Virus record (IMG/VR): IMGVR_UViG_3300009157_000010
Coordinates: 1-36,454 of that record
DNA length: 36,454 nt
Origin: a virus
Reading direction: 5' to 3' (one strand)
Shown piece after piece: positions 1 through 36,454 of the stretch. The position numbers were made by a program, and so were the translations under genes. How positions within the stretch are numbered: the stretch's first letter is position 1; the number at the start of each line of letters is the position of its first letter. The notes below the pieces were generated by a model, which was not told where the DNA came from, made no database searches, and saw nothing but the letters and a program-made list of their open reading frames with translations.

Positions 1-123
1 CTTATTATCTTTGCTTCCAGTCTTTCCTTTTAAGATAGCGAGTATTTTATCAATGTTTTTATAACCATTTTGTTTTTTTAGTGATTCAAAATAAGATAGC
101 GGTCTCCAAGTTCTTACAATACA
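1..123. repeat. Direct terminal repeat, left copy
   Basis: These 123 bases recur without a mismatch at 36332-36454. A perfect repeat at both ends of a phage contig usually means the assembled molecule is circular or circularly permuted. The portal gene reads in frame through the join, which supports a unit genome of 36,331 bp. A true short terminal repeat of the packaged DNA cannot be excluded from sequence alone. Confidence 0.95.
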
Positions 124-612
124 GTAATCACTATCCTCTACACTAACCGCACCAACTTGAGGAAATACATCTCGGATATTAAGTAACCACATATCTGGAC
201 CAACATATCCATTCTTACCTACATTCCAATCAACTAGAGTATAGAACTTACCATATAAATTAGAATATAAATCAACTAATCTTAGTTTAGTAAGAAAATC
301 AAATTGAGAATTAGCATTTGGGATAATGTATTTGTCTAAAGTCAAGTTCATCAACTTAGATGCTCCACCATCATTCTTACTGATACCTTTTACCTTACCA
401 GTAGCTAATTGCCCCATAACTCTATAAGCACGTTCAATTAAAAGAGTAGATAGTTTAGGATCAAATACTTGTGATTTTTGTATAGTAGAGATGGCATCAG
501 ATAAGATGTTGTGAAATAGTTTTTCCCACGTGTCCCAATTATCTCGTTTTGTTTCTAAATAATCCTCTGCTGCTTGTTTTCTTGATAAGATTTGATTTTT
601 TGTTTCTGACAT
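1..612 (-). CDS. Portal protein, N-terminal 204 codons (gene continues at 36331 to 35150)
   Basis: ATG at 610-612 opens a frame that stays open to base 1 and continues in phase at 36331 once the 123-bp repeat is collapsed, ending at 35150. The joined protein is about 597 residues, in the usual size range for portals of short-tailed phages. The portal forms the dodecameric ring at the packaging vertex, through which DNA enters and leaves and on which the adaptor docks. The call rests on length, position between terminase and scaffold, and the overall mixed helical character. No single motif proves it. There is no Shine-Dalgarno: the ATG follows directly on the U-run of an intrinsic terminator, so expression probably depends on read-through or antitermination. 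Confidence 0.8.
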   Translation of the reverse strand, partial: MSETKNQILSRKQAAEDYLETKRDNWDTWEKLFHNILSDAISTIQKSQVFDPKLSTLLIERAYRVMGQLATGKVKGISKNDGGASKLMNLTLDKYIIPNANSQFDFLTKLRLVDLYSNLYGKFYTLVDWNVGKNGYVGPDMWLLNIRDVFPQVGAVSVEDSDYCIVRTWRPLSYFESLKKQNGYKNIDKILAILKGKTGSKDNK

Positions 613-658
613 AAAAAAAAGACCGACAAATTAGTCGGCCTATTCTGAGCATTTGCTC
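613..658 (-). terminator. Intrinsic terminator directly before portal ATG, with a small upstream hairpin
   Basis: On the minus strand a 7-bp stem (GGCCGAC/GTCGGTC, one G-U pair, loop TAATTT) at 621-640 is followed by eight U at 613-620, and the portal ATG starts at the next base. A smaller hairpin, GAGC-AAAT-GCTC, lies just upstream at 647-658. A promoter at 674-703 reads into it. The default product would be a leader RNA of roughly 55 nt, and the portal needs read-through. Confidence 0.8.
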
Positions 659-673
659 CATCGGTAATAATAT

Positions 674-703
674 ATATTAGCAATCTACTTTGGACTGTGT
701 CAA
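674..703 (-). promoter_or_regulatory. TTGACAC-class promoter upstream of portal
   Basis: Minus-strand -35 TTGACA (698-703) and -10 TAATAT (674-679) with an 18-nt spacer. The TGA inside the -35 box is the stop codon of the gene ending at 700. The start point is expected near 667. The terminator at 613-640 lies only about 30-55 nt downstream. Confidence 0.7.
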
Positions 704-903
704 TACTTATATCTCTTTCTCTTAACAGTATTGATTGTTTTTAGTTCTACAACTCCATTCTTGATAGAGAAAGTATAAGTTATCTCTCCAAAATCTATCT
801 TTTGGCAGTCTAACTCTAGTACTTCATGTAATTTGACATTCGGTGATAGAAGCTGTAAAAATGGCTTCATATTCTCCGGGGCTGGTGTTGATGTAGTTGA
901 CAT
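700..903 (-). CDS. Small phage protein of unknown function
   Basis: A 67-residue frame, ending in the basic tail KRKRYKY, between the terminase and portal genes. It overlaps the preceding gene by 80 bases. An internal ATG (codon 12, following GGAG closely) could be the true start, giving about 56 residues. No family is recognised. Position suggests a small structural or regulatory phage protein, but this is inference. Its TGA stop is part of the -35 box of the portal promoter. Confidence 0.5.
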   Translation of the reverse strand: MSTTSTPAPENMKPFLQLLSPNVKLHEVLELDCQKIDFGEITYTFSIKNGVVELKTINTVKRKRYKY

Positions 904-1033
904 AATCTACTATGTTTCCTTGATTAACTCTTAACGTCATGGTAAAAATACCATCTTTCTGAGCCTTAATATCCCTTTCAATATCTAAATGAGGAACTAC
1001 ATTATTCTTACGAACTAAGAAGTTATGTTTCAC
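824..1033 (-). CDS. Small phage protein of unknown function, GTG start
   Basis: A 69-residue frame whose GTG overlaps the TAG stop of the large terminase by one base. A good ribosome site, GGGAGG, lies 9 nt before the GTG, which decides the start. Composition is ordinary soluble protein with no cysteines until near the C-terminus. No recognisable family. Translational coupling to terminase is likely. Confidence 0.6.
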   Translation of the reverse strand: MKHNFLVRKNNVVPHLDIERDIKAQKDGIFTMTLRVNQGNIVDYVNYINTSPGEYEAIFTASITECQIT

Positions 1034-2214
1034 TAATACATTCCTCCCTGAAATAAATCACTTTCGTCTGGTAAGTCGTATATATCATCGTCTTTTGGTT
1101 TAAGACTTTCTAAGGCATATCTAACTGCTGACATAGCGTGATCCATAAATCCTTGTGGTTCATTTATAATTTTACCGTCTTTGTCTGTTATCCATAAATA
1201 ATTACGGTATTCTTTCCATAAGTTTACACTTCTTTTAGTTACATATATTATTTGGTCTTGGACATATTGAATACCTTGTAATACACTACCTGGACCTTTA
1301 TTTGAACCGATGATTGATACTCCATAACTTGTTATTTCATCAATACTCTTTGGTTCAGCACTATCAGCAATGCATAAAGCATCTTGGCCTAATCTAATTA
1401 CATCGGCTATATCTTTATTGCTCATTCCTTTCCTATATATCAGTTCGTCAAGGATAAAACTATTATTCCAAATATAAACATCTACTAAGGCACTTGGATC
1501 ATTTGAATACCCAAAGTCTAATCCTTTACGTTTTAATCTAGCTTCTTCTGGTATCTCATCTAACTGACTCCAACCCTTATATATACGTCCTTCGGCATCT
1601 CCAAGTTCACCCTCACCGTAAACACGCCACCAATTTTTATTACCTTTTCTTGATTCTATTGTCTTGACGATTGATTGATCTAATCCTTCATTATCTTTAT
1701 AAGTTAGGATTATAAAGTCAACATCATCTCTCTTGTCTTTAATATCTGTATAGAACCAAAACTCACTAACTGGATTCCAGTCTAACCATATCTCATCCTT
1801 AGTACGGACTTCTAACTGTTCAAATGTTTCTAAGGGAATATTGTTAGCCTCGTTTATAAATAGTCTTTCACGCCTTGGACCCCTTACTTTGTGTGGCATA
1901 TCAAGTGAAAAGAACTCTATCTTACTTCCTGTTTCAAACGTATAAGTATAATCTGTTTTATTCCACCTATCATCCTTAAAATAGTTATGCTCCTGCATTA
2001 TGTTAAGGAAATCTCTTATCGCACCTCTCTTTAAATGAGGCATACTCTCTGATGTAATAGAAGTTAATGTCGGTTTAGTATCTCTCTGAGCTTTATCAAT
2101 TAATATCTGAATAATAGAAATAGTCTTACCGGCAGATGTTCCACCGGCAATACCTCGTATCCTCTTATTCAGTTTCGTTAGTTTGCGAGTTGCTTGAGTT
2201 ATTATAAACGGCAT
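1033..2214 (-). CDS. terL: Terminase large subunit (packaging ATPase-nuclease)
   Basis: This 393-residue motor pumps DNA into the prohead through the portal and cuts the concatemer. A Walker A loop GGTSAGKT sits at residues 24-31 and Walker B LFINEA at about 118-123. The C-terminal RNase H-like nuclease shows LDFGYSNDP near 230 (first metal-binding Asp), an Asp in IADSAEP near 285 and DHAMSAVRY near 363. All the catalytic elements are therefore present and the gene looks intact. It overlaps the small subunit by 50 bases, the normal order small then large, and is followed at once by small genes and the portal. The general type is Terminase_3/PBSX-like. Packaging mode cannot be read from the sequence. 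Confidence 0.95.
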   Translation of the reverse strand: MPFIITQATRKLTKLNKRIRGIAGGTSAGKTISIIQILIDKAQRDTKPTLTSITSESMPHLKRGAIRDFLNIMQEHNYFKDDRWNKTDYTYTFETGSKIEFFSLDMPHKVRGPRRERLFINEANNIPLETFEQLEVRTKDEIWLDWNPVSEFWFYTDIKDKRDDVDFIILTYKDNEGLDQSIVKTIESRKGNKNWWRVYGEGELGDAEGRIYKGWSQLDEIPEEARLKRKGLDFGYSNDPSALVDVYIWNNSFILDELIYRKGMSNKDIADVIRLGQDALCIADSAEPKSIDEITSYGVSIIGSNKGPGSVLQGIQYVQDQIIYVTKRSVNLWKEYRNYLWITDKDGKIINEPQGFMDHAMSAVRYALESLKPKDDDIYDLPDESDLFQGGMY

Positions 2215-2584
2215 CTAATAAAGGTATGGGTTTCCCACCACTTGTTAAATCTTTCCTTTCAATCAATTTTCCTTTCATTTTTAGAGCAGTTTCTAAATAC
2301 TTATGTCTTACAGCGTAATCAGGTAATACCCTATCTGGTTCTGTTAAACTTGTTTTAACCATAGTAGCTTCTAACCCCTCAGATGTAACTTCAACTAATT
2401 TTTTATCAGGTAGATATTTTTTCATTAATTTTTTCCAACTCTTAGTTTTTTTCACTTTATCTGGACTATTAGAATAACTTTCACTATAACCTAAATCTTT
2501 CATTGCCTGACTCATTGATATTCCGACATTTTCAGACATATATTTCAATAATTCTTTTTGTCTATCTTGTGGTTCTTTGTTCAT
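2165..2584 (-). CDS. terS: Terminase small subunit
   Basis: A 139-residue protein directly upstream of and overlapping terL. The N-terminal part (QKELLKYMSENVGISMSQAMKDLGYSE, split over residues 8-35) reads as a helix-turn-helix of the terminase small-subunit type. A lysine-rich middle and a C-terminal tail follow. It would recognise phage DNA at the packaging start and feed it to TerL. The start is well supported by GAGGAG 8 nt before the ATG. It opens a new transcription unit behind a terminator (2621-2649) and an extended -10 promoter (2604-2612). Confidence 0.8.
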   Translation of the reverse strand: MNKEPQDRQKELLKYMSENVGISMSQAMKDLGYSESYSNSPDKVKKTKSWKKLMKKYLPDKKLVEVTSEGLEATMVKTSLTEPDRVLPDYAVRHKYLETALKMKGKLIERKDLTSGGKPIPLLDAVYNNSSNSQTNETE

Positions 2585-2603
2585 AGTGGCTCCTCTAGCA
2601 GTT

Positions 2604-2612
2604 ATTATAGCA
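2604..2612 (-). promoter_or_regulatory. Extended -10 promoter for terminase
   Basis: TGCTATAAT on the minus strand, a perfect extended -10 with no good -35 at 17 nt. It lies between the terminator at 2621-2649 and the terS ribosome site, so the mRNA leader would be only about 15 nt. One of five TGNTATAAT sites, all at gene borders. Confidence 0.6.
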
Positions 2613-2620
2613 TAGTGCCA

Positions 2621-2649
2621 ATAAAATACCCCTCAGAGTATGAGAGGTA
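2621..2649 (-). terminator. Intrinsic terminator before terminase
   Basis: A 9-bp stem (TACCTCTCA/TGAGGGGTA with one G-U pair, loop TACTC) on the minus strand followed by TTTTAT. It separates the accessory gene block (2659-7099) from terminase. Confidence 0.75.
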
Positions 2650-2658
2650 GATTATTCT

Positions 2659-2808
2659 TTATTTTTTAAATAAAGCGTAGGTTGACAGTCCTAGAGCAGT
2701 AATACACCATATCTGATATATATCTAGAGTTCCGTCATTGATTATCATCAAGAGACCTAGAGTATATATGATGGTGGTTACTAATACGAAATATTTTATA
2801 AATTTCAT
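2659..2808 (-). CDS. Small two-helix membrane protein
   Basis: A 49-residue frame with two hydrophobic stretches, roughly residues 6-23 and 32-47, joined by a short polar turn (NDGTLD). It is last in a run of small genes that ends at the terminator 2621-2649. No family is recognised. It could be a superinfection-exclusion or membrane-remodelling protein or an accessory holin, but nothing in the sequence decides. Confidence 0.6.
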   Translation of the reverse strand: MKFIKYFVLVTTIIYTLGLLMIINDGTLDIYQIWCITALGLSTYALFKK

Positions 2809-2820
2809 ACTTTGTTTAAA

Positions 2821-3024
2821 CTAATAACTTTTACGACCATTTGGTTCGTTGATTATCGCCATAACATTATATGACTCTTTATTTTTCTCACACTTAGGAC
2901 ATCTTTTAATTATTCCATATTCATTATCTGGAGCTAGTTCTTTACAATAAGGACAAAGAACTCTACCAGATTTATCTACTTTGGCAAATTTCTTTTCGTA
3001 TGGTGCTAGATCATCTATTTTCAT
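2821..3024 (-). CDS. Zinc-ribbon protein
   Basis: A 67-residue protein with two CxxC knuckles, LCPYCKE near residues 18-24 and RCPKCEK near 41-47, spaced as in a zinc ribbon. It overlaps the next upstream gene by an ATGA junction. Likely a small nucleic-acid or protein-binding adaptor. The exact role is unknown. Confidence 0.6.
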   Translation of the reverse strand: MKIDDLAPYEKKFAKVDKSGRVLCPYCKELAPDNEYGIIKRCPKCEKNKESYNVMAIINEPNGRKSY

Positions 3025-3320
3025 TTGATTGTTTTAATTACTTGATTTAAAAAGCGACTAAATAGATTAACAAAATTTTCATCTTGCCATAGTTTATGTT
3101 CCATTCTGTCTAATATACAATGAGTTATTTCATGTAGTAAGTTCTCTTGTAATTGGTCTCCATCAAAATCACAAGCATTAAATCTATTTTGAATCACTAT
3201 CTTATTTGAGTTAGGATGATATTGACCTACAGCATCATGGTCTTGGAATAACTTATCTGTATACTCAATATTTATCTTTACTCCACCAATTTCAAAAGAT
3301 GTTGGTTTATCTAGTTTCAT
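3021..3320 (-). CDS. HExxH zinc metallopeptidase-like protein
   Basis: A 99-residue protein with the zinc-binding motif HEITH at about residues 64-68 in the context LLHEITHCILD, followed by a Glu/Asp-rich helix. This is the core of a minimal gluzincin such as the SprT-like or ImmA/IrrE-like metallopeptidase domains of phages and mobile elements. It is short, with little beyond the catalytic helices, so it may process one phage or host protein or act with a partner. The neighbours are zinc-ribbon and membrane microproteins. Substrate unknown. Confidence 0.65.
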   Translation of the reverse strand: MKLDKPTSFEIGGVKINIEYTDKLFQDHDAVGQYHPNSNKIVIQNRFNACDFDGDQLQENLLHEITHCILDRMEHKLWQDENFVNLFSRFLNQVIKTIK

Positions 3321-3484
3321 GCGTATTTTCCTTTACCTAATTTTTTAATACTATCTTCACTTGGTTTGTTTTTGTGAGATAGACATATTTTACAGTCTAC
3401 CATACTCCAATCTTCGGTTAAGTATTGTTTATCAGCCTTTCTTCCACAAATTGCTTGATTTTCTTTTGGATAGTGAAATATCAT
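3317..3484 (-). CDS. Small Cys/His protein, probable zinc finger
   Basis: A 55-residue frame with IC-G at about residue 13 and a VDCKICLSH cluster near 29-37, a CxxC-type zinc knuckle. ATGA overlap with the metallopeptidase gene downstream. No family recognised. Confidence 0.55.
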   Translation of the reverse strand: MIFHYPKENQAICGRKADKQYLTEDWSMVDCKICLSHKNKPSEDSIKKLGKGKYA

Positions 3485-3485
3485 A

Positions 3486-3578
3486 TTAGTTATGTACCAT
3501 ACTCCCTACTAGTATGATTCCCATAAAAAATAATGAGCCACAGAAAGTACAGAAAGCGTTATATATTTTTTCATTCAT
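3486..3578 (-). CDS. 30-residue single-pass membrane peptide
   Basis: ATG overlaps the stop of the gene upstream (ATGA). The C-terminal two thirds is hydrophobic (GSLFFMGIILVGSMV) after a short head containing FCTFCG. Too short to classify. Kept because it fits the coupled chain of start-stop overlaps exactly. Confidence 0.45.
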   Translation of the reverse strand: MNEKIYNAFCTFCGSLFFMGIILVGSMVHN

Positions 3579-3706
3579 AGTTTTCTAGTTAAACAACTCA
3601 TAATTACTGAACCCCACATACTAATTAAAAAACCTATATCTTTAGTAAAGACATATAGTAAAAAATTAAGTATTACCAAAATGGAATACCACATTGAGTA
3701 GTTCAT
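3575..3706 (-). CDS. 43-residue two-pass membrane protein
   Basis: Two hydrophobic stretches, about residues 5-20 and 25-38, separated by TKDIG. It is joined by ATGA overlaps at both ends. Unknown function, one of a set of microproteins with membrane segments in this block. Confidence 0.5.
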   Translation of the reverse strand: MNYSMWYSILVILNFLLYVFTKDIGFLISMWGSVIMSCLTRKL

Positions 3707-3957
3707 TTTAAAACCTCATCTATTGAATTATTAAATTTATCTATAAGTTCATTTTCAGGTTTATAATCCCAAGTATTCATTTGACATGAGAACTTAGTTT
3801 TTCCTCTTTTCTTCATCTTTAACCCTCTTACTTTATCTTTAGGGACATAGTTTTCTTGTATCCAATTCCATATTAAATCTATTTCAGGAATTGATAACCA
3901 AGAGATAAATTCATCTTCAAATTTTGATTTGTTTGGTTCTTTTTTTAAGTTTTTCAT
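3703..3957 (-). CDS. Small phage protein of unknown function
   Basis: An 84-residue, lysine- and tryptophan-rich soluble protein with no cysteine cluster apart from one Cys in FSCQMNTW. Start and stop overlap both neighbours. No recognisable family. Confidence 0.55.
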   Translation of the reverse strand: MKNLKKEPNKSKFEDEFISWLSIPEIDLIWNWIQENYVPKDKVRGLKMKKRGKTKFSCQMNTWDYKPENELIDKFNNSIDEVLK

Positions 3958-4379
3958 AGTTTATTAGATTGTCTAAGTTGGGTTAGTTTTTGTCGTTGTT
4001 CTTCTCTAAAGTTATTTCTATGAATTGGTGGGAGTTCATATAAAACTTTGTTTGGGTCTTCGTCTGCTCCTATCACTTCTTTATCTACTCTATCTAATAT
4101 TTCTTTTACTATCTCTTGGTTGGATTGAGAGAGGAGGTGTTTTAAAGTTGATATCATAATTGATAAATCACCACAACCATTTTTAGTACCTTCTTCTAAA
4201 AATTCTTTTATTATTGCTTTATCTAAGTCTTTTATATTCATAGTTGGTTTACCAATTTTTTCAAACTCACATTTAGGACAACAAATAAAATTATCTTCTC
4301 CAATCTTTACTTTTGGAAGTTTAGAAATTGGATAACCTTTATCTACCTCAAACTCTTTTTTACAATAAAAGCATTTCAT
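3954..4379 (-). CDS. Zinc-ribbon protein of unknown function
   Basis: A 141-residue protein whose N-terminus has two CxxC pairs (MKCFYCKKEF, residues 3-6; ICCPKCEFE, about 33-36), forming a treble-clef or ribbon-type zinc site. The rest is predicted helical and charged, with a C-terminal arginine/glutamine-rich tail. Similar zinc heads on variable tails recur in the gene at 4698-5210. Unknown role. Confidence 0.6.
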   Translation of the reverse strand: MKCFYCKKEFEVDKGYPISKLPKVKIGEDNFICCPKCEFEKIGKPTMNIKDLDKAIIKEFLEEGTKNGCGDLSIMISTLKHLLSQSNQEIVKEILDRVDKEVIGADEDPNKVLYELPPIHRNNFREEQRQKLTQLRQSNKL

Positions 4380-4549
4380 AGTTGGTTTGGAATAGCTAAT
4401 GCCATAATTATTCTACAAATTCTTTCAGCTTCTTTAACTGTTAAGTCTGTAGGTAATTCAATAGTTGTATACCTGTCTTTTCCAATAATAATTGGGTAGA
4501 CTGCTTTTGTTATTTGTTTTTTCATAGTTGGTTTAATGGTTTTTGGCAT
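4376..4549 (-). CDS. Small phage protein of unknown function
   Basis: A 57-residue frame if the first ATG (4549) is used, 49 if the in-frame ATG at 4525 is used. Neither has a Shine-Dalgarno. It reads as a small beta-strand head (IIIGKDRYTTIELP) followed by a helix (TVKEAERICRIIMALA). The TGA stop overlaps the next ATG. Compact phage proteins of this look are common and uncharacterised. Confidence 0.55.
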   Translation of the reverse strand: MPKTIKPTMKKQITKAVYPIIIGKDRYTTIELPTDLTVKEAERICRIIMALAIPNQL

Positions 4550-4558
4550 TTAGTTATT

Positions 4559-4693
4559 TTAGATTTTCATTCCATAAATAATTAATATAGTAAGAGCAAA
4601 CCAAAATATAGACCAAGCTGGTGTTTTATCTTTAAAATGGGTTACTGTGTTTATAATTCCACAAATTATTCCAATAATATAAATTATAATCAT
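4559..4693 (-). CDS. 44-residue two-pass membrane protein
   Basis: ATG at 4693 follows AAGGAA by about 10 nt. A longer upstream extension to 4798 would overlap the preceding gene heavily and is not needed. Two hydrophobic segments (about 2-15 and 28-41) flank a polar TVTHFKDKTPA linker. Unknown function. Confidence 0.55.
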   Translation of the reverse strand: MIIIYIIGIICGIINTVTHFKDKTPAWSIFWFALTILIIYGMKI

Positions 4694-4697
4694 ATTC

Positions 4698-5210
4698 TTA
4701 CTTTTCCTTTTGTAAACTAATAAGGTAATCAATAATTTCACATTGTTTTTTCCAAATATCGTGTAATGTAGTAGCTTCATATCCAAGTACTCCATCATAA
4801 TTAAATTCTAATTTTGTTGGCACTACTAATGTATCTAGGTGTTTAGAATTAATCTTTATTTTTTGTTTTAGAGTTAAACCGTCCATTACCCATATTTCAT
4901 TTTTAGGTATACCTTTTTTAGCAAATAATGGTATTCCATATAATTCAAAACCATCTCCGTCTTTTATCTTATCTTTATCTAGGTGTTTAGTGGGTTTATC
5001 TTTGCCACAATAAACACAAAATGTTTGGTCTTCAACAGTTTTCCAAGAGTGTTCACATAGGTGTTTACCCGTAGAGGGTTTTTCATTTAAAACACATTCT
5101 ACTGGTTTATCTTCTCTATCCTCATCTTCTGCTATTCTTTTAATAACATCGCCAAAGTTCTTCTTAACATACTTAGAAGCTTCATCTAGTTGTTTTTTAC
5201 TTGGTTTCAT
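4698..5210 (-). CDS. Zinc-finger protein of unknown function
   Basis: A 170-residue protein with a helical N-terminus (residues 1-40) and a Cys/His cluster at about 50-75 (LCEHSW, FCVYCGK) that looks like a zinc ribbon. A C-terminal beta-rich region contains LDTLVVPTKLEFNYDG and ends in a helix. Ribosome site AAAGGAG is well placed before the ATG. It is coupled to the gene at 5207-5761 by a 4-bp overlap. No family recognised. Confidence 0.55.
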   Translation of the reverse strand: MKPSKKQLDEASKYVKKNFGDVIKRIAEDEDREDKPVECVLNEKPSTGKHLCEHSWKTVEDQTFCVYCGKDKPTKHLDKDKIKDGDGFELYGIPLFAKKGIPKNEIWVMDGLTLKQKIKINSKHLDTLVVPTKLEFNYDGVLGYEATTLHDIWKKQCEIIDYLISLQKEK

Positions 5211-5761
5211 TTGGTCTCCTTTAAGTAATCTAATAATTGATTAAACTTTTCAATAATTATTCTTTCTCTACCAAAACATCTAAAAAGTTTTTCAGTATCT
5301 ATTTTTTCTGGCAATTGTTTTTTAGGTTTAACTTCTTTTGGACACTCATCTTTTCCATAAAACTTACACATCACACATGGAACACCTTTTTTACACTCTT
5401 TAATTACTTGTTCTGTCATAAGTCTTTGACTTTCTTCTTCTGGAGAGAGTTTGGCTAATCTATTTTTATATAAGTCAATTAATTTTAATGTTCTTTCTTC
5501 CCCAGACAGATGATTCCACCATTCAGTAGTAATATCTCTTAATTTAAGATATTCTTTAACTTCTATCTTTGATTTAGTATTAGGGATTAGTTGGAGTGAT
5601 GATTTAAAAAACCAATCAAAATCATTTTCATTAAATTCAACTTTTATTTGGAATAATTTATCTTGTTTTATATCAGCGATATTTCCTGTTTGACCATAAA
5701 AGTTTTCATCTTTATTTATTACTTTTACTAAATCTCCTATCTTTAGTTTTGGTTGTTTCAT
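5207..5761 (-). CDS. KOW/SH3-like protein with a C-terminal Cys cluster
   Basis: A 184-residue protein with AAAGGAG before the ATG. Residues 6-55 (KIGDLVKVI, a turn with YGQTGNI, then KVEF) have the strand pattern of a KOW/SH3-type barrel, known from ribosomal and NusG-like proteins and from phage proteins. The C-terminal third has CKKGVPCVMCKFYGKDEC, a tight cysteine group likely to hold zinc. The fold call is by eye. A role in RNA or ribosome binding would be inference. Confidence 0.5.
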   Translation of the reverse strand: MKQPKLKIGDLVKVINKDENFYGQTGNIADIKQDKLFQIKVEFNENDFDWFFKSSLQLIPNTKSKIEVKEYLKLRDITTEWWNHLSGEERTLKLIDLYKNRLAKLSPEEESQRLMTEQVIKECKKGVPCVMCKFYGKDECPKEVKPKKQLPEKIDTEKLFRCFGRERIIIEKFNQLLDYLKETK

Positions 5762-5949
5762 TTTGACTCCTTTAATTTATTAATTTTATCTATAACTCCC
5801 ATATCATGCATTTCTTTTAGTCTTAATTCAAGAGAAATTAATATTGGCCTACGGTAGTCTTTAGATATATTAAGAATATTAAAATAAAGATTAAACTCTT
5901 TTAATATTTGTTTTATTCTCTTTTCTTTATTTATAGTTTGGTTTTTCAT
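5758..5949 (-). CDS. Small helical protein of unknown function
   Basis: A 63-residue, lysine-rich frame predicted all helical. Its TGA stop overlaps the next ATG. No recognisable family. Confidence 0.5.
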   Translation of the reverse strand: MKNQTINKEKRIKQILKEFNLYFNILNISKDYRRPILISLELRLKEMHDMGVIDKINKLKESK

Positions 5950-5969
5950 TTTTAGTTATGTATTAATTT

Positions 5970-6551
5970 TTAATTACAATTAACCATTCCGTTAGTACAG
6001 ACTTCTTTATATGTCTTGCCAGAAATTATATTTTTAATAACCCACGCATTAACTTTAAATTTTTTACTTAGACTATAAATGCTATTATTTTTATAATTTT
6101 CTCTAATGTAGATAACTTTATTATTAGTTAGTTTTCTCCTTGATATTCCCAATTTTCTAGCACCTTTAAAAAAATTATCCATAAATTGTTCTTTTCCTGT
6201 AAATTTTTTCCTCAATTTATTAGTATAAGAATGTTTAATATTTTGTGATGGAGTACACCATTCAAGATTAGACAACCGGTTATCATTTTTTATTCCATTT
6301 TTGTGATTAACAGAAGTGTAATTATTTAAATTTTGTAAAAAGTTTTCAGCCATTATTCTGTGTATAGAATAATATTTAGAATAACCGTTATCGTTTAGGT
6401 TTACTCTTAAATAACCACCTCTCACCATAGTTTTTAATTTTCTAGTCTTACCTTTTGGATATTTAGTTGTATATATATTTCCAACCTTATCTATCTTATA
6501 TCCGTTATGATTCTTTATATTATATAATTTCATTCTTATATATTGTAACAT
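5970..6551 (-). CDS. HNH homing endonuclease (NUMOD4-HNH type)
   Basis: A 193-residue protein with an N-terminal NUMOD4-like segment (YKIDKVGNIYTTK, about 18-30) and an HNH core at about 68-105. The core shows IHRIMAENFL, VNHKNGIKNDNRLSNLEW and the NIKHSY tail. Helical DNA-binding repeats (NUMOD1-like) follow up to the C-terminus. This is the typical free-standing homing endonuclease of phages, which cuts a cognate gene lacking the insertion and spreads by repair. The start could be codon 7 (ATG at 6533). It is AT-richer than its neighbours by eye and sits between a transglycosylase and small orphans, consistent with recent insertion. No intron is seen around it. Confidence 0.85.
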   Translation of the reverse strand: MLQYIRMKLYNIKNHNGYKIDKVGNIYTTKYPKGKTRKLKTMVRGGYLRVNLNDNGYSKYYSIHRIMAENFLQNLNNYTSVNHKNGIKNDNRLSNLEWCTPSQNIKHSYTNKLRKKFTGKEQFMDNFFKGARKLGISRRKLTNNKVIYIRENYKNNSIYSLSKKFKVNAWVIKNIISGKTYKEVCTNGMVNCN

Positions 6552-6553
6552 TT

Positions 6554-7099
6554 TTATTTAATATATCCAAGTTTTCTAGCACAAACCCAAGGATTTAGGC
6601 CTTGTTCTTGATAAAGTGTGTAAATAAAATCTATGTTTTTAACAAAGTCCATTCTATCTTGACGGCTAATTCTTTTAGAATGTACATCGTTTATTTGTCC
6701 GATTCCTACGTCAAAAGTTCCATTGGAGTTTTTATTTAATGCGTCCGGTCTTAAACCTGATTCACATTTCATTGTCGCAATAATTTTGGTGATTTCGGTA
6801 TCTTTAATTCCTAATTGAGTACCCTTACATCTTAAATACGTTATAGGGTCGTAATCGCAAGGAACTTCATTACTAGTCACTTCTACCGCTTTTACTTCAA
6901 TCATTGATTTACCGTCATTTGGTGAGTCTAATTTTACTTGTTTATAAGGATTGTCGGCAATGAATAATCCAAATAAAGAGCCTAATATAATTCCATCTAC
7001 TAAGGCAGCCAAAGTATATTTGTTAAACCATCTTTGAAAGTCTTGGTTTCTTTTATATCTTTGATCGAGTAAGTTTTTGATTTCTATTTTGTTTTTCAT
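6554..7099 (-). CDS. Membrane-anchored lytic transglycosylase (SLT-like)
   Basis: A 181-residue protein. A basic N-terminus is followed by a transmembrane helix at about residues 27-47 (LAALVDGIILGSLFGLFIA) and a linker. The C-terminal 80 residues carry SLT hallmarks: catalytic Glu in KCESGLRP, then NGTFDVGIGQIN and an Asn/Trp-rich end. The reaction is cleavage of peptidoglycan between MurNAc and GlcNAc. With its membrane anchor and distance from the lysis genes it more likely opens the wall locally (DNA entry or assembly) than lyses the cell. It is the first gene after the structured RNA at 7111-7386. No Shine-Dalgarno precedes its ATG. Confidence 0.75.
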   Translation of the reverse strand: MKNKIEIKNLLDQRYKRNQDFQRWFNKYTLAALVDGIILGSLFGLFIADNPYKQVKLDSPNDGKSMIEVKAVEVTSNEVPCDYDPITYLRCKGTQLGIKDTEITKIIATMKCESGLRPDALNKNSNGTFDVGIGQINDVHSKRISRQDRMDFVKNIDFIYTLYQEQGLNPWVCARKLGYIK

Positions 7100-7110
7100 A
7101 GTTTTGTTTT

Positions 7111-7386
7111 TAGAGGACTAGATGTAGGAGAATGTGGAATCGAACCACCAACAGAGTAGCGAACTCCTACACCAAGTTTCTCCTACATTTAATCCTCTAA
7201 ATTGTTAATGTTTCTCCTAGACTACCAGAAAGAGGAATGGGGCTTTGGCAGTTAACCTCACTCTTATCCTCTGTCCGATAGTCTAGGTTGTTAAATGTAC
7301 GTTTCCCTGCTTTGAGAATCTTTTAACTTAGGGTTCTGCTTCCTAAGGGTTCAGCTATTGTTTAAAGTTGTTCTGCTGTCTCAACT
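7111..7386 (-). ncRNA. Candidate structured non-coding RNA or leader with tRNA-like 3' domain
   Basis: No gene fits in this stretch. A strong minus-strand promoter (7393-7421) predicts a start at 7385-7386, exactly where the first closing stem begins. Three tRNA-sized units follow. Unit 1, 7384-7312, is closed by TTGAGA/TCTCAA and holds CTTAGG/CCTAAG and CAGC/GCTG helices plus a possible pseudoknot. Unit 2, 7287-7216, is closed by the 9-bp stem CCTAGACTA/TAGTCTAGG with an inner AGAGGA/TCCTCT helix. Unit 3, 7187-7124, is closed by the 10-bp stem TGTAGGAGAA/TTCTCCTACA, itself inside a TTTAGAGGA/TCCTCTAAA helix. Unit 3 contains GTGG-TTCGATT-CCAC, a perfect tRNA T-arm, and a GAGT/ACTC hairpin, but has no room for a D-arm. 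There is no terminator before the transglycosylase ATG, so it may be a long leader or a processed RNA. Confidence 0.6.
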
Positions 7387-7392
7387 GTAAAT

Positions 7393-7421
7393 AGTCTACC
7401 ACTATGGTTAGTGAGTGTCAA
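7393..7421 (-). promoter_or_regulatory. TTGACAC-class promoter for the structured RNA
   Basis: Minus strand: -35 TTGACA (7416-7421), 17-nt spacer, -10 TAGACT (7393-7398). The spacer core ACTAACCATA is shared with the rightward early promoter at 8475-8503. About 24 of 29 positions agree between the two, far more than promoter hexamers alone explain. Confidence 0.75.
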
Positions 7422-7430
7422 TAGGGATGA

Positions 7431-7679
7431 TTAATTAACTTTGGTAATAGCTAGAAATCTATTGGTCAAAATCATGTTTCCAACTCTGATAATTTTTTTA
7501 CCTTTTGCTAATTCTAGTAAGAAATATTCTTTTTCTTCTGGTGTTATCCAAACGTGGTGACTATAACTAATATCCACTCTCCAACATTTGTGAGAACTCC
7601 ATTCACTTCTGTCTATATCAATTATTTCTGGTTGTTTAACTTCTAAATTAGATTGATACTTCGTTACTTTGTTTTCCAT
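7431..7679 (-). CDS. Small phage protein of unknown function
   Basis: An 82-residue protein, beta-rich, with conserved-looking WRVDISYSHHVWITPEEKEY and KKIIRVGNMILT segments. It overlaps the 3' end of the replication gene by 32 bases, so it is coupled to it. No recognisable family. Confidence 0.6.
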   Translation of the reverse strand: MENKVTKYQSNLEVKQPEIIDIDRSEWSSHKCWRVDISYSHHVWITPEEKEYFLLELAKGKKIIRVGNMILTNRFLAITKVN

Positions 7680-8304
7680 AGTCTTGTTTAATTTTTAATG
7701 AGTCTCTCTTAACCCAATCCCTAAGGCCGGAGAGATAGTTTTTATAATAATTCTTTTGGGGATTCTTTTCGTGCCAATTAATTAGGTCGTCTAATTTACT
7801 TCTAACAAAACTAACTGGCACTTGGTATTTTTCTGATATGTCTTCAAAATCTTCCTCCTTTAAATCCTCTATCTTATTATATTTACTATTATTATTACTA
7901 TTACATGTACTATTAGTACCCCCACTATACCCCACCGTAACCTCTGGGGTGGGGTACTCTTTTACGTTAATTAAGGTATTTTTTATACTATCAGGAATTA
8001 AAGCCATTTCTTTACTAATAGCCTTCTCAAAACTCTCTCCAACAAAATTGTTATATCCCTGAGCATTGACTACATAAACCCACCCATTAGAAAAAACAAC
8101 CTTAGGAAATAACTCTTTCTTTACTTTATCTAATTCCTTTACCTTAGTATCGAATAATATCTGTCTATCAGAAATTTCATAACAACCACTAAAACCAATA
8201 CTTTCGTTAGTTAATAAATAGAGAAAAATTAATCTAGCATTTTGGCTTAAATCGTAAAACCAATCGTCTTTCCATATTTTAGTGTATACCTTCCTTTGTT
8301 TCAC
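7648..8304 (-). CDS. Replisome organizer-like replication initiator
   Basis: A GTG start at 8302-8304 is chosen because GGAGG lies 5 nt before it. The in-frame TTG further up is inside that ribosome site. The protein is about 218 residues. Residues 1-100 (KVYTKIWKDDWFYDLSQNARLIF, split, then GCYEISDRQILFDTKV and a GWVYVVNAQGYNNF segment) match the winged-helix head of phage replisome organizers and DnaD-like initiators. An Asn/Ser-rich linker leads to a helical C-terminal region with YYKNYLSGLRDWV. It would bind the origin and recruit the host helicase, fitting a phage with no polymerase or helicase of its own. It heads the leftward operon behind an attenuator (8322-8404). Confidence 0.7.
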   Translation of the reverse strand: MKQRKVYTKIWKDDWFYDLSQNARLIFLYLLTNESIGFSGCYEISDRQILFDTKVKELDKVKKELFPKVVFSNGWVYVVNAQGYNNFVGESFEKAISKEMALIPDSIKNTLINVKEYPTPEVTVGYSGGTNSTCNSNNNSKYNKIEDLKEEDFEDISEKYQVPVSFVRSKLDDLINWHEKNPQKNYYKNYLSGLRDWVKRDSLKIKQDYGKQSNEVSI

Positions 8305-8321
8305 TAAAACCTCCAATCCAA

Positions 8322-8404
8322 TAAAAAGCCCAAGGCAGAGTTATGAGACAACACCTTGGACTTATTGCTGGACTTGAAATTTTTAACTCTTATTTGTTGT
8401 CTCA
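8322..8404 (-). terminator. Attenuator before the replication gene, possible pseudoknot
   Basis: On the minus strand an 8-bp stem (GTCCAAGG at 8361-8354 with CCTTGGGC at 8335-8328) followed by TTTTTA forms an intrinsic terminator 18 nt before the GTG. Its loop contains TGTTGTCTCA (8353-8344), a perfect 10-base complement of TGAGACAACA just upstream (8404-8395). The two helices interlock as an H-type pseudoknot or compete. A direct repeat of TGGACTT lies between them on the plus strand. A weak -10 (TATAGT) lies upstream at about 8411-8416. Confidence 0.65.
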
Positions 8405-8474
8405 TACTATCACTATACTATTTCTAAAACTAAAATAAAGTATGATGAAATATATCAAGTTATCTACTTACTTG

Positions 8475-8503
8475 TTGACACTGACTAACCATAATGCTAT
8501 ATT
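8475..8503 (+). promoter_or_regulatory. Rightward early promoter
   Basis: Plus strand: -35 TTGACA (8475-8480), 17-nt spacer, -10 TATATT (8498-8503). The leader is about 20 nt and A-rich with no Shine-Dalgarno before the ATG at 8531. It shares TTGACACT-N-ACTAACCATA with the leftward promoter at 7393-7421, suggesting one regulator binds both. Confidence 0.8.
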
Positions 8504-8530
8504 CACTTATTACTAAATTAAACAAACAAA

Positions 8531-8737
8531 ATGACACAAGATCAAAAAGATACCATTGAAAGAGACTTTAATGAAAGTATGTTAAAAGATATTGAAGAAA
8601 CTAAATTATTAGAAGAAGAAAAACTTAGAGAAATCCCTGATATGACAGAAGATGAAGAAAATGCTTTTGAAAATGAAAGACAAGGTGGTAAAAGTATTTT
8701 TGATGATTCAGAAGATTTAGATGATAACCAATACTAA
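8531..8737 (+). CDS. Small acidic protein, first gene of the early operon
   Basis: A 68-residue protein, strongly acidic (many Asp/Glu, ending DDSEDLDDNQY) and mostly helical. Small acidic early phage proteins often mimic DNA or bind host enzymes, but nothing here proves that. It is first after the early promoter. No recognisable family. Confidence 0.6.
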   Translation: MTQDQKDTIERDFNESMLKDIEETKLLEEEKLREIPDMTEDEENAFENERQGGKSIFDDSEDLDDNQY

Positions 8738-8739
8738 CT

Positions 8740-8874
8740 ATGAACTCAATAAAAGAATACAAATTAAAATGGAAACTAAAAAAACAATTAGATACCATTA
8801 TTTTAGAAAGTAACATGTCTCCTAAAACGGTAATTGAAATGTTAGAAGAACTTATTAATTTATATAAAAACTAA
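8740..8874 (+). CDS. 44-residue helical microprotein
   Basis: ATG two bases after the stop of the first early gene. TAATG overlap with the next. Reads as a helix pair with a KLKWKLKKQLD start and MSPKTVIEMLEELINLY. Unknown. Confidence 0.5.
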   Translation: MNSIKEYKLKWKLKKQLDTIILESNMSPKTVIEMLEELINLYKN

Positions 8875-9452
8875 TGGATAAAACATTAAAAGATAAAGCA
8901 ATCAATTTTAAAGGTAAAGAATATGTTGAAGTCAAAGAGAGGGTTAAATTTTTCAATGATACTTATAAAAACGGTTCAATCATAACTGAAAGACTTAATG
9001 TAGACGGTAAAGAATATTTTAAAGCTACTGTATGTCCTGATGTAGATAGACCACTAAGAATATTTACCGGACACTCTCAAGCCTCATTTTCTGATACTAC
9101 AAGTTTCGTCAATAAAACTTCGGCTACTGAAAATGCTGAAACCTCAGCAGTAGGCCGAGCATTAGCATTAATGGGTATTGGTGTTATTGACTCAATAGCT
9201 AGTATGGACGAGATTAACAAGACTACCTACACCTCACCAAGTCCTCTTAAACAATCAAATACTGATGAAGTAGTAAGAGAACCTATTGATATGTCAAAGT
9301 CTCCAACTGATGTCGATAATGAGTTTAACAAATCTACTTGCCAAAACTGTGGAGCAAAGATTGCTATTAGTAAACAAGGAAAACCATATTGTACTAATAG
9401 ATGTTGGTTGCCAGAAAATAGACACTTTATTACAGAATTTAAAAACAAATAA
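8874..9452 (+). CDS. Probable ssDNA-annealing/recombination protein with C-terminal zinc finger
   Basis: A 192-residue protein. The central segment NAETSAVGRALALMGIG (about residues 85-101) is the signature seen in many phage early proteins of the Rad52/ERF-like annealing type. N-terminal strands with VKFFNDTY and GSIITERL precede it. After a Ser/Pro linker, residues about 155-180 have CQNCGAK and YCTNRCW, a zinc knuckle. Such proteins coat and anneal single-stranded DNA during phage replication and recombination. The family call is by recognition of the GRALA motif and is moderate. It is translationally coupled to genes on both sides (TAATG). Confidence 0.55.
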   Translation: MDKTLKDKAINFKGKEYVEVKERVKFFNDTYKNGSIITERLNVDGKEYFKATVCPDVDRPLRIFTGHSQASFSDTTSFVNKTSATENAETSAVGRALALMGIGVIDSIASMDEINKTTYTSPSPLKQSNTDEVVREPIDMSKSPTDVDNEFNKSTCQNCGAKIAISKQGKPYCTNRCWLPENRHFITEFKNK

Positions 9453-9790
9453 TGAAAAAAATACAATGTCACTCAATTATTACTGGTATAAGAGCCAGAG
9501 TAGATGGAAGTTTAGGTTTGACACTTTCAACACCTGAACTAACAGCAGAGGAAAAAGTGGCTTTTATGGAGTTACAAAATATGGATTGTAAAACCCTATT
9601 TGAACCATTATCAGAGAAAGCCGATCTGATAGAAGTAAAAGGTGAAACAGAAACTAAGACATCTAGTCAAAGATTAAGAGGTTGTTTATTTGTACTTTGG
9701 GAACAAGAAGGTAAACAGGGAGAATTTGAACAATTCTACAAAACTAAGATGGAAAAGATTATTGATTGGGTTAAGGGAAAATTAGAATAA
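9452..9790 (+). CDS. Conserved phage early protein of unknown function
   Basis: A 112-residue protein. The pattern KTSSQRLRGCLFVLWEQEG followed by FYKTKMEKIIDWVKGKL is a recurring signature of a small protein found next to recombination genes in many phages. The N-terminal half is beta-rich (GIRARVDGSLGLTLSTPEL). Biochemical function is not established. Context suggests work with the annealing-like protein just upstream. Confidence 0.6.
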   Translation: MKKIQCHSIITGIRARVDGSLGLTLSTPELTAEEKVAFMELQNMDCKTLFEPLSEKADLIEVKGETETKTSSQRLRGCLFVLWEQEGKQGEFEQFYKTKMEKIIDWVKGKLE

Positions 9791-9814
9791 TCATCCACCA
9801 AGATTTATATAATT

Positions 9815-9976
9815 ATGAAAATAAAAAAAACATTATTCAAAACAGAAATATCAATCCGACCAGATGAATTATCAAATTTTATTCATTATGATAGATTTGG
9901 TCAAATAAGTAGTTTGTTTAGATGGATAAAAAAGAATTTTAAATTAGATTTATTTCCTAAAAAAAATGATTTATAA
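9815..9976 (+). CDS. 53-residue protein of unknown function
   Basis: A basic frame with two segments, TEISIRPDELSNFI and a Lys/Phe-rich end. It overlaps the helix-turn-helix gene by 11 bases. No recognisable family. Confidence 0.45.
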   Translation: MKIKKTLFKTEISIRPDELSNFIHYDRFGQISSLFRWIKKNFKLDLFPKKNDL

Positions 9977-10166
9977 ACTACAAAAAGAACTAGATAAACT
10001 CTTAACCAGACAAGAGATACACGATATTACTGGTATCCCTATGAGGACTCTAAATGAGTGGATACAAAAGAAAAGATTACCTGTGTATCATCTACGTAAT
10101 GGAGCTAAGTATGGGATACGTTTAATTGATGTTCCAAGTTATTTGCGATTACCTAAAAAGAAATGA
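9966..10166 (+). CDS. Small helix-turn-helix (MerR/excisionase-like) DNA-binding protein
   Basis: A 66-residue protein. LLTRQEIHDITGIPMRTLNEW (residues 12-32) followed by IQKKRLPVYHL is the winged helix-turn-helix of the MerR/Xis class. No integrase is present, so a transcription regulator acting on the shared promoter spacer or the late promoters is more likely than an excisionase. ATGA overlap with the next gene. Confidence 0.65.
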   Translation: MIYKLQKELDKLLTRQEIHDITGIPMRTLNEWIQKKRLPVYHLRNGAKYGIRLIDVPSYLRLPKKK

Positions 10167-10528
10167 AAACCTTGAAAGATACAATACAAAATATTCTCTT
10201 AACAAAACCAGAAACCAGAGATAGTGATAAGAAATTGATCTGGAAAATTTGGACTGAACTAGGACTAATTAAAACTAGAATGAATGGATATAGCGTTGAT
10301 GATATTATTACCGAAGAAGATTTTATGAAAGCACCAAGTCCGGAATCAATTAGACGTTGTAGGCAAGCGCTACAAAGAAGTGACCTATTATTAGGTAAAA
10401 ACCTTATTCAACCCACTCCAAAAGTTAAGGAAAAGCGCCATGAATTATCAAAGGAAAAGGGTTTTTCTTATATAGCAGGAAAATTACCAGTTTGGAATCC
10501 TGAAAAACAAACTTATGAAACTAACTAA
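10163..10528 (+). CDS. Conserved phage early protein of unknown function
   Basis: A 121-residue protein. Residues 8-35 (LLTKPETRDSDKKLIWKIW) and PESIRRCRQALQ near 70 resemble an uncharacterised phage early protein often found in replication blocks. Predicted helical, possibly winged-helix. The C-terminal tail is basic. Coupled to the helix-turn-helix gene upstream. Confidence 0.5.
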   Translation: MKTLKDTIQNILLTKPETRDSDKKLIWKIWTELGLIKTRMNGYSVDDIITEEDFMKAPSPESIRRCRQALQRSDLLLGKNLIQPTPKVKEKRHELSKEKGFSYIAGKLPVWNPEKQTYETN

Positions 10529-10670
10529 AAACCAAATGGCTATCTTATATCAACTCATCTTTAATGAATTAGGTAGAGTAAATAGACAAACTTCACCAAA
10601 TTACGCTGATTCTTTACAAGAACTTGAATTAATTTTTAGTAAAGAGTATGACAAAAATAGATCCTTGTGA
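10515..10670 (+). CDS. 51-residue helical microprotein
   Basis: Overlaps both neighbours (14 bases upstream, 23 downstream). Reads as two helices, QMAILYQLIFNELG and DSLQELELIFSKEY. Unknown. Confidence 0.45.
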   Translation: MKLTKNQMAILYQLIFNELGRVNRQTSPNYADSLQELELIFSKEYDKNRSL

Positions 10671-11031
10671 TTTAGTTAGAAAACATAAGGTAGAAAATCC
10701 TTTTAAAGAAGTAGATAGAGCCAAAGTTACTAATCCTTATGAAGAAGAAGAAAGTTTGATAACAGACGAAGAAAAGAAAAAACTAACCTTTCCTGAATAT
10801 GTTAGAAAAAATAATATAGTAAGAGATGAAAAGGTTGGTATTAAGGAAAAATTTAAACCTCTCCCATATATCTCTAGTAATGAAAAATATACAGAATTTA
10901 GTAAACAATATTATTCTGATCTAAAAAGGATAACTACTCAAAGACTTCATATAAGATGGTTTGATGTTGGTTTAACAAAGAAATGGAATATGGGTCATAG
11001 ATTTAGTAACGCTAAAAAATATGAAATATGA
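10648..11031 (+). CDS. Early phage protein of unknown function
   Basis: A 127-residue, Lys/Glu-rich protein. The N-terminal 60 residues look disordered with two repeats of the pattern NPxxE (ENPFKEVD, TNPYEEEE), and a short basic C-terminal segment (RLHIRWFDVGLTKKW) follows. The repeats suggest short linear motifs for a partner. No recognisable family. Confidence 0.5.
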   Translation: MTKIDPCDLVRKHKVENPFKEVDRAKVTNPYEEEESLITDEEKKKLTFPEYVRKNNIVRDEKVGIKEKFKPLPYISSNEKYTEFSKQYYSDLKRITTQRLHIRWFDVGLTKKWNMGHRFSNAKKYEI

Positions 11032-11224
11032 CGAACCAGAGGCAAATGAGTGGGTAATGCCAATAATGAAAGGTTATAAATTATCTTGTTGTGATTGTGG
11101 GCTAGTTCACGAAATGGATTTTAGAATAGTTAATAAAAGAGTAGAATTTAGAGCCAGAAGGAATAATAGAGCAACGGGACAAGTTAGAAGATATATGAAA
11201 AACTATGAGAAGGAGACGAAATGA
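11021..11224 (+). CDS. Conserved small CCxC phage protein
   Basis: A 67-residue protein: MKGYKLSCCDCGLVHEMDF (about residues 17-35) followed by VEFRARRNNRATGQVRR. This combination of a Cys cluster and a basic arginine helix is a common, uncharacterised small phage protein, probably nucleic-acid binding through zinc. Overlaps both neighbours. Confidence 0.65.
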   Translation: MKYDEPEANEWVMPIMKGYKLSCCDCGLVHEMDFRIVNKRVEFRARRNNRATGQVRRYMKNYEKETK

Positions 11225-11400
11225 ATATACTCTGTAAAATATTTGGACATAGAGCAACCAAGCATATTTCTTGGAGTTATTTATTAGACTCTGCTATTAA
11301 TTTTACTATTAGTCCAATGTTTGATAACCGAGGGAAAAAATATATTCACAAGTATTTATATTGTAAAAGATGTAAAGAAAAAGTATGCGAAGAAAAGTAA
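11221..11400 (+). CDS. DUF1660-like small zinc protein
   Basis: A 59-residue protein with the head LCKIFGHRA and a C-terminal YCKRCKEKVC. The LxCxxFGH...CxxC layout is that of small phage zinc proteins of the DUF1660 type. It overlaps the NinG/HNH-like gene by 16 bases. Function unknown. Confidence 0.55.
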   Translation: MNILCKIFGHRATKHISWSYLLDSAINFTISPMFDNRGKKYIHKYLYCKRCKEKVCEEK

Positions 11401-11867
11401 ATCAGTCTAAGGCTATCTTTGACCAGATATATAACGTCTATAAGAACGTAAAGCCTAAGTGTAAAGGGAAGATAGTTAATAAAAAGAAACGTAAAAAGAA
11501 CCCTCTTAATAAGCTCCTAGACTCGTTATGGAGTAAAGCAGTTAAATTACTCGCCAAAGAGAGATGTGAATACTGTGGGTCAACTGAATACTTAAATTCT
11601 CATCACGTAATAGGACGTAGAAACTTTGGGGTTAGGTGGAACGTAAATAATGGAGTATGTTTGTGTGCCAAGTGCCACCAGTTTAGTAGTAAGTTTTCAG
11701 CTCATCAAACTCCTACATTGTTCTCAGATTGGATACAAAAGAAGAGAGGTAAGGAGTGGTATAGTCAGTTAATTATGATGTCTACTATGATAAAGCCAGA
11801 TAAAGAAGAAACGAAGAAAGAATTGGAAACTATTATCTATGGCAAACCTAAGTCACTCCCTTTCTAA
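11385..11867 (+). CDS. NinG/HNH-like recombination nuclease
   Basis: A 160-residue protein with a very basic N-terminus (residues 1-45). The core at 64-100 has CEYCGS, then LNSHHVIGRRNFGVRWNV and GVCLCAKCH, a zinc-stabilised HNH (His-Me) fold as in lambda NinG and related phage recombination or Holliday-junction nucleases. It is the last early gene. The stop codon runs into the late-operon terminator on the other strand. A general HNH nuclease (including packaging-type) is the alternative. Confidence 0.65.
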   Translation: MRRKVNQSKAIFDQIYNVYKNVKPKCKGKIVNKKKRKKNPLNKLLDSLWSKAVKLLAKERCEYCGSTEYLNSHHVIGRRNFGVRWNVNNGVCLCAKCHQFSSKFSAHQTPTLFSDWIQKKRGKEWYSQLIMMSTMIKPDKEETKKELETIIYGKPKSLPF

Positions 11868-11904
11868 AAAAATACTGAGCCAAAAAATTAATCTTGACCC
11901 AGTA
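11866..11904 (-). terminator. Terminator of the leftward late operon
   Basis: An 11-bp minus-strand stem (TACTGGGTCAA/TTGGCTCAGTA with G-U pairs) followed by seven U at 11866-11872. It lies 8 bases after the last late gene and touches the stop codon of the last early gene, so it insulates the convergent boundary. Confidence 0.85.
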
Positions 11905-11911
11905 AAGTTAT

Positions 11912-12259
11912 CTATTTTAACACACTAGGATTACTTCTAAACATCCTATCTGGTACTAGGTCTAATTCTTCATTAAAAGCCATATTTGATAGGTAAACTC
12001 GTGTCTGAATATCATTATGAAAGTAATTATCATCTAAGAAGTGTAAGTGTTCGTGAGTTTGAATATAGAGTGGAACAATGTTTTGCCTGCTATTTATAGG
12101 AAATCCGTCTGGTAATCTACCCTCTTTCTTATCTCGGCGTTCCACAATATGGTGGAAATTTATTCTTTTGTCTTTGGAGCTTAAATTTAACTCTTTTCGG
12201 AGTTCTTTTTTTACTTGTTTGTATGACCTCTCAGTTCCCACGGAGTAGATAACAAACAA
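11912..12259 (-). CDS. HNH-like protein, last gene of the late operon
   Basis: A 115-residue frame with NFHHIVERRDKKEGR near residues 33-47 and NIVPLYIQTHEHLHFLDD near 61-78, the two His clusters of an HNH/His-Me nuclease, but without the CxxC zinc pairs of the early nuclease. The start is unclear: TTG at 12259 or GTG at 12241, neither with a Shine-Dalgarno. It overlaps a 29-residue membrane peptide in another frame. It could be a shortened homing nuclease. Confidence 0.5.
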   Translation of the reverse strand: MFVIYSVGTERSYKQVKKELRKELNLSSKDKRINFHHIVERRDKKEGRLPDGFPINSRQNIVPLYIQTHEHLHFLDDNYFHNDIQTRVYLSNMAFNEELDLVPDRMFRSNPSVLK

Positions 12260-12320
12260 CTAATACAGAGATGAGTAAAGCAAGACACTTAACTAATTCG
12301 TATATGTTTTTATTAGTCAT
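12231..12320 (-). CDS. 29-residue membrane peptide
   Basis: ATG at 12320, then one transmembrane helix (ELVKCLALLISVLVVCYLL) and an RGN tail. It sits in the lysis region between the holin-like gene and the HNH-like gene. A role as small holin, antiholin or spanin-like peptide is possible but unproven. Confidence 0.4.
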   Translation of the reverse strand: MTNKNIYELVKCLALLISVLVVCYLLRGN

Positions 12321-12368
12321 TATTTTAATTACCGCAAATTAATGCGGTTTATGATAAACTATATTATA

Positions 12369-12430
12369 GACTTGCTTATTGTTACATCAAAAGTAACCAT
12401 CTCCCCAGATTTTAAGCGAGTCTTTTTTTT
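12369..12430 (+). terminator. Rightward terminator with nested hairpin
   Basis: Plus strand: outer 9-bp stem GACTTGCTT/AAGCGAGTC (one G-U) enclosing a GTTAC/GTAAC hairpin and a single-stranded CATCTCCCCAG, followed by eight T. A separate ACCGC/GCGGT hairpin precedes it at 12331-12348. It would stop early rightward transcripts that pass the convergent boundary, before they run antisense to the lysis genes. No convincing promoter gives it its own RNA. Confidence 0.7.
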
Positions 12431-12432
12431 AT

Positions 12433-12633
12433 TTATCTTTCTTGAACGTATTTTTTAAGAATATCTATAACAACATTAAGACTCCATAGGTAGAGAGAAT
12501 AGAGAGCCTGTTTGACAGGAACTCCATTAGAAATAGCGGTGAGGAAAATAATAAGTGCTGGTGCTAAAAAGATTAAAGTATTCTTAGCCCACTTTTGGAC
12601 ATCTTCTTGATTAAGAGAGAATTTCTTTGACAT
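12433..12633 (-). CDS. Putative holin
   Basis: A 66-residue protein with an N-terminal amphipathic helix, one strong transmembrane segment (LIFLAPALIIFLTAISNG, about 19-36) and a second hydrophobic helix (ALYSLYLWSLNVVIDIL, about 43-59), ending in a charged KKYVQER tail. Two-helix layout, size and position next to the endolysin fit a holin that permeabilises the inner membrane at lysis. A hairpin (12642-12668) lies just before its ATG, which has no Shine-Dalgarno, so translation may be held back. Confidence 0.65.
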   Translation of the reverse strand: MSKKFSLNQEDVQKWAKNTLIFLAPALIIFLTAISNGVPVKQALYSLYLWSLNVVIDILKKYVQER

Positions 12634-12641
12634 TATTTTAT

Positions 12642-12668
12642 TTAGCAGAGTTTTTATTAGTCTGCTAA
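12642..12668 (-). promoter_or_regulatory. Hairpin upstream of the holin-like gene
   Basis: An 8-bp perfect stem TTAGCAGA/TCTGCTAA with an 11-nt loop, ending 8 bases before the holin ATG on the minus strand and without a U-run. It is not a terminator. More likely it affects translation or RNA processing between endolysin and holin. Confidence 0.5.
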
Positions 12669-12702
12669 TTTGCTTAATTTATAACTGTTGCCCTAACTTC
12701 AA

Positions 12703-13122
12703 CTACTTTCTAAACCTCAACCAACCTAATACTCCACGATAATCGTGATTGTAGTATCGGCAAGGAGACTTAGAAGGATAGTTTTGATCAAAGGAAATAA
12801 ATTTATTTACATTCGCACCAGTACAAATAGCAACGTGTCCGGCATATCCAGTAACAGGCCATTTCCAGTCCCAAAAAATTATGTCGCCTGGTTCGGGATA
12901 ATTATTGGGGGTGTTCTTAATCTTAGTAAATTTATCTGTTCCTAATAGAGGAAATCTTTTAAATATATTTTTGGCATAATCTGTCGGTGGGAGAGTATAA
13001 CCGTCTATCCCTAAAACATCTACACAATACTGTCTCATAAGGTCTACACATTGTGGACCAAATTTCTTATCGTAGTCAATGTATTTACCGTTATTCTTAT
13101 TTACAAAATCGTTTAGTTTCAT
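12703..13122 (-). CDS. CHAP-domain endolysin
   Basis: A 139-residue enzyme consisting of a single CHAP domain: catalytic Cys25 in GPQCVDLMRQY, His96 in GYAGHVAICTG and Asp/Asn in FDQN at 111-114. CHAP domains cleave peptide or amide bonds of peptidoglycan. There is no signal peptide and no binding domain, so export needs a holin. An extended -10 (13129-13137) puts the predicted RNA start on or next to the ATG, so the mRNA may be leaderless. Confidence 0.85.
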   Translation of the reverse strand: MKLNDFVNKNNGKYIDYDKKFGPQCVDLMRQYCVDVLGIDGYTLPPTDYAKNIFKRFPLLGTDKFTKIKNTPNNYPEPGDIIFWDWKWPVTGYAGHVAICTGANVNKFISFDQNYPSKSPCRYYNHDYRGVLGWLRFRK

Positions 13123-13128
13123 AATGTT

Positions 13129-13137
13129 ATTATAACA
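13129..13137 (-). promoter_or_regulatory. Extended -10 promoter for the endolysin
   Basis: TGTTATAAT on the minus strand with no clear -35. The -10 ends 7 bases before the endolysin ATG, so the expected start point falls at the ATG itself. Confidence 0.55.
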
Positions 13138-13139
13138 CT

Positions 13140-13289
13140 CTAACTTTGTCCTATTCCCAAATTTAATAATGCCCCACTAATACATAACGGAGAGATATAA
13201 GAACCAGTAGACATAAGATAGATAATGTACCCTACAAGAACTAATGTCGCCAAAATTAAGATTAATAAGAACACTTGTATTGATTTCAT
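13140..13289 (-). CDS. 49-residue membrane protein of the lysis region
   Basis: Strong N-terminal transmembrane helix (VFLLILILATLVLVGYIIYLM, split, residues 6-26), then a short weakly hydrophobic tail with one Cys. ATGA overlap with the gene upstream. It could be a pinholin, antiholin or small spanin component. Not decidable. Confidence 0.55.
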   Translation of the reverse strand: MKSIQVFLLILILATLVLVGYIIYLMSTGSYISPLCISGALLNLGIGQS

Positions 13290-13543
13290 TGTGTAGCTTT
13301 AACAGTAACAACTAAGTCAAGCAAAGCCTTTCCTAGGGTGATAACTGCTAAACCTATGGCGCTATAAATTAGTTTCTCCATTTGTCCGACACGTTTATCC
13401 TGTTCTTTCTTAGTTAAGTCAAACTCTATTTTAGAAACATATTCTGTACCCATACATCCTAGTTTAGTTTTAATATCATCAATACCATCTTTTAAGTAAT
13501 TGATGTCTTTTTTTAGTAGAGCGATTGAGGTTTCGTCTTTCAT
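13286..13543 (-). CDS. XhlA-like coiled-coil membrane protein
   Basis: An 85-residue protein: a charged coiled-coil region (residues 1-55, LKKDINYLKDGIDDIKTKL and KKEQDKRVGQMEK) then one C-terminal transmembrane helix (IYSAIGLAVITLGKALLDLVV). This is the layout of XhlA/hemolysin-type lysis accessory proteins. Ribosome site GGAGG lies 9 nt before the ATG. It precedes the 49-residue membrane protein and the endolysin. Confidence 0.6.
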   Translation of the reverse strand: MKDETSIALLKKDINYLKDGIDDIKTKLGCMGTEYVSKIEFDLTKKEQDKRVGQMEKLIYSAIGLAVITLGKALLDLVVTVKATQ

Positions 13544-13572
13544 TTCTTTTTACCTCCACATTTTTTATTCAT
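13540..13572 (-). CDS. 10-codon micro-ORF, copy 1 (MNKKCGGKKK)
   Basis: A 10-residue frame ending in an ATGA overlap with the XhlA-like gene. The same peptide, with 30 identical bases, is encoded at 29952-29984. Here its GGAGG also serves as ribosome site for the next gene, so it may be only a leader. The second copy does not have that excuse. Confidence 0.4.
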   Translation of the reverse strand: MNKKCGGKKK

Positions 13573-13574
13573 AG

Positions 13575-14402
13575 TTAGAAAAAATTAAAAAAATTTGATG
13601 ATTTAGGTTCTAATTTCCAAGTACTAGATGATGTAAAAGTATGTATAGTTTCAGAACCTACAACAGTTTTAGTACCACCAGTAGCTAAATAAGCTGAAAA
13701 ATCAGCTGTTAAGTAAGAAATTATCACTGTTCCATCTCCACCTTTTGCTCCATTATAAGAAACTCCACCATATCTTCCACCACCTCCACCACCACCACCA
13801 CGTCCATCCATACCAGCAGCACCAGTTGTACGATATCCACTATTACCACCTACACCTGAACCACCAGTACCAGGAGTTGTTCCATCATTTCCAACAGCAC
13901 CTCCGCCTCCACCAGAATAATATAAAGCAGAACCACTTATAGAATTTGATGTACCAGCACCTCCATTTCCACCAACACCGTTTGTACCAGCAGCACCAGC
14001 AGCAGCCGATCCTCCACCACCTCCGGCAGATGGTTCACCTACAATATTTCCATTAGCACCATTATTACCTTGAGATGGACTTGTACTTGGAGTATTTCCA
14101 GCTCCACCACCATTTACGATAGCTCCACCTCCTGAACCTCCAGCACCACCACCAGAATCATCTTCTCCTGAACCTCCATAACCTCCTCCAGTCGCCGTAA
14201 TCGTATCAAAAACAGAATCATTACCTTTACCACCTTTATTTGTTGTTCCAGCAGCACCACCAGTTCCGACAGTAACGGTATATGTTTGAGGAGTAACAGT
14301 AAAAGCAGCATTATATCTATAACCACCAGCACCGCCACCTCCACCCCATTTAGCACCGCCACCTCCACCGCCGACTACTAATAATTTAACTGCTAATGCC
14401 AT
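13575..14402 (-). CDS. Glycine-rich tail adhesin / receptor-binding tip
   Basis: A 275-residue protein. After VKLLVVGGGGGG, residues 10-225 are dominated by glycine clusters separated by short strands, with a conserved-looking TYTVTVGTGG motif. The end is a short beta segment with HTFTSSSTWKL. Glycine-rich sandwiches of this kind form the tip of phage adhesins such as T4-group gp38, where poly-glycine helices present hypervariable loops to the receptor. It is the last virion gene before the lysis genes, as expected for a tail-tip protein. It joins the gene upstream without a gap. Confidence 0.7.
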   Translation of the reverse strand: MALAVKLLVVGGGGGGAKWGGGGGAGGYRYNAAFTVTPQTYTVTVGTGGAAGTTNKGGKGNDSVFDTITATGGGYGGSGEDDSGGGAGGSGGGAIVNGGGAGNTPSTSPSQGNNGANGNIVGEPSAGGGGGSAAAGAAGTNGVGGNGGAGTSNSISGSALYYSGGGGGAVGNDGTTPGTGGSGVGGNSGYRTTGAAGMDGRGGGGGGGGRYGGVSYNGAKGGDGTVIISYLTADFSAYLATGGTKTVVGSETIHTFTSSSTWKLEPKSSNFFNFF

Positions 14403-14403
14403 A

Positions 14404-15252
14404 CTATGCTTCGGTAGCGACTGCGATTATATGCCAAGTTGTCGCAGCTAAATTATAACTTGCACCTACATATCCCCATTTTCCTGCTGTAGTTGTAGTT
14501 GGGATAGTTGAACCTAAAGCTGTAAATCCTGTAAAAGTAAGATCTTTTGCAACACCAGCATCTTTGTATCTTATTAAAAGTTTCTGACCATCAGTGGGAG
14601 TCCCTGTAACAGTAAAAGTTGTGGCATTGGCAACGGCAGATAATTGATACTCATCAGTCGTATCACAATTTATTTCGGCAGTTGCATCATCAGTAGTAGT
14701 AACAACCCTTTTAGTTATTCTTTTATTAGTAAATGTAGTAGTAGAGTCTGCAGTTACTGAAATATCAGTTAAAAAAGCTACATCACTATCTGCTAATGCT
14801 TTAGGGGTAACAATTTTTAAATCATTAGTAGCACTGGATGCTATCTCACTACCAGTACATTTTAAAGAAGTAACTAAATCTGAAGTATGAACTCCAAGTT
14901 GTGTATGTTGAACGAGTAAATGATCGACAATATCGTTCCAACCTTTAGCAGTAACTAAGATTTCAACTACCGCACCAGCAGAATGAGCTTGGGCTGTTCC
15001 CTCTTGTCCTCGTAAACAGTTTATAAGGTTCGAACCACTAACAACACCAATAACAGTTTCTTCTAATGAAGCCGTTTTAGTTCCATTAGCGTCAACTCGG
15101 TCAATAGTCGCCACTACTGCCGTATCGGTTGGTAAATTAGTAGTAGTTGAAAGTGGAATAGTTGTAGCTGTTTCATCAGATACCCCACCACTTCCGATTT
15201 GGGCTACCCATTTTCTAGCCAATTTTTTTAATTTGTCTGTATTTGCCGCCAT
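14404..15252 (-). CDS. Tail fibre / baseplate-type structural protein
   Basis: A 282-residue protein, Thr/Ser/Ala-rich and beta-structured. The N-terminal segment (TDKLKKLARKWVAQIG) is followed by an SGSNLINCLRGQEGT-type segment, a middle part with TPKALADSD (a fibre-shaft motif) and a C-terminal jelly-roll-like half. It likely trimerises and links the tail hub to the glycine-rich tip encoded next. Its ATG has only a short leader from the promoter at 15267-15275 and no Shine-Dalgarno. Confidence 0.65.
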   Translation of the reverse strand: MAANTDKLKKLARKWVAQIGSGGVSDETATTIPLSTTTNLPTDTAVVATIDRVDANGTKTASLEETVIGVVSGSNLINCLRGQEGTAQAHSAGAVVEILVTAKGWNDIVDHLLVQHTQLGVHTSDLVTSLKCTGSEIASSATNDLKIVTPKALADSDVAFLTDISVTADSTTTFTNKRITKRVVTTTDDATAEINCDTTDEYQLSAVANATTFTVTGTPTDGQKLLIRYKDAGVAKDLTFTGFTALGSTIPTTTTAGKWGYVGASYNLAATTWHIIAVATEA

Positions 15253-15266
15253 AGTTTATATTAATA

Positions 15267-15275
15267 ATTATATCA
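15267..15275 (-). promoter_or_regulatory. Extended -10 promoter for the tail fibre and tip genes
   Basis: TGATATAAT on the minus strand. Its TGA is the stop codon of the tail hub gene. No good -35. The leader to the ATG at 15252 is about 8 nt. Confidence 0.6.
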
Positions 15276-17279
15276 AGAAGTCCAGGAGCTTGGCATTCGC
15301 CTTTTGATGACAGAACCTCTTGCTTGTAGAGATAGTAATGAATAATTAGTATCTGCTGATGTAGAATAGACTTTGAATTGTAAGGCATAAACACGAGCTT
15401 TTTTCTTAATTCCTCGTCTAATAGTTGATTGAGCATAGGTTGATGGAGCGTCTAGTAAATAGATAACCCAATTATCAGCTCCACCACTAACACTTGAATT
15501 AGTTTCACCAGCCATAAGTTCTCCAGCAAAATCTGTCCCAACTCCAGTATTAGAACCAAAGTTAGTGATTGTCGTCGCTCCGAGGGAAACAAATGAATTA
15601 TCTTTTCCGATACCTAATAATTGAAAGTTAATCGTTCCTCTTGGTCGTCCAAGTTCTACTATCGCTTCTCTTAGAGAGAAGACATCTGTTTTATCCCCCG
15701 ATACCGATAATAGAGGAGAGATATAAGATTGATTAAAAGGAATCCCTAAGTCATCACCGACATTTTCACTTAATTCAATGAGTTTAGTTCCAGTTGTCGG
15801 AATATATAAGAAGTGAGTATTGCCACTTGTATCGGTATAGTCTAAGAATTGTCTAGCACCATTTGTCCAATCAACAGTCCAGTTGTTTCGTTCTGTATCA
15901 TAAATAATCATTCGGTCATTTCCTATTGTAGAAGTAGGCACAGATATAAACACCTTAGCATCATAGAAGTATGAACAAATACCTGATATTTTATTAGAGA
16001 TTAAGTTACGCCAGTATGGACGAATAATAGATGAGTTTTCCCTAGTACGAAGTACACCGATATATTGTCTTTCTGGACCAAGTGAAAACCAACCTTTACG
16101 ATTGGGAAAAGCAATATCATTTTGAGTTCCAACTGTTCCCAAGACGGACTCTGTACCAAATGAACCAACAACTTTAGTAGCACTAGGAACTGAGAATGAG
16201 GTATCTCCAACAGTAGCCGTAGAGATAGTCAACTGCCAAACAGCACCCCTACCGTCAGGTGTACGACACAAAACTGTAGGTCGTCCTTCACCTTGACCAC
16301 TTTGATAATGAACCACAGCCGTAGGCATTTCACGTCCACCTTTTTCAAGGTTTATCCACCCACCACCATAGAAATCTGAAAAGTTACCCAAGTATTGTCC
16401 TGTACCTGAAAAATAAACTGTATATTTTGAATCATTGTTATTAGTCGCCCAAATACGGTTTTCTGAAACACACATTGATATAAATTTAGGAGCGCCAGTA
16501 GTATTGGACTCAGGAGCAACTACATATTCGTTTAAAGTTAAACTTCCGTCATCTGTAAAGTTAGTTGTAGTAGACGAACCCAGTAAAACTTCGTCTCCAC
16601 TTTCATCAGATAAGTAAATTTGGTACCTTAAAGCCCCACCAACAGCCGTCCACGACCAAACCACCTTATCAGTAGTAGAAGTCCAATTATCACGGAGTTT
16701 ATTGACGGTAATAGAGGCCTCCGTAGAACCCACGGTTTCACCTATTTCATTAAGGGCTGTAACTTCTGCGTATAGAGGATAAACTCCACTAGAAAGCCCA
16801 CTAGCCACTAAACTTGCGGTTAAATTAGTAGGAGCGTTTATTTCTGTATAAGTAGTCAAGACCGAACCGTCATAACGAGCCAAATTATCAGTTCCATTCG
16901 CTATATATAAGTAACCCCCAATCTGTAAGAAGTAACATTGTAGTCCGACTGTAAAAGTAGCCCCGGTTATTTCGTTAATAGTTCCACCATCTGTGCTTTT
17001 ATAAGCCTTACCATTAGAGATGACGACTAGCTCGGTAGTGCCATCACTTTTAACAAATTCTTTTGCTCCATCGGGATTTAAGGGGTACTCTGCTCCATAT
17101 TCTCTTGAACCCCATTTAGTTTTCCATATACCGTCTTGGTCTTGCATCTGGTTAGTTGACTCAACCGCATACTGTTTTCCCATTCTAGCTTCATCAAGTA
17201 ATTTATTACTTCCACCATTAAATTTGTCTATGGTGAGTAGGACATTTCTTGATTGTGATTTATTAGTTGTGAATTTCAT
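15273..17279 (-). CDS. Tail hub/stabilisation protein (P22 gp10-like propeller)
   Basis: A 668-residue protein rich in beta strands. Repeated blade-like motifs (VVISNGKAYKSTDGG, YLYIANGTDNLARYDG, DRMIIYDTERNNWTV, THFLYIPTTGTKLIEL) suggest a beta-propeller as in podoviral tail hub or nozzle proteins. An Fn3-like insertion lies at about 150-255 (PTNLTASLV ... WTAVGGALRYQIYLSD). In P22 the matching protein seals the portal-adaptor channel and carries the needle and spikes. It directly follows the adaptor gene with a 4-base overlap, the same order as in P22-like tails. Confidence 0.7.
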   Translation of the reverse strand: MKFTTNKSQSRNVLLTIDKFNGGSNKLLDEARMGKQYAVESTNQMQDQDGIWKTKWGSREYGAEYPLNPDGAKEFVKSDGTTELVVISNGKAYKSTDGGTINEITGATFTVGLQCYFLQIGGYLYIANGTDNLARYDGSVLTTYTEINAPTNLTASLVASGLSSGVYPLYAEVTALNEIGETVGSTEASITVNKLRDNWTSTTDKVVWSWTAVGGALRYQIYLSDESGDEVLLGSSTTTNFTDDGSLTLNEYVVAPESNTTGAPKFISMCVSENRIWATNNNDSKYTVYFSGTGQYLGNFSDFYGGGWINLEKGGREMPTAVVHYQSGQGEGRPTVLCRTPDGRGAVWQLTISTATVGDTSFSVPSATKVVGSFGTESVLGTVGTQNDIAFPNRKGWFSLGPERQYIGVLRTRENSSIIRPYWRNLISNKISGICSYFYDAKVFISVPTSTIGNDRMIIYDTERNNWTVDWTNGARQFLDYTDTSGNTHFLYIPTTGTKLIELSENVGDDLGIPFNQSYISPLLSVSGDKTDVFSLREAIVELGRPRGTINFQLLGIGKDNSFVSLGATTITNFGSNTGVGTDFAGELMAGETNSSVSGGADNWVIYLLDAPSTYAQSTIRRGIKKKARVYALQFKVYSTSADTNYSLLSLQARGSVIKRRMPSSWTS

Positions 17280-17953
17280 GTATTGAATCCATCTTGAACA
17301 GGATTATCAACAGTATCGTTTTGATACCAACCTGTCATATCATTAAGAACTTTCATAGATTCTAACTTTTGAGTAGCAATATTAAATCCGCTTGTATCTC
17401 CTTCATCTTTTTTGAGTTCTCCTAAAACATAATAGACAGCAAACATTGGATCAGCCATTTCAAAAACACTAGAAGCACTCGTTACTTGTGAAGCAGTTTT
17501 ATAGTATTCGTATTTAATCGTTGCTCCAGTTTCAAGTGAAACACTTGGATTAAAATGTAAATCAAATCCAGTAGATGAGTTTCCAGTAAAGTAACACCAG
17601 TTACCCTTAGATGAATCTAATAATTGAACATCTTGTGGTTGGACAACTGAAAAGACAGATGTCTTATTTCCAACTACTCTTACATATCCAACAGGAAAAA
17701 CAAAGTCAGTAGGACAATTATAATCCCAATCACTAGCAGCTATAGTTTTATCTCCATCAGTAGCAGCGGATAGGGTAGTAAACAATTCTTTCCATAAAAC
17801 TCCTTCTTCTCTTTCCCAAATAGAAATAGCAATATTTAAGAGTTTTTGCCAAACTTCGTAATCTTCATCTCCATCACTAGGAGAAGTTGAATCTCCCTCA
17901 TAAAGGACATTTATGTAATCAATAGCATCTGATAGTGTATTTATAATTTTCAT
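17276..17953 (-). CDS. Head-tail adaptor (P22 gp4 / T7 gp11-like)
   Basis: A 225-residue protein. The N-terminal helices (DAIDYINVLYEG, WQKLLNIAISIWEREEGVLW) bind the underside of the portal in this family. A beta-domain follows with FPVGYVRVVGN and IKYEYYKTASQVTS, then C-terminal helices (FAVYYVLGELKKDEGD). Position before the tail hub gene fits. The ATG follows a terminator U-run directly and lacks a Shine-Dalgarno, as for the portal. Confidence 0.7.
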   Translation of the reverse strand: MKIINTLSDAIDYINVLYEGDSTSPSDGDEDYEVWQKLLNIAISIWEREEGVLWKELFTTLSAATDGDKTIAASDWDYNCPTDFVFPVGYVRVVGNKTSVFSVVQPQDVQLLDSSKGNWCYFTGNSSTGFDLHFNPSVSLETGATIKYEYYKTASQVTSASSVFEMADPMFAVYYVLGELKKDEGDTSGFNIATQKLESMKVLNDMTGWYQNDTVDNPVQDGFNT

Positions 17954-17999
17954 AAAAAAAGACCGCCAAAATCAGCGGTCTGAATTGCCAGTCAGCAAT
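17954..17999 (-). terminator. Intrinsic terminator directly before the adaptor ATG, with upstream hairpin
   Basis: Minus strand: 7-bp stem AGACCGC/GCGGTCT (17960-17981) and seven U (17954-17960) abutting the ATG. A hairpin ATTGC/GCAAT lies upstream at 17984-17999. Same layout and a related stem (GACCG...CGGTC then U-run then ATG) as before the portal. Confidence 0.85.
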
Positions 18000-18011
18000 A
18001 TTAACTAATAA

Positions 18012-18020
18012 ATTATATCA
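18012..18020 (-). promoter_or_regulatory. Extended -10 promoter before the adaptor attenuator
   Basis: TGATATAAT on the minus strand, right after the TAG stop of the 1,419-residue gene, with no good -35. Start expected near 18005, so the default RNA would be about 50 nt, ending at the terminator 17954-17981. Confidence 0.6.
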
Positions 18021-21000
18021 CTAAACTAATTTAACACCAGCAGACAACCCCTGTATCTTAATGGTTTTTAGTTTAGGTGCTTTATAAACCTGAGTAATCT
18101 TTGTTCCACCTTTAGTAGACTTTGATTTGACAGGTGGAGCAGATATTTTAATATTAGAAACTTTAGGAGCAGATGATTTGGCAATACTTATTTTAGGAAT
18201 TGATTTACTTGCAGATATAGATACTTTTTTAGGTTTCTTAGCATATTTGGTAAATCCTTCTTGTTGAGTAAGTCCTAGTTCTGCTCTCTTTTCATTAGTA
18301 ATAGCTCTCTTTTTATCCCAGTATTCAACTAAGTCTGGATTTGCATTGATATATTGTGTTCTAGCACCAGTACCGTAAGGCAAAGTATAGTAATAATCTA
18401 ATTTCTTTTGCATTTCTGGACTGGCGTATTCCTCACTTTCTTCTTGTGGTTGAATAATTCCTTTACTCTCTAATTCATCAAAATAAGCACTTCTTGCTGT
18501 CCAATAAGGTTTAAGCCAATCAATATTCTCATTAGTTATATTAGATTTCTCTTTATCACCTGGATAGAAAGTTTTAAGTCTTAATACTGTCTGTTGTTGC
18601 TCTGGAGTAAGAGTGTAGAAAGGATCAAGTGTTTCTCCTGTCTTAGCAGCGGTATCAATAGCTGTTTTTGCTTTAGTTCTTAATACACTAGGATTAGCCA
18701 GTAAAGTAAGAGCCTCAGCCATATCCATTTGAATATCAGCACTAGCTGATATATCGTCTGGTCTAGTTTGTTCTAGTGTGGTGTAGATTTGTTTTTCTTT
18801 GCTGTTGAGTTCTTTTAGGGCTTCGTCTTTACTTTCATAATAATAAGCACTAGATAAGGCATCTCTACCAACCTTATTATTATAGAATCTAAAAGGTAAT
18901 TCTAATGCCTTAGAGAATGTTTGATAAGCTGGTACTGATTGTTTGTTAAGACCTAATTTCTTTTTAACTTCTGGTGATAAACTTTGACCAGCGACATTCA
19001 TTATTTCTCTTATATAAGGATGGTTATATTGTCCTGCTAAGTAGAGTCCAATATCTCCCCATTTATTAGTGGAGTCTGGATCATATATTTCACCCCCAAA
19101 GTAATCTTCATTAGTGAAAATATCAACTACTGGTCTAACTCCCGATGATAGGAGAGACTTCATATCATTAACTGTTTCTGGTAAATTCCCAGATATTAAA
19201 TGTTTTCCAGTCTTAATAGTAAGTCTGGGAATAGTAGCGATAGATGAAAGGAAAGGTACACCAATATATCCATCCTGAGTCTTGATTAACATCTTATCTT
19301 CTTTACCTTCTGGATTTTCCCACATATTTTTACCAGTATTAGCTTTATTCACGGCATTCATAGCTATAAACGTCATTATTGCTCCAATACTGAATTTAGT
19401 ATTTGTTATATTCTCTGCTGAAAAAGGATTTTTAAGAGCCTTTATATTGTTAGCCCAAAAATTAATCATTGACTCCCTATATCGTGGAGCAAATAAAACA
19501 GTTTGAGTTAAATCTTTACCAAGTTTATTTCTACTAGCCAATACATCGCTACCAACAATGCCATAAAAGTTCTTAACTGCCTGTGCTGCAGTATCAGCTG
19601 CTTGTTTTTGATCAATTCCCTTACTAATTAACTTGGCTTCAATGTCGTTAAATAGACTAATCTGTAATTGAGGCATAAATAGTTTAAATGTAGGCTCATT
19701 CATTACTTTATTCCATGCACTACCAACTGAATCTCCAAATAGTTTTTTAGCTGTACTTTGATTGATTAAGTTTTTAGTTTCGAATGTAGTTTGCAAAGGG
19801 ATATTTCTTTCTTGCATTTTAATTATCTGTCCAGCGTTTTCTTCAAAGAATTTATTAGAAGCATTGGTACTTAATGACCTAAATAGGTTTTTAAATGGAG
19901 ATATAATACGACCACTTAATACTTCTTTAGTTACTTGAGCTACAGACCAAGCATTTAATGGTGTTTTAGGAAGTCCACCTGATAGAGTTATATCTTGGAT
20001 AGCACCACTAACTTTAGCTCCAGTTTCAGCAACTTTTCCAAGCATTCCATAGTCTTGAGGAGTAAATATTCTATTAATTTGATTAGCTACATTCTTTGGT
20101 GCATACCAGTTACTTATAACTGTTTGTTGATCTCCAATAGTTGCTCTGGCTCTAGGAAAACCAGGAGCATTTATCGGGGCAAAATCTGGACTATTAGATA
20201 CTTTATTTCCACTAACTATTAATCCCTCTTTTTTGAGGTTTTTAAATAGTTCTATATTGGCAAAGGTTTCATTTAATCTACGAGTATAATCTTCAAGTAT
20301 TTGAGCAGTATTGTTATATTTTGGTACTAGTCCCATTTTAATACCTTCTTCATAAGTAGGCAGAGAACGATTACCAGCAAATCCAAAAGTCTGTTTAGCA
20401 TTCTTATATTCTTGTGCTACTTGAGTAATTGGTTTATCCCAAATATGAGTTAAATAGTTTTCAAGATAATTCATATCTACACCCTCTTTTTTAGCTTCTT
20501 CAAAGAGTTTATCGTATGTTTTACGAAGTTCTGTACTATATGTTTGTTGTTCTGGACTTAGTTTTATATTTCCACCTTCAACCGATTTAATAATATCTTC
20601 TGGGTTACCTGGTACATTAGAAAATTTACTGGCTTCAACAGTAGCTTTAGTCTTAGAACTTTCTCTTTTACCTATCCAATCAGCAAATATTTTCTTAAAT
20701 ACTTTTGGATCTTCTTCTGCTTTAAAAGATGAGAAATCAGCAGCAGTTTGTGTTTCTTCACTTGTCATCTCAATACCTTTGTTTTTAGTTTTGATACCTG
20801 GAAATTGTAACTCTCCACTTTTGTCTATAAATGGTTCTGTAATTTTAATAGGTTTTACTTCTGGTATTACTCCTCTAGATGGTGTTTGTGGAAATGGTTT
20901 AGTTTTATCAGTTAAATCCATTCCACCACGTTGTAGTTCTTTGTTTGCTAAAAAGTTTCTTAAAGTAAAAGGTTCTTTATAACCTCTATTAGTTTTAATA

Positions 21001-22280
21001 TCTTTGTTTATTACATCACTCAAAGCCATTATTAAGTTCTCTGGATCTTTATTAGTTTCTATATTAGTTAATTGTTTAATTTTTTCTTTACTAAGTACAT
21101 CTCCTGCTAATCGTCTAATTTCAGCATAAGCATCAACTTTTTCTTGTACAGTAGCATTTGGTTTGTAGTAAGTATCTACTAAATTGTTAAACCGATTAGT
21201 TCTGTCTGTTCCGTCTACGGTATTTCCCATAAAGTCAATATAACCACCTTGTTTCTTTATATTTTCTGGACTACTGGTTTTTTTCCAATAATCATCAGCA
21301 GCTTTGTTAATAGACTGTTTAACTATTGGTGTTAGTTTACTAACATCACCCAATGATTGAACACCAGCCATACCTACATTCATGACCAAGTTTTCTACCG
21401 CCTCTCTTTGTAAGGCTTCTACATAAGTTTCTTTTTCACTTTGAGTTAGAGTAGCCCAAATTGGAGTTTCAACGGCAGTTTCTATAACAGCGGCTTTAAT
21501 TAATCGTTTACCAGCAGTTGTAAAGAATTTTTTAGTTGCTTGGCTGATAGTATCAGTAGTGTTTGGTAAATTACTAGATATAGATTTTTCTGTTAGTTTG
21601 TTTAGTAATGGAATAGAAGTAGAAAAATGCTGAACTAAACTATTTGTTAATCTAGTTGTTCCAGCATTGGCTAAACCTGTTCCAGCACCTTCAAAAACTG
21701 CGTTACCAACACCTTGTGTTATTGGTTTTTGTTGGTAATATTTTTGTTGGGCGAATGAAGGAACTCCTTGTATAGATTGACCAGACACATTGGATTTTTG
21801 ACCTTGCTTATTCTCGTATATATTAGTTCCAATCTTAATTAATGGATTAATTACTGCTCCACCTAGTATCGCAGATAATGGAGCTTTTGCCAATCCATAA
21901 GCAGTTAATCCAGCACTAGCAATCTTTTTAGTATCTTGCCAATTTTGTTGAGGAGTTTGTTTTGGAGTAAATGGAATTAATTGTTTTGCTGAACGTCCTA
22001 ATGCTGGGATAGCATCTTCAAATCGTTGGAGAGTTGGTGCTAAGACTGGATTTTGTTTAAGTGGTTGCCAAGTATATTTATTAAAGTCTCGTTTTTGAAT
22101 ATCTATCTGATTTTGAACACCTTGTTTAGCAACATTACCCCATCCTTGTAAATTCTGTCCCATCTGTTTAACTTGTTGTACGGGAGTAAATTTACCTTTA
22201 CGAACCAATCCTTCATCATCTTGGGTTGCGTTAAATAATACTGTCTTAAATTTATTCAATAAATCTTTTAAGTTGGCCAT
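18021..22280 (-). CDS. Giant internal virion / DNA-ejection protein
   Basis: A 1,419-residue protein, 12% of the genome. The N-terminal 110 residues are Gln/Lys-rich. Residues about 120-151 form a hydrophobic hairpin (ASAGLTAYGLAKAPLSAILG). Helical domains with FKKIFADWIGKRE and YLTHIWDKPITQVAQEYKNA follow. At about 930-960 lies TVLFAPRYRESMINFWA, typical of the large polyvalent-protein domain LPD38, then a membrane-like GAIMTFIAMNAV. The last 70 residues are a Lys/Ser/Ile/Pro repeat (SISASKSIPKISIAKSS). Such proteins are packed in the capsid and ejected to build a trans-envelope channel or act in the cell. Ribosome site AAGGAGA precedes the ATG. Domain calls are by eye. Confidence 0.65.
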   Translation of the reverse strand: MANLKDLLNKFKTVLFNATQDDEGLVRKGKFTPVQQVKQMGQNLQGWGNVAKQGVQNQIDIQKRDFNKYTWQPLKQNPVLAPTLQRFEDAIPALGRSAKQLIPFTPKQTPQQNWQDTKKIASAGLTAYGLAKAPLSAILGGAVINPLIKIGTNIYENKQGQKSNVSGQSIQGVPSFAQQKYYQQKPITQGVGNAVFEGAGTGLANAGTTRLTNSLVQHFSTSIPLLNKLTEKSISSNLPNTTDTISQATKKFFTTAGKRLIKAAVIETAVETPIWATLTQSEKETYVEALQREAVENLVMNVGMAGVQSLGDVSKLTPIVKQSINKAADDYWKKTSSPENIKKQGGYIDFMGNTVDGTDRTNRFNNLVDTYYKPNATVQEKVDAYAEIRRLAGDVLSKEKIKQLTNIETNKDPENLIMALSDVINKDIKTNRGYKEPFTLRNFLANKELQRGGMDLTDKTKPFPQTPSRGVIPEVKPIKITEPFIDKSGELQFPGIKTKNKGIEMTSEETQTAADFSSFKAEEDPKVFKKIFADWIGKRESSKTKATVEASKFSNVPGNPEDIIKSVEGGNIKLSPEQQTYSTELRKTYDKLFEEAKKEGVDMNYLENYLTHIWDKPITQVAQEYKNAKQTFGFAGNRSLPTYEEGIKMGLVPKYNNTAQILEDYTRRLNETFANIELFKNLKKEGLIVSGNKVSNSPDFAPINAPGFPRARATIGDQQTVISNWYAPKNVANQINRIFTPQDYGMLGKVAETGAKVSGAIQDITLSGGLPKTPLNAWSVAQVTKEVLSGRIISPFKNLFRSLSTNASNKFFEENAGQIIKMQERNIPLQTTFETKNLINQSTAKKLFGDSVGSAWNKVMNEPTFKLFMPQLQISLFNDIEAKLISKGIDQKQAADTAAQAVKNFYGIVGSDVLASRNKLGKDLTQTVLFAPRYRESMINFWANNIKALKNPFSAENITNTKFSIGAIMTFIAMNAVNKANTGKNMWENPEGKEDKMLIKTQDGYIGVPFLSSIATIPRLTIKTGKHLISGNLPETVNDMKSLLSSGVRPVVDIFTNEDYFGGEIYDPDSTNKWGDIGLYLAGQYNHPYIREIMNVAGQSLSPEVKKKLGLNKQSVPAYQTFSKALELPFRFYNNKVGRDALSSAYYYESKDEALKELNSKEKQIYTTLEQTRPDDISASADIQMDMAEALTLLANPSVLRTKAKTAIDTAAKTGETLDPFYTLTPEQQQTVLRLKTFYPGDKEKSNITNENIDWLKPYWTARSAYFDELESKGIIQPQEESEEYASPEMQKKLDYYYTLPYGTGARTQYINANPDLVEYWDKKRAITNEKRAELGLTQQEGFTKYAKKPKKVSISASKSIPKISIAKSSAPKVSNIKISAPPVKSKSTKGGTKITQVYKAPKLKTIKIQGLSAGVKLV

Positions 22281-22290
22281 TTAGGTCTCC

Positions 22291-23553
22291 TTAAAAACCA
22301 AATAAGCTATTCTTTTTTTCTTCAGTATTACCAGTAGACCAACCTTGTAGGTTAGCTAGATTAAAGTTACCTCTTGAGTCAACTGTTGGAGTTCCACTAA
22401 ACTGCTGAGCTGTTGGTAAATTAGCTTGATAGTTAGATACATTAGCAAGGTTTGATTTAAGTTCACCGATTGTCTTACTATTATTCATAGCCCATTCTTG
22501 TAGAGCTGATTGTTTGCTTCTAGCTTCTGTATCAATAGTATTTAGTCTATTAATAGCATTTTCAAGTAGTGTTTTAGATAAGTTAGTTAAATCAGTACTC
22601 TTTTGTAACTGTCCACTAGCTTTAGCTTGTCTGATTTGATTTTGAGCATTATCAAACCACTGAGCTACTTCAATTACTTTATTATCTCGTTCAGTTTTAA
22701 GATTATTAACTGCGTTATTGTATGTTTCACCCAAAGCAGTTTCTCTCTTATTGATTTCAGCTTGTATAGAAGCTGTTTGAGAAGTAACATCACCACGAGC
22801 TTTGTTACCTTGTTTGGTAAGAGCATATGAGTATTGATTAGCAGCTGAGCTATCCCCTGCTCCTCTTGAACCTAAATAGACATTTCCAGCCATAAACATA
22901 TTTCTTAAATTTTCTGATAAGTCTTTAAGATTTTTTGATTGATTGGTAACGGCACTTTCTCTTTCACCTTGTAAGCTAGATAAACCTTGAGATTTTTGTA
23001 AATCTAAATCACTTACTCCTTGACCAAATTGATTTTGAACTATTTGTTCTTGACCAGTCCTTTGACCGGTAAGACTATTCATCATATTGTCTAATTCACT
23101 AAAATAGTTAGAATAACCACTTTCAATTTCACCTCTTACTCTATTAGTCATATCATCTACACCGCCACCACCTGAACCACCTGATCCAGTTTTAGAACGC
23201 CATGTTTGTTCCCAATCCATTCTAATAGCATTTGGATCGTTCCAACCTTGATAAAAACTCATATCTACTGATGGGATACCACTACCAGAATTACCACTTG
23301 GTACTGAACTACCGCCTGATTGTTGTCCTGTTGGGAGGGTTGGGGTATTAGAGTTTAACTTTTCATTAGTCAACATATTGTTGATTCTATTGATATTATT
23401 GTAATCAACATTACTATAGTCTAGTCCTGGTTCAGCAGCAGATACTTGGTTTACCCAACTTCCAGTCATTGGTCCACCACCAACAGAACCAACACCAACA
23501 TTTTGTAATTTTGTCCAATCGTTTAGGTTTCCACCTGAATAATTTAAAGCCAT
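22291..23553 (-). CDS. Coiled-coil internal virion protein
   Basis: A 420-residue protein. The N-terminal 130 residues are low complexity (Gly/Ser/Asn) and end in SGGSGGGG. Residues about 135-370 form a long Gln/Asn/Lys-rich coiled coil (GQRTGQEQIVQNQFGQG, ERDNKVIEVAQWFDNAQNQ). A short C-terminal region follows. It sits immediately before the giant internal protein, as do helper ejection proteins of short-tailed phages. No Shine-Dalgarno. A terminator lies 17 nt before the ATG. Confidence 0.6.
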   Translation of the reverse strand: MALNYSGGNLNDWTKLQNVGVGSVGGGPMTGSWVNQVSAAEPGLDYSNVDYNNINRINNMLTNEKLNSNTPTLPTGQQSGGSSVPSGNSGSGIPSVDMSFYQGWNDPNAIRMDWEQTWRSKTGSGGSGGGGVDDMTNRVRGEIESGYSNYFSELDNMMNSLTGQRTGQEQIVQNQFGQGVSDLDLQKSQGLSSLQGERESAVTNQSKNLKDLSENLRNMFMAGNVYLGSRGAGDSSAANQYSYALTKQGNKARGDVTSQTASIQAEINKRETALGETYNNAVNNLKTERDNKVIEVAQWFDNAQNQIRQAKASGQLQKSTDLTNLSKTLLENAINRLNTIDTEARSKQSALQEWAMNNSKTIGELKSNLANVSNYQANLPTAQQFSGTPTVDSRGNFNLANLQGWSTGNTEEKKNSLFGF

Positions 23554-23570
23554 TTTGTTTTTTAATCAAT

Positions 23571-23624
23571 AAAAAAAACTCCCACGAAAAAATCTGGGAG
23601 TTTGAACAAAGGACTTGCCTTTGT
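23571..23624 (-). terminator. Promoter-proximal terminator before the internal-protein genes
   Basis: Minus strand: stem AACTCCCA/TGGGAGTT (23577-23602) followed by eight U. Upstream lies a 7-bp hairpin ACAAAGG/CCTTTGT at 23606-23624. A TTGACAC promoter (23637-23666) reads into it with a start near 23630. Third example of the promoter-hairpin-terminator-gene layout. Confidence 0.85.
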
Positions 23625-23636
23625 ATTAACAATATA

Positions 23637-23666
23637 ATTGTAACAATCTTATTTAGATGGTGTCAA
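23637..23666 (-). promoter_or_regulatory. TTGACAC-class promoter before the internal-protein genes
   Basis: Minus strand: -35 TTGACA (23661-23666), 18-nt spacer, -10 TACAAT (23637-23642). It lies inside the last codons of the glycosyltransferase gene ending at 23649. Confidence 0.8.
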
Positions 23667-24758
23667 TATACCTGAGAAGAATTTGGCGTAATCCTCTACG
23701 TGTTCATTTATAGTCCAATTTTCTTTGGTTGTCTTGTATGCTTCTTCACCCATACTCTTTCGTAATTCTTTATCATCTATGAGTTTTTTAATCTTTTCAT
23801 ACCATTCATCTGCTGTCTTAGCTAAGAATCCATTTTTACCATCTTCAATAATCTCGGAATATTGGCGAATATCTTGATAAACTCCGGGTATCTTAGCACT
23901 AGATGTTTCAATATATTTAATACTAGATTTACAACGTGTATAGATACTGTCTTCTAGTGGAACTATTAAAATGTCAGTTCTATCCATAAAATCTGGGAAC
24001 TTATCTTTTATCCAATGGTAAATATCTACGTGACCAAATCCATTACTATATCTATTACCATACTTATTCCTAAACTCTTGAATAAATGAACCAACTGTCT
24101 GAATATTAACATTTGGGTATTCTTGCATTATCCGGTCTATTCCTTTTTGGAACTCTCTGTTTTGTAAATCAATATGATGAGTAGATGAACCGTGGTGGAG
24201 TAAAGTTATATTAAGTTCGTCTTTGAATGGTGAGATGTGATTATAGAGTTCTAAGTCTATATAGTTAGGAAATACTTTTACATTTTCATCTCGTTTCTTA
24301 GTATTGTTACAAATTACATTTTTAAGATATTGATTAGTAGTGGTTACATAATCAACAGCGTCACACATACAAGATAAGTTACTCAGGGCTAGTGAACCTT
24401 TTTTATAGACTTCATAAGCTGGATTATCTGGTAATATTTCCCATAGAGCATCATCTAAGTCCATCACTACTTTTGTTCCATATTTTTGAGCCATACAACC
24501 CATTTGAGCGAATCCCCAATCGTTAGTTATGTAGTTAAGATAGATAATGTCGTATTCTTGGGCTACATTACTCCAATTAGCTTCTTCTGGTGGATCGTTA
24601 ATATCATAGACTCTGGTTTCAAATTTAACCCCATCTAACTTAAATCCGTTTAAGTGTTTAAGAGGTTGGATAATACGAGCAAAATCTACACCTGATACTC
24701 TTTCTTTTGTTTGGTGACTTTGAAGTCCATAAATCTTGATTTTATTTTTGTGTTTCAT
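23649..24758 (-). CDS. GT-B glycosyltransferase (GT4-like)
   Basis: A 369-residue protein with two Rossmann-like halves. The N-terminal half contains GVDFARIIQPLKHL and VVMDLDDALWEILPDNP (about 96-112). The C-terminal half has the sugar-nucleotide site of GT4 enzymes, CKSSIKYIETSSAKIPGVY followed by DGKNGFLAKTADEWYEKI and a helical KELRKSMGEEAYK end. It would move a sugar from a nucleotide donor to a glycan or protein acceptor in the cytoplasm. It is the last gene of the cassette, with a 4-base overlap upstream. Donor and acceptor are unknown. Confidence 0.8.
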   Translation of the reverse strand: MKHKNKIKIYGLQSHQTKERVSGVDFARIIQPLKHLNGFKLDGVKFETRVYDINDPPEEANWSNVAQEYDIIYLNYITNDWGFAQMGCMAQKYGTKVVMDLDDALWEILPDNPAYEVYKKGSLALSNLSCMCDAVDYVTTTNQYLKNVICNNTKKRDENVKVFPNYIDLELYNHISPFKDELNITLLHHGSSTHHIDLQNREFQKGIDRIMQEYPNVNIQTVGSFIQEFRNKYGNRYSNGFGHVDIYHWIKDKFPDFMDRTDILIVPLEDSIYTRCKSSIKYIETSSAKIPGVYQDIRQYSEIIEDGKNGFLAKTADEWYEKIKKLIDDKELRKSMGEEAYKTTKENWTINEHVEDYAKFFSGILTPSK

Positions 24759-25540
24759 ACTGGATGGTGCATAACTTTTAACTTAGGGTGTTGGGTTTCT
24801 TCTATAAAGTTGTCTAGTTTACGGCTGAAATCTGCTTTTAGACTATTATAATGAAGTGTAAAACCTTGGGTATCTAATGGGACGTTTTCTTCTAAACCCC
24901 AAGATATACCGTTCATTCCTGGTTCATAGTTCTTATAATCATCTTTTGAATAAACGTTATTTATCATTCTTACCTTACACCCACAAAGCCTAGCTATCTC
25001 ACTCATAGCACTAACTGGATCATACTGGTATATTTCTTGACACTCGTTTAACACGTCTGCTAACCATTGCTGGTTTCTTGACATTTCACGAGTAATTTCA
25101 ATAGCATCTTTTGGATGGTATTCTGAGTTGTAACCCTTACCGACGAAGTAGGCTGTCTTAGTTCTTGGTTTGTGTTGGTCTTTGAATGTATGAGTATCTA
25201 TTATAGGAAGGAACATTAAGTCTTTATTATCTACTCCCCATACATCAAATAACTTACTAAAGACTATAATTTTGTCTTTCTTGTCAAATTGAGTTGGACC
25301 AGGTACTCCGTTACTAGCCATTACACCTGGTTTGTTAAGAATATAACGAATAACTGTATTGGCTTGGGCTGGATTTCCTTGTACTATTTCAGGATAGATA
25401 GCGATTATATCTCCTTCCGGTCGTCTATTCATATAAACTTCTTGACCTTTGGCTAATAGGTGGCCGAATAATCCCCACATGACACGAATTCCACCACTTG
25501 TTAAAGAAAAATCAGGACTCATTATTACATATGGTTTCAT
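24755..25540 (-). CDS. Glycosyltransferase-like protein (GT-B fold)
   Basis: A 261-residue protein beginning YVIMSPDFSLTSGGIRVMWGL, the N-terminal strand and glycine loop of GT-B transferases. It continues with VIRYILNKPGVM, then IIVFSKLFDVWG, and a C-terminal Rossmann part (YFVGKGYNSEYHP, DPVSAMSEIARLCGCKV) resembling rhamnosyltransferase-type proteins with the pattern tests P-x-SAM-EIA. It is shorter than typical GT-B enzymes (350 or more). The partner gene downstream may complement it. Tightly coupled at both ends. Confidence 0.6.
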   Translation of the reverse strand: MKPYVIMSPDFSLTSGGIRVMWGLFGHLLAKGQEVYMNRRPEGDIIAIYPEIVQGNPAQANTVIRYILNKPGVMASNGVPGPTQFDKKDKIIVFSKLFDVWGVDNKDLMFLPIIDTHTFKDQHKPRTKTAYFVGKGYNSEYHPKDAIEITREMSRNQQWLADVLNECQEIYQYDPVSAMSEIARLCGCKVRMINNVYSKDDYKNYEPGMNGISWGLEENVPLDTQGFTLHYNSLKADFSRKLDNFIEETQHPKLKVMHHPV

Positions 25541-26280
25541 ATTGTGCTTAGTCTCATTGATTTACCATAAGAGGAGACAAACTCTAAGTATTCTTTAACT
25601 TCTAATCTAAAATCTGAGTTACTAAAATCTAATTTAGGAAATACAGCACCCTTAGCCCAATGATAGGCTTTAAATTCTTCTCCGTTAAGTGTTAGACGGT
25701 CATCTTCTACTCTTACCTTACTTTCTTGTCCCAAAGATTTACATCCGAGATAGTTTTTGTCTTTATCCCAAATAAGACGATTCATTTCTTTAACTTTTGG
25801 ATTGTTGTACCAGACTAAATTAAGAATATCATTCTCTTTACACTTATAACCCATAGCTTTTTTGTTTTCTTCTTCCCAAATATCCCAAAATTCTAGCTTT
25901 GATGACCCCACTAGACCCGCTTGAACGTACGATTTTTCATCAACCGACTCTACACTCATATTTTCATAAGAATTGTAGTTCCACGCCGCTCCAACTTCCC
26001 ATTCAGTATCTAATATCTCTGTTAGTCGTCCACAAATGACATAATCGGCATCAATATTGATAACTCTCTCATATTGGTCGGTAAGTAATTTCGCAAAAGT
26101 TGGTTTAGCATTATAAAAGTTTATTCCTTTCTCTTTAAATACTTTATCAATCATATCTTGTCTAAAGACAATCAAATCAATATCAGGGTGAAAGCGTTTA
26201 AAAGAATTTATAAACTTATGAGTACCGATAGGATAATAATATCTATCATCTACTATGGTAAAAAAACACGTCGATCTCAT
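25537..26280 (-). CDS. GT-A glycosyltransferase (GT8-like)
   Basis: A 247-residue protein with YERVINIDADYVICG: the metal- and donor-binding DxD is Asp77-Ala-Asp79. The preceding helix-strand pattern and the later VQAGLVGSSKLEFWDIW and YHWAKGA segments fit GT8-type retaining transferases (glycogenin/galactosyltransferase group). ATG overlaps the methyltransferase stop. Donor unknown. Confidence 0.7.
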   Translation of the reverse strand: MRSTCFFTIVDDRYYYPIGTHKFINSFKRFHPDIDLIVFRQDMIDKVFKEKGINFYNAKPTFAKLLTDQYERVINIDADYVICGRLTEILDTEWEVGAAWNYNSYENMSVESVDEKSYVQAGLVGSSKLEFWDIWEEENKKAMGYKCKENDILNLVWYNNPKVKEMNRLIWDKDKNYLGCKSLGQESKVRVEDDRLTLNGEEFKAYHWAKGAVFPKLDFSNSDFRLEVKEYLEFVSSYGKSMRLSTI

Positions 26281-26957
26281 TCCCTTACAAATAATACAAT
26301 AATTGCGGAACTTTGATATCTTCGTGCTTTATATCCTAAATCTTCCATATATGATACTAAGTTCATCCAAGTAGGGAAGTGAAACTCTATTTCAATGGCT
26401 TTAATCTTATCGCAAACTTTTTTAAACCCTTCACTTCGTAAAATATCATCTTCCGCTCCTTCTACATCAAACTTCATAAAGTCTACTTTTTCAATATCGT
26501 TTTCTTTAAAGAAAGTATCAAAGGCTTGGGCTTTAACTGATTCAGCACCGTCTACATAATCTAAGACATAAGAATTACAAGTTCGGTTTTTACCGTTCTT
26601 GTGCATCGTAACTTCTCCATCTTTTCCAGCAATAGCCATATTAAAGATTTCTACATTATCCCATTCGTTAAACTCTTTATTCTTTTTAAGAGCAGCAAAG
26701 TGTTCTGTACTTGGTTCAATAGCATAGACTTTTTTGGCATATCTTTGGAAGTGTTGAACTGTAACTCCGATGTTAGAACCAACGTCAACTATAACTAAGT
26801 CTTTATTTTCGTGTCCATTAAGGATATCTATATAAACTCCTTCAAAATAAATCTCTCTATAAATATAAGGAATATAAAGTGTATCAAAATCTATCTTTTC
26901 ACCATTATATTCAGTAGGGTAGAATAATCCACCAAGTTTAACATTTGTATCTGTCAT
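26277..26957 (-). CDS. FkbM-family SAM-dependent methyltransferase
   Basis: A 226-residue protein. SAM-binding motif I VIVDVGSNIGVT (about 55-66), acidic loop VYAIEPSTEHF, then VEIFNMAIAGKDGEV and the FkbM signature KVDFMKFDVEGAEDDIL near 155-171. FkbM enzymes O-methylate sugars, often capping or decorating surface glycans. All SAM contacts are in place. It sits between the transketolase C-half and the GT8-like gene and is coupled to both. Confidence 0.85.
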   Translation of the reverse strand: MTDTNVKLGGLFYPTEYNGEKIDFDTLYIPYIYREIYFEGVYIDILNGHENKDLVIVDVGSNIGVTVQHFQRYAKKVYAIEPSTEHFAALKKNKEFNEWDNVEIFNMAIAGKDGEVTMHKNGKNRTCNSYVLDYVDGAESVKAQAFDTFFKENDIEKVDFMKFDVEGAEDDILRSEGFKKVCDKIKAIEIEFHFPTWMNLVSYMEDLGYKARRYQSSAIIVLFVRE

Positions 26958-27457
26958 CTTTTTAATGAAATAAATAAAGGTTTTCCATCTCCAATAGCTT
27001 GTTTAACCAGTATTGGAATGGTTTCTAAATCTTTGGGAAAATATTGGTCTATATTTGTTAGGGTATTTAAAACATCTTTTACATCTGGTGATTGATGAGT
27101 CCAACCATCATGGTCATAATCATAATCTCTACCACTTCCAATTAATTTAACTGGTATCTTTTCAAGATTAATATAGTTTCTAAGCCATTCATAAGGTCTA
27201 TATACTGTGAAGTTAGTTATAGAATAAAAGAAAGGTATCTTACCTTGTATGGCTAATCCAATAGCAATACCAACTCCTGCTTGTTCAGCAGCACCAGCAT
27301 TGATAAATCTATCTGGAAAGTCCTCTCTAATACGATCAAACATCTTATAACCTAAATCCCCAGTAATTAAGTAAATATCTGGGTTATTCTTCATTTCTTC
27401 GTATAAGTAATAGGCAAAGTAGCCTCTTTGTGATTGATGTGGTTTATCAAAATTCAT
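26954..27457 (-). CDS. Transketolase-like protein, C-terminal (pyrimidine) half
   Basis: A 167-residue protein equal to the PYR domain of ThDP enzymes: YLITGDLGYKMFDRI, then RFINAGAAEQAGVGIAIGLA with the catalytic Glu58 that activates the cofactor, and SGRDYDYDHDGWTHQSPDV, a His-containing active-site loop. The third transketolase domain is absent. With the N-half at 27711-28328 it should form an alpha2-beta2 enzyme moving a two-carbon ketol unit, as in split transketolases of sugar clusters. Donor and acceptor are not known. A glycan-sugar role is inferred from the neighbours. Confidence 0.8.
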   Translation of the reverse strand: MNFDKPHQSQRGYFAYYLYEEMKNNPDIYLITGDLGYKMFDRIREDFPDRFINAGAAEQAGVGIAIGLAIQGKIPFFYSITNFTVYRPYEWLRNYINLEKIPVKLIGSGRDYDYDHDGWTHQSPDVKDVLNTLTNIDQYFPKDLETIPILVKQAIGDGKPLFISLKR

Positions 27458-27714
27458 TTTGTTATCTCCTTACCAAATAAATCAGATTTATTTGTAAAAC
27501 CTTTAATTTTACCTTCTAATCTAAAAAGAATATCTTTTTTTAGATTCTTGCCTATTTTTATCCATTGATCTTCAAACTTATACCCAAAACTTTTATTTTC
27601 ATCAATTAAATGTTCAAAATACCAGTCATCAATAACATATGTATTATCAATTTTTCTATTTTCTTTTTGTGGTAATCTTTCAGTTAAAGTAATATTTATT
27701 TTAATTCCACTCAT
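27454..27714 (-). CDS. 86-residue protein wedged between the transketolase halves
   Basis: A beta-rich small protein (IKINITLTERLPQ, YVIDDWYFEHL, FGYKFEDQWIKIG, DILFRLEGKIKG). It overlaps both transketolase halves by 4 bases, so all three are made in step. No recognisable family. It may be a third subunit, a specificity factor or an acceptor-binding module. This is inference from position. Confidence 0.55.
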   Translation of the reverse strand: MSGIKINITLTERLPQKENRKIDNTYVIDDWYFEHLIDENKSFGYKFEDQWIKIGKNLKKDILFRLEGKIKGFTNKSDLFGKEITK

Positions 27715-28328
27715 TTTATTATCTCCTTATATTGTTCGTCATTCATAACTACATAATGTCCATCTACATTTTGTAACCAAGACGGATATTTATACATATC
27801 TGCTTTGATTGTCATTACAGGGAAGAAACTCTTTAATCTACCTTCTAAATAATCAGTATCTATCTTTCCATAGGCACTTTGTCCATTGACAATGACAGTG
27901 ACTCGTAAATTATCTAATCTTTGTTCAGCAGCAGTTCTTAAAGCTTCCCATACACTACCCTCAGCACAAGCACCATCACTAGTAACTAAATAAATATCTT
28001 TTTTCCTATCAGCCATAGCCATACCTACTGCGATAGTTTCTGGTTGACCTAAACTACCACCACTAACATAAACTCCGTGTTCTATATCTCTAAAAGCATG
28101 AGTACCATATTTTTCTAACATTTCCTCTGCATTGCAAAATCCATATTTTTCTAATACTACCCATAAAGCTAAAGCAGCATGAGAATTACCTAAGACTACT
28201 AAATCATCTTTTTTCTTGATTGAGTATATATGATCTAAAACATTGACAGTTGTTAAACAAGAACTTAAATGAGATTTATTGTGTTTATAAGACAAATCAA
28301 TTATTCTTTTTTCTAGTGGATTTAACAT
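27711..28328 (-). CDS. Transketolase-like protein, N-terminal (diphosphate-binding) half
   Basis: A 205-residue protein. His20 in SHLSSCL matches the conserved transketolase His. SGGSLGQPETIAVGMA (89-104) and the ThDP motif TSDGACAEGSVWEAL (116-130) with Asn148 in VIVNGQ give the metal-diphosphate site, with the first Gly of the usual GDG replaced by Ser117. Asp118, Glu123 and Asn148 are kept, so binding is plausible. It lacks the PYR half, which is encoded two genes on. Confidence 0.8.
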   Translation of the reverse strand: MLNPLEKRIIDLSYKHNKSHLSSCLTTVNVLDHIYSIKKKDDLVVLGNSHAALALWVVLEKYGFCNAEEMLEKYGTHAFRDIEHGVYVSGGSLGQPETIAVGMAMADRKKDIYLVTSDGACAEGSVWEALRTAAEQRLDNLRVTVIVNGQSAYGKIDTDYLEGRLKSFFPVMTIKADMYKYPSWLQNVDGHYVVMNDEQYKEIIK

Positions 28329-28981
28329 ATTAATTCATTAATTTTTAATCTAACGTCATCTTTAAATTTGTCTAGTAATATTTTTCCATGTTGTTTCCAA
28401 GCATCACCAGCTGCATGAAAGATACACAGTTTTTTGTCTCCTTCATCGGAAGGTAAATATATTTCATTATCTTTCAAAAATATATTTTGATAATTTATCA
28501 TATCTTCAATACCGTATGATTTATCTGGAAATGACAATGCTTTTGTCTTATATTTACCAGAATAAAATAAAGTTGTGCTTAAATTTTGACTAGCCATCCA
28601 TCCATCACTTTTACTAAATTCCTCAATAAGTTCATCATATTTTACCCAAAATCTTGGAGAGTTTGAAACAACTATACCATTATTCATACCTGTTTTATCT
28701 TGATAATTACCATTATTGTAAGGTAGGGCTATTTCAAAATCATCATCAAACAATTCATCACATTTATTACACATAATAGAATCACCGTTTATATGAATAA
28801 CAGTATCAAATTCTTTATGAAGTTCTTTATAATGTCTTGCATCTTGATATAATTCTGTTACTTCATTTATATAATAATGGAAAAATGGTAAATCTGGATA
28901 AAACTTTTTAACACTAGCAATCATTTGGTTGGTCATTTCTCTAAACTCTGGTGATGATACTACCCAAAAACAAGCTTTCAT
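28322..28981 (-). CDS. GT-A-like glycosyltransferase
   Basis: A 219-residue protein. The strand EFDTVIHINGDSIMCNKCDELF (about 57-78) has the shape of a GT-A donor site, with an NGDS in place of a classic DxD. MNNGIVVSNSPRFWVKYDEL and a C-terminal CIFHAAGDAWKQHGK supply the remaining GT8-like pattern including the metal His. It is related in layout to the GT8-like gene at 25537. Start and stop overlap both neighbours. Substrate unknown. Confidence 0.6.
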   Translation of the reverse strand: MKACFWVVSSPEFREMTNQMIASVKKFYPDLPFFHYYINEVTELYQDARHYKELHKEFDTVIHINGDSIMCNKCDELFDDDFEIALPYNNGNYQDKTGMNNGIVVSNSPRFWVKYDELIEEFSKSDGWMASQNLSTTLFYSGKYKTKALSFPDKSYGIEDMINYQNIFLKDNEIYLPSDEGDKKLCIFHAAGDAWKQHGKILLDKFKDDVRLKINELIC

Positions 28982-29754
28982 TTTTTATACTCCTCACACA
29001 TATTTTTAATAGATTGTTCTAGTGAAATACGAGGCAACCAACCCCAAGACCTTGATTTAAAATTTTGAGATACCCATTCGTTGTTATCATAGGCTCTCAT
29101 ATTATCAATAATCTTAACTTTAATCTTTTTACCAGTTATTTTCTCTACTAAGTCAAATACTTCTTTATTAGAATACTTTTTGCCTGTTCCTAATTCAAAG
29201 ATACCCCTAACTCCATGAGAACTAAGATTAATTATTCCATCTGTTAAGTCGTCTATATCAATAAAATCGTGAGTTGGATTTGGGACTAAGTTTATTTCTT
29301 TACCAGTATAAGCAGCATCAATTAAAACAGGAATTAAATGCTTAGGTTGTTCTCCCGCTCCAGTAACTGAGAAAGGTCTGACAACACAAAAAGGTAAGTG
29401 GTATTTTTCAATGAATGAGAGTATTAATTCTTCTCCAGCTTTCTTAGTCCTAGAATACATTGTCTGGATAGGAAGTTTAACAGAGGAAGTAGAGATATAA
29501 ACAAAGGATTTGAAATTAAATTTAGAGGCTTGAGTGAGAACATTACAAAGGTCAATTATATTAGCTTGGATTATCTTATCATCTTCTTGTTGATCGGCCA
29601 AGTTACCATAAGCAGAGCAAAAATAGAAATTATCAAATTCTTCTAATTTAGTTGTGGAAATTTTATCGTGTGGAATACAAATGGTTTCACCTGTTAATTT
29701 CTTTAACAAGTTACTACCGACAAAACCTGAACTTCCTGTTAGAATATTTTTCAT
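28978..29754 (-). CDS. NAD-dependent sugar epimerase/reductase (extended SDR)
   Basis: A 258-residue protein with Gly7-xx-Gly10-xx-Gly13 (TGSSGFVG) at the NAD site, NIIDLCNVL, and the catalytic Tyr100-xxx-Lys104 (YSRTK) after FVYISTSSV. VVRPFSVTGAGEQP and the C-terminal EWVSQNFKSRSWGW segment fit nucleotide-sugar epimerases, dehydratases or reductases. It is the first gene of the glycan cassette and has a strong ribosome site (GAGGAG 8 nt before ATG) and its own promoter, so it sets expression of the whole set. The exact reaction cannot be read from sequence. Confidence 0.8.
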   Translation of the reverse strand: MKNILTGSSGFVGSNLLKKLTGETICIPHDKISTTKLEEFDNFYFCSAYGNLADQQEDDKIIQANIIDLCNVLTQASKFNFKSFVYISTSSVKLPIQTMYSRTKKAGEELILSFIEKYHLPFCVVRPFSVTGAGEQPKHLIPVLIDAAYTGKEINLVPNPTHDFIDIDDLTDGIINLSSHGVRGIFELGTGKKYSNKEVFDLVEKITGKKIKVKIIDNMRAYDNNEWVSQNFKSRSWGWLPRISLEQSIKNMCEEYKK

Positions 29755-29780
29755 CTATGGCTCCTCTAATTGCTAAGATG

Positions 29781-29789
29781 ATTATATCA
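29781..29789 (-). promoter_or_regulatory. Extended -10 promoter of the glycan cassette
   Basis: TGATATAAT on the minus strand, two bases after a TAA stop, no good -35, about 27 nt before the epimerase ATG. The same nonamer as at 15267 and 18012. Confidence 0.65.
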
Positions 29790-29791
29790 CG

Positions 29792-29932
29792 TTATTTCTT
29801 ATATGGAAGTTTTTTTACTTTTACACCTTTTAAAAACTCTTTAGCTCTTTCTTTAGAAAGACCTTTTTTCTTAATCTTTCCTGAAGCTACCATTCCCATA
29901 AAACCTGCTTGTTTTTTTGATTTTACTGGCAT
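29792..29932 (-). CDS. DUF3008-like small basic protein
   Basis: A 46-residue protein: PVKSKKQAGFMGMVASGKI followed by a KGLSKERAKEFL helix and a basic KVKKLPYKK end. This is the layout of the small DUF3008-type proteins found in many phages and bacteria. Lys-rich and probably nucleic-acid binding. No established function. Confidence 0.65.
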   Translation of the reverse strand: MPVKSKKQAGFMGMVASGKIKKKGLSKERAKEFLKGVKVKKLPYKK

Positions 29933-29951
29933 AGTTTGTTTAATTAATAAT

Positions 29952-29984
29952 TTATTTCTTTTTACCTCCACATTTTTTATTCAT
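29952..29984 (-). CDS. 10-codon micro-ORF, copy 2 (MNKKCGGKKK)
   Basis: Identical peptide, with 30 identical bases, to 13540-13572. Its ATG overlaps the end of the 46-residue gene upstream. Its GGAGG is 29 nt from the next ATG, too far to be that gene's ribosome site, so the conservation is more likely for the peptide or for the RNA. Confidence 0.45.
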   Translation of the reverse strand: MNKKCGGKKK

Positions 29985-30117
29985 GGTTGTTTTCCTCTTT
30001 TACTTCCACATCTTTTAAATTACTCAATACTTGAATAGCACCAGCAACCTCTTGATAAGGTCGGGTAACTAAATAATCTAACAAGGCTTTAACTACATCA
30101 TTTTCTATTTGTTTCAT
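29977..30117 (-). CDS. 46-residue protein of unknown function
   Basis: A helical frame (NDVVKALLDYLVTRP, AGAIQVLSNL) with an acidic tail. Overlaps the micro-ORF. A short gap follows the fibre gene upstream. Unknown. Confidence 0.45.
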   Translation of the reverse strand: MKQIENDVVKALLDYLVTRPYQEVAGAIQVLSNLKDVEVKEENNHE

Positions 30118-30136
30118 AAGTTATTTTAACATTTAA

Positions 30137-31504
30137 TTATTTTGATGTAATTAAGCGAGAACCAATAGTATCGCACTGATAATGTATTCCTAGCATTCCT
30201 AAAAATGGGTTATTGGTTGGTTCTGTACCAGTACCCGCTATTCTTTTAATTCTTGTTTTAATTTGGCACCCAACAGTCATTCCAGTACCGCTTATTGTTC
30301 CCATTGATAAATAAAAAGCAGATTTATCTAAAGTATTAGCAGGGATAGTTAATTCAGCATCCAAATAAGCTTCTGCTGAAAATTGATGTGTTCCAGTATT
30401 AGGACAACCAAGTGAATAATAAACCCTATATTTAACTTTTCTTTCATTTGTGTCACTACCGTTTGTGGCTAAATGTAAATGAATTTCAAAATCAGTTCCT
30501 TCTTTATAACCATGTAAAATTTCCATAGTAGATAAATCAACATAATCATCCACTTTAAAAGTATATGAACCTAAATTAGTTGTAAATGTAGACCAATCAG
30601 GATAATTAGCAGCTGGTATTTTAGCAGCAGCAACAGCAGTATATATATCGTTATAAACTATGGTATTTAATAATAAAGTTTTAGCCGCACCAGTAGTTAT
30701 TAACAAATCATGAGCTGAGGTAGTATTTGTTTTAATCCCTATAGTTCTAGTAGTAGCTTCACCATCTGTTGCCATATAAACGTCAGTAACATCTGGACTC
30801 CCTATTGTCGCTGTATTAGAACCTGCACCATCAACATTAAATCCGATAGCAATTTCATTAGTATTACCATTAGCACTTCCTTTTGAATCGTATCCAATAT
30901 AAACACAATAATTGTTAGTAGTTAATGTTCCCCAATCTTTATTAAAAGAACCAGAATCATAACCAATAGCCACATTACCAATCCCGGTAAGATTGTAATA
31001 TGAAGAAACATTACCTATAGATAGGTTATAATTTCCTTCAGTATTTGCCACTAAAGCAAATGATCCTATTCCTAAATTCTGTTGACCATAAGTGTTGTTA
31101 TACATTGAATGAAATCCAAGAGCAAAGTTTTGTTCTCCAGTAGTGTTTAAATATAGAGCTTCAATCCCAATGGCTACATTGGTTGCTCCTGTAGTATTTG
31201 AATATAAAGCTCCATTGCCAATAGCCATATTGTAAAAAGCTCCATTTTGTAAACTACCACCGCCATCACCAATAAACATTGAACCAGCAAAATTACTGTT
31301 TAAAGCTCCAGCATTATAAATTGTTTGCTGACCGTTAACAGCTATTTTACCTATAATATCTAGTCCAATAGAAGTAACTGATGACATTGAAATAGTCAAT
31401 TTATCAGTCATCGTATCACCTGTTACATTTACAAATCTCCCATCAAGCCAGGCAATACTTCTAATGTAGTCAAAGGTACCGTTAGTCGGATTCCATTTGA
31501 GCAT
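30137..31504 (-). CDS. Fibre protein with YadA-head-like 17-residue repeats
   Basis: A 455-residue protein. The N-terminal part (about 1-90) includes TGDTMTDKLTI, a fibre-anchor motif. Residues 93-185 hold about five 17-residue repeats of the form xAIGxxALYxNTxGxxN, as in the left-handed parallel beta-roll of YadA-type trimeric adhesins. A conserved-looking C-terminal beta domain follows (about 300-455, with IHLHLATNGSDTNERKV and FLGMLGIHYQCD). It is probably a trimeric head or tail fibre that touches the host or its glycans. It has a clear ribosome site (AAGGAG). The glycan cassette begins about 1.8 kb further along the operon. Confidence 0.7.
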   Translation of the reverse strand: MLKWNPTNGTFDYIRSIAWLDGRFVNVTGDTMTDKLTISMSSVTSIGLDIIGKIAVNGQQTIYNAGALNSNFAGSMFIGDGGGSLQNGAFYNMAIGNGALYSNTTGATNVAIGIEALYLNTTGEQNFALGFHSMYNNTYGQQNLGIGSFALVANTEGNYNLSIGNVSSYYNLTGIGNVAIGYDSGSFNKDWGTLTTNNYCVYIGYDSKGSANGNTNEIAIGFNVDGAGSNTATIGSPDVTDVYMATDGEATTRTIGIKTNTTSAHDLLITTGAAKTLLLNTIVYNDIYTAVAAAKIPAANYPDWSTFTTNLGSYTFKVDDYVDLSTMEILHGYKEGTDFEIHLHLATNGSDTNERKVKYRVYYSLGCPNTGTHQFSAEAYLDAELTIPANTLDKSAFYLSMGTISGTGMTVGCQIKTRIKRIAGTGTEPTNNPFLGMLGIHYQCDTIGSRLITSK

Positions 31505-31505
31505 C

Positions 31506-31835
31506 TTAACTCCTTATACAACTGATAAGAGTTTCTTTCGTGGCATCAGTATAAATTATAGTTATAGTCGCTACTGTATCTCCTGAGAGTTTATAAGTAT
31601 AAACTTCGGTTACAGTATCAGGTTCAGTTAAATAGACTGAATCAAATTTAAAATTAATGAATCCAAATAATTGATTATCAGAGGTAGCAAGTGGCTTGTT
31701 TCTTACAATACTATTACCATCTTCACTTTCTGAAAGTATTTCAACAGTATTTATATTATATTTTGTATCAAAAGATAGATTCCCCATCTCTTGTACACTT
31801 TTATTTATTTTGTCTGGTTCTTTATCTATTGGCAT
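31506..31835 (-). CDS. Small virion-region protein of unknown function
   Basis: A 109-residue protein, beta-rich C-terminus (TVTEVYTYKLSGDTVATITI). It lies one base from the fibre gene and may be a fibre-attachment or decoration protein. No family recognised. Confidence 0.5.
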   Translation of the reverse strand: MPIDKEPDKINKSVQEMGNLSFDTKYNINTVEILSESEDGNSIVRNKPLATSDNQLFGFINFKFDSVYLTEPDTVTEVYTYKLSGDTVATITIIYTDATKETLISCIRS

Positions 31836-32244
31836 ACTTTTTTAAGTTAAACTTTATATGGTCACACTCCATCAAAAACTTCGTATAAGCAGCAATAGTG
31901 TCAATCTTAACTATTGGACGTTCGTGTTTATCAAGATTAGTTAATTTTTCAATCTTTTTAATAGCCTCTTTAACGGACTCCACATTGTTAGGTAATTCAC
32001 CTTTGTCTATTCTGTCCTGAATAAAATCCTCTATTATAGCTACTTCTTGTGGAAAACCACCGGCTTCATCTCTCCAAGTATCACCCAGTTGAAAATAATC
32101 AGCGATAAAAGGTTTGCCATTCTCTTTGTGATATTCACTAAAAGGTGTCTCTACGCTAGCGTTACCGTCTACTGTTGATTTAACAGCCTCTGGCGTAGTT
32201 TCTTTTGTGGTTTCTACTTTAGTTCTGAAAGTTGTATCAGCCAT
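31822..32244 (-). CDS. Small virion-region protein of unknown function
   Basis: A 140-residue protein with a Thr/Glu-rich, probably disordered N-terminus (TTKETTPEAVKSTV) and a helical C-terminal half (AIIEDFIQDRIDKGELP, SVKEAIKKIEKL). Overlaps both neighbours. Unknown. Confidence 0.5.
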   Translation of the reverse strand: MADTTFRTKVETTKETTPEAVKSTVDGNASVETPFSEYHKENGKPFIADYFQLGDTWRDEAGGFPQEVAIIEDFIQDRIDKGELPNNVESVKEAIKKIEKLTNLDKHERPIVKIDTIAAYTKFLMECDHIKFNLKKYANR

Positions 32245-32495
32245 TAGAATTGTCTCCCATTTAAACGATTATGTTTATTACGATTCAATATCTCACTATA
32301 CTTTTTGATACTATATGTATCATTACCTCTAACGGCTTTAATTAGAATTTCTCTTATCTTACTTTCTTCTGGGGTTTCAGTTCTAATCTTTTTAACAGCA
32401 TCTTCAATACATCTTTTTTCCATAGGAGAACTAGCTTTTTGATAAGCAAGATACAGACTATCTAAGTCTATTTTTCTCCCATAGTCTAAGTTCAT
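32244..32495 (-). CDS. Small helical protein of unknown function
   Basis: An 83-residue, Lys/Arg-rich helical protein between the GroES gene and the 140-residue protein. No family recognised. Confidence 0.5.
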   Translation of the reverse strand: MNLDYGRKIDLDSLYLAYQKASSPMEKRCIEDAVKKIRTETPEESKIREILIKAVRGNDTYSIKKYSEILNRNKHNRLNGRQF

Positions 32496-32761
32496 TGTTC
32501 TATACCAAGTATGTCTTCTGGTGAAACGAATAAGTAATTTACCTTATCTTCAACATATTCATTTCCACCCCATTTCTTATAGATAACGAAGTCTCCGACT
32601 TTATAATCTAATTCTTCATCCATTTTACCAATCGCCACTATCTCTCCTCGTTGAGGTTTTTCTTTGGTAGTTCCATCTGGGATAAGAATACCACTATCTG
32701 TTTGTTTGATTTGTTCTTCCTCTTTGACGAGGATTTGGTTTTTATTTGGTCTTATTTTCAT
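32492..32761 (-). CDS. groES: GroES-type co-chaperonin (Cpn10)
   Basis: An 89-residue protein, the right length for Cpn10. KIRPNKNQILVKEEE opens the beta-barrel. The mobile loop (about 17-32) ends in SGILIPDG, equivalent to the GroEL-binding IVL/ILI of cellular GroES. EKPQRGEIVAIG, YKVGDFVIYKKWGGNEY and the terminal EDILGI strand are all present. No GroEL is encoded, so it would cap the host chaperonin, most likely to help fold the capsid protein encoded just upstream. Two hairpins lie between the capsid gene and this ATG, the second touching the ATG, and there is no Shine-Dalgarno, so output is probably kept low. Confidence 0.9.
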   Translation of the reverse strand: MKIRPNKNQILVKEEEQIKQTDSGILIPDGTTKEKPQRGEIVAIGKMDEELDYKVGDFVIYKKWGGNEYVEDKVNYLFVSPEDILGIEQ

Positions 32762-32807
32762 AATTAGTTATTAACTAATTCATAGGGAGTATTTACTTAC
32801 TCCCTAT
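32762..32807 (-). promoter_or_regulatory. Double hairpin between capsid and groES genes
   Basis: Minus strand: ATAGGGAGT/ACTCCCTAT (9 bp, 32782-32807) then AATTAGTT/AACTAATT (8 bp, 32762-32780), the latter abutting the groES ATG. No U-run on the minus strand, so not a normal leftward terminator. It may protect the capsid mRNA end and reduce groES translation. On the plus strand the first stem is followed by TTTT. Confidence 0.6.
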
Positions 32808-32820
32808 TTTTAGGTACAAA

Positions 32821-33774
32821 CTAAGCAGCAGTAAATCTAGCTGAAAGCACCCAAGAACTATTCAAGAGCTTACAAGCGTATGCACCTGCCCAAGAGATGA
32901 TCGAGATACGACCAGCTGGTGAGTTAGAATCCACAACGTTTGGAAGAATGTATAATTTTGGTTTATCTTGTTCAAGGTCATAAGCACCGAAAGAATCTTT
33001 ACCGTGAACATAAGTGTAGAATCTGACAACAGTAGAAGCTGCTGAACCAGAAGTCTCAGTTCCCGAAGATAAATCGTTGTTTAATAACCAGCGAACTTGA
33101 TAAAGTTCACCCATTTCACCTTTATATAAGCCTTTAACATCGGAATAAGTCTTAGAATTAATCCAAGTACTATCTCCGAGTAATTTGTATTTAGAATACG
33201 GATCGGTTTTACCAATAAACATTCCATCTTGATACTTCATCGCTTTTCCGAGTTCAAGTTGTCTGACCATCATTCTGATGTTACAGGCATCAAGCACATC
33301 TCCAGCGGCAATAGTATCTACGGTATGACCATTTGGGTAATAACTAGTTCCGTTTTGTAATTCAGTTCGAATTAAACGGTTAATAGTTTCACCCATATTT
33401 TGACCAACCAAAGAAACTTTTTCTTTCATGTTACTGTCGATTGAAATTAAAGATTCAATACGAGAAGTATTAACGGTTAAACCGTATTCGCTTAGAGTCA
33501 TTGCGACTGTACAAGCGGTAATAGAACAAGTAACTGGGTTAGAAGCCTCACCTAACGGTGTGGTTATAATGGTCAAAGGTTCGTATCGAGTAAAGTTTAC
33601 AGTGCGTCCTTCATTGACTGGATGAGTTCGAAGTTGTCCACCTTCTTTTAAGACTAATTCATATTCAGCACGAGCCAAAAATGTTTTGTCATAAAAAGTT
33701 TTGACTTCTGGACTCAAACTTGAGCCAGTATTGACGTTTGTAGCACCGGATATTCCACCACCAACAACTGCCAT
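32821..33774 (-). CDS. Major capsid protein (N4-gp56 family)
   Basis: A 317-residue protein of HK97 fold. FYDKTFLARAEYELVLKEGGQ (split, 27-47), GRTVNFTRYEPLTIITTPLGEA (split) and TVAMTLSEYGLTVNTS are the N4-gp56-type N-arm and E-loop region. YSDVKGLYKGEMGELYQVRW and DSFGAYDLEQDKPKLYI, then RISIISWAGAYACKLLN, are the family's conserved C-terminal half. It builds the icosahedral shell on the scaffold encoded upstream. The ATG has a U/A-rich leader and no Shine-Dalgarno, odd for a very abundant protein. Confidence 0.9.
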   Translation of the reverse strand: MAVVGGGISGATNVNTGSSLSPEVKTFYDKTFLARAEYELVLKEGGQLRTHPVNEGRTVNFTRYEPLTIITTPLGEASNPVTCSITACTVAMTLSEYGLTVNTSRIESLISIDSNMKEKVSLVGQNMGETINRLIRTELQNGTSYYPNGHTVDTIAAGDVLDACNIRMMVRQLELGKAMKYQDGMFIGKTDPYSKYKLLGDSTWINSKTYSDVKGLYKGEMGELYQVRWLLNNDLSSGTETSGSAASTVVRFYTYVHGKDSFGAYDLEQDKPKLYILPNVVDSNSPAGRISIISWAGAYACKLLNSSWVLSARFTAA

Positions 33775-33804
33775 AATTTTTTATTTAATTTTTAATATAC
33801 AAAA

Positions 33805-34563
33805 CTAAGTTTGAACGACACCTAATTGAGCTTCCATTTCTTCAAGTGTCATAGATTCAAATTTTTTCTCTGGTTGCTTTACTTGAGTAGGTCTTAGAGC
33901 GGCTTCACTAACTTGTTTTGCTATGTTTTGTGTTGCCTGTCCTACTTCTTTTGTTACAGCCGTTTTATACGGCTTCATAAGTTTGTCAACAAATTGTTTG
34001 ACATTTGCCTTATAAGGATTCTGTCTAACGTAAGCCTCAACAGCTTCTGTAACTGCGTCTGAGACATCATTATCAAAAGAGTCGCTATCTGGATCGAGTT
34101 CAGGATAATTCCTGAGTGCTTCTTTGGACTCTGAATTAATCCTTCCAATAGCTTCCTGCTGTTTTAATCGCAAGTTAATAAGACTGTCTGCTGTTCGCAT
34201 AACATCTTGTTTGTATTGGTCTGGACTAATCTCGGTACCTGGCTCAACTTGAGGTGTGTATGGACGATTATAGTCCGTAGGTTCTGCTGAACCTGTAAGT
34301 TCCTCAAGGCGTTGAGCTAACGACTGTTTTGATTGCCTTTCGGCTTTCAGCTGGGCGTTAAGCTCTCTAATCCTTTGATTAGCATTTCTTTTTTTAATGT
34401 CCTCATCCGTTTCAGTTGTTGTTACTTCTGTTTCTCCCGTCGGATTTTCAGTTGTTTCAATAACATCCTCGGCAGCGTTTGTTTCAGATACCGGCGTAGT
34501 ATCTTGAGTGTCATCTACCACACTCTCTTGGTTTAACGCCATTTGATTGTCAATATCTTCCAT
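33805..34563 (-). CDS. Scaffolding protein
   Basis: A 252-residue protein: acidic, disordered N-terminus (residues 1-55), coiled coil (about 58-92, RIRELNAQLKAERQSKQSL), helical middle and a C-terminal basic-then-acidic segment (MTLEEMEAQLGVV). The composition and the position directly before the major capsid gene are typical of scaffolds that shape the prohead and leave. A structured 56-nt element precedes its gene. Confidence 0.75.
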   Translation of the reverse strand: MEDIDNQMALNQESVVDDTQDTTPVSETNAAEDVIETTENPTGETEVTTTETDEDIKKRNANQRIRELNAQLKAERQSKQSLAQRLEELTGSAEPTDYNRPYTPQVEPGTEISPDQYKQDVMRTADSLINLRLKQQEAIGRINSESKEALRNYPELDPDSDSFDNDVSDAVTEAVEAYVRQNPYKANVKQFVDKLMKPYKTAVTKEVGQATQNIAKQVSEAALRPTQVKQPEKKFESMTLEEMEAQLGVVQT

Positions 34564-34588
34564 ATTTATTACGCACCTGTTTGGTGGT

Positions 34589-34644
34589 ACGAATCCCCAA
34601 GCTATAACGTGCTTGTAACAGGCTCTTGCCTAGTACAAATTCGT
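34589..34644 (-). other. Compact three-way-junction RNA element before the scaffold gene
   Basis: Closing stem ACGAAT/ATTCGT encloses AGGC/GCCT (4 bp, 4-nt loop) and CAAGC/GCTTG (5 bp, 8-nt loop). On the minus (mRNA) strand the closing stem is followed by ACCA. The layout mimics a tRNA without a T-arm, but lacks the TTC loop and cannot be a normal tRNA. It fills the intergenic gap almost exactly. Confidence 0.45.
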
Positions 34645-34898
34645 TATATTTCTGATCGTTTCTTGATAATTGGAGTACCATCGCTTTCTTCTCCAACCAT
34701 TATCTTTTCCATTCCTATAAAGATAGAATGTTTTAGTTCGCAAGTTCTACAAACTAAAAATGGTCCTTCTTGTCTATAAGAATGACGACCTTTAGGTATA
34801 AAAGAATAACTTGGATTGTTAAAATCCAAATTTTCTTCTTCTGTTTTAACGTGCTTTTTCTTCTTCGATATTGGCTTCACAGATTTCCTTAGCATCAT
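34644..34898 (-). CDS. Small protein of unknown function in the head module
   Basis: An 84-residue protein with a very basic N-terminus (KSVKPISKKKKHVK) and a CRTCELKH motif near residue 50, then GMEKIMVGEES. Possibly a single zinc knuckle. Overlaps the gene upstream by 55 bases. Unknown. Confidence 0.5.
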   Translation of the reverse strand: MMLRKSVKPISKKKKHVKTEEENLDFNNPSYSFIPKGRHSYRQEGPFLVCRTCELKHSIFIGMEKIMVGEESDGTPIIKKRSEI

Positions 34899-35184
34899 TG
34901 ACCTTATTTAATATTTTTTCAACAATGTCTTTGGCTAAATTAATAACTACTGTGTTTCTGCCAATTTCTTCAAAAGATACCCCTGTAGATATTGCTAATC
35001 TATTAGCCTCATCAACTTCTTTTAATACATTACGAGCGTATTCAGAGATTATCTTCCAACCAACATTGTTGGTTAGAGCGTATAAATGGCGTTCTTCATC
35101 AGTAACACCTCTCTTTTTAGCTTCTTCATCTCTTTTAAAAGATTGAATATTAAAAATTGTTGGCTTGATTGCTTGGTTGTCCAT
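34846..35184 (-). CDS. Head-module protein of unknown function
   Basis: A 112-residue all-helical protein (WKIISEYARNVLKEVDEANRL near 43-63, NLAKDIVEKILNKV). It overlaps the end of the portal gene by 35 bases. No family recognised. Its place between portal and scaffold suggests a head accessory protein. Confidence 0.55.
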   Translation of the reverse strand: MDNQAIKPTIFNIQSFKRDEEAKKRGVTDEERHLYALTNNVGWKIISEYARNVLKEVDEANRLAISTGVSFEEIGRNTVVINLAKDIVEKILNKVNDAKEICEANIEEEKAR

Positions 35185-36454
35185 TCATCATCTCCTGTTC
35201 CATAGGTTGAGCTGGAACTTGATTAATACCTTGCATTTGTTGAACTGCTTGAGCGAATGTTTGAGCATCTTGACCTAAGACGACATCAGATTTTTCTTCT
35301 TCGGTTTGTTCTTCTATTATTTTGTCCCAATCTTGAATACCAGTATTACTGATTATTCTCTTTAACATTTCTCCTACTTTGATGTTGTAACCCTCTTGTG
35401 CGGCTATTTGAACTAAGTTTGGATTCTTCAATAGTAGTTCTATGAGGGAAGCCAGACTATCTTGTTGAGTCTTTTGATCTACAGCATAAGTTGAACCACT
35501 AACGATGTCATAATCATATAAAACATTGGCTACTTTTGATTTATTAATGGTTATCTTGCCAGTCTTCTTATCGTAAATGTCTTTAATCTCAGGATATTCA
35601 CGGCTAAGTTGTTCAATCTCTGGTTCAAACATTCTAATTTGAACAGATGAGTTGAGTTTTTTAGCGGTCAAATTGACCATCTTCTTACAGACTTTCTTAA
35701 CAAACTGTTCCATAAAGAATCTATCAGCAGCATCTCTTGTATTTTCTCTTGATTGTTGCATTTCTAAGGCTTGTGGAGTCTTACCAAATCCTGCCTCTGT
35801 TTGTTGGGTAACAGTAGTATCAGTAGTACCGAACATATTAAGTAGAGCCGCATTAGCTACTTGATAAGTATTATTGAAGTTAGCAATACCTTGAGGATTT
35901 AATTGAATTGGTTGAACTGCGTTGTTAATCTGTCCTCTAACTAACCACTTAGCAGCTGGACCCCACTTAAGAGAACTCATAGCAGCGATATTGTCTTTAT
36001 TAATCAACGTTGGAGGGAACATAGACATCTTGACTCCATCTAAGTATAAATTCCAAACAGAGTTAACTACTTGTTGCATCGGTGCGCCTCTTTCCATATC
36101 ACCCATTCCCATAATATCGTCTAACAAAGGAATAGAATGTTTTTCAATGATAGGGATATCATCGTCATCGTGAGGGTTCTTTTGGTCTCTAAATTCTAAA
36201 TCAGCATCAACACAGTAGTCCACCCATCGGTCCCTCTCGTATTGAGTTAATATTTCAAAGTAACCCGAATTTTTGGCGGATTGACCAGATGGGTAGGCTT
36301 CCTGTTCTCTTTGAGATTTACTATTTTCGTCCTTATTATCTTTGCTTCCAGTCTTTCCTTTTAAGATAGCGAGTATTTTATCAATGTTTTTATAACCATT
36401 TTGTTTTTTTAGTGATTCAAAATAAGATAGCGGTCTCCAAGTTCTTACAATACA
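35150..36454 (-). CDS. Portal protein, C-terminal part (joined in frame to 1-612)
   Basis: Open from the window end to the TAA at 35150-35152. Bases 36332-36454 repeat 1-123, so the unique part is 35150-36331 (393 codons). Seen here are VWNLYLDGVKMSMFPPTL, an AAKWLVRG segment, a GKTPQALEMQQSRENTRDAAD helix (the portal stem/crown region in this kind of protein) and a Gln/Met-rich, flexible end. Read with 1-612 it is one 597-residue gene. The apparent GTG at 36221-36223 is not the real start. Confidence 0.8.
   Translation of the reverse strand, partial: CIVRTWRPLSYFESLKKQNGYKNIDKILAILKGKTGSKDNKDENSKSQREQEAYPSGQSAKNSGYFEILTQYERDRWVDYCVDADLEFRDQKNPHDDDDIPIIEKHSIPLLDDIMGMGDMERGAPMQQVVNSVWNLYLDGVKMSMFPPTLINKDNIAAMSSLKWGPAAKWLVRGQINNAVQPIQLNPQGIANFNNTYQVANAALLNMFGTTDTTVTQQTEAGFGKTPQALEMQQSRENTRDAADRFFMEQFVKKVCKKMVNLTAKKLNSSVQIRMFEPEIEQLSREYPEIKDIYDKKTGKITINKSKVANVLYDYDIVSGSTYAVDQKTQQDSLASLIELLLKNPNLVQIAAQEGYNIKVGEMLKRIISNTGIQDWDKIIEEQTEEEKSDVVLGQDAQTFAQAVQQMQGINQVPAQPMEQEMMNGQPSNQANNF
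36332..36454. repeat. Direct terminal repeat, right copy
   Basis: Identical to bases 1-123. See the left copy. The unit genome is 36,331 bp when one copy is removed. Confidence 0.95.

Follow-up and report, generated by a model that had tools for sequence, protein, structure and literature searches.

The window (the whole stretch of DNA analysed here, 36,454 nucleotides from an uncultivated phage) contains an untranslated, structured RNA of ~278 nt on its minus strand. The RNA is real, and it has neither an Rfam entry nor an earlier description that we could find in open-licence papers; structured phage leaders are themselves already known. A σ70-type promoter precedes it, a lysozyme gene follows, and a counterpart occupies the same place in a second phage that is only distantly related. 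Compared by sequence and predicted fold, the two RNAs form one conserved structured RNA family. The RNA probably controls the genes downstream.

Layout and folding of the RNA

On the minus strand, a gene for an 82-aa protein (7679-7431) is followed by the promoter, the untranslated stretch and the gene for a 181-aa lysozyme-like protein (Table 1). The promoter, TTGACACTCACTAACCATAGTGGTAGACT, is the near-consensus element of the original prediction, and its predicted start is the 5' end of the RNA. The 3' end is 9-10 nt upstream of the lysozyme start codon. There is no ORF in the gap 7430-7100, and the sole ATG within the RNA is directly followed by TAG, which bears out the earlier claim that no gene fits here.

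Table 1. Coordinates of the RNA, its parts and its neighbours in the window.
Feature	Position	Strand	Remarks
σ70-type promoter of the RNA	7393-7421	-	TTGACA-17-TAGACT, extended TG; predicted start A7386
Untranslated structured RNA, whole element	7109-7386	-	fold energy; homologous core in L181
Unit 1	7327-7378	-	hairpin 1a (7378-7375/7355-7352); hairpin 1b (7347-7342/7332-7327, 9-nt loop)
Unit 2	7216-7287	-	13-14 bp helix (7286-7274/7229-7217 plus outer pair); inner helix
Unit 3	7110-7200	-	outer helix 7200-7190/7120-7110, A.C mismatch, inner helix 7188-7178/7132-7122
T-arm-like hairpin GTGG-TTCGATT-CCAC on acceptor-like stem, D-armless cap	7134-7148	-	inside unit 3
181-aa protein	6554-7099	-	apparent N-terminal membrane helix; SLT/SLT_3 lysozyme-like domain (Pfam)
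Rightward early promoter, twin of the RNA promoter	8475-8503	+	TTGACACTGACTAACCATAATGCTATATT; near copy of 7393-7421

Of 1206 stretches of 276 nt sampled across the window, that of the RNA has the lowest folding energy, -90; the mean is -48 and the standard deviation 10.7. Compared with dinucleotide shuffles, the fold of the whole RNA has a z-score of -6.6. The minus strand folds better than the plus strand, and the wobbles in the helices compared below are G.U on the minus strand where they would be A.C on the plus strand. Hence, the signal is that of an RNA from the minus strand.

The original prediction divided the RNA into three units closed by perfect stems. Inverted repeats closing units 2 (7287-7216) and 3 are indeed present; the lengths and stabilities given for the stems were partly wrong. 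Units 2 and 3 are very stable (z-scores of -7.5 and -9.1 against mononucleotide shuffles), and the supposed 10-bp stem of unit 3 is actually a rod in which two 11-bp helices flank a single A.C mismatch. Unit 1 alone folds no better than chance (z -0.4 to -1.0) and its 6-bp closing stem is, by eye, unconserved; what survives of it are two inner hairpins, which are conserved in the second phage. A switch between alternate folds had also been proposed, on the basis of the 8-nt complement ACATTTAA/TTAAATGT. This pairing is at chance level, since ~20% of shuffles reach it, and it is missing from the second phage. Thus, ACATTTAA/TTAAATGT does not provide the conserved, mutually exclusive pairing of a riboswitch-like element.

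No Rfam 15 covariance model matches the window at its gathering score. A search at relaxed thresholds gave nothing convincing for either RNA; the tRNA-Sec score of the window RNA was 23.2 bits.

Conservation in a second phage

The sole homologue found is in L181, the phage contig IMGVR_UViG_3300020045_003034 (39,511 bases; phage G070). The search route that led to it, the third used, started from an early protein encoded at 9452-9790 in the window. The RNA of L181 is ~425 nt long and, as in the window, is directly upstream of a lysozyme gene. Its first ~200 nt align with the window RNA with a local score of 47, against 16.1 +/- 2.8 (maximum 28.5) for 1000 mononucleotide shuffles. When each RNA was folded separately to its minimum energy, the same four helices appeared: the two hairpins of unit 1 (1a and 1b), the helix of unit 2 and the outer helix of unit 3. 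All 33 pairs that they contain in the window are kept in L181; 16 are changed on both sides and none is broken.

The unit-2 helix keeps 13 of 13 pairs with 5 double changes. When the partner strand was slid by 1-3 columns, only 31-46% of cells were paired. The observed pairing values were reached by 19 of 500 shuffles, which is about the limit for two sequences. Units 1 and 3 behave likewise: the outer helix of unit 3 has 11/11 pairs and 6 double changes, and the hairpins of unit 1 have 9/9 pairs and 5 double changes. Here the alignments were placed by hand between conserved flanks, which biases them towards structure. The original prediction had named compensatory changes in related phages as its check. 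They are found, in a comparison of two sequences.

The RNAs also share unpaired stretches, such as AAGCC and TTAACAATT. They differ most between the outer strands of unit 3, which are separated by ~70 nt in the window and ~200 nt in L181. The closing helix ends ~10 nt (window) or ~20 nt (L181) before the AUG. The lysozymes that follow are 46% identical over 115 aa. Most structural genes of G070 are not recognisably related to those of the window; the early/lysozyme module and a few others match. The order of promoter, RNA and lysozyme gene is common to both phages. In both, the RNA heads a leftward unit spanning most of the genome. A DnaD-like replication gene adjoins the RNA region in the window and none was seen beside the RNA in L181. 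Separately, G070 appears, from a reading of its sequence, to encode a GroEL-like chaperonin (L185, 14396-15961, minus strand).

The promoters provide a further parallel. In the window, the RNA promoter and the rightward early promoter share TTGACACTnACTAACCATAnTGnTA, which has 2 matches where 0 are expected. The L181 promoter, TTGACACTACAATCATGTAGTGGTATTAT, has the same location as that of the window RNA and an almost identical build; the RNA promoter stands at a fixed distance in both phages. In G070, this promoter and the rightward promoter TTGACACTACACAAATGTAGTGTTATACT share an inverted repeat, CACTACA-n4-TGTAGTG, with a core different from that of the window pair. These sequences suggest that the RNA and early promoters are co-regulated in both phages. 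Because each phage has its own promoter pair, a phage-specific regulator that binds both promoters may be involved. The gene directly before the L181 RNA has a helix-turn-helix match, making its product a candidate for this regulator. In the window, a coding start follows the rightward promoter within ~30 nt, and no leader comparable to the RNA heads the rightward early operon. Taken together, the compensatory changes, the shared promoter position and the twinning with an early promoter in each phage uphold the original claim of a promoter-driven structured phage RNA.

The DNA sequence of the RNA, searched against 50,697 phage records, gave no homologue, and neither did exact and gapped patterns in IMG/VR or the first neighbour-gene searches, which used the lysozyme and the DnaD-like gene. 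Relatives of the terminase and tail proteins led to dozens of phage contigs, none of which has the RNA; it is absent from all of the ~40 other relatives scanned and from two genomes with lysozyme relatives. Model R2, run on 379 genomes from the same phylum as G034 (a MAG titled Candidatus Woesebacteria), had no match. The closest terminases are in bins labelled Micrarchaeota, Aenigmatarchaeota, Nanoarchaeia, Woesebacteria and others, which may be misbinned. L041 was rejected as a collinear relative since its corresponding stretch is coding. The structured non-coding stretches of G008, G053, L177, L178, L088 and L090 were also set aside, having no sequence homology to the window RNA.

Several observations were made in passing. 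Strongly folding non-coding stretches, with no sequence homology to the window RNA, occur at L177 8890-9166 and L154 8380-8700 (both plus strand). At L061 1225-575 (minus strand), a strongly structured stretch of ~650 nt without an Rfam match lies upstream of a lysozyme-like gene; this phage carries DnaD-like and DnaB-like genes. Many related contigs, among them L004-L007, L010, L013, L018 and L020, end 0.4-1.2 kb upstream of terL, as if at a physical genome end.

Possible functions of the RNA

We lean, with slightly more confidence than doubt, towards the RNA being a cis-acting 5' leader at the head of the lysozyme-led leftward operon. The promoter twinning, the homology, the compensatory pairs and the position near the start codon are read directly from two homologues; transcription from the promoter at 7421-7393 and action in cis are what we infer. 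A phage-regulated promoter, twin of the early rightward promoter, would start the transcript at about 7386. The nascent RNA would fold into the conserved core of hairpins 1a and 1b, the unit-2 helix and the unit-3 closing helix. Polymerase would then continue into the membrane-anchored lysozyme gene and probably through the whole leftward structural operon. A scan for terminator-like sites, which cannot exclude Rho-type termination, found none between the RNA and the lysozyme gene. The gene itself does not need the RNA, since relatives in G017, L086 and L081 have no RNA before them.

Such a leader might act in two ways. Antitermination is the likeliest mode and takes about half of the confidence placed in a leader: the folded RNA would load onto RNA polymerase and permit read-through of the operon's terminator-like hairpins, as does the put RNA of phage HK022. 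We place this mode first on two grounds: the 5' end of the RNA is the predicted start, and the leftward unit downstream of it contains such hairpins (2 in the window and 6 in G070, with 0 on the other strand). Close behind, and nearly as likely, is a gate on translation, whereby the unit-3 helix, ending ~10-20 nt before the AUG, would limit lysozyme synthesis until cut or unwound. Rather improbable, in our estimation, is a further reading, in which uncultivated phages have a novel kind of processive antiterminator, or operon gate, made of RNA alone. With its conserved core driven by the early-promoter twin, polymerase would be committed to a structural operon of roughly 30 kb with terminator-like hairpins; the cap would be exchangeable, and in the window phage would have turned into a D-armless tRNA mimic.

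The hairpins form a pattern of their own. In the window (641-620 and 17981-17960, both minus strand) and in G070 (L185, L186) their U-tracts run into late-gene start codons; the genes behind them include the ORF after terL, read as portal, and a 225-aa gene. In the 22 phages of the group whose late strand is known, 34 such hairpins stand before late-strand starts and 0 before early-strand starts. We also asked whether the hairpins track the presence of the RNA. They do not, being found in most relatives that lack it. Hence, they are no pointer to the RNA, and the argument for antitermination is weak.

Unlikely, and yet the most serious of the rivals to a cis-acting leader, is a phage non-coding RNA acting in trans: released from the leader by processing or termination, it would act on host or phage targets early in infection, with the lysozyme gene a mere neighbour. 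Its early-type promoter, its very stable and separately folding units, the ~23 bp of unit 3 as a substrate for RNase III, and the conserved unpaired AAGCC and TTAACAATT would suit this role, and unrelated structured non-coding stretches occur near lysozyme genes in G008 and L177. It fits poorly with the closing helix abutting the start codon in both phages, with the retention of the same lysozyme neighbour despite different structural genes, and with the lack of a detectable terminator at the RNA 3' end. The wobbles, G.U and not A.C on one strand, argue against a DNA element acting without RNA, such as a replication origin or a packaging or recombination site. So do the conserved single-stranded segments and the fixed distance of the promoter in both phages. 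Long inverted repeats are present, as this explanation would have it, and a DnaD-like gene adjoins them in the window; beside the RNA in L181 no such gene was seen, and we give the idea little credence. Lower still we rank an ordinary structured spacer whose palindromes arose by chance and have no function. Only two examples are known, with none among the ~40 other relatives scanned, which would suit a spacer; the fold z-score, the homology, the 16 double changes and the conserved promoter geometry would not.

Unit 3 could also be a tRNA mimic or a decayed tRNA, a decoy for host tRNA enzymes or defence nucleases. It has a B-box, GGTTCGATTCC, and a T-arm with a TTCRANY loop stacked on an acceptor-like stem. 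The combination of such a T-arm with an acceptor of at least 7 bp occurred in 0 of 300 shuffled windows, in a test framed after the motif was seen. Judged from its sequence, the tRNA-like look is not a matter of chance. Conversely, ARAGORN called 0 tRNA genes in the window, and the unit has no D-arm or D-stem, no canonical anticodon arm and no CCA, with only ~29 nt from acceptor to T-arm. Its Rfam score for tRNA-Sec (RF01852) is far under the cut-off of 47 bits. In the energy model, which leaves out modified bases and tertiary contacts, the rod fold is preferred and the T-stem has a probability of 0.001. The T-arm is absent from the L181 counterpart, which suggests a variable cap, and a tRNA was rejected as the essence of the RNA for the same reason. 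A decoy of this kind is therefore very unlikely in our view. As for the "three tRNA-sized units" first described, the phrase fits their length only: the tRNA-like motif is in unit 3 alone, and unit 3 of L181 is ~225 nt and not tRNA-like.

Other tRNA-like elements were noticed in other phages. The non-coding L088 17122-17460 (plus strand) has a tRNA-like unit in which TGTGAG-TTCGAAT-CTCACA sits on a 7-bp stem; further G+C-rich hairpins come next, along with a terminator-like hairpin. L090 19159-19301 (minus strand), uncalled by ARAGORN, has a 7-bp acceptor, a T-arm (TGAGG-TTCGATT-CCTCA) and an 8-bp anticodon-like stem whose loop, GAGTACT, lacks U33. At L062 465-530 (plus strand), in a distant phage, a tRNA-like hairpin with GGTTCGAATCC and a subsequent T-run reads as a tRNA-like terminator; the gene downstream of it was read as a scaffold gene.

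Comparison with known systems

This would be an RNA family without an Rfam entry, common to two phages that differ in most structural genes and that each have a phage-specific promoter pair. By the features compared, the window RNA is not a tRNA, not GOLLD or ROOL, and not put. It resembles tRNA-Sec (RF01852) in the T-arm with GGTTCGATTCC and the acceptor-like stem of unit 3, and differs in a 23-position extended stem, the missing D-arm and CCA, the score of 23.2 against 47 bits, and the lack of conservation.

The PL leader of phage lambda, upstream of N, combines an early leftward promoter with a structured leader and a long helix before the first gene. The window RNA has the same arrangement, with a leftward early-type promoter; the first gene after it encodes a lysozyme, not an antiterminator. 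GOLLD and ROOL, ornate structured RNAs of phages, have no known function and often lie close to tRNAs; GOLLD often exceeds 800 nt (PMC12286853). The window RNA is likewise a structured phage RNA. Conversely, it is smaller and has no Rfam match, and there is no tRNA gene in the window.

The put RNA of HK022 is ~70 nt long, has two stem-loops, and lies downstream of both PL and PR; through it, RNA polymerase ignores terminators by way of the β' zinc-binding domain (PMC9378689). The window RNA, compared by these described features, is not a ~70-nt, two-stem RNA at both early promoters: it is 278 nt long (~425 nt in L181), with more helices and one promoter only. If it acts as an antiterminating leader, RNA-only antitermination would not be confined to the lambdoid phages, and transcription past hairpins that abut late gene starts could be explained. 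Like put, it is a structured RNA that closely follows an early-type phage promoter and heads a long operon, and no dedicated phage protein has to be assumed.

Follow-up and report, generated by a model that had tools for sequence, protein, structure and literature searches.

A conserved sugar-modification and glycosyltransferase cassette in the late virion operon of a 36-kb phage, with a likely role in virion glycosylation

The viral record IMGVR_UViG_3300009157_000010 (36,454 bp; this whole stretch of DNA is hereafter called the window) carries a perfect 123-bp direct terminal repeat, and its portal gene spans both record ends, indicating that the phage genome is complete and circularly assembled. 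Within the late virion operon lies a cassette of nine minus-strand ORFs, running from 29754 to 23649 (Table 1). Neighboring ORFs share 4 bases, or 7 bases in one pair, and together they take up 16.7% of the 36,454 bp, so that the gene string, the overlap chaining and the share of about 17% given in the original prediction all hold. The cassette had also been placed between fibre and internal virion genes; the slot in the virion operon is correct, but two small ORFs (29792-29971 and 29977-30117) separate the cassette from the fibre gene. On the downstream side, GlyR, for which no match was found in Pfam, likewise comes after GTB in those relatives with contigs that are long enough.

Table 1. 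Features of the cassette and its surroundings, listed from the head of the operon downward.
Feature	Coordinates	Strand	Assignment	Evidence or remark
MCP	32821..33774	-	Major capsid protein, candidate acceptor	phrog_1357 major head protein 2.3e-40
Fibre	30137..31504	-	Fibre/spike-like virion protein, candidate acceptor	Upstream context; phrog_6002 7.8e-17, phrog_4636 tail spike 1.2e-12
Promoter	29781..29789	-	Extended -10 promoter element TGATATAAT	Head of cassette; enriched at same place in relatives
EPI	28978..29754	-	Short SDR-family NAD-dependent nucleotide-sugar epimerase/reductase, first cassette gene	Pfam Epimerase 3.7e-21; phrog_540 2.7e-40
gtA2	28322..28981	-	GT-A-like transferase, accessory	Distant paralogue of 25537-26280
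TK-N	27711..28328	-	Thiamine-diphosphate-binding subunit of short split transketolase-like enzyme	Pfam Transketolase_N 1.4e-6
86-aa ORF	27454..27714	-	Accessory, between TK subunits	No family matches
TK-pyr	26954..27457	-	Pyrimidine-domain subunit	Pfam Transket_pyr 1.3e-17
FkbM	26277..26957	-	FkbM-family methyltransferase	Pfam Methyltransf_21 4e-16; TIGR01444 above cut-off
GTA	25537..26280	-	GT-A-fold glycosyltransferase (GT8-like), core	Weak Pfam GT8 match; structure model
X	24755..25540	-	Compact GT-B-like protein, core	Predicted model pLDDT 88.2
GTB	23649..24758	-	GT-B-fold glycosyltransferase, last cassette gene, core	Pfam Glyco_trans_1_4 4.6e-10; phrog_7162 2.5e-27
GlyR	22291..23553	-	Conserved protein, candidate acceptor	Downstream of cassette; Gly/Ser-rich N-terminal part

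The original view of a genuine glycan cassette with its own promoter in the virion operon is supported. All five minus-strand matches to TGNTATAAT fall inside non-coding sequence, which itself amounts to only 9%. Of 38 distinct relatives, 6 have the motif immediately ahead of their first cassette gene, compared with a background of ~0.3-0.4%. Both observations place the promoter at 29781-29789 above chance. A sigma-70 scan of the region yielded scores no better than those of shuffles, with the extended -10 element alone standing out. The idea of a single ribosome site at the head did not survive, as good Shine-Dalgarno sequences also precede 28322-28981, 27454-27714 and 26954-27457.

Pfam supports five of the assignments, namely the epimerase, TK_N, the TK pyrimidine domain, FkbM and GT1. 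The first cassette gene, EPI, has PDB profile matches to dTDP-glucose dehydratases and UDP-sugar epimerases, and its SDR active-site residues (S-S, Y and K) are invariant in 16 relatives. TK-N finds its best PDB profile match in 6yak, the N-terminal component of a split-chain transketolase, and retains His20, His50, Asp118-Gly119 and Asn148 as invariant residues, with Ser replacing the first Gly of the GDG motif. The profile of TK-pyr covers residues 35-193 of the 341-residue split-transketolase chain 6yaj and ends there, and its catalytic Glu58 is invariant. Between them, the two subunits thus supply the thiamine-diphosphate site of transketolases (the GDG...N region and the catalytic Glu), but Pfam found no Transketolase_C domain in the cassette, so that the three-domain arrangement (PP, Pyr and C-terminal) is incomplete. 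The “split transketolase” of the original prediction is therefore two-subunit, with its catalytic residues invariant, but it is not an ordinary transketolase. The 86-aa ORF between the subunits (27454-27714) has no match in Pfam, PHROG or NCBIfam and was not found in relatives.

A transketolase in a phage may bring to mind auxiliary metabolic genes, of which cyanophage transaldolase is an example, and the intact thiamine-diphosphate catalytic residues would suit a pair that adjusts pentose-phosphate metabolism to help supply nucleotides, with the glycosyltransferases as unrelated neighbors. This reading is highly improbable, given that the pair lacks the C-terminal domain and is fixed in order with the glycan genes in nearly all relatives. 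Moreover, the nearest cellular short transketolases lie next to an SDR gene, within polysaccharide loci that also contain glycosyltransferases, methyltransferases and aminotransferases. As these closest cellular relatives sit beside SDR epimerase and glycosyltransferase genes in surface-polysaccharide loci, a sugar-modifying role appears likelier than one in pentose-phosphate metabolism.

The remaining genes encode the transferases and a methyltransferase. FkbM scores far above the curated cut-offs for its family (60.1 bits versus 22.7 for PF05050; 98.4 versus 37.7 for TIGR01444), and many relatives possess a second copy. For GTA, an AlphaFold model (pLDDT 81.5) with Foldseek matches to WbbM, mimivirus R699, glycogenin and LARGE1 (E 1e-6 to 4e-8) supports a GT-A fold, and its DXD motif is D77-D79. 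No match to X (24755-25540) was found in Pfam, PHROG, NCBIfam or PDB sequences; matches of its model to GT-B enzymes weakly suggest a GT-B-like protein. It is present at 39 viral loci, 49-58% identical across most of its length, and is specific to this phage lineage within the collections searched. Finally, gtA2 yielded nothing above the Pfam cut-off, is ~20-26% identical to the GTA family, with which it has the DXD-region Asp in common, and its relatives are confined to a few loci (L169, L176, L179 and L186), where their positions vary. All nine of the proposed ORFs are present, but the second GT-A does not belong to the conserved core, and the 86-aa ORF is likewise accessory.

Phage glycosyltransferases can act on DNA (PMC12619734), and T4 alpha-glucosyltransferase (1ya6) is among the weak fold matches of X, which raises the possibility that the cassette protects phage DNA from restriction by glycosylating it, in the manner of T4-like phages. 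Such a role is very unlikely: no hydroxymethylase or thymidylate-synthase-like gene was found among those window genes that were tested against Pfam (many small early genes are family-less), and the cassette lies among late virion genes rather than replication genes. To our knowledge, SDR enzymes, transketolases and FkbM proteins have no part in DNA glycosylation.

With the MCP as an anchor, a related capsid was found on 56 viral contigs. Gene X was found on 39, with 17 in common; it also occurs in near-complete records found via the capsid. Among the 58 loci with at least three cassette genes, 57 keep the order SDR epimerase, TK-N, TK-pyr, FkbM, GT-A, GT-B-like and GT-B, and every capsid locus with >5.6 kb of downstream sequence carries the cassette. 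The slot is also conserved, with capsid/fibre genes on one side and a downstream virion module on the other, and the catalytic residues are invariant across relatives at ~50% identity. Dozens of related phages carry this set in unchanged order, so the cassette is a defining trait of the group and no assembly accident; it is best seen as a lineage-defining, presumably late-expressed glycosylation module of phages with records of roughly 33-43 kb. Distances for the MCP and the cassette correlate only moderately (Mantel r 0.34-0.58), which means that parts have been exchanged, and the accessory genes vary in the manner of a serotype locus. More distant phages (L195 and L007) bear other glycan genes at a comparable slot. 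Single-sequence searches with TK-N against viral contigs, and with X, GTA and gtA2 against named phages, gave no match; single sequences were simply too insensitive here, for dozens of loci were retrieved with the capsid and with a profile of X. Transketolase matches in “phage” records such as L002-L005 and L008 were set aside as ordinary split transketolases of 270-340 aa that are probably cellular, and two ORFs taken by eye as LicD-like (L028:12033-12572 and L049:16938-17543) were dropped, Pfam giving no support.

The original prediction had itself cautioned that a host O-antigen or capsule locus might have been fused to a phage contig, and this caution is the sole point in favor of a chimera. 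The check was run, and the conserved synteny refutes that explanation, to which practically no probability remains: dozens of viral contigs, independent of one another, carry this string at the same position, the terminal repeat is complete, and the phage TK-N copies form one clade (support 99/98). The only member of that clade from a cellular genome, L071, is itself a 5.5-kb phage-like contig. Among the closest bacterial loci examined (L071-L087), the same gene string was not found; only L071 has the FkbM/GTA part, with the others sharing EPI and TK. As for the host, the capsid profile matched 2 of 380 Patescibacteria genomes (distant capsids on small contigs), gave nothing convincing but one weak partial match in 396 Bacteroidota genomes, and had no match in 193 Omnitrophota genomes, while the X profile had none in the 380 Patescibacteria genomes; as misbinning may explain the capsid matches, no host was assigned.

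Taken as a whole, the cassette is probably a set of enzymes for making an unusual methylated sugar and attaching it, most likely to the phage's own particle. Late virion glycosylation with a methylated, possibly branched, sugar is the best explanation, and we give it about an even chance of being right. The “complete synthesis set” originally claimed is absent, as the window encodes no NDP-sugar-forming enzyme, so the host must provide the activated precursors; with no membrane or lipid-carrier protein either, the pathway is incomplete. One host nucleotide sugar would be modified by the SDR enzyme together with the two-subunit thiamine-diphosphate enzyme, most plausibly through transfer of a two-carbon ketol group onto a keto-sugar that is then reduced or epimerised to a branched sugar. 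This branching step is proposed by analogy; the SDR sequence does not reveal the substrate. Sugars would then be added one after another by GT-A, the compact GT-B-like protein and GT-B. Their acceptor would be cytosolic and is most likely one of the virion proteins, with the capsid, the fibre and the adjoining Gly-rich protein as candidates, and FkbM would methylate the glycan. The likely benefit would be an altered particle surface, affecting adsorption, stability or shielding. It is tempting, though rather doubtful, to see virus-run carbon branching as the hallmark of this phage lineage, with the SDR and thiamine enzymes making a new branched nucleotide sugar, three glycosyltransferases loading the virion, and the slot acting as a viral serotype locus refilled with other glycan genes in related phages.

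Of the two functions first proposed, virion glycosylation is the likelier, on indirect grounds. Its main rival, late remodeling of host surface polysaccharide, would mask the receptor and spare progeny loss to debris or superinfecting phages. We consider this possible but on the unlikely side. The nearest cellular relatives of EPI, TK-N and TK-pyr do lie in surface-polysaccharide loci, and the accessory genes are as variable as those of a serotype locus. Likewise, a hypervariable region in a freshwater SAR11 genome (Fonsibacter), discussed in terms of phage defence, holds partial-domain transketolases among glycosyltransferases, methyltransferases and epimerases (PMC6811365). The slot in the late virion operon, however, means that any change to the host surface would come late, and the cassette has no flippase, polymerase, ligase, Gtr-type membrane protein or initiating phosphoglycosyl transferase. 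Serotype conversion by gtrABC employs a membrane flippase (GtrA), a bactoprenol glycosyltransferase (GtrB) and a membrane glycosyltransferase (GtrC), whereas no hydrophobic segment of membrane-spanning strength is present in the cassette proteins. That absence does not prove a protein acceptor, as cytosolic glycosyltransferases also use lipid-linked precursors.

If the glycan is indeed on the virion, some small tailed phages, with genomes of ~36 kb, would run an obligatory sugar pathway by a logic like that of giant viruses. The cassette would also provide an enzyme set for the uncharacterised short split transketolase family, which little-known bacteria also have in their polysaccharide loci, and its conserved core and variable add-ons would offer a comparative system for the roles of phage glycans.

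Several known systems resemble the cassette in part. Mycobacteriophages place glycans on capsid and tail subunits using phage glycosyltransferases (Freeman et al. 2023, via PMC12691614 and PMC12619734). Such phage-encoded enzymes are also found in the cassette, where the GT-B assignment of X is weak; relative to the glycosyltransferases in those reports as cited, the seven-gene core adds an SDR enzyme, a two-subunit thiamine-diphosphate enzyme and a methyltransferase. Chloroviruses and mimiviruses glycosylate their virions autonomously and, like this phage, encode both glycosyltransferases and sugar-making enzymes; the review describing them makes no mention of transketolase or FkbM (PMC9614988). 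They are, however, large eukaryotic viruses (290-370 kb for chloroviruses), whereas the present genes form one compact operon in a 36-kb phage. It is established that YerE-like enzymes branch keto-sugars in LPS by a thiamine-dependent reaction, and transketolases have been proposed to do the same in miharamycin and amipurimycin (PMC12247030). The phage pair, which adjoins an SDR enzyme, would similarly be a thiamine-diphosphate enzyme working on sugars in a glycan context, but YerE belongs to the decarboxylase superfamily and is no transketolase. Further counterparts are the short split transketolases in polysaccharide loci of Microgenomates, Omnitrophota, Elusimicrobia, Actinomarina and Maricaulis, where TK-N and TK-pyr are also adjacent and an SDR gene is usually next door; these loci lack the phage FkbM/GTA/X/GTB set, and the phage copies are a separate clade. 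Finally, podovirus ctQWt234 (MW202801), whose capsid has no relationship to the present one detectable by BLAST, carries different enzymes (two glycosyltransferases, a methyltransferase, and NodB-like, PhyH-like and radical-SAM-like proteins) without a transketolase or epimerase, yet its glycan genes lie directly after the capsid gene and the last glycosyltransferase is 25% identical to GTB.

The cassette core consists of seven genes: EPI (an SDR epimerase), TK-N and TK-pyr (a transketolase pair), FkbM (a methyltransferase), GTA (a GT-A-fold transferase), X (a GT-B-like gene), and GTB. No informative member of the phage lineage lacks this core. A capsid-protein search of viral contigs yielded 56 relatives and a profile of X yielded 39 matches; 17 contigs were common to both sets, giving approximately 78 distinct contigs. 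In the relatives, ORF comparison with the window placed the seven genes in the order listed, followed by GlyR, a virion-module protein with a Gly/Ser-rich N-terminus that the window encodes at 22291-23553. The order was kept in 57 of 58 loci possessing at least three of the seven genes (the 17 shared contigs being entered twice in this count), with only L188 placing EPI after the transketolase pair. The lineage capsid was likewise present in 17 of the 18 records found by X. All capsid loci devoid of cassette genes (n = 28) extend no more than 5.6 kb beyond the capsid gene, and in the remaining capsid loci the cassette starts 0.3–8.9 kb past it; thus, no locus contradicts the pattern through absence of the cassette. 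Recurrence of the gene order in other phages, proposed as a check in the original prediction, was therefore observed, and an assembly chimera is ruled out by the same order across these contigs. The record also carries a perfect, 123-bp direct terminal repeat, and its ends cut the portal gene, whose two pieces correspond to a single ORF in relatives. The split is consistent with a genome that is circular or terminally redundant and was opened within that gene; together with the repeat, it indicates that the 36,454-bp genome is complete.

Features of the window, with the evidence or class assigned to each
Feature	Coordinates	Strand	Basis or class
EPI, SDR epimerase, 258 aa	28978-29754	minus	Pfam
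gtA2, second GT-A gene, 219 aa	28322-28981	minus	accessory
TK-N, 205 aa	27711-28328	minus	Pfam Transketolase_N
86-aa ORF	27454-27714	minus	accessory
TK-pyr, 167 aa	26954-27457	minus	Pfam Transket_pyr
FkbM methyltransferase, 226 aa	26277-26957	minus	Pfam
GTA, 247 aa	25537-26280	minus	weak Pfam GT8 match only
X, 261 aa	24755-25540	minus	core
GTB, 369 aa	23649-24758	minus	Pfam GT1
TGNTATAAT sites	2604-2612, 13129-13137, 15267-15275, 18012-18020, 29781-29789	minus	extended -10 motif
Portal gene, two pieces	35150-36223, 1-612	minus	
GroES co-chaperonin-like gene	32492-32761	minus	
Two small ORFs	29792-29971, 29977-30117	minus	
Gly_rich_2 protein	13575-14402	minus	Pfam
CHAP-domain protein	12703-13122	minus	
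Transglycosylase-like protein	6554-7099	minus	

As predicted, nine ORFs are chained by short overlaps (4 bases, and one of 7) and occupy 16.7% of the genome, close to the 17% proposed. Pfam gave no match for three of them, and NCBIfam gave no equivalog-level name for the cassette proteins. The set was originally described as complete; it is incomplete, since the window contains no nucleotide-sugar-making enzyme. Nor does a single ribosome site at the head suffice as a description, as Shine-Dalgarno sites also precede several of the internal genes. Two small ORFs between the fibre gene and EPI had gone unmentioned, one basic (46–59 aa, with no Pfam match) and the other of 46 aa.

The proposed promoter upstream of EPI fared well. 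TGATATAAT, at 29781-29789, is an extended -10 element, and all five minus-strand occurrences of TGNTATAAT fall outside coding sequence, immediately before genes, in a part of the genome that is 9% non-coding, which suggests a shared promoter type. The element precedes EPI in 11 of 59 loci of relatives (6 of 38 with duplicates removed), compared with 0.3% of random 120-mers; ahead of the other cassette genes it is almost absent (TK-pyr, 1 of 55). Given this placement and enrichment, a promoter dedicated to the cassette probably lies within the virion operon. A general sigma-70 scan of the region was uninformative.

The transketolase split is genuine, since TK-N and TK-pyr are separate ORFs in all relatives. 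Among solved structures, both chains of a split transketolase (6yak and 6yaj) come closest; the phage TK-pyr profile ends at residue 193 of the 341-residue 6yaj chain, and the C-terminal domain is therefore absent. Cofactor-site histidines, Asp-Gly, Asn, and the catalytic Glu are invariant in relatives. The closest cellular homologues among genome contigs (36–47% identity, with a clear score gap beneath) are equally short pairs from Microgenomates, Omnitrophota, Elusimicrobia, Actinomarina, Maricaulis, and a thaumarchaeal MAG. Their direct neighbours are an SDR epimerase together with GT2/GT1 enzymes, and the vicinity also holds methyltransferases, aminotransferases, or CMP-sugar-type transferases. 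In the tree, phage TK-N forms one clade (support 99/98) that includes a 5.5-kb contig from a Bacteroidales bin, itself bearing the phage cassette. YerE-like enzymes are known to branch nucleotide keto-sugars in a thiamine-dependent reaction, and the same activity has been proposed for transketolases in miharamycin and amipurimycin (PMC12247030); by analogy, we infer a sugar-branching role for the phage pair.

AlphaFold models of GTA and X (TRANSFERASES), built from lineage alignments, were fairly confident. WbbM, mimivirus R699, and glycogenin are among the GT-A enzymes that the GTA model matches, and the model of X only weakly resembles GT-B enzymes (TM about 0.5), making X a putative transferase. 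The cassette genes lie among capsid and tail genes, and their products include no membrane-spanning segment and no lipid-carrier, flippase, or polymerase functions. This combination favours a late-made cytosolic acceptor, i.e., a virion protein, and glycosylation of the virion has about an even chance of being the cassette's function. Remodelling of the host surface, to which the surface-locus setting of the sugar enzymes' cellular relatives points, is the main alternative, though a less likely one. Among known systems, mycobacteriophages encode glycosylation of their own virions, as cited in PMC12691614 and PMC12619734, and giant viruses glycosylate theirs autonomously (PMC9614988). The unusual feature is that small phages conserve a seven-gene core containing a two-subunit thiamine-diphosphate enzyme; searches of the available papers turned up no account of it.

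Around this core, gtA2 (relatives in four other loci, at varying positions) and the 86-aa ORF (found in none of the compared relatives) are accessory. Add-ons elsewhere include an extra FkbM gene, asparagine-synthase-like and cytidylyltransferase-like proteins found together, a TylF-like methyltransferase, and GT2 and UDP-glucose-dehydrogenase-like genes adjoining fibres; with its fixed core and changing decorations, the cassette resembles a surface-antigen locus. Two more distant phages have other kinds of glycan genes in a comparable slot: ctQWt234, with six directly after its capsid gene, and L195, a contig from a Patescibacteria genome encoding capsid, GT2, methyltransferase, SDR, deacetylase-like, GTB, GlyR, and 225- and 668-aa virion genes.

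L195 and L194, small contigs with distant capsid relatives, came from 2 of 380 Patescibacteria genomes; L195 also holds virion genes, and other kinds of glycan genes follow the capsid gene. Capsid searches gave no convincing match in 396 Bacteroidota genomes and none in 193 Omnitrophota genomes. L175 (IMGVR_UViG_2721755361_000001) bears an IMG number apparently of genome-project rather than metagenome type, and its taxonomy could give the host.

The window's virion operon includes a GroES-like gene; in L021 (16560-16847) and L155, such a gene instead separates X from GTB inside the cassette. The capsid and GTB genes of some relatives are homing-element targets, with in-frame LAGLIDADG insertions (intein or intron type) in the capsid gene (L064:10025-11386, L065:4433-5935) and GTB (L021:16844-18958); GTB of about 700 aa also occurs in L157 and L159. 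Finally, the Gly_rich_2 protein (a glycine-rich domain), encoded close to where the virion operon ends, is a possible fibre-tip protein, and the CHAP-domain and transglycosylase-like proteins are likely lysis or entry enzymes.
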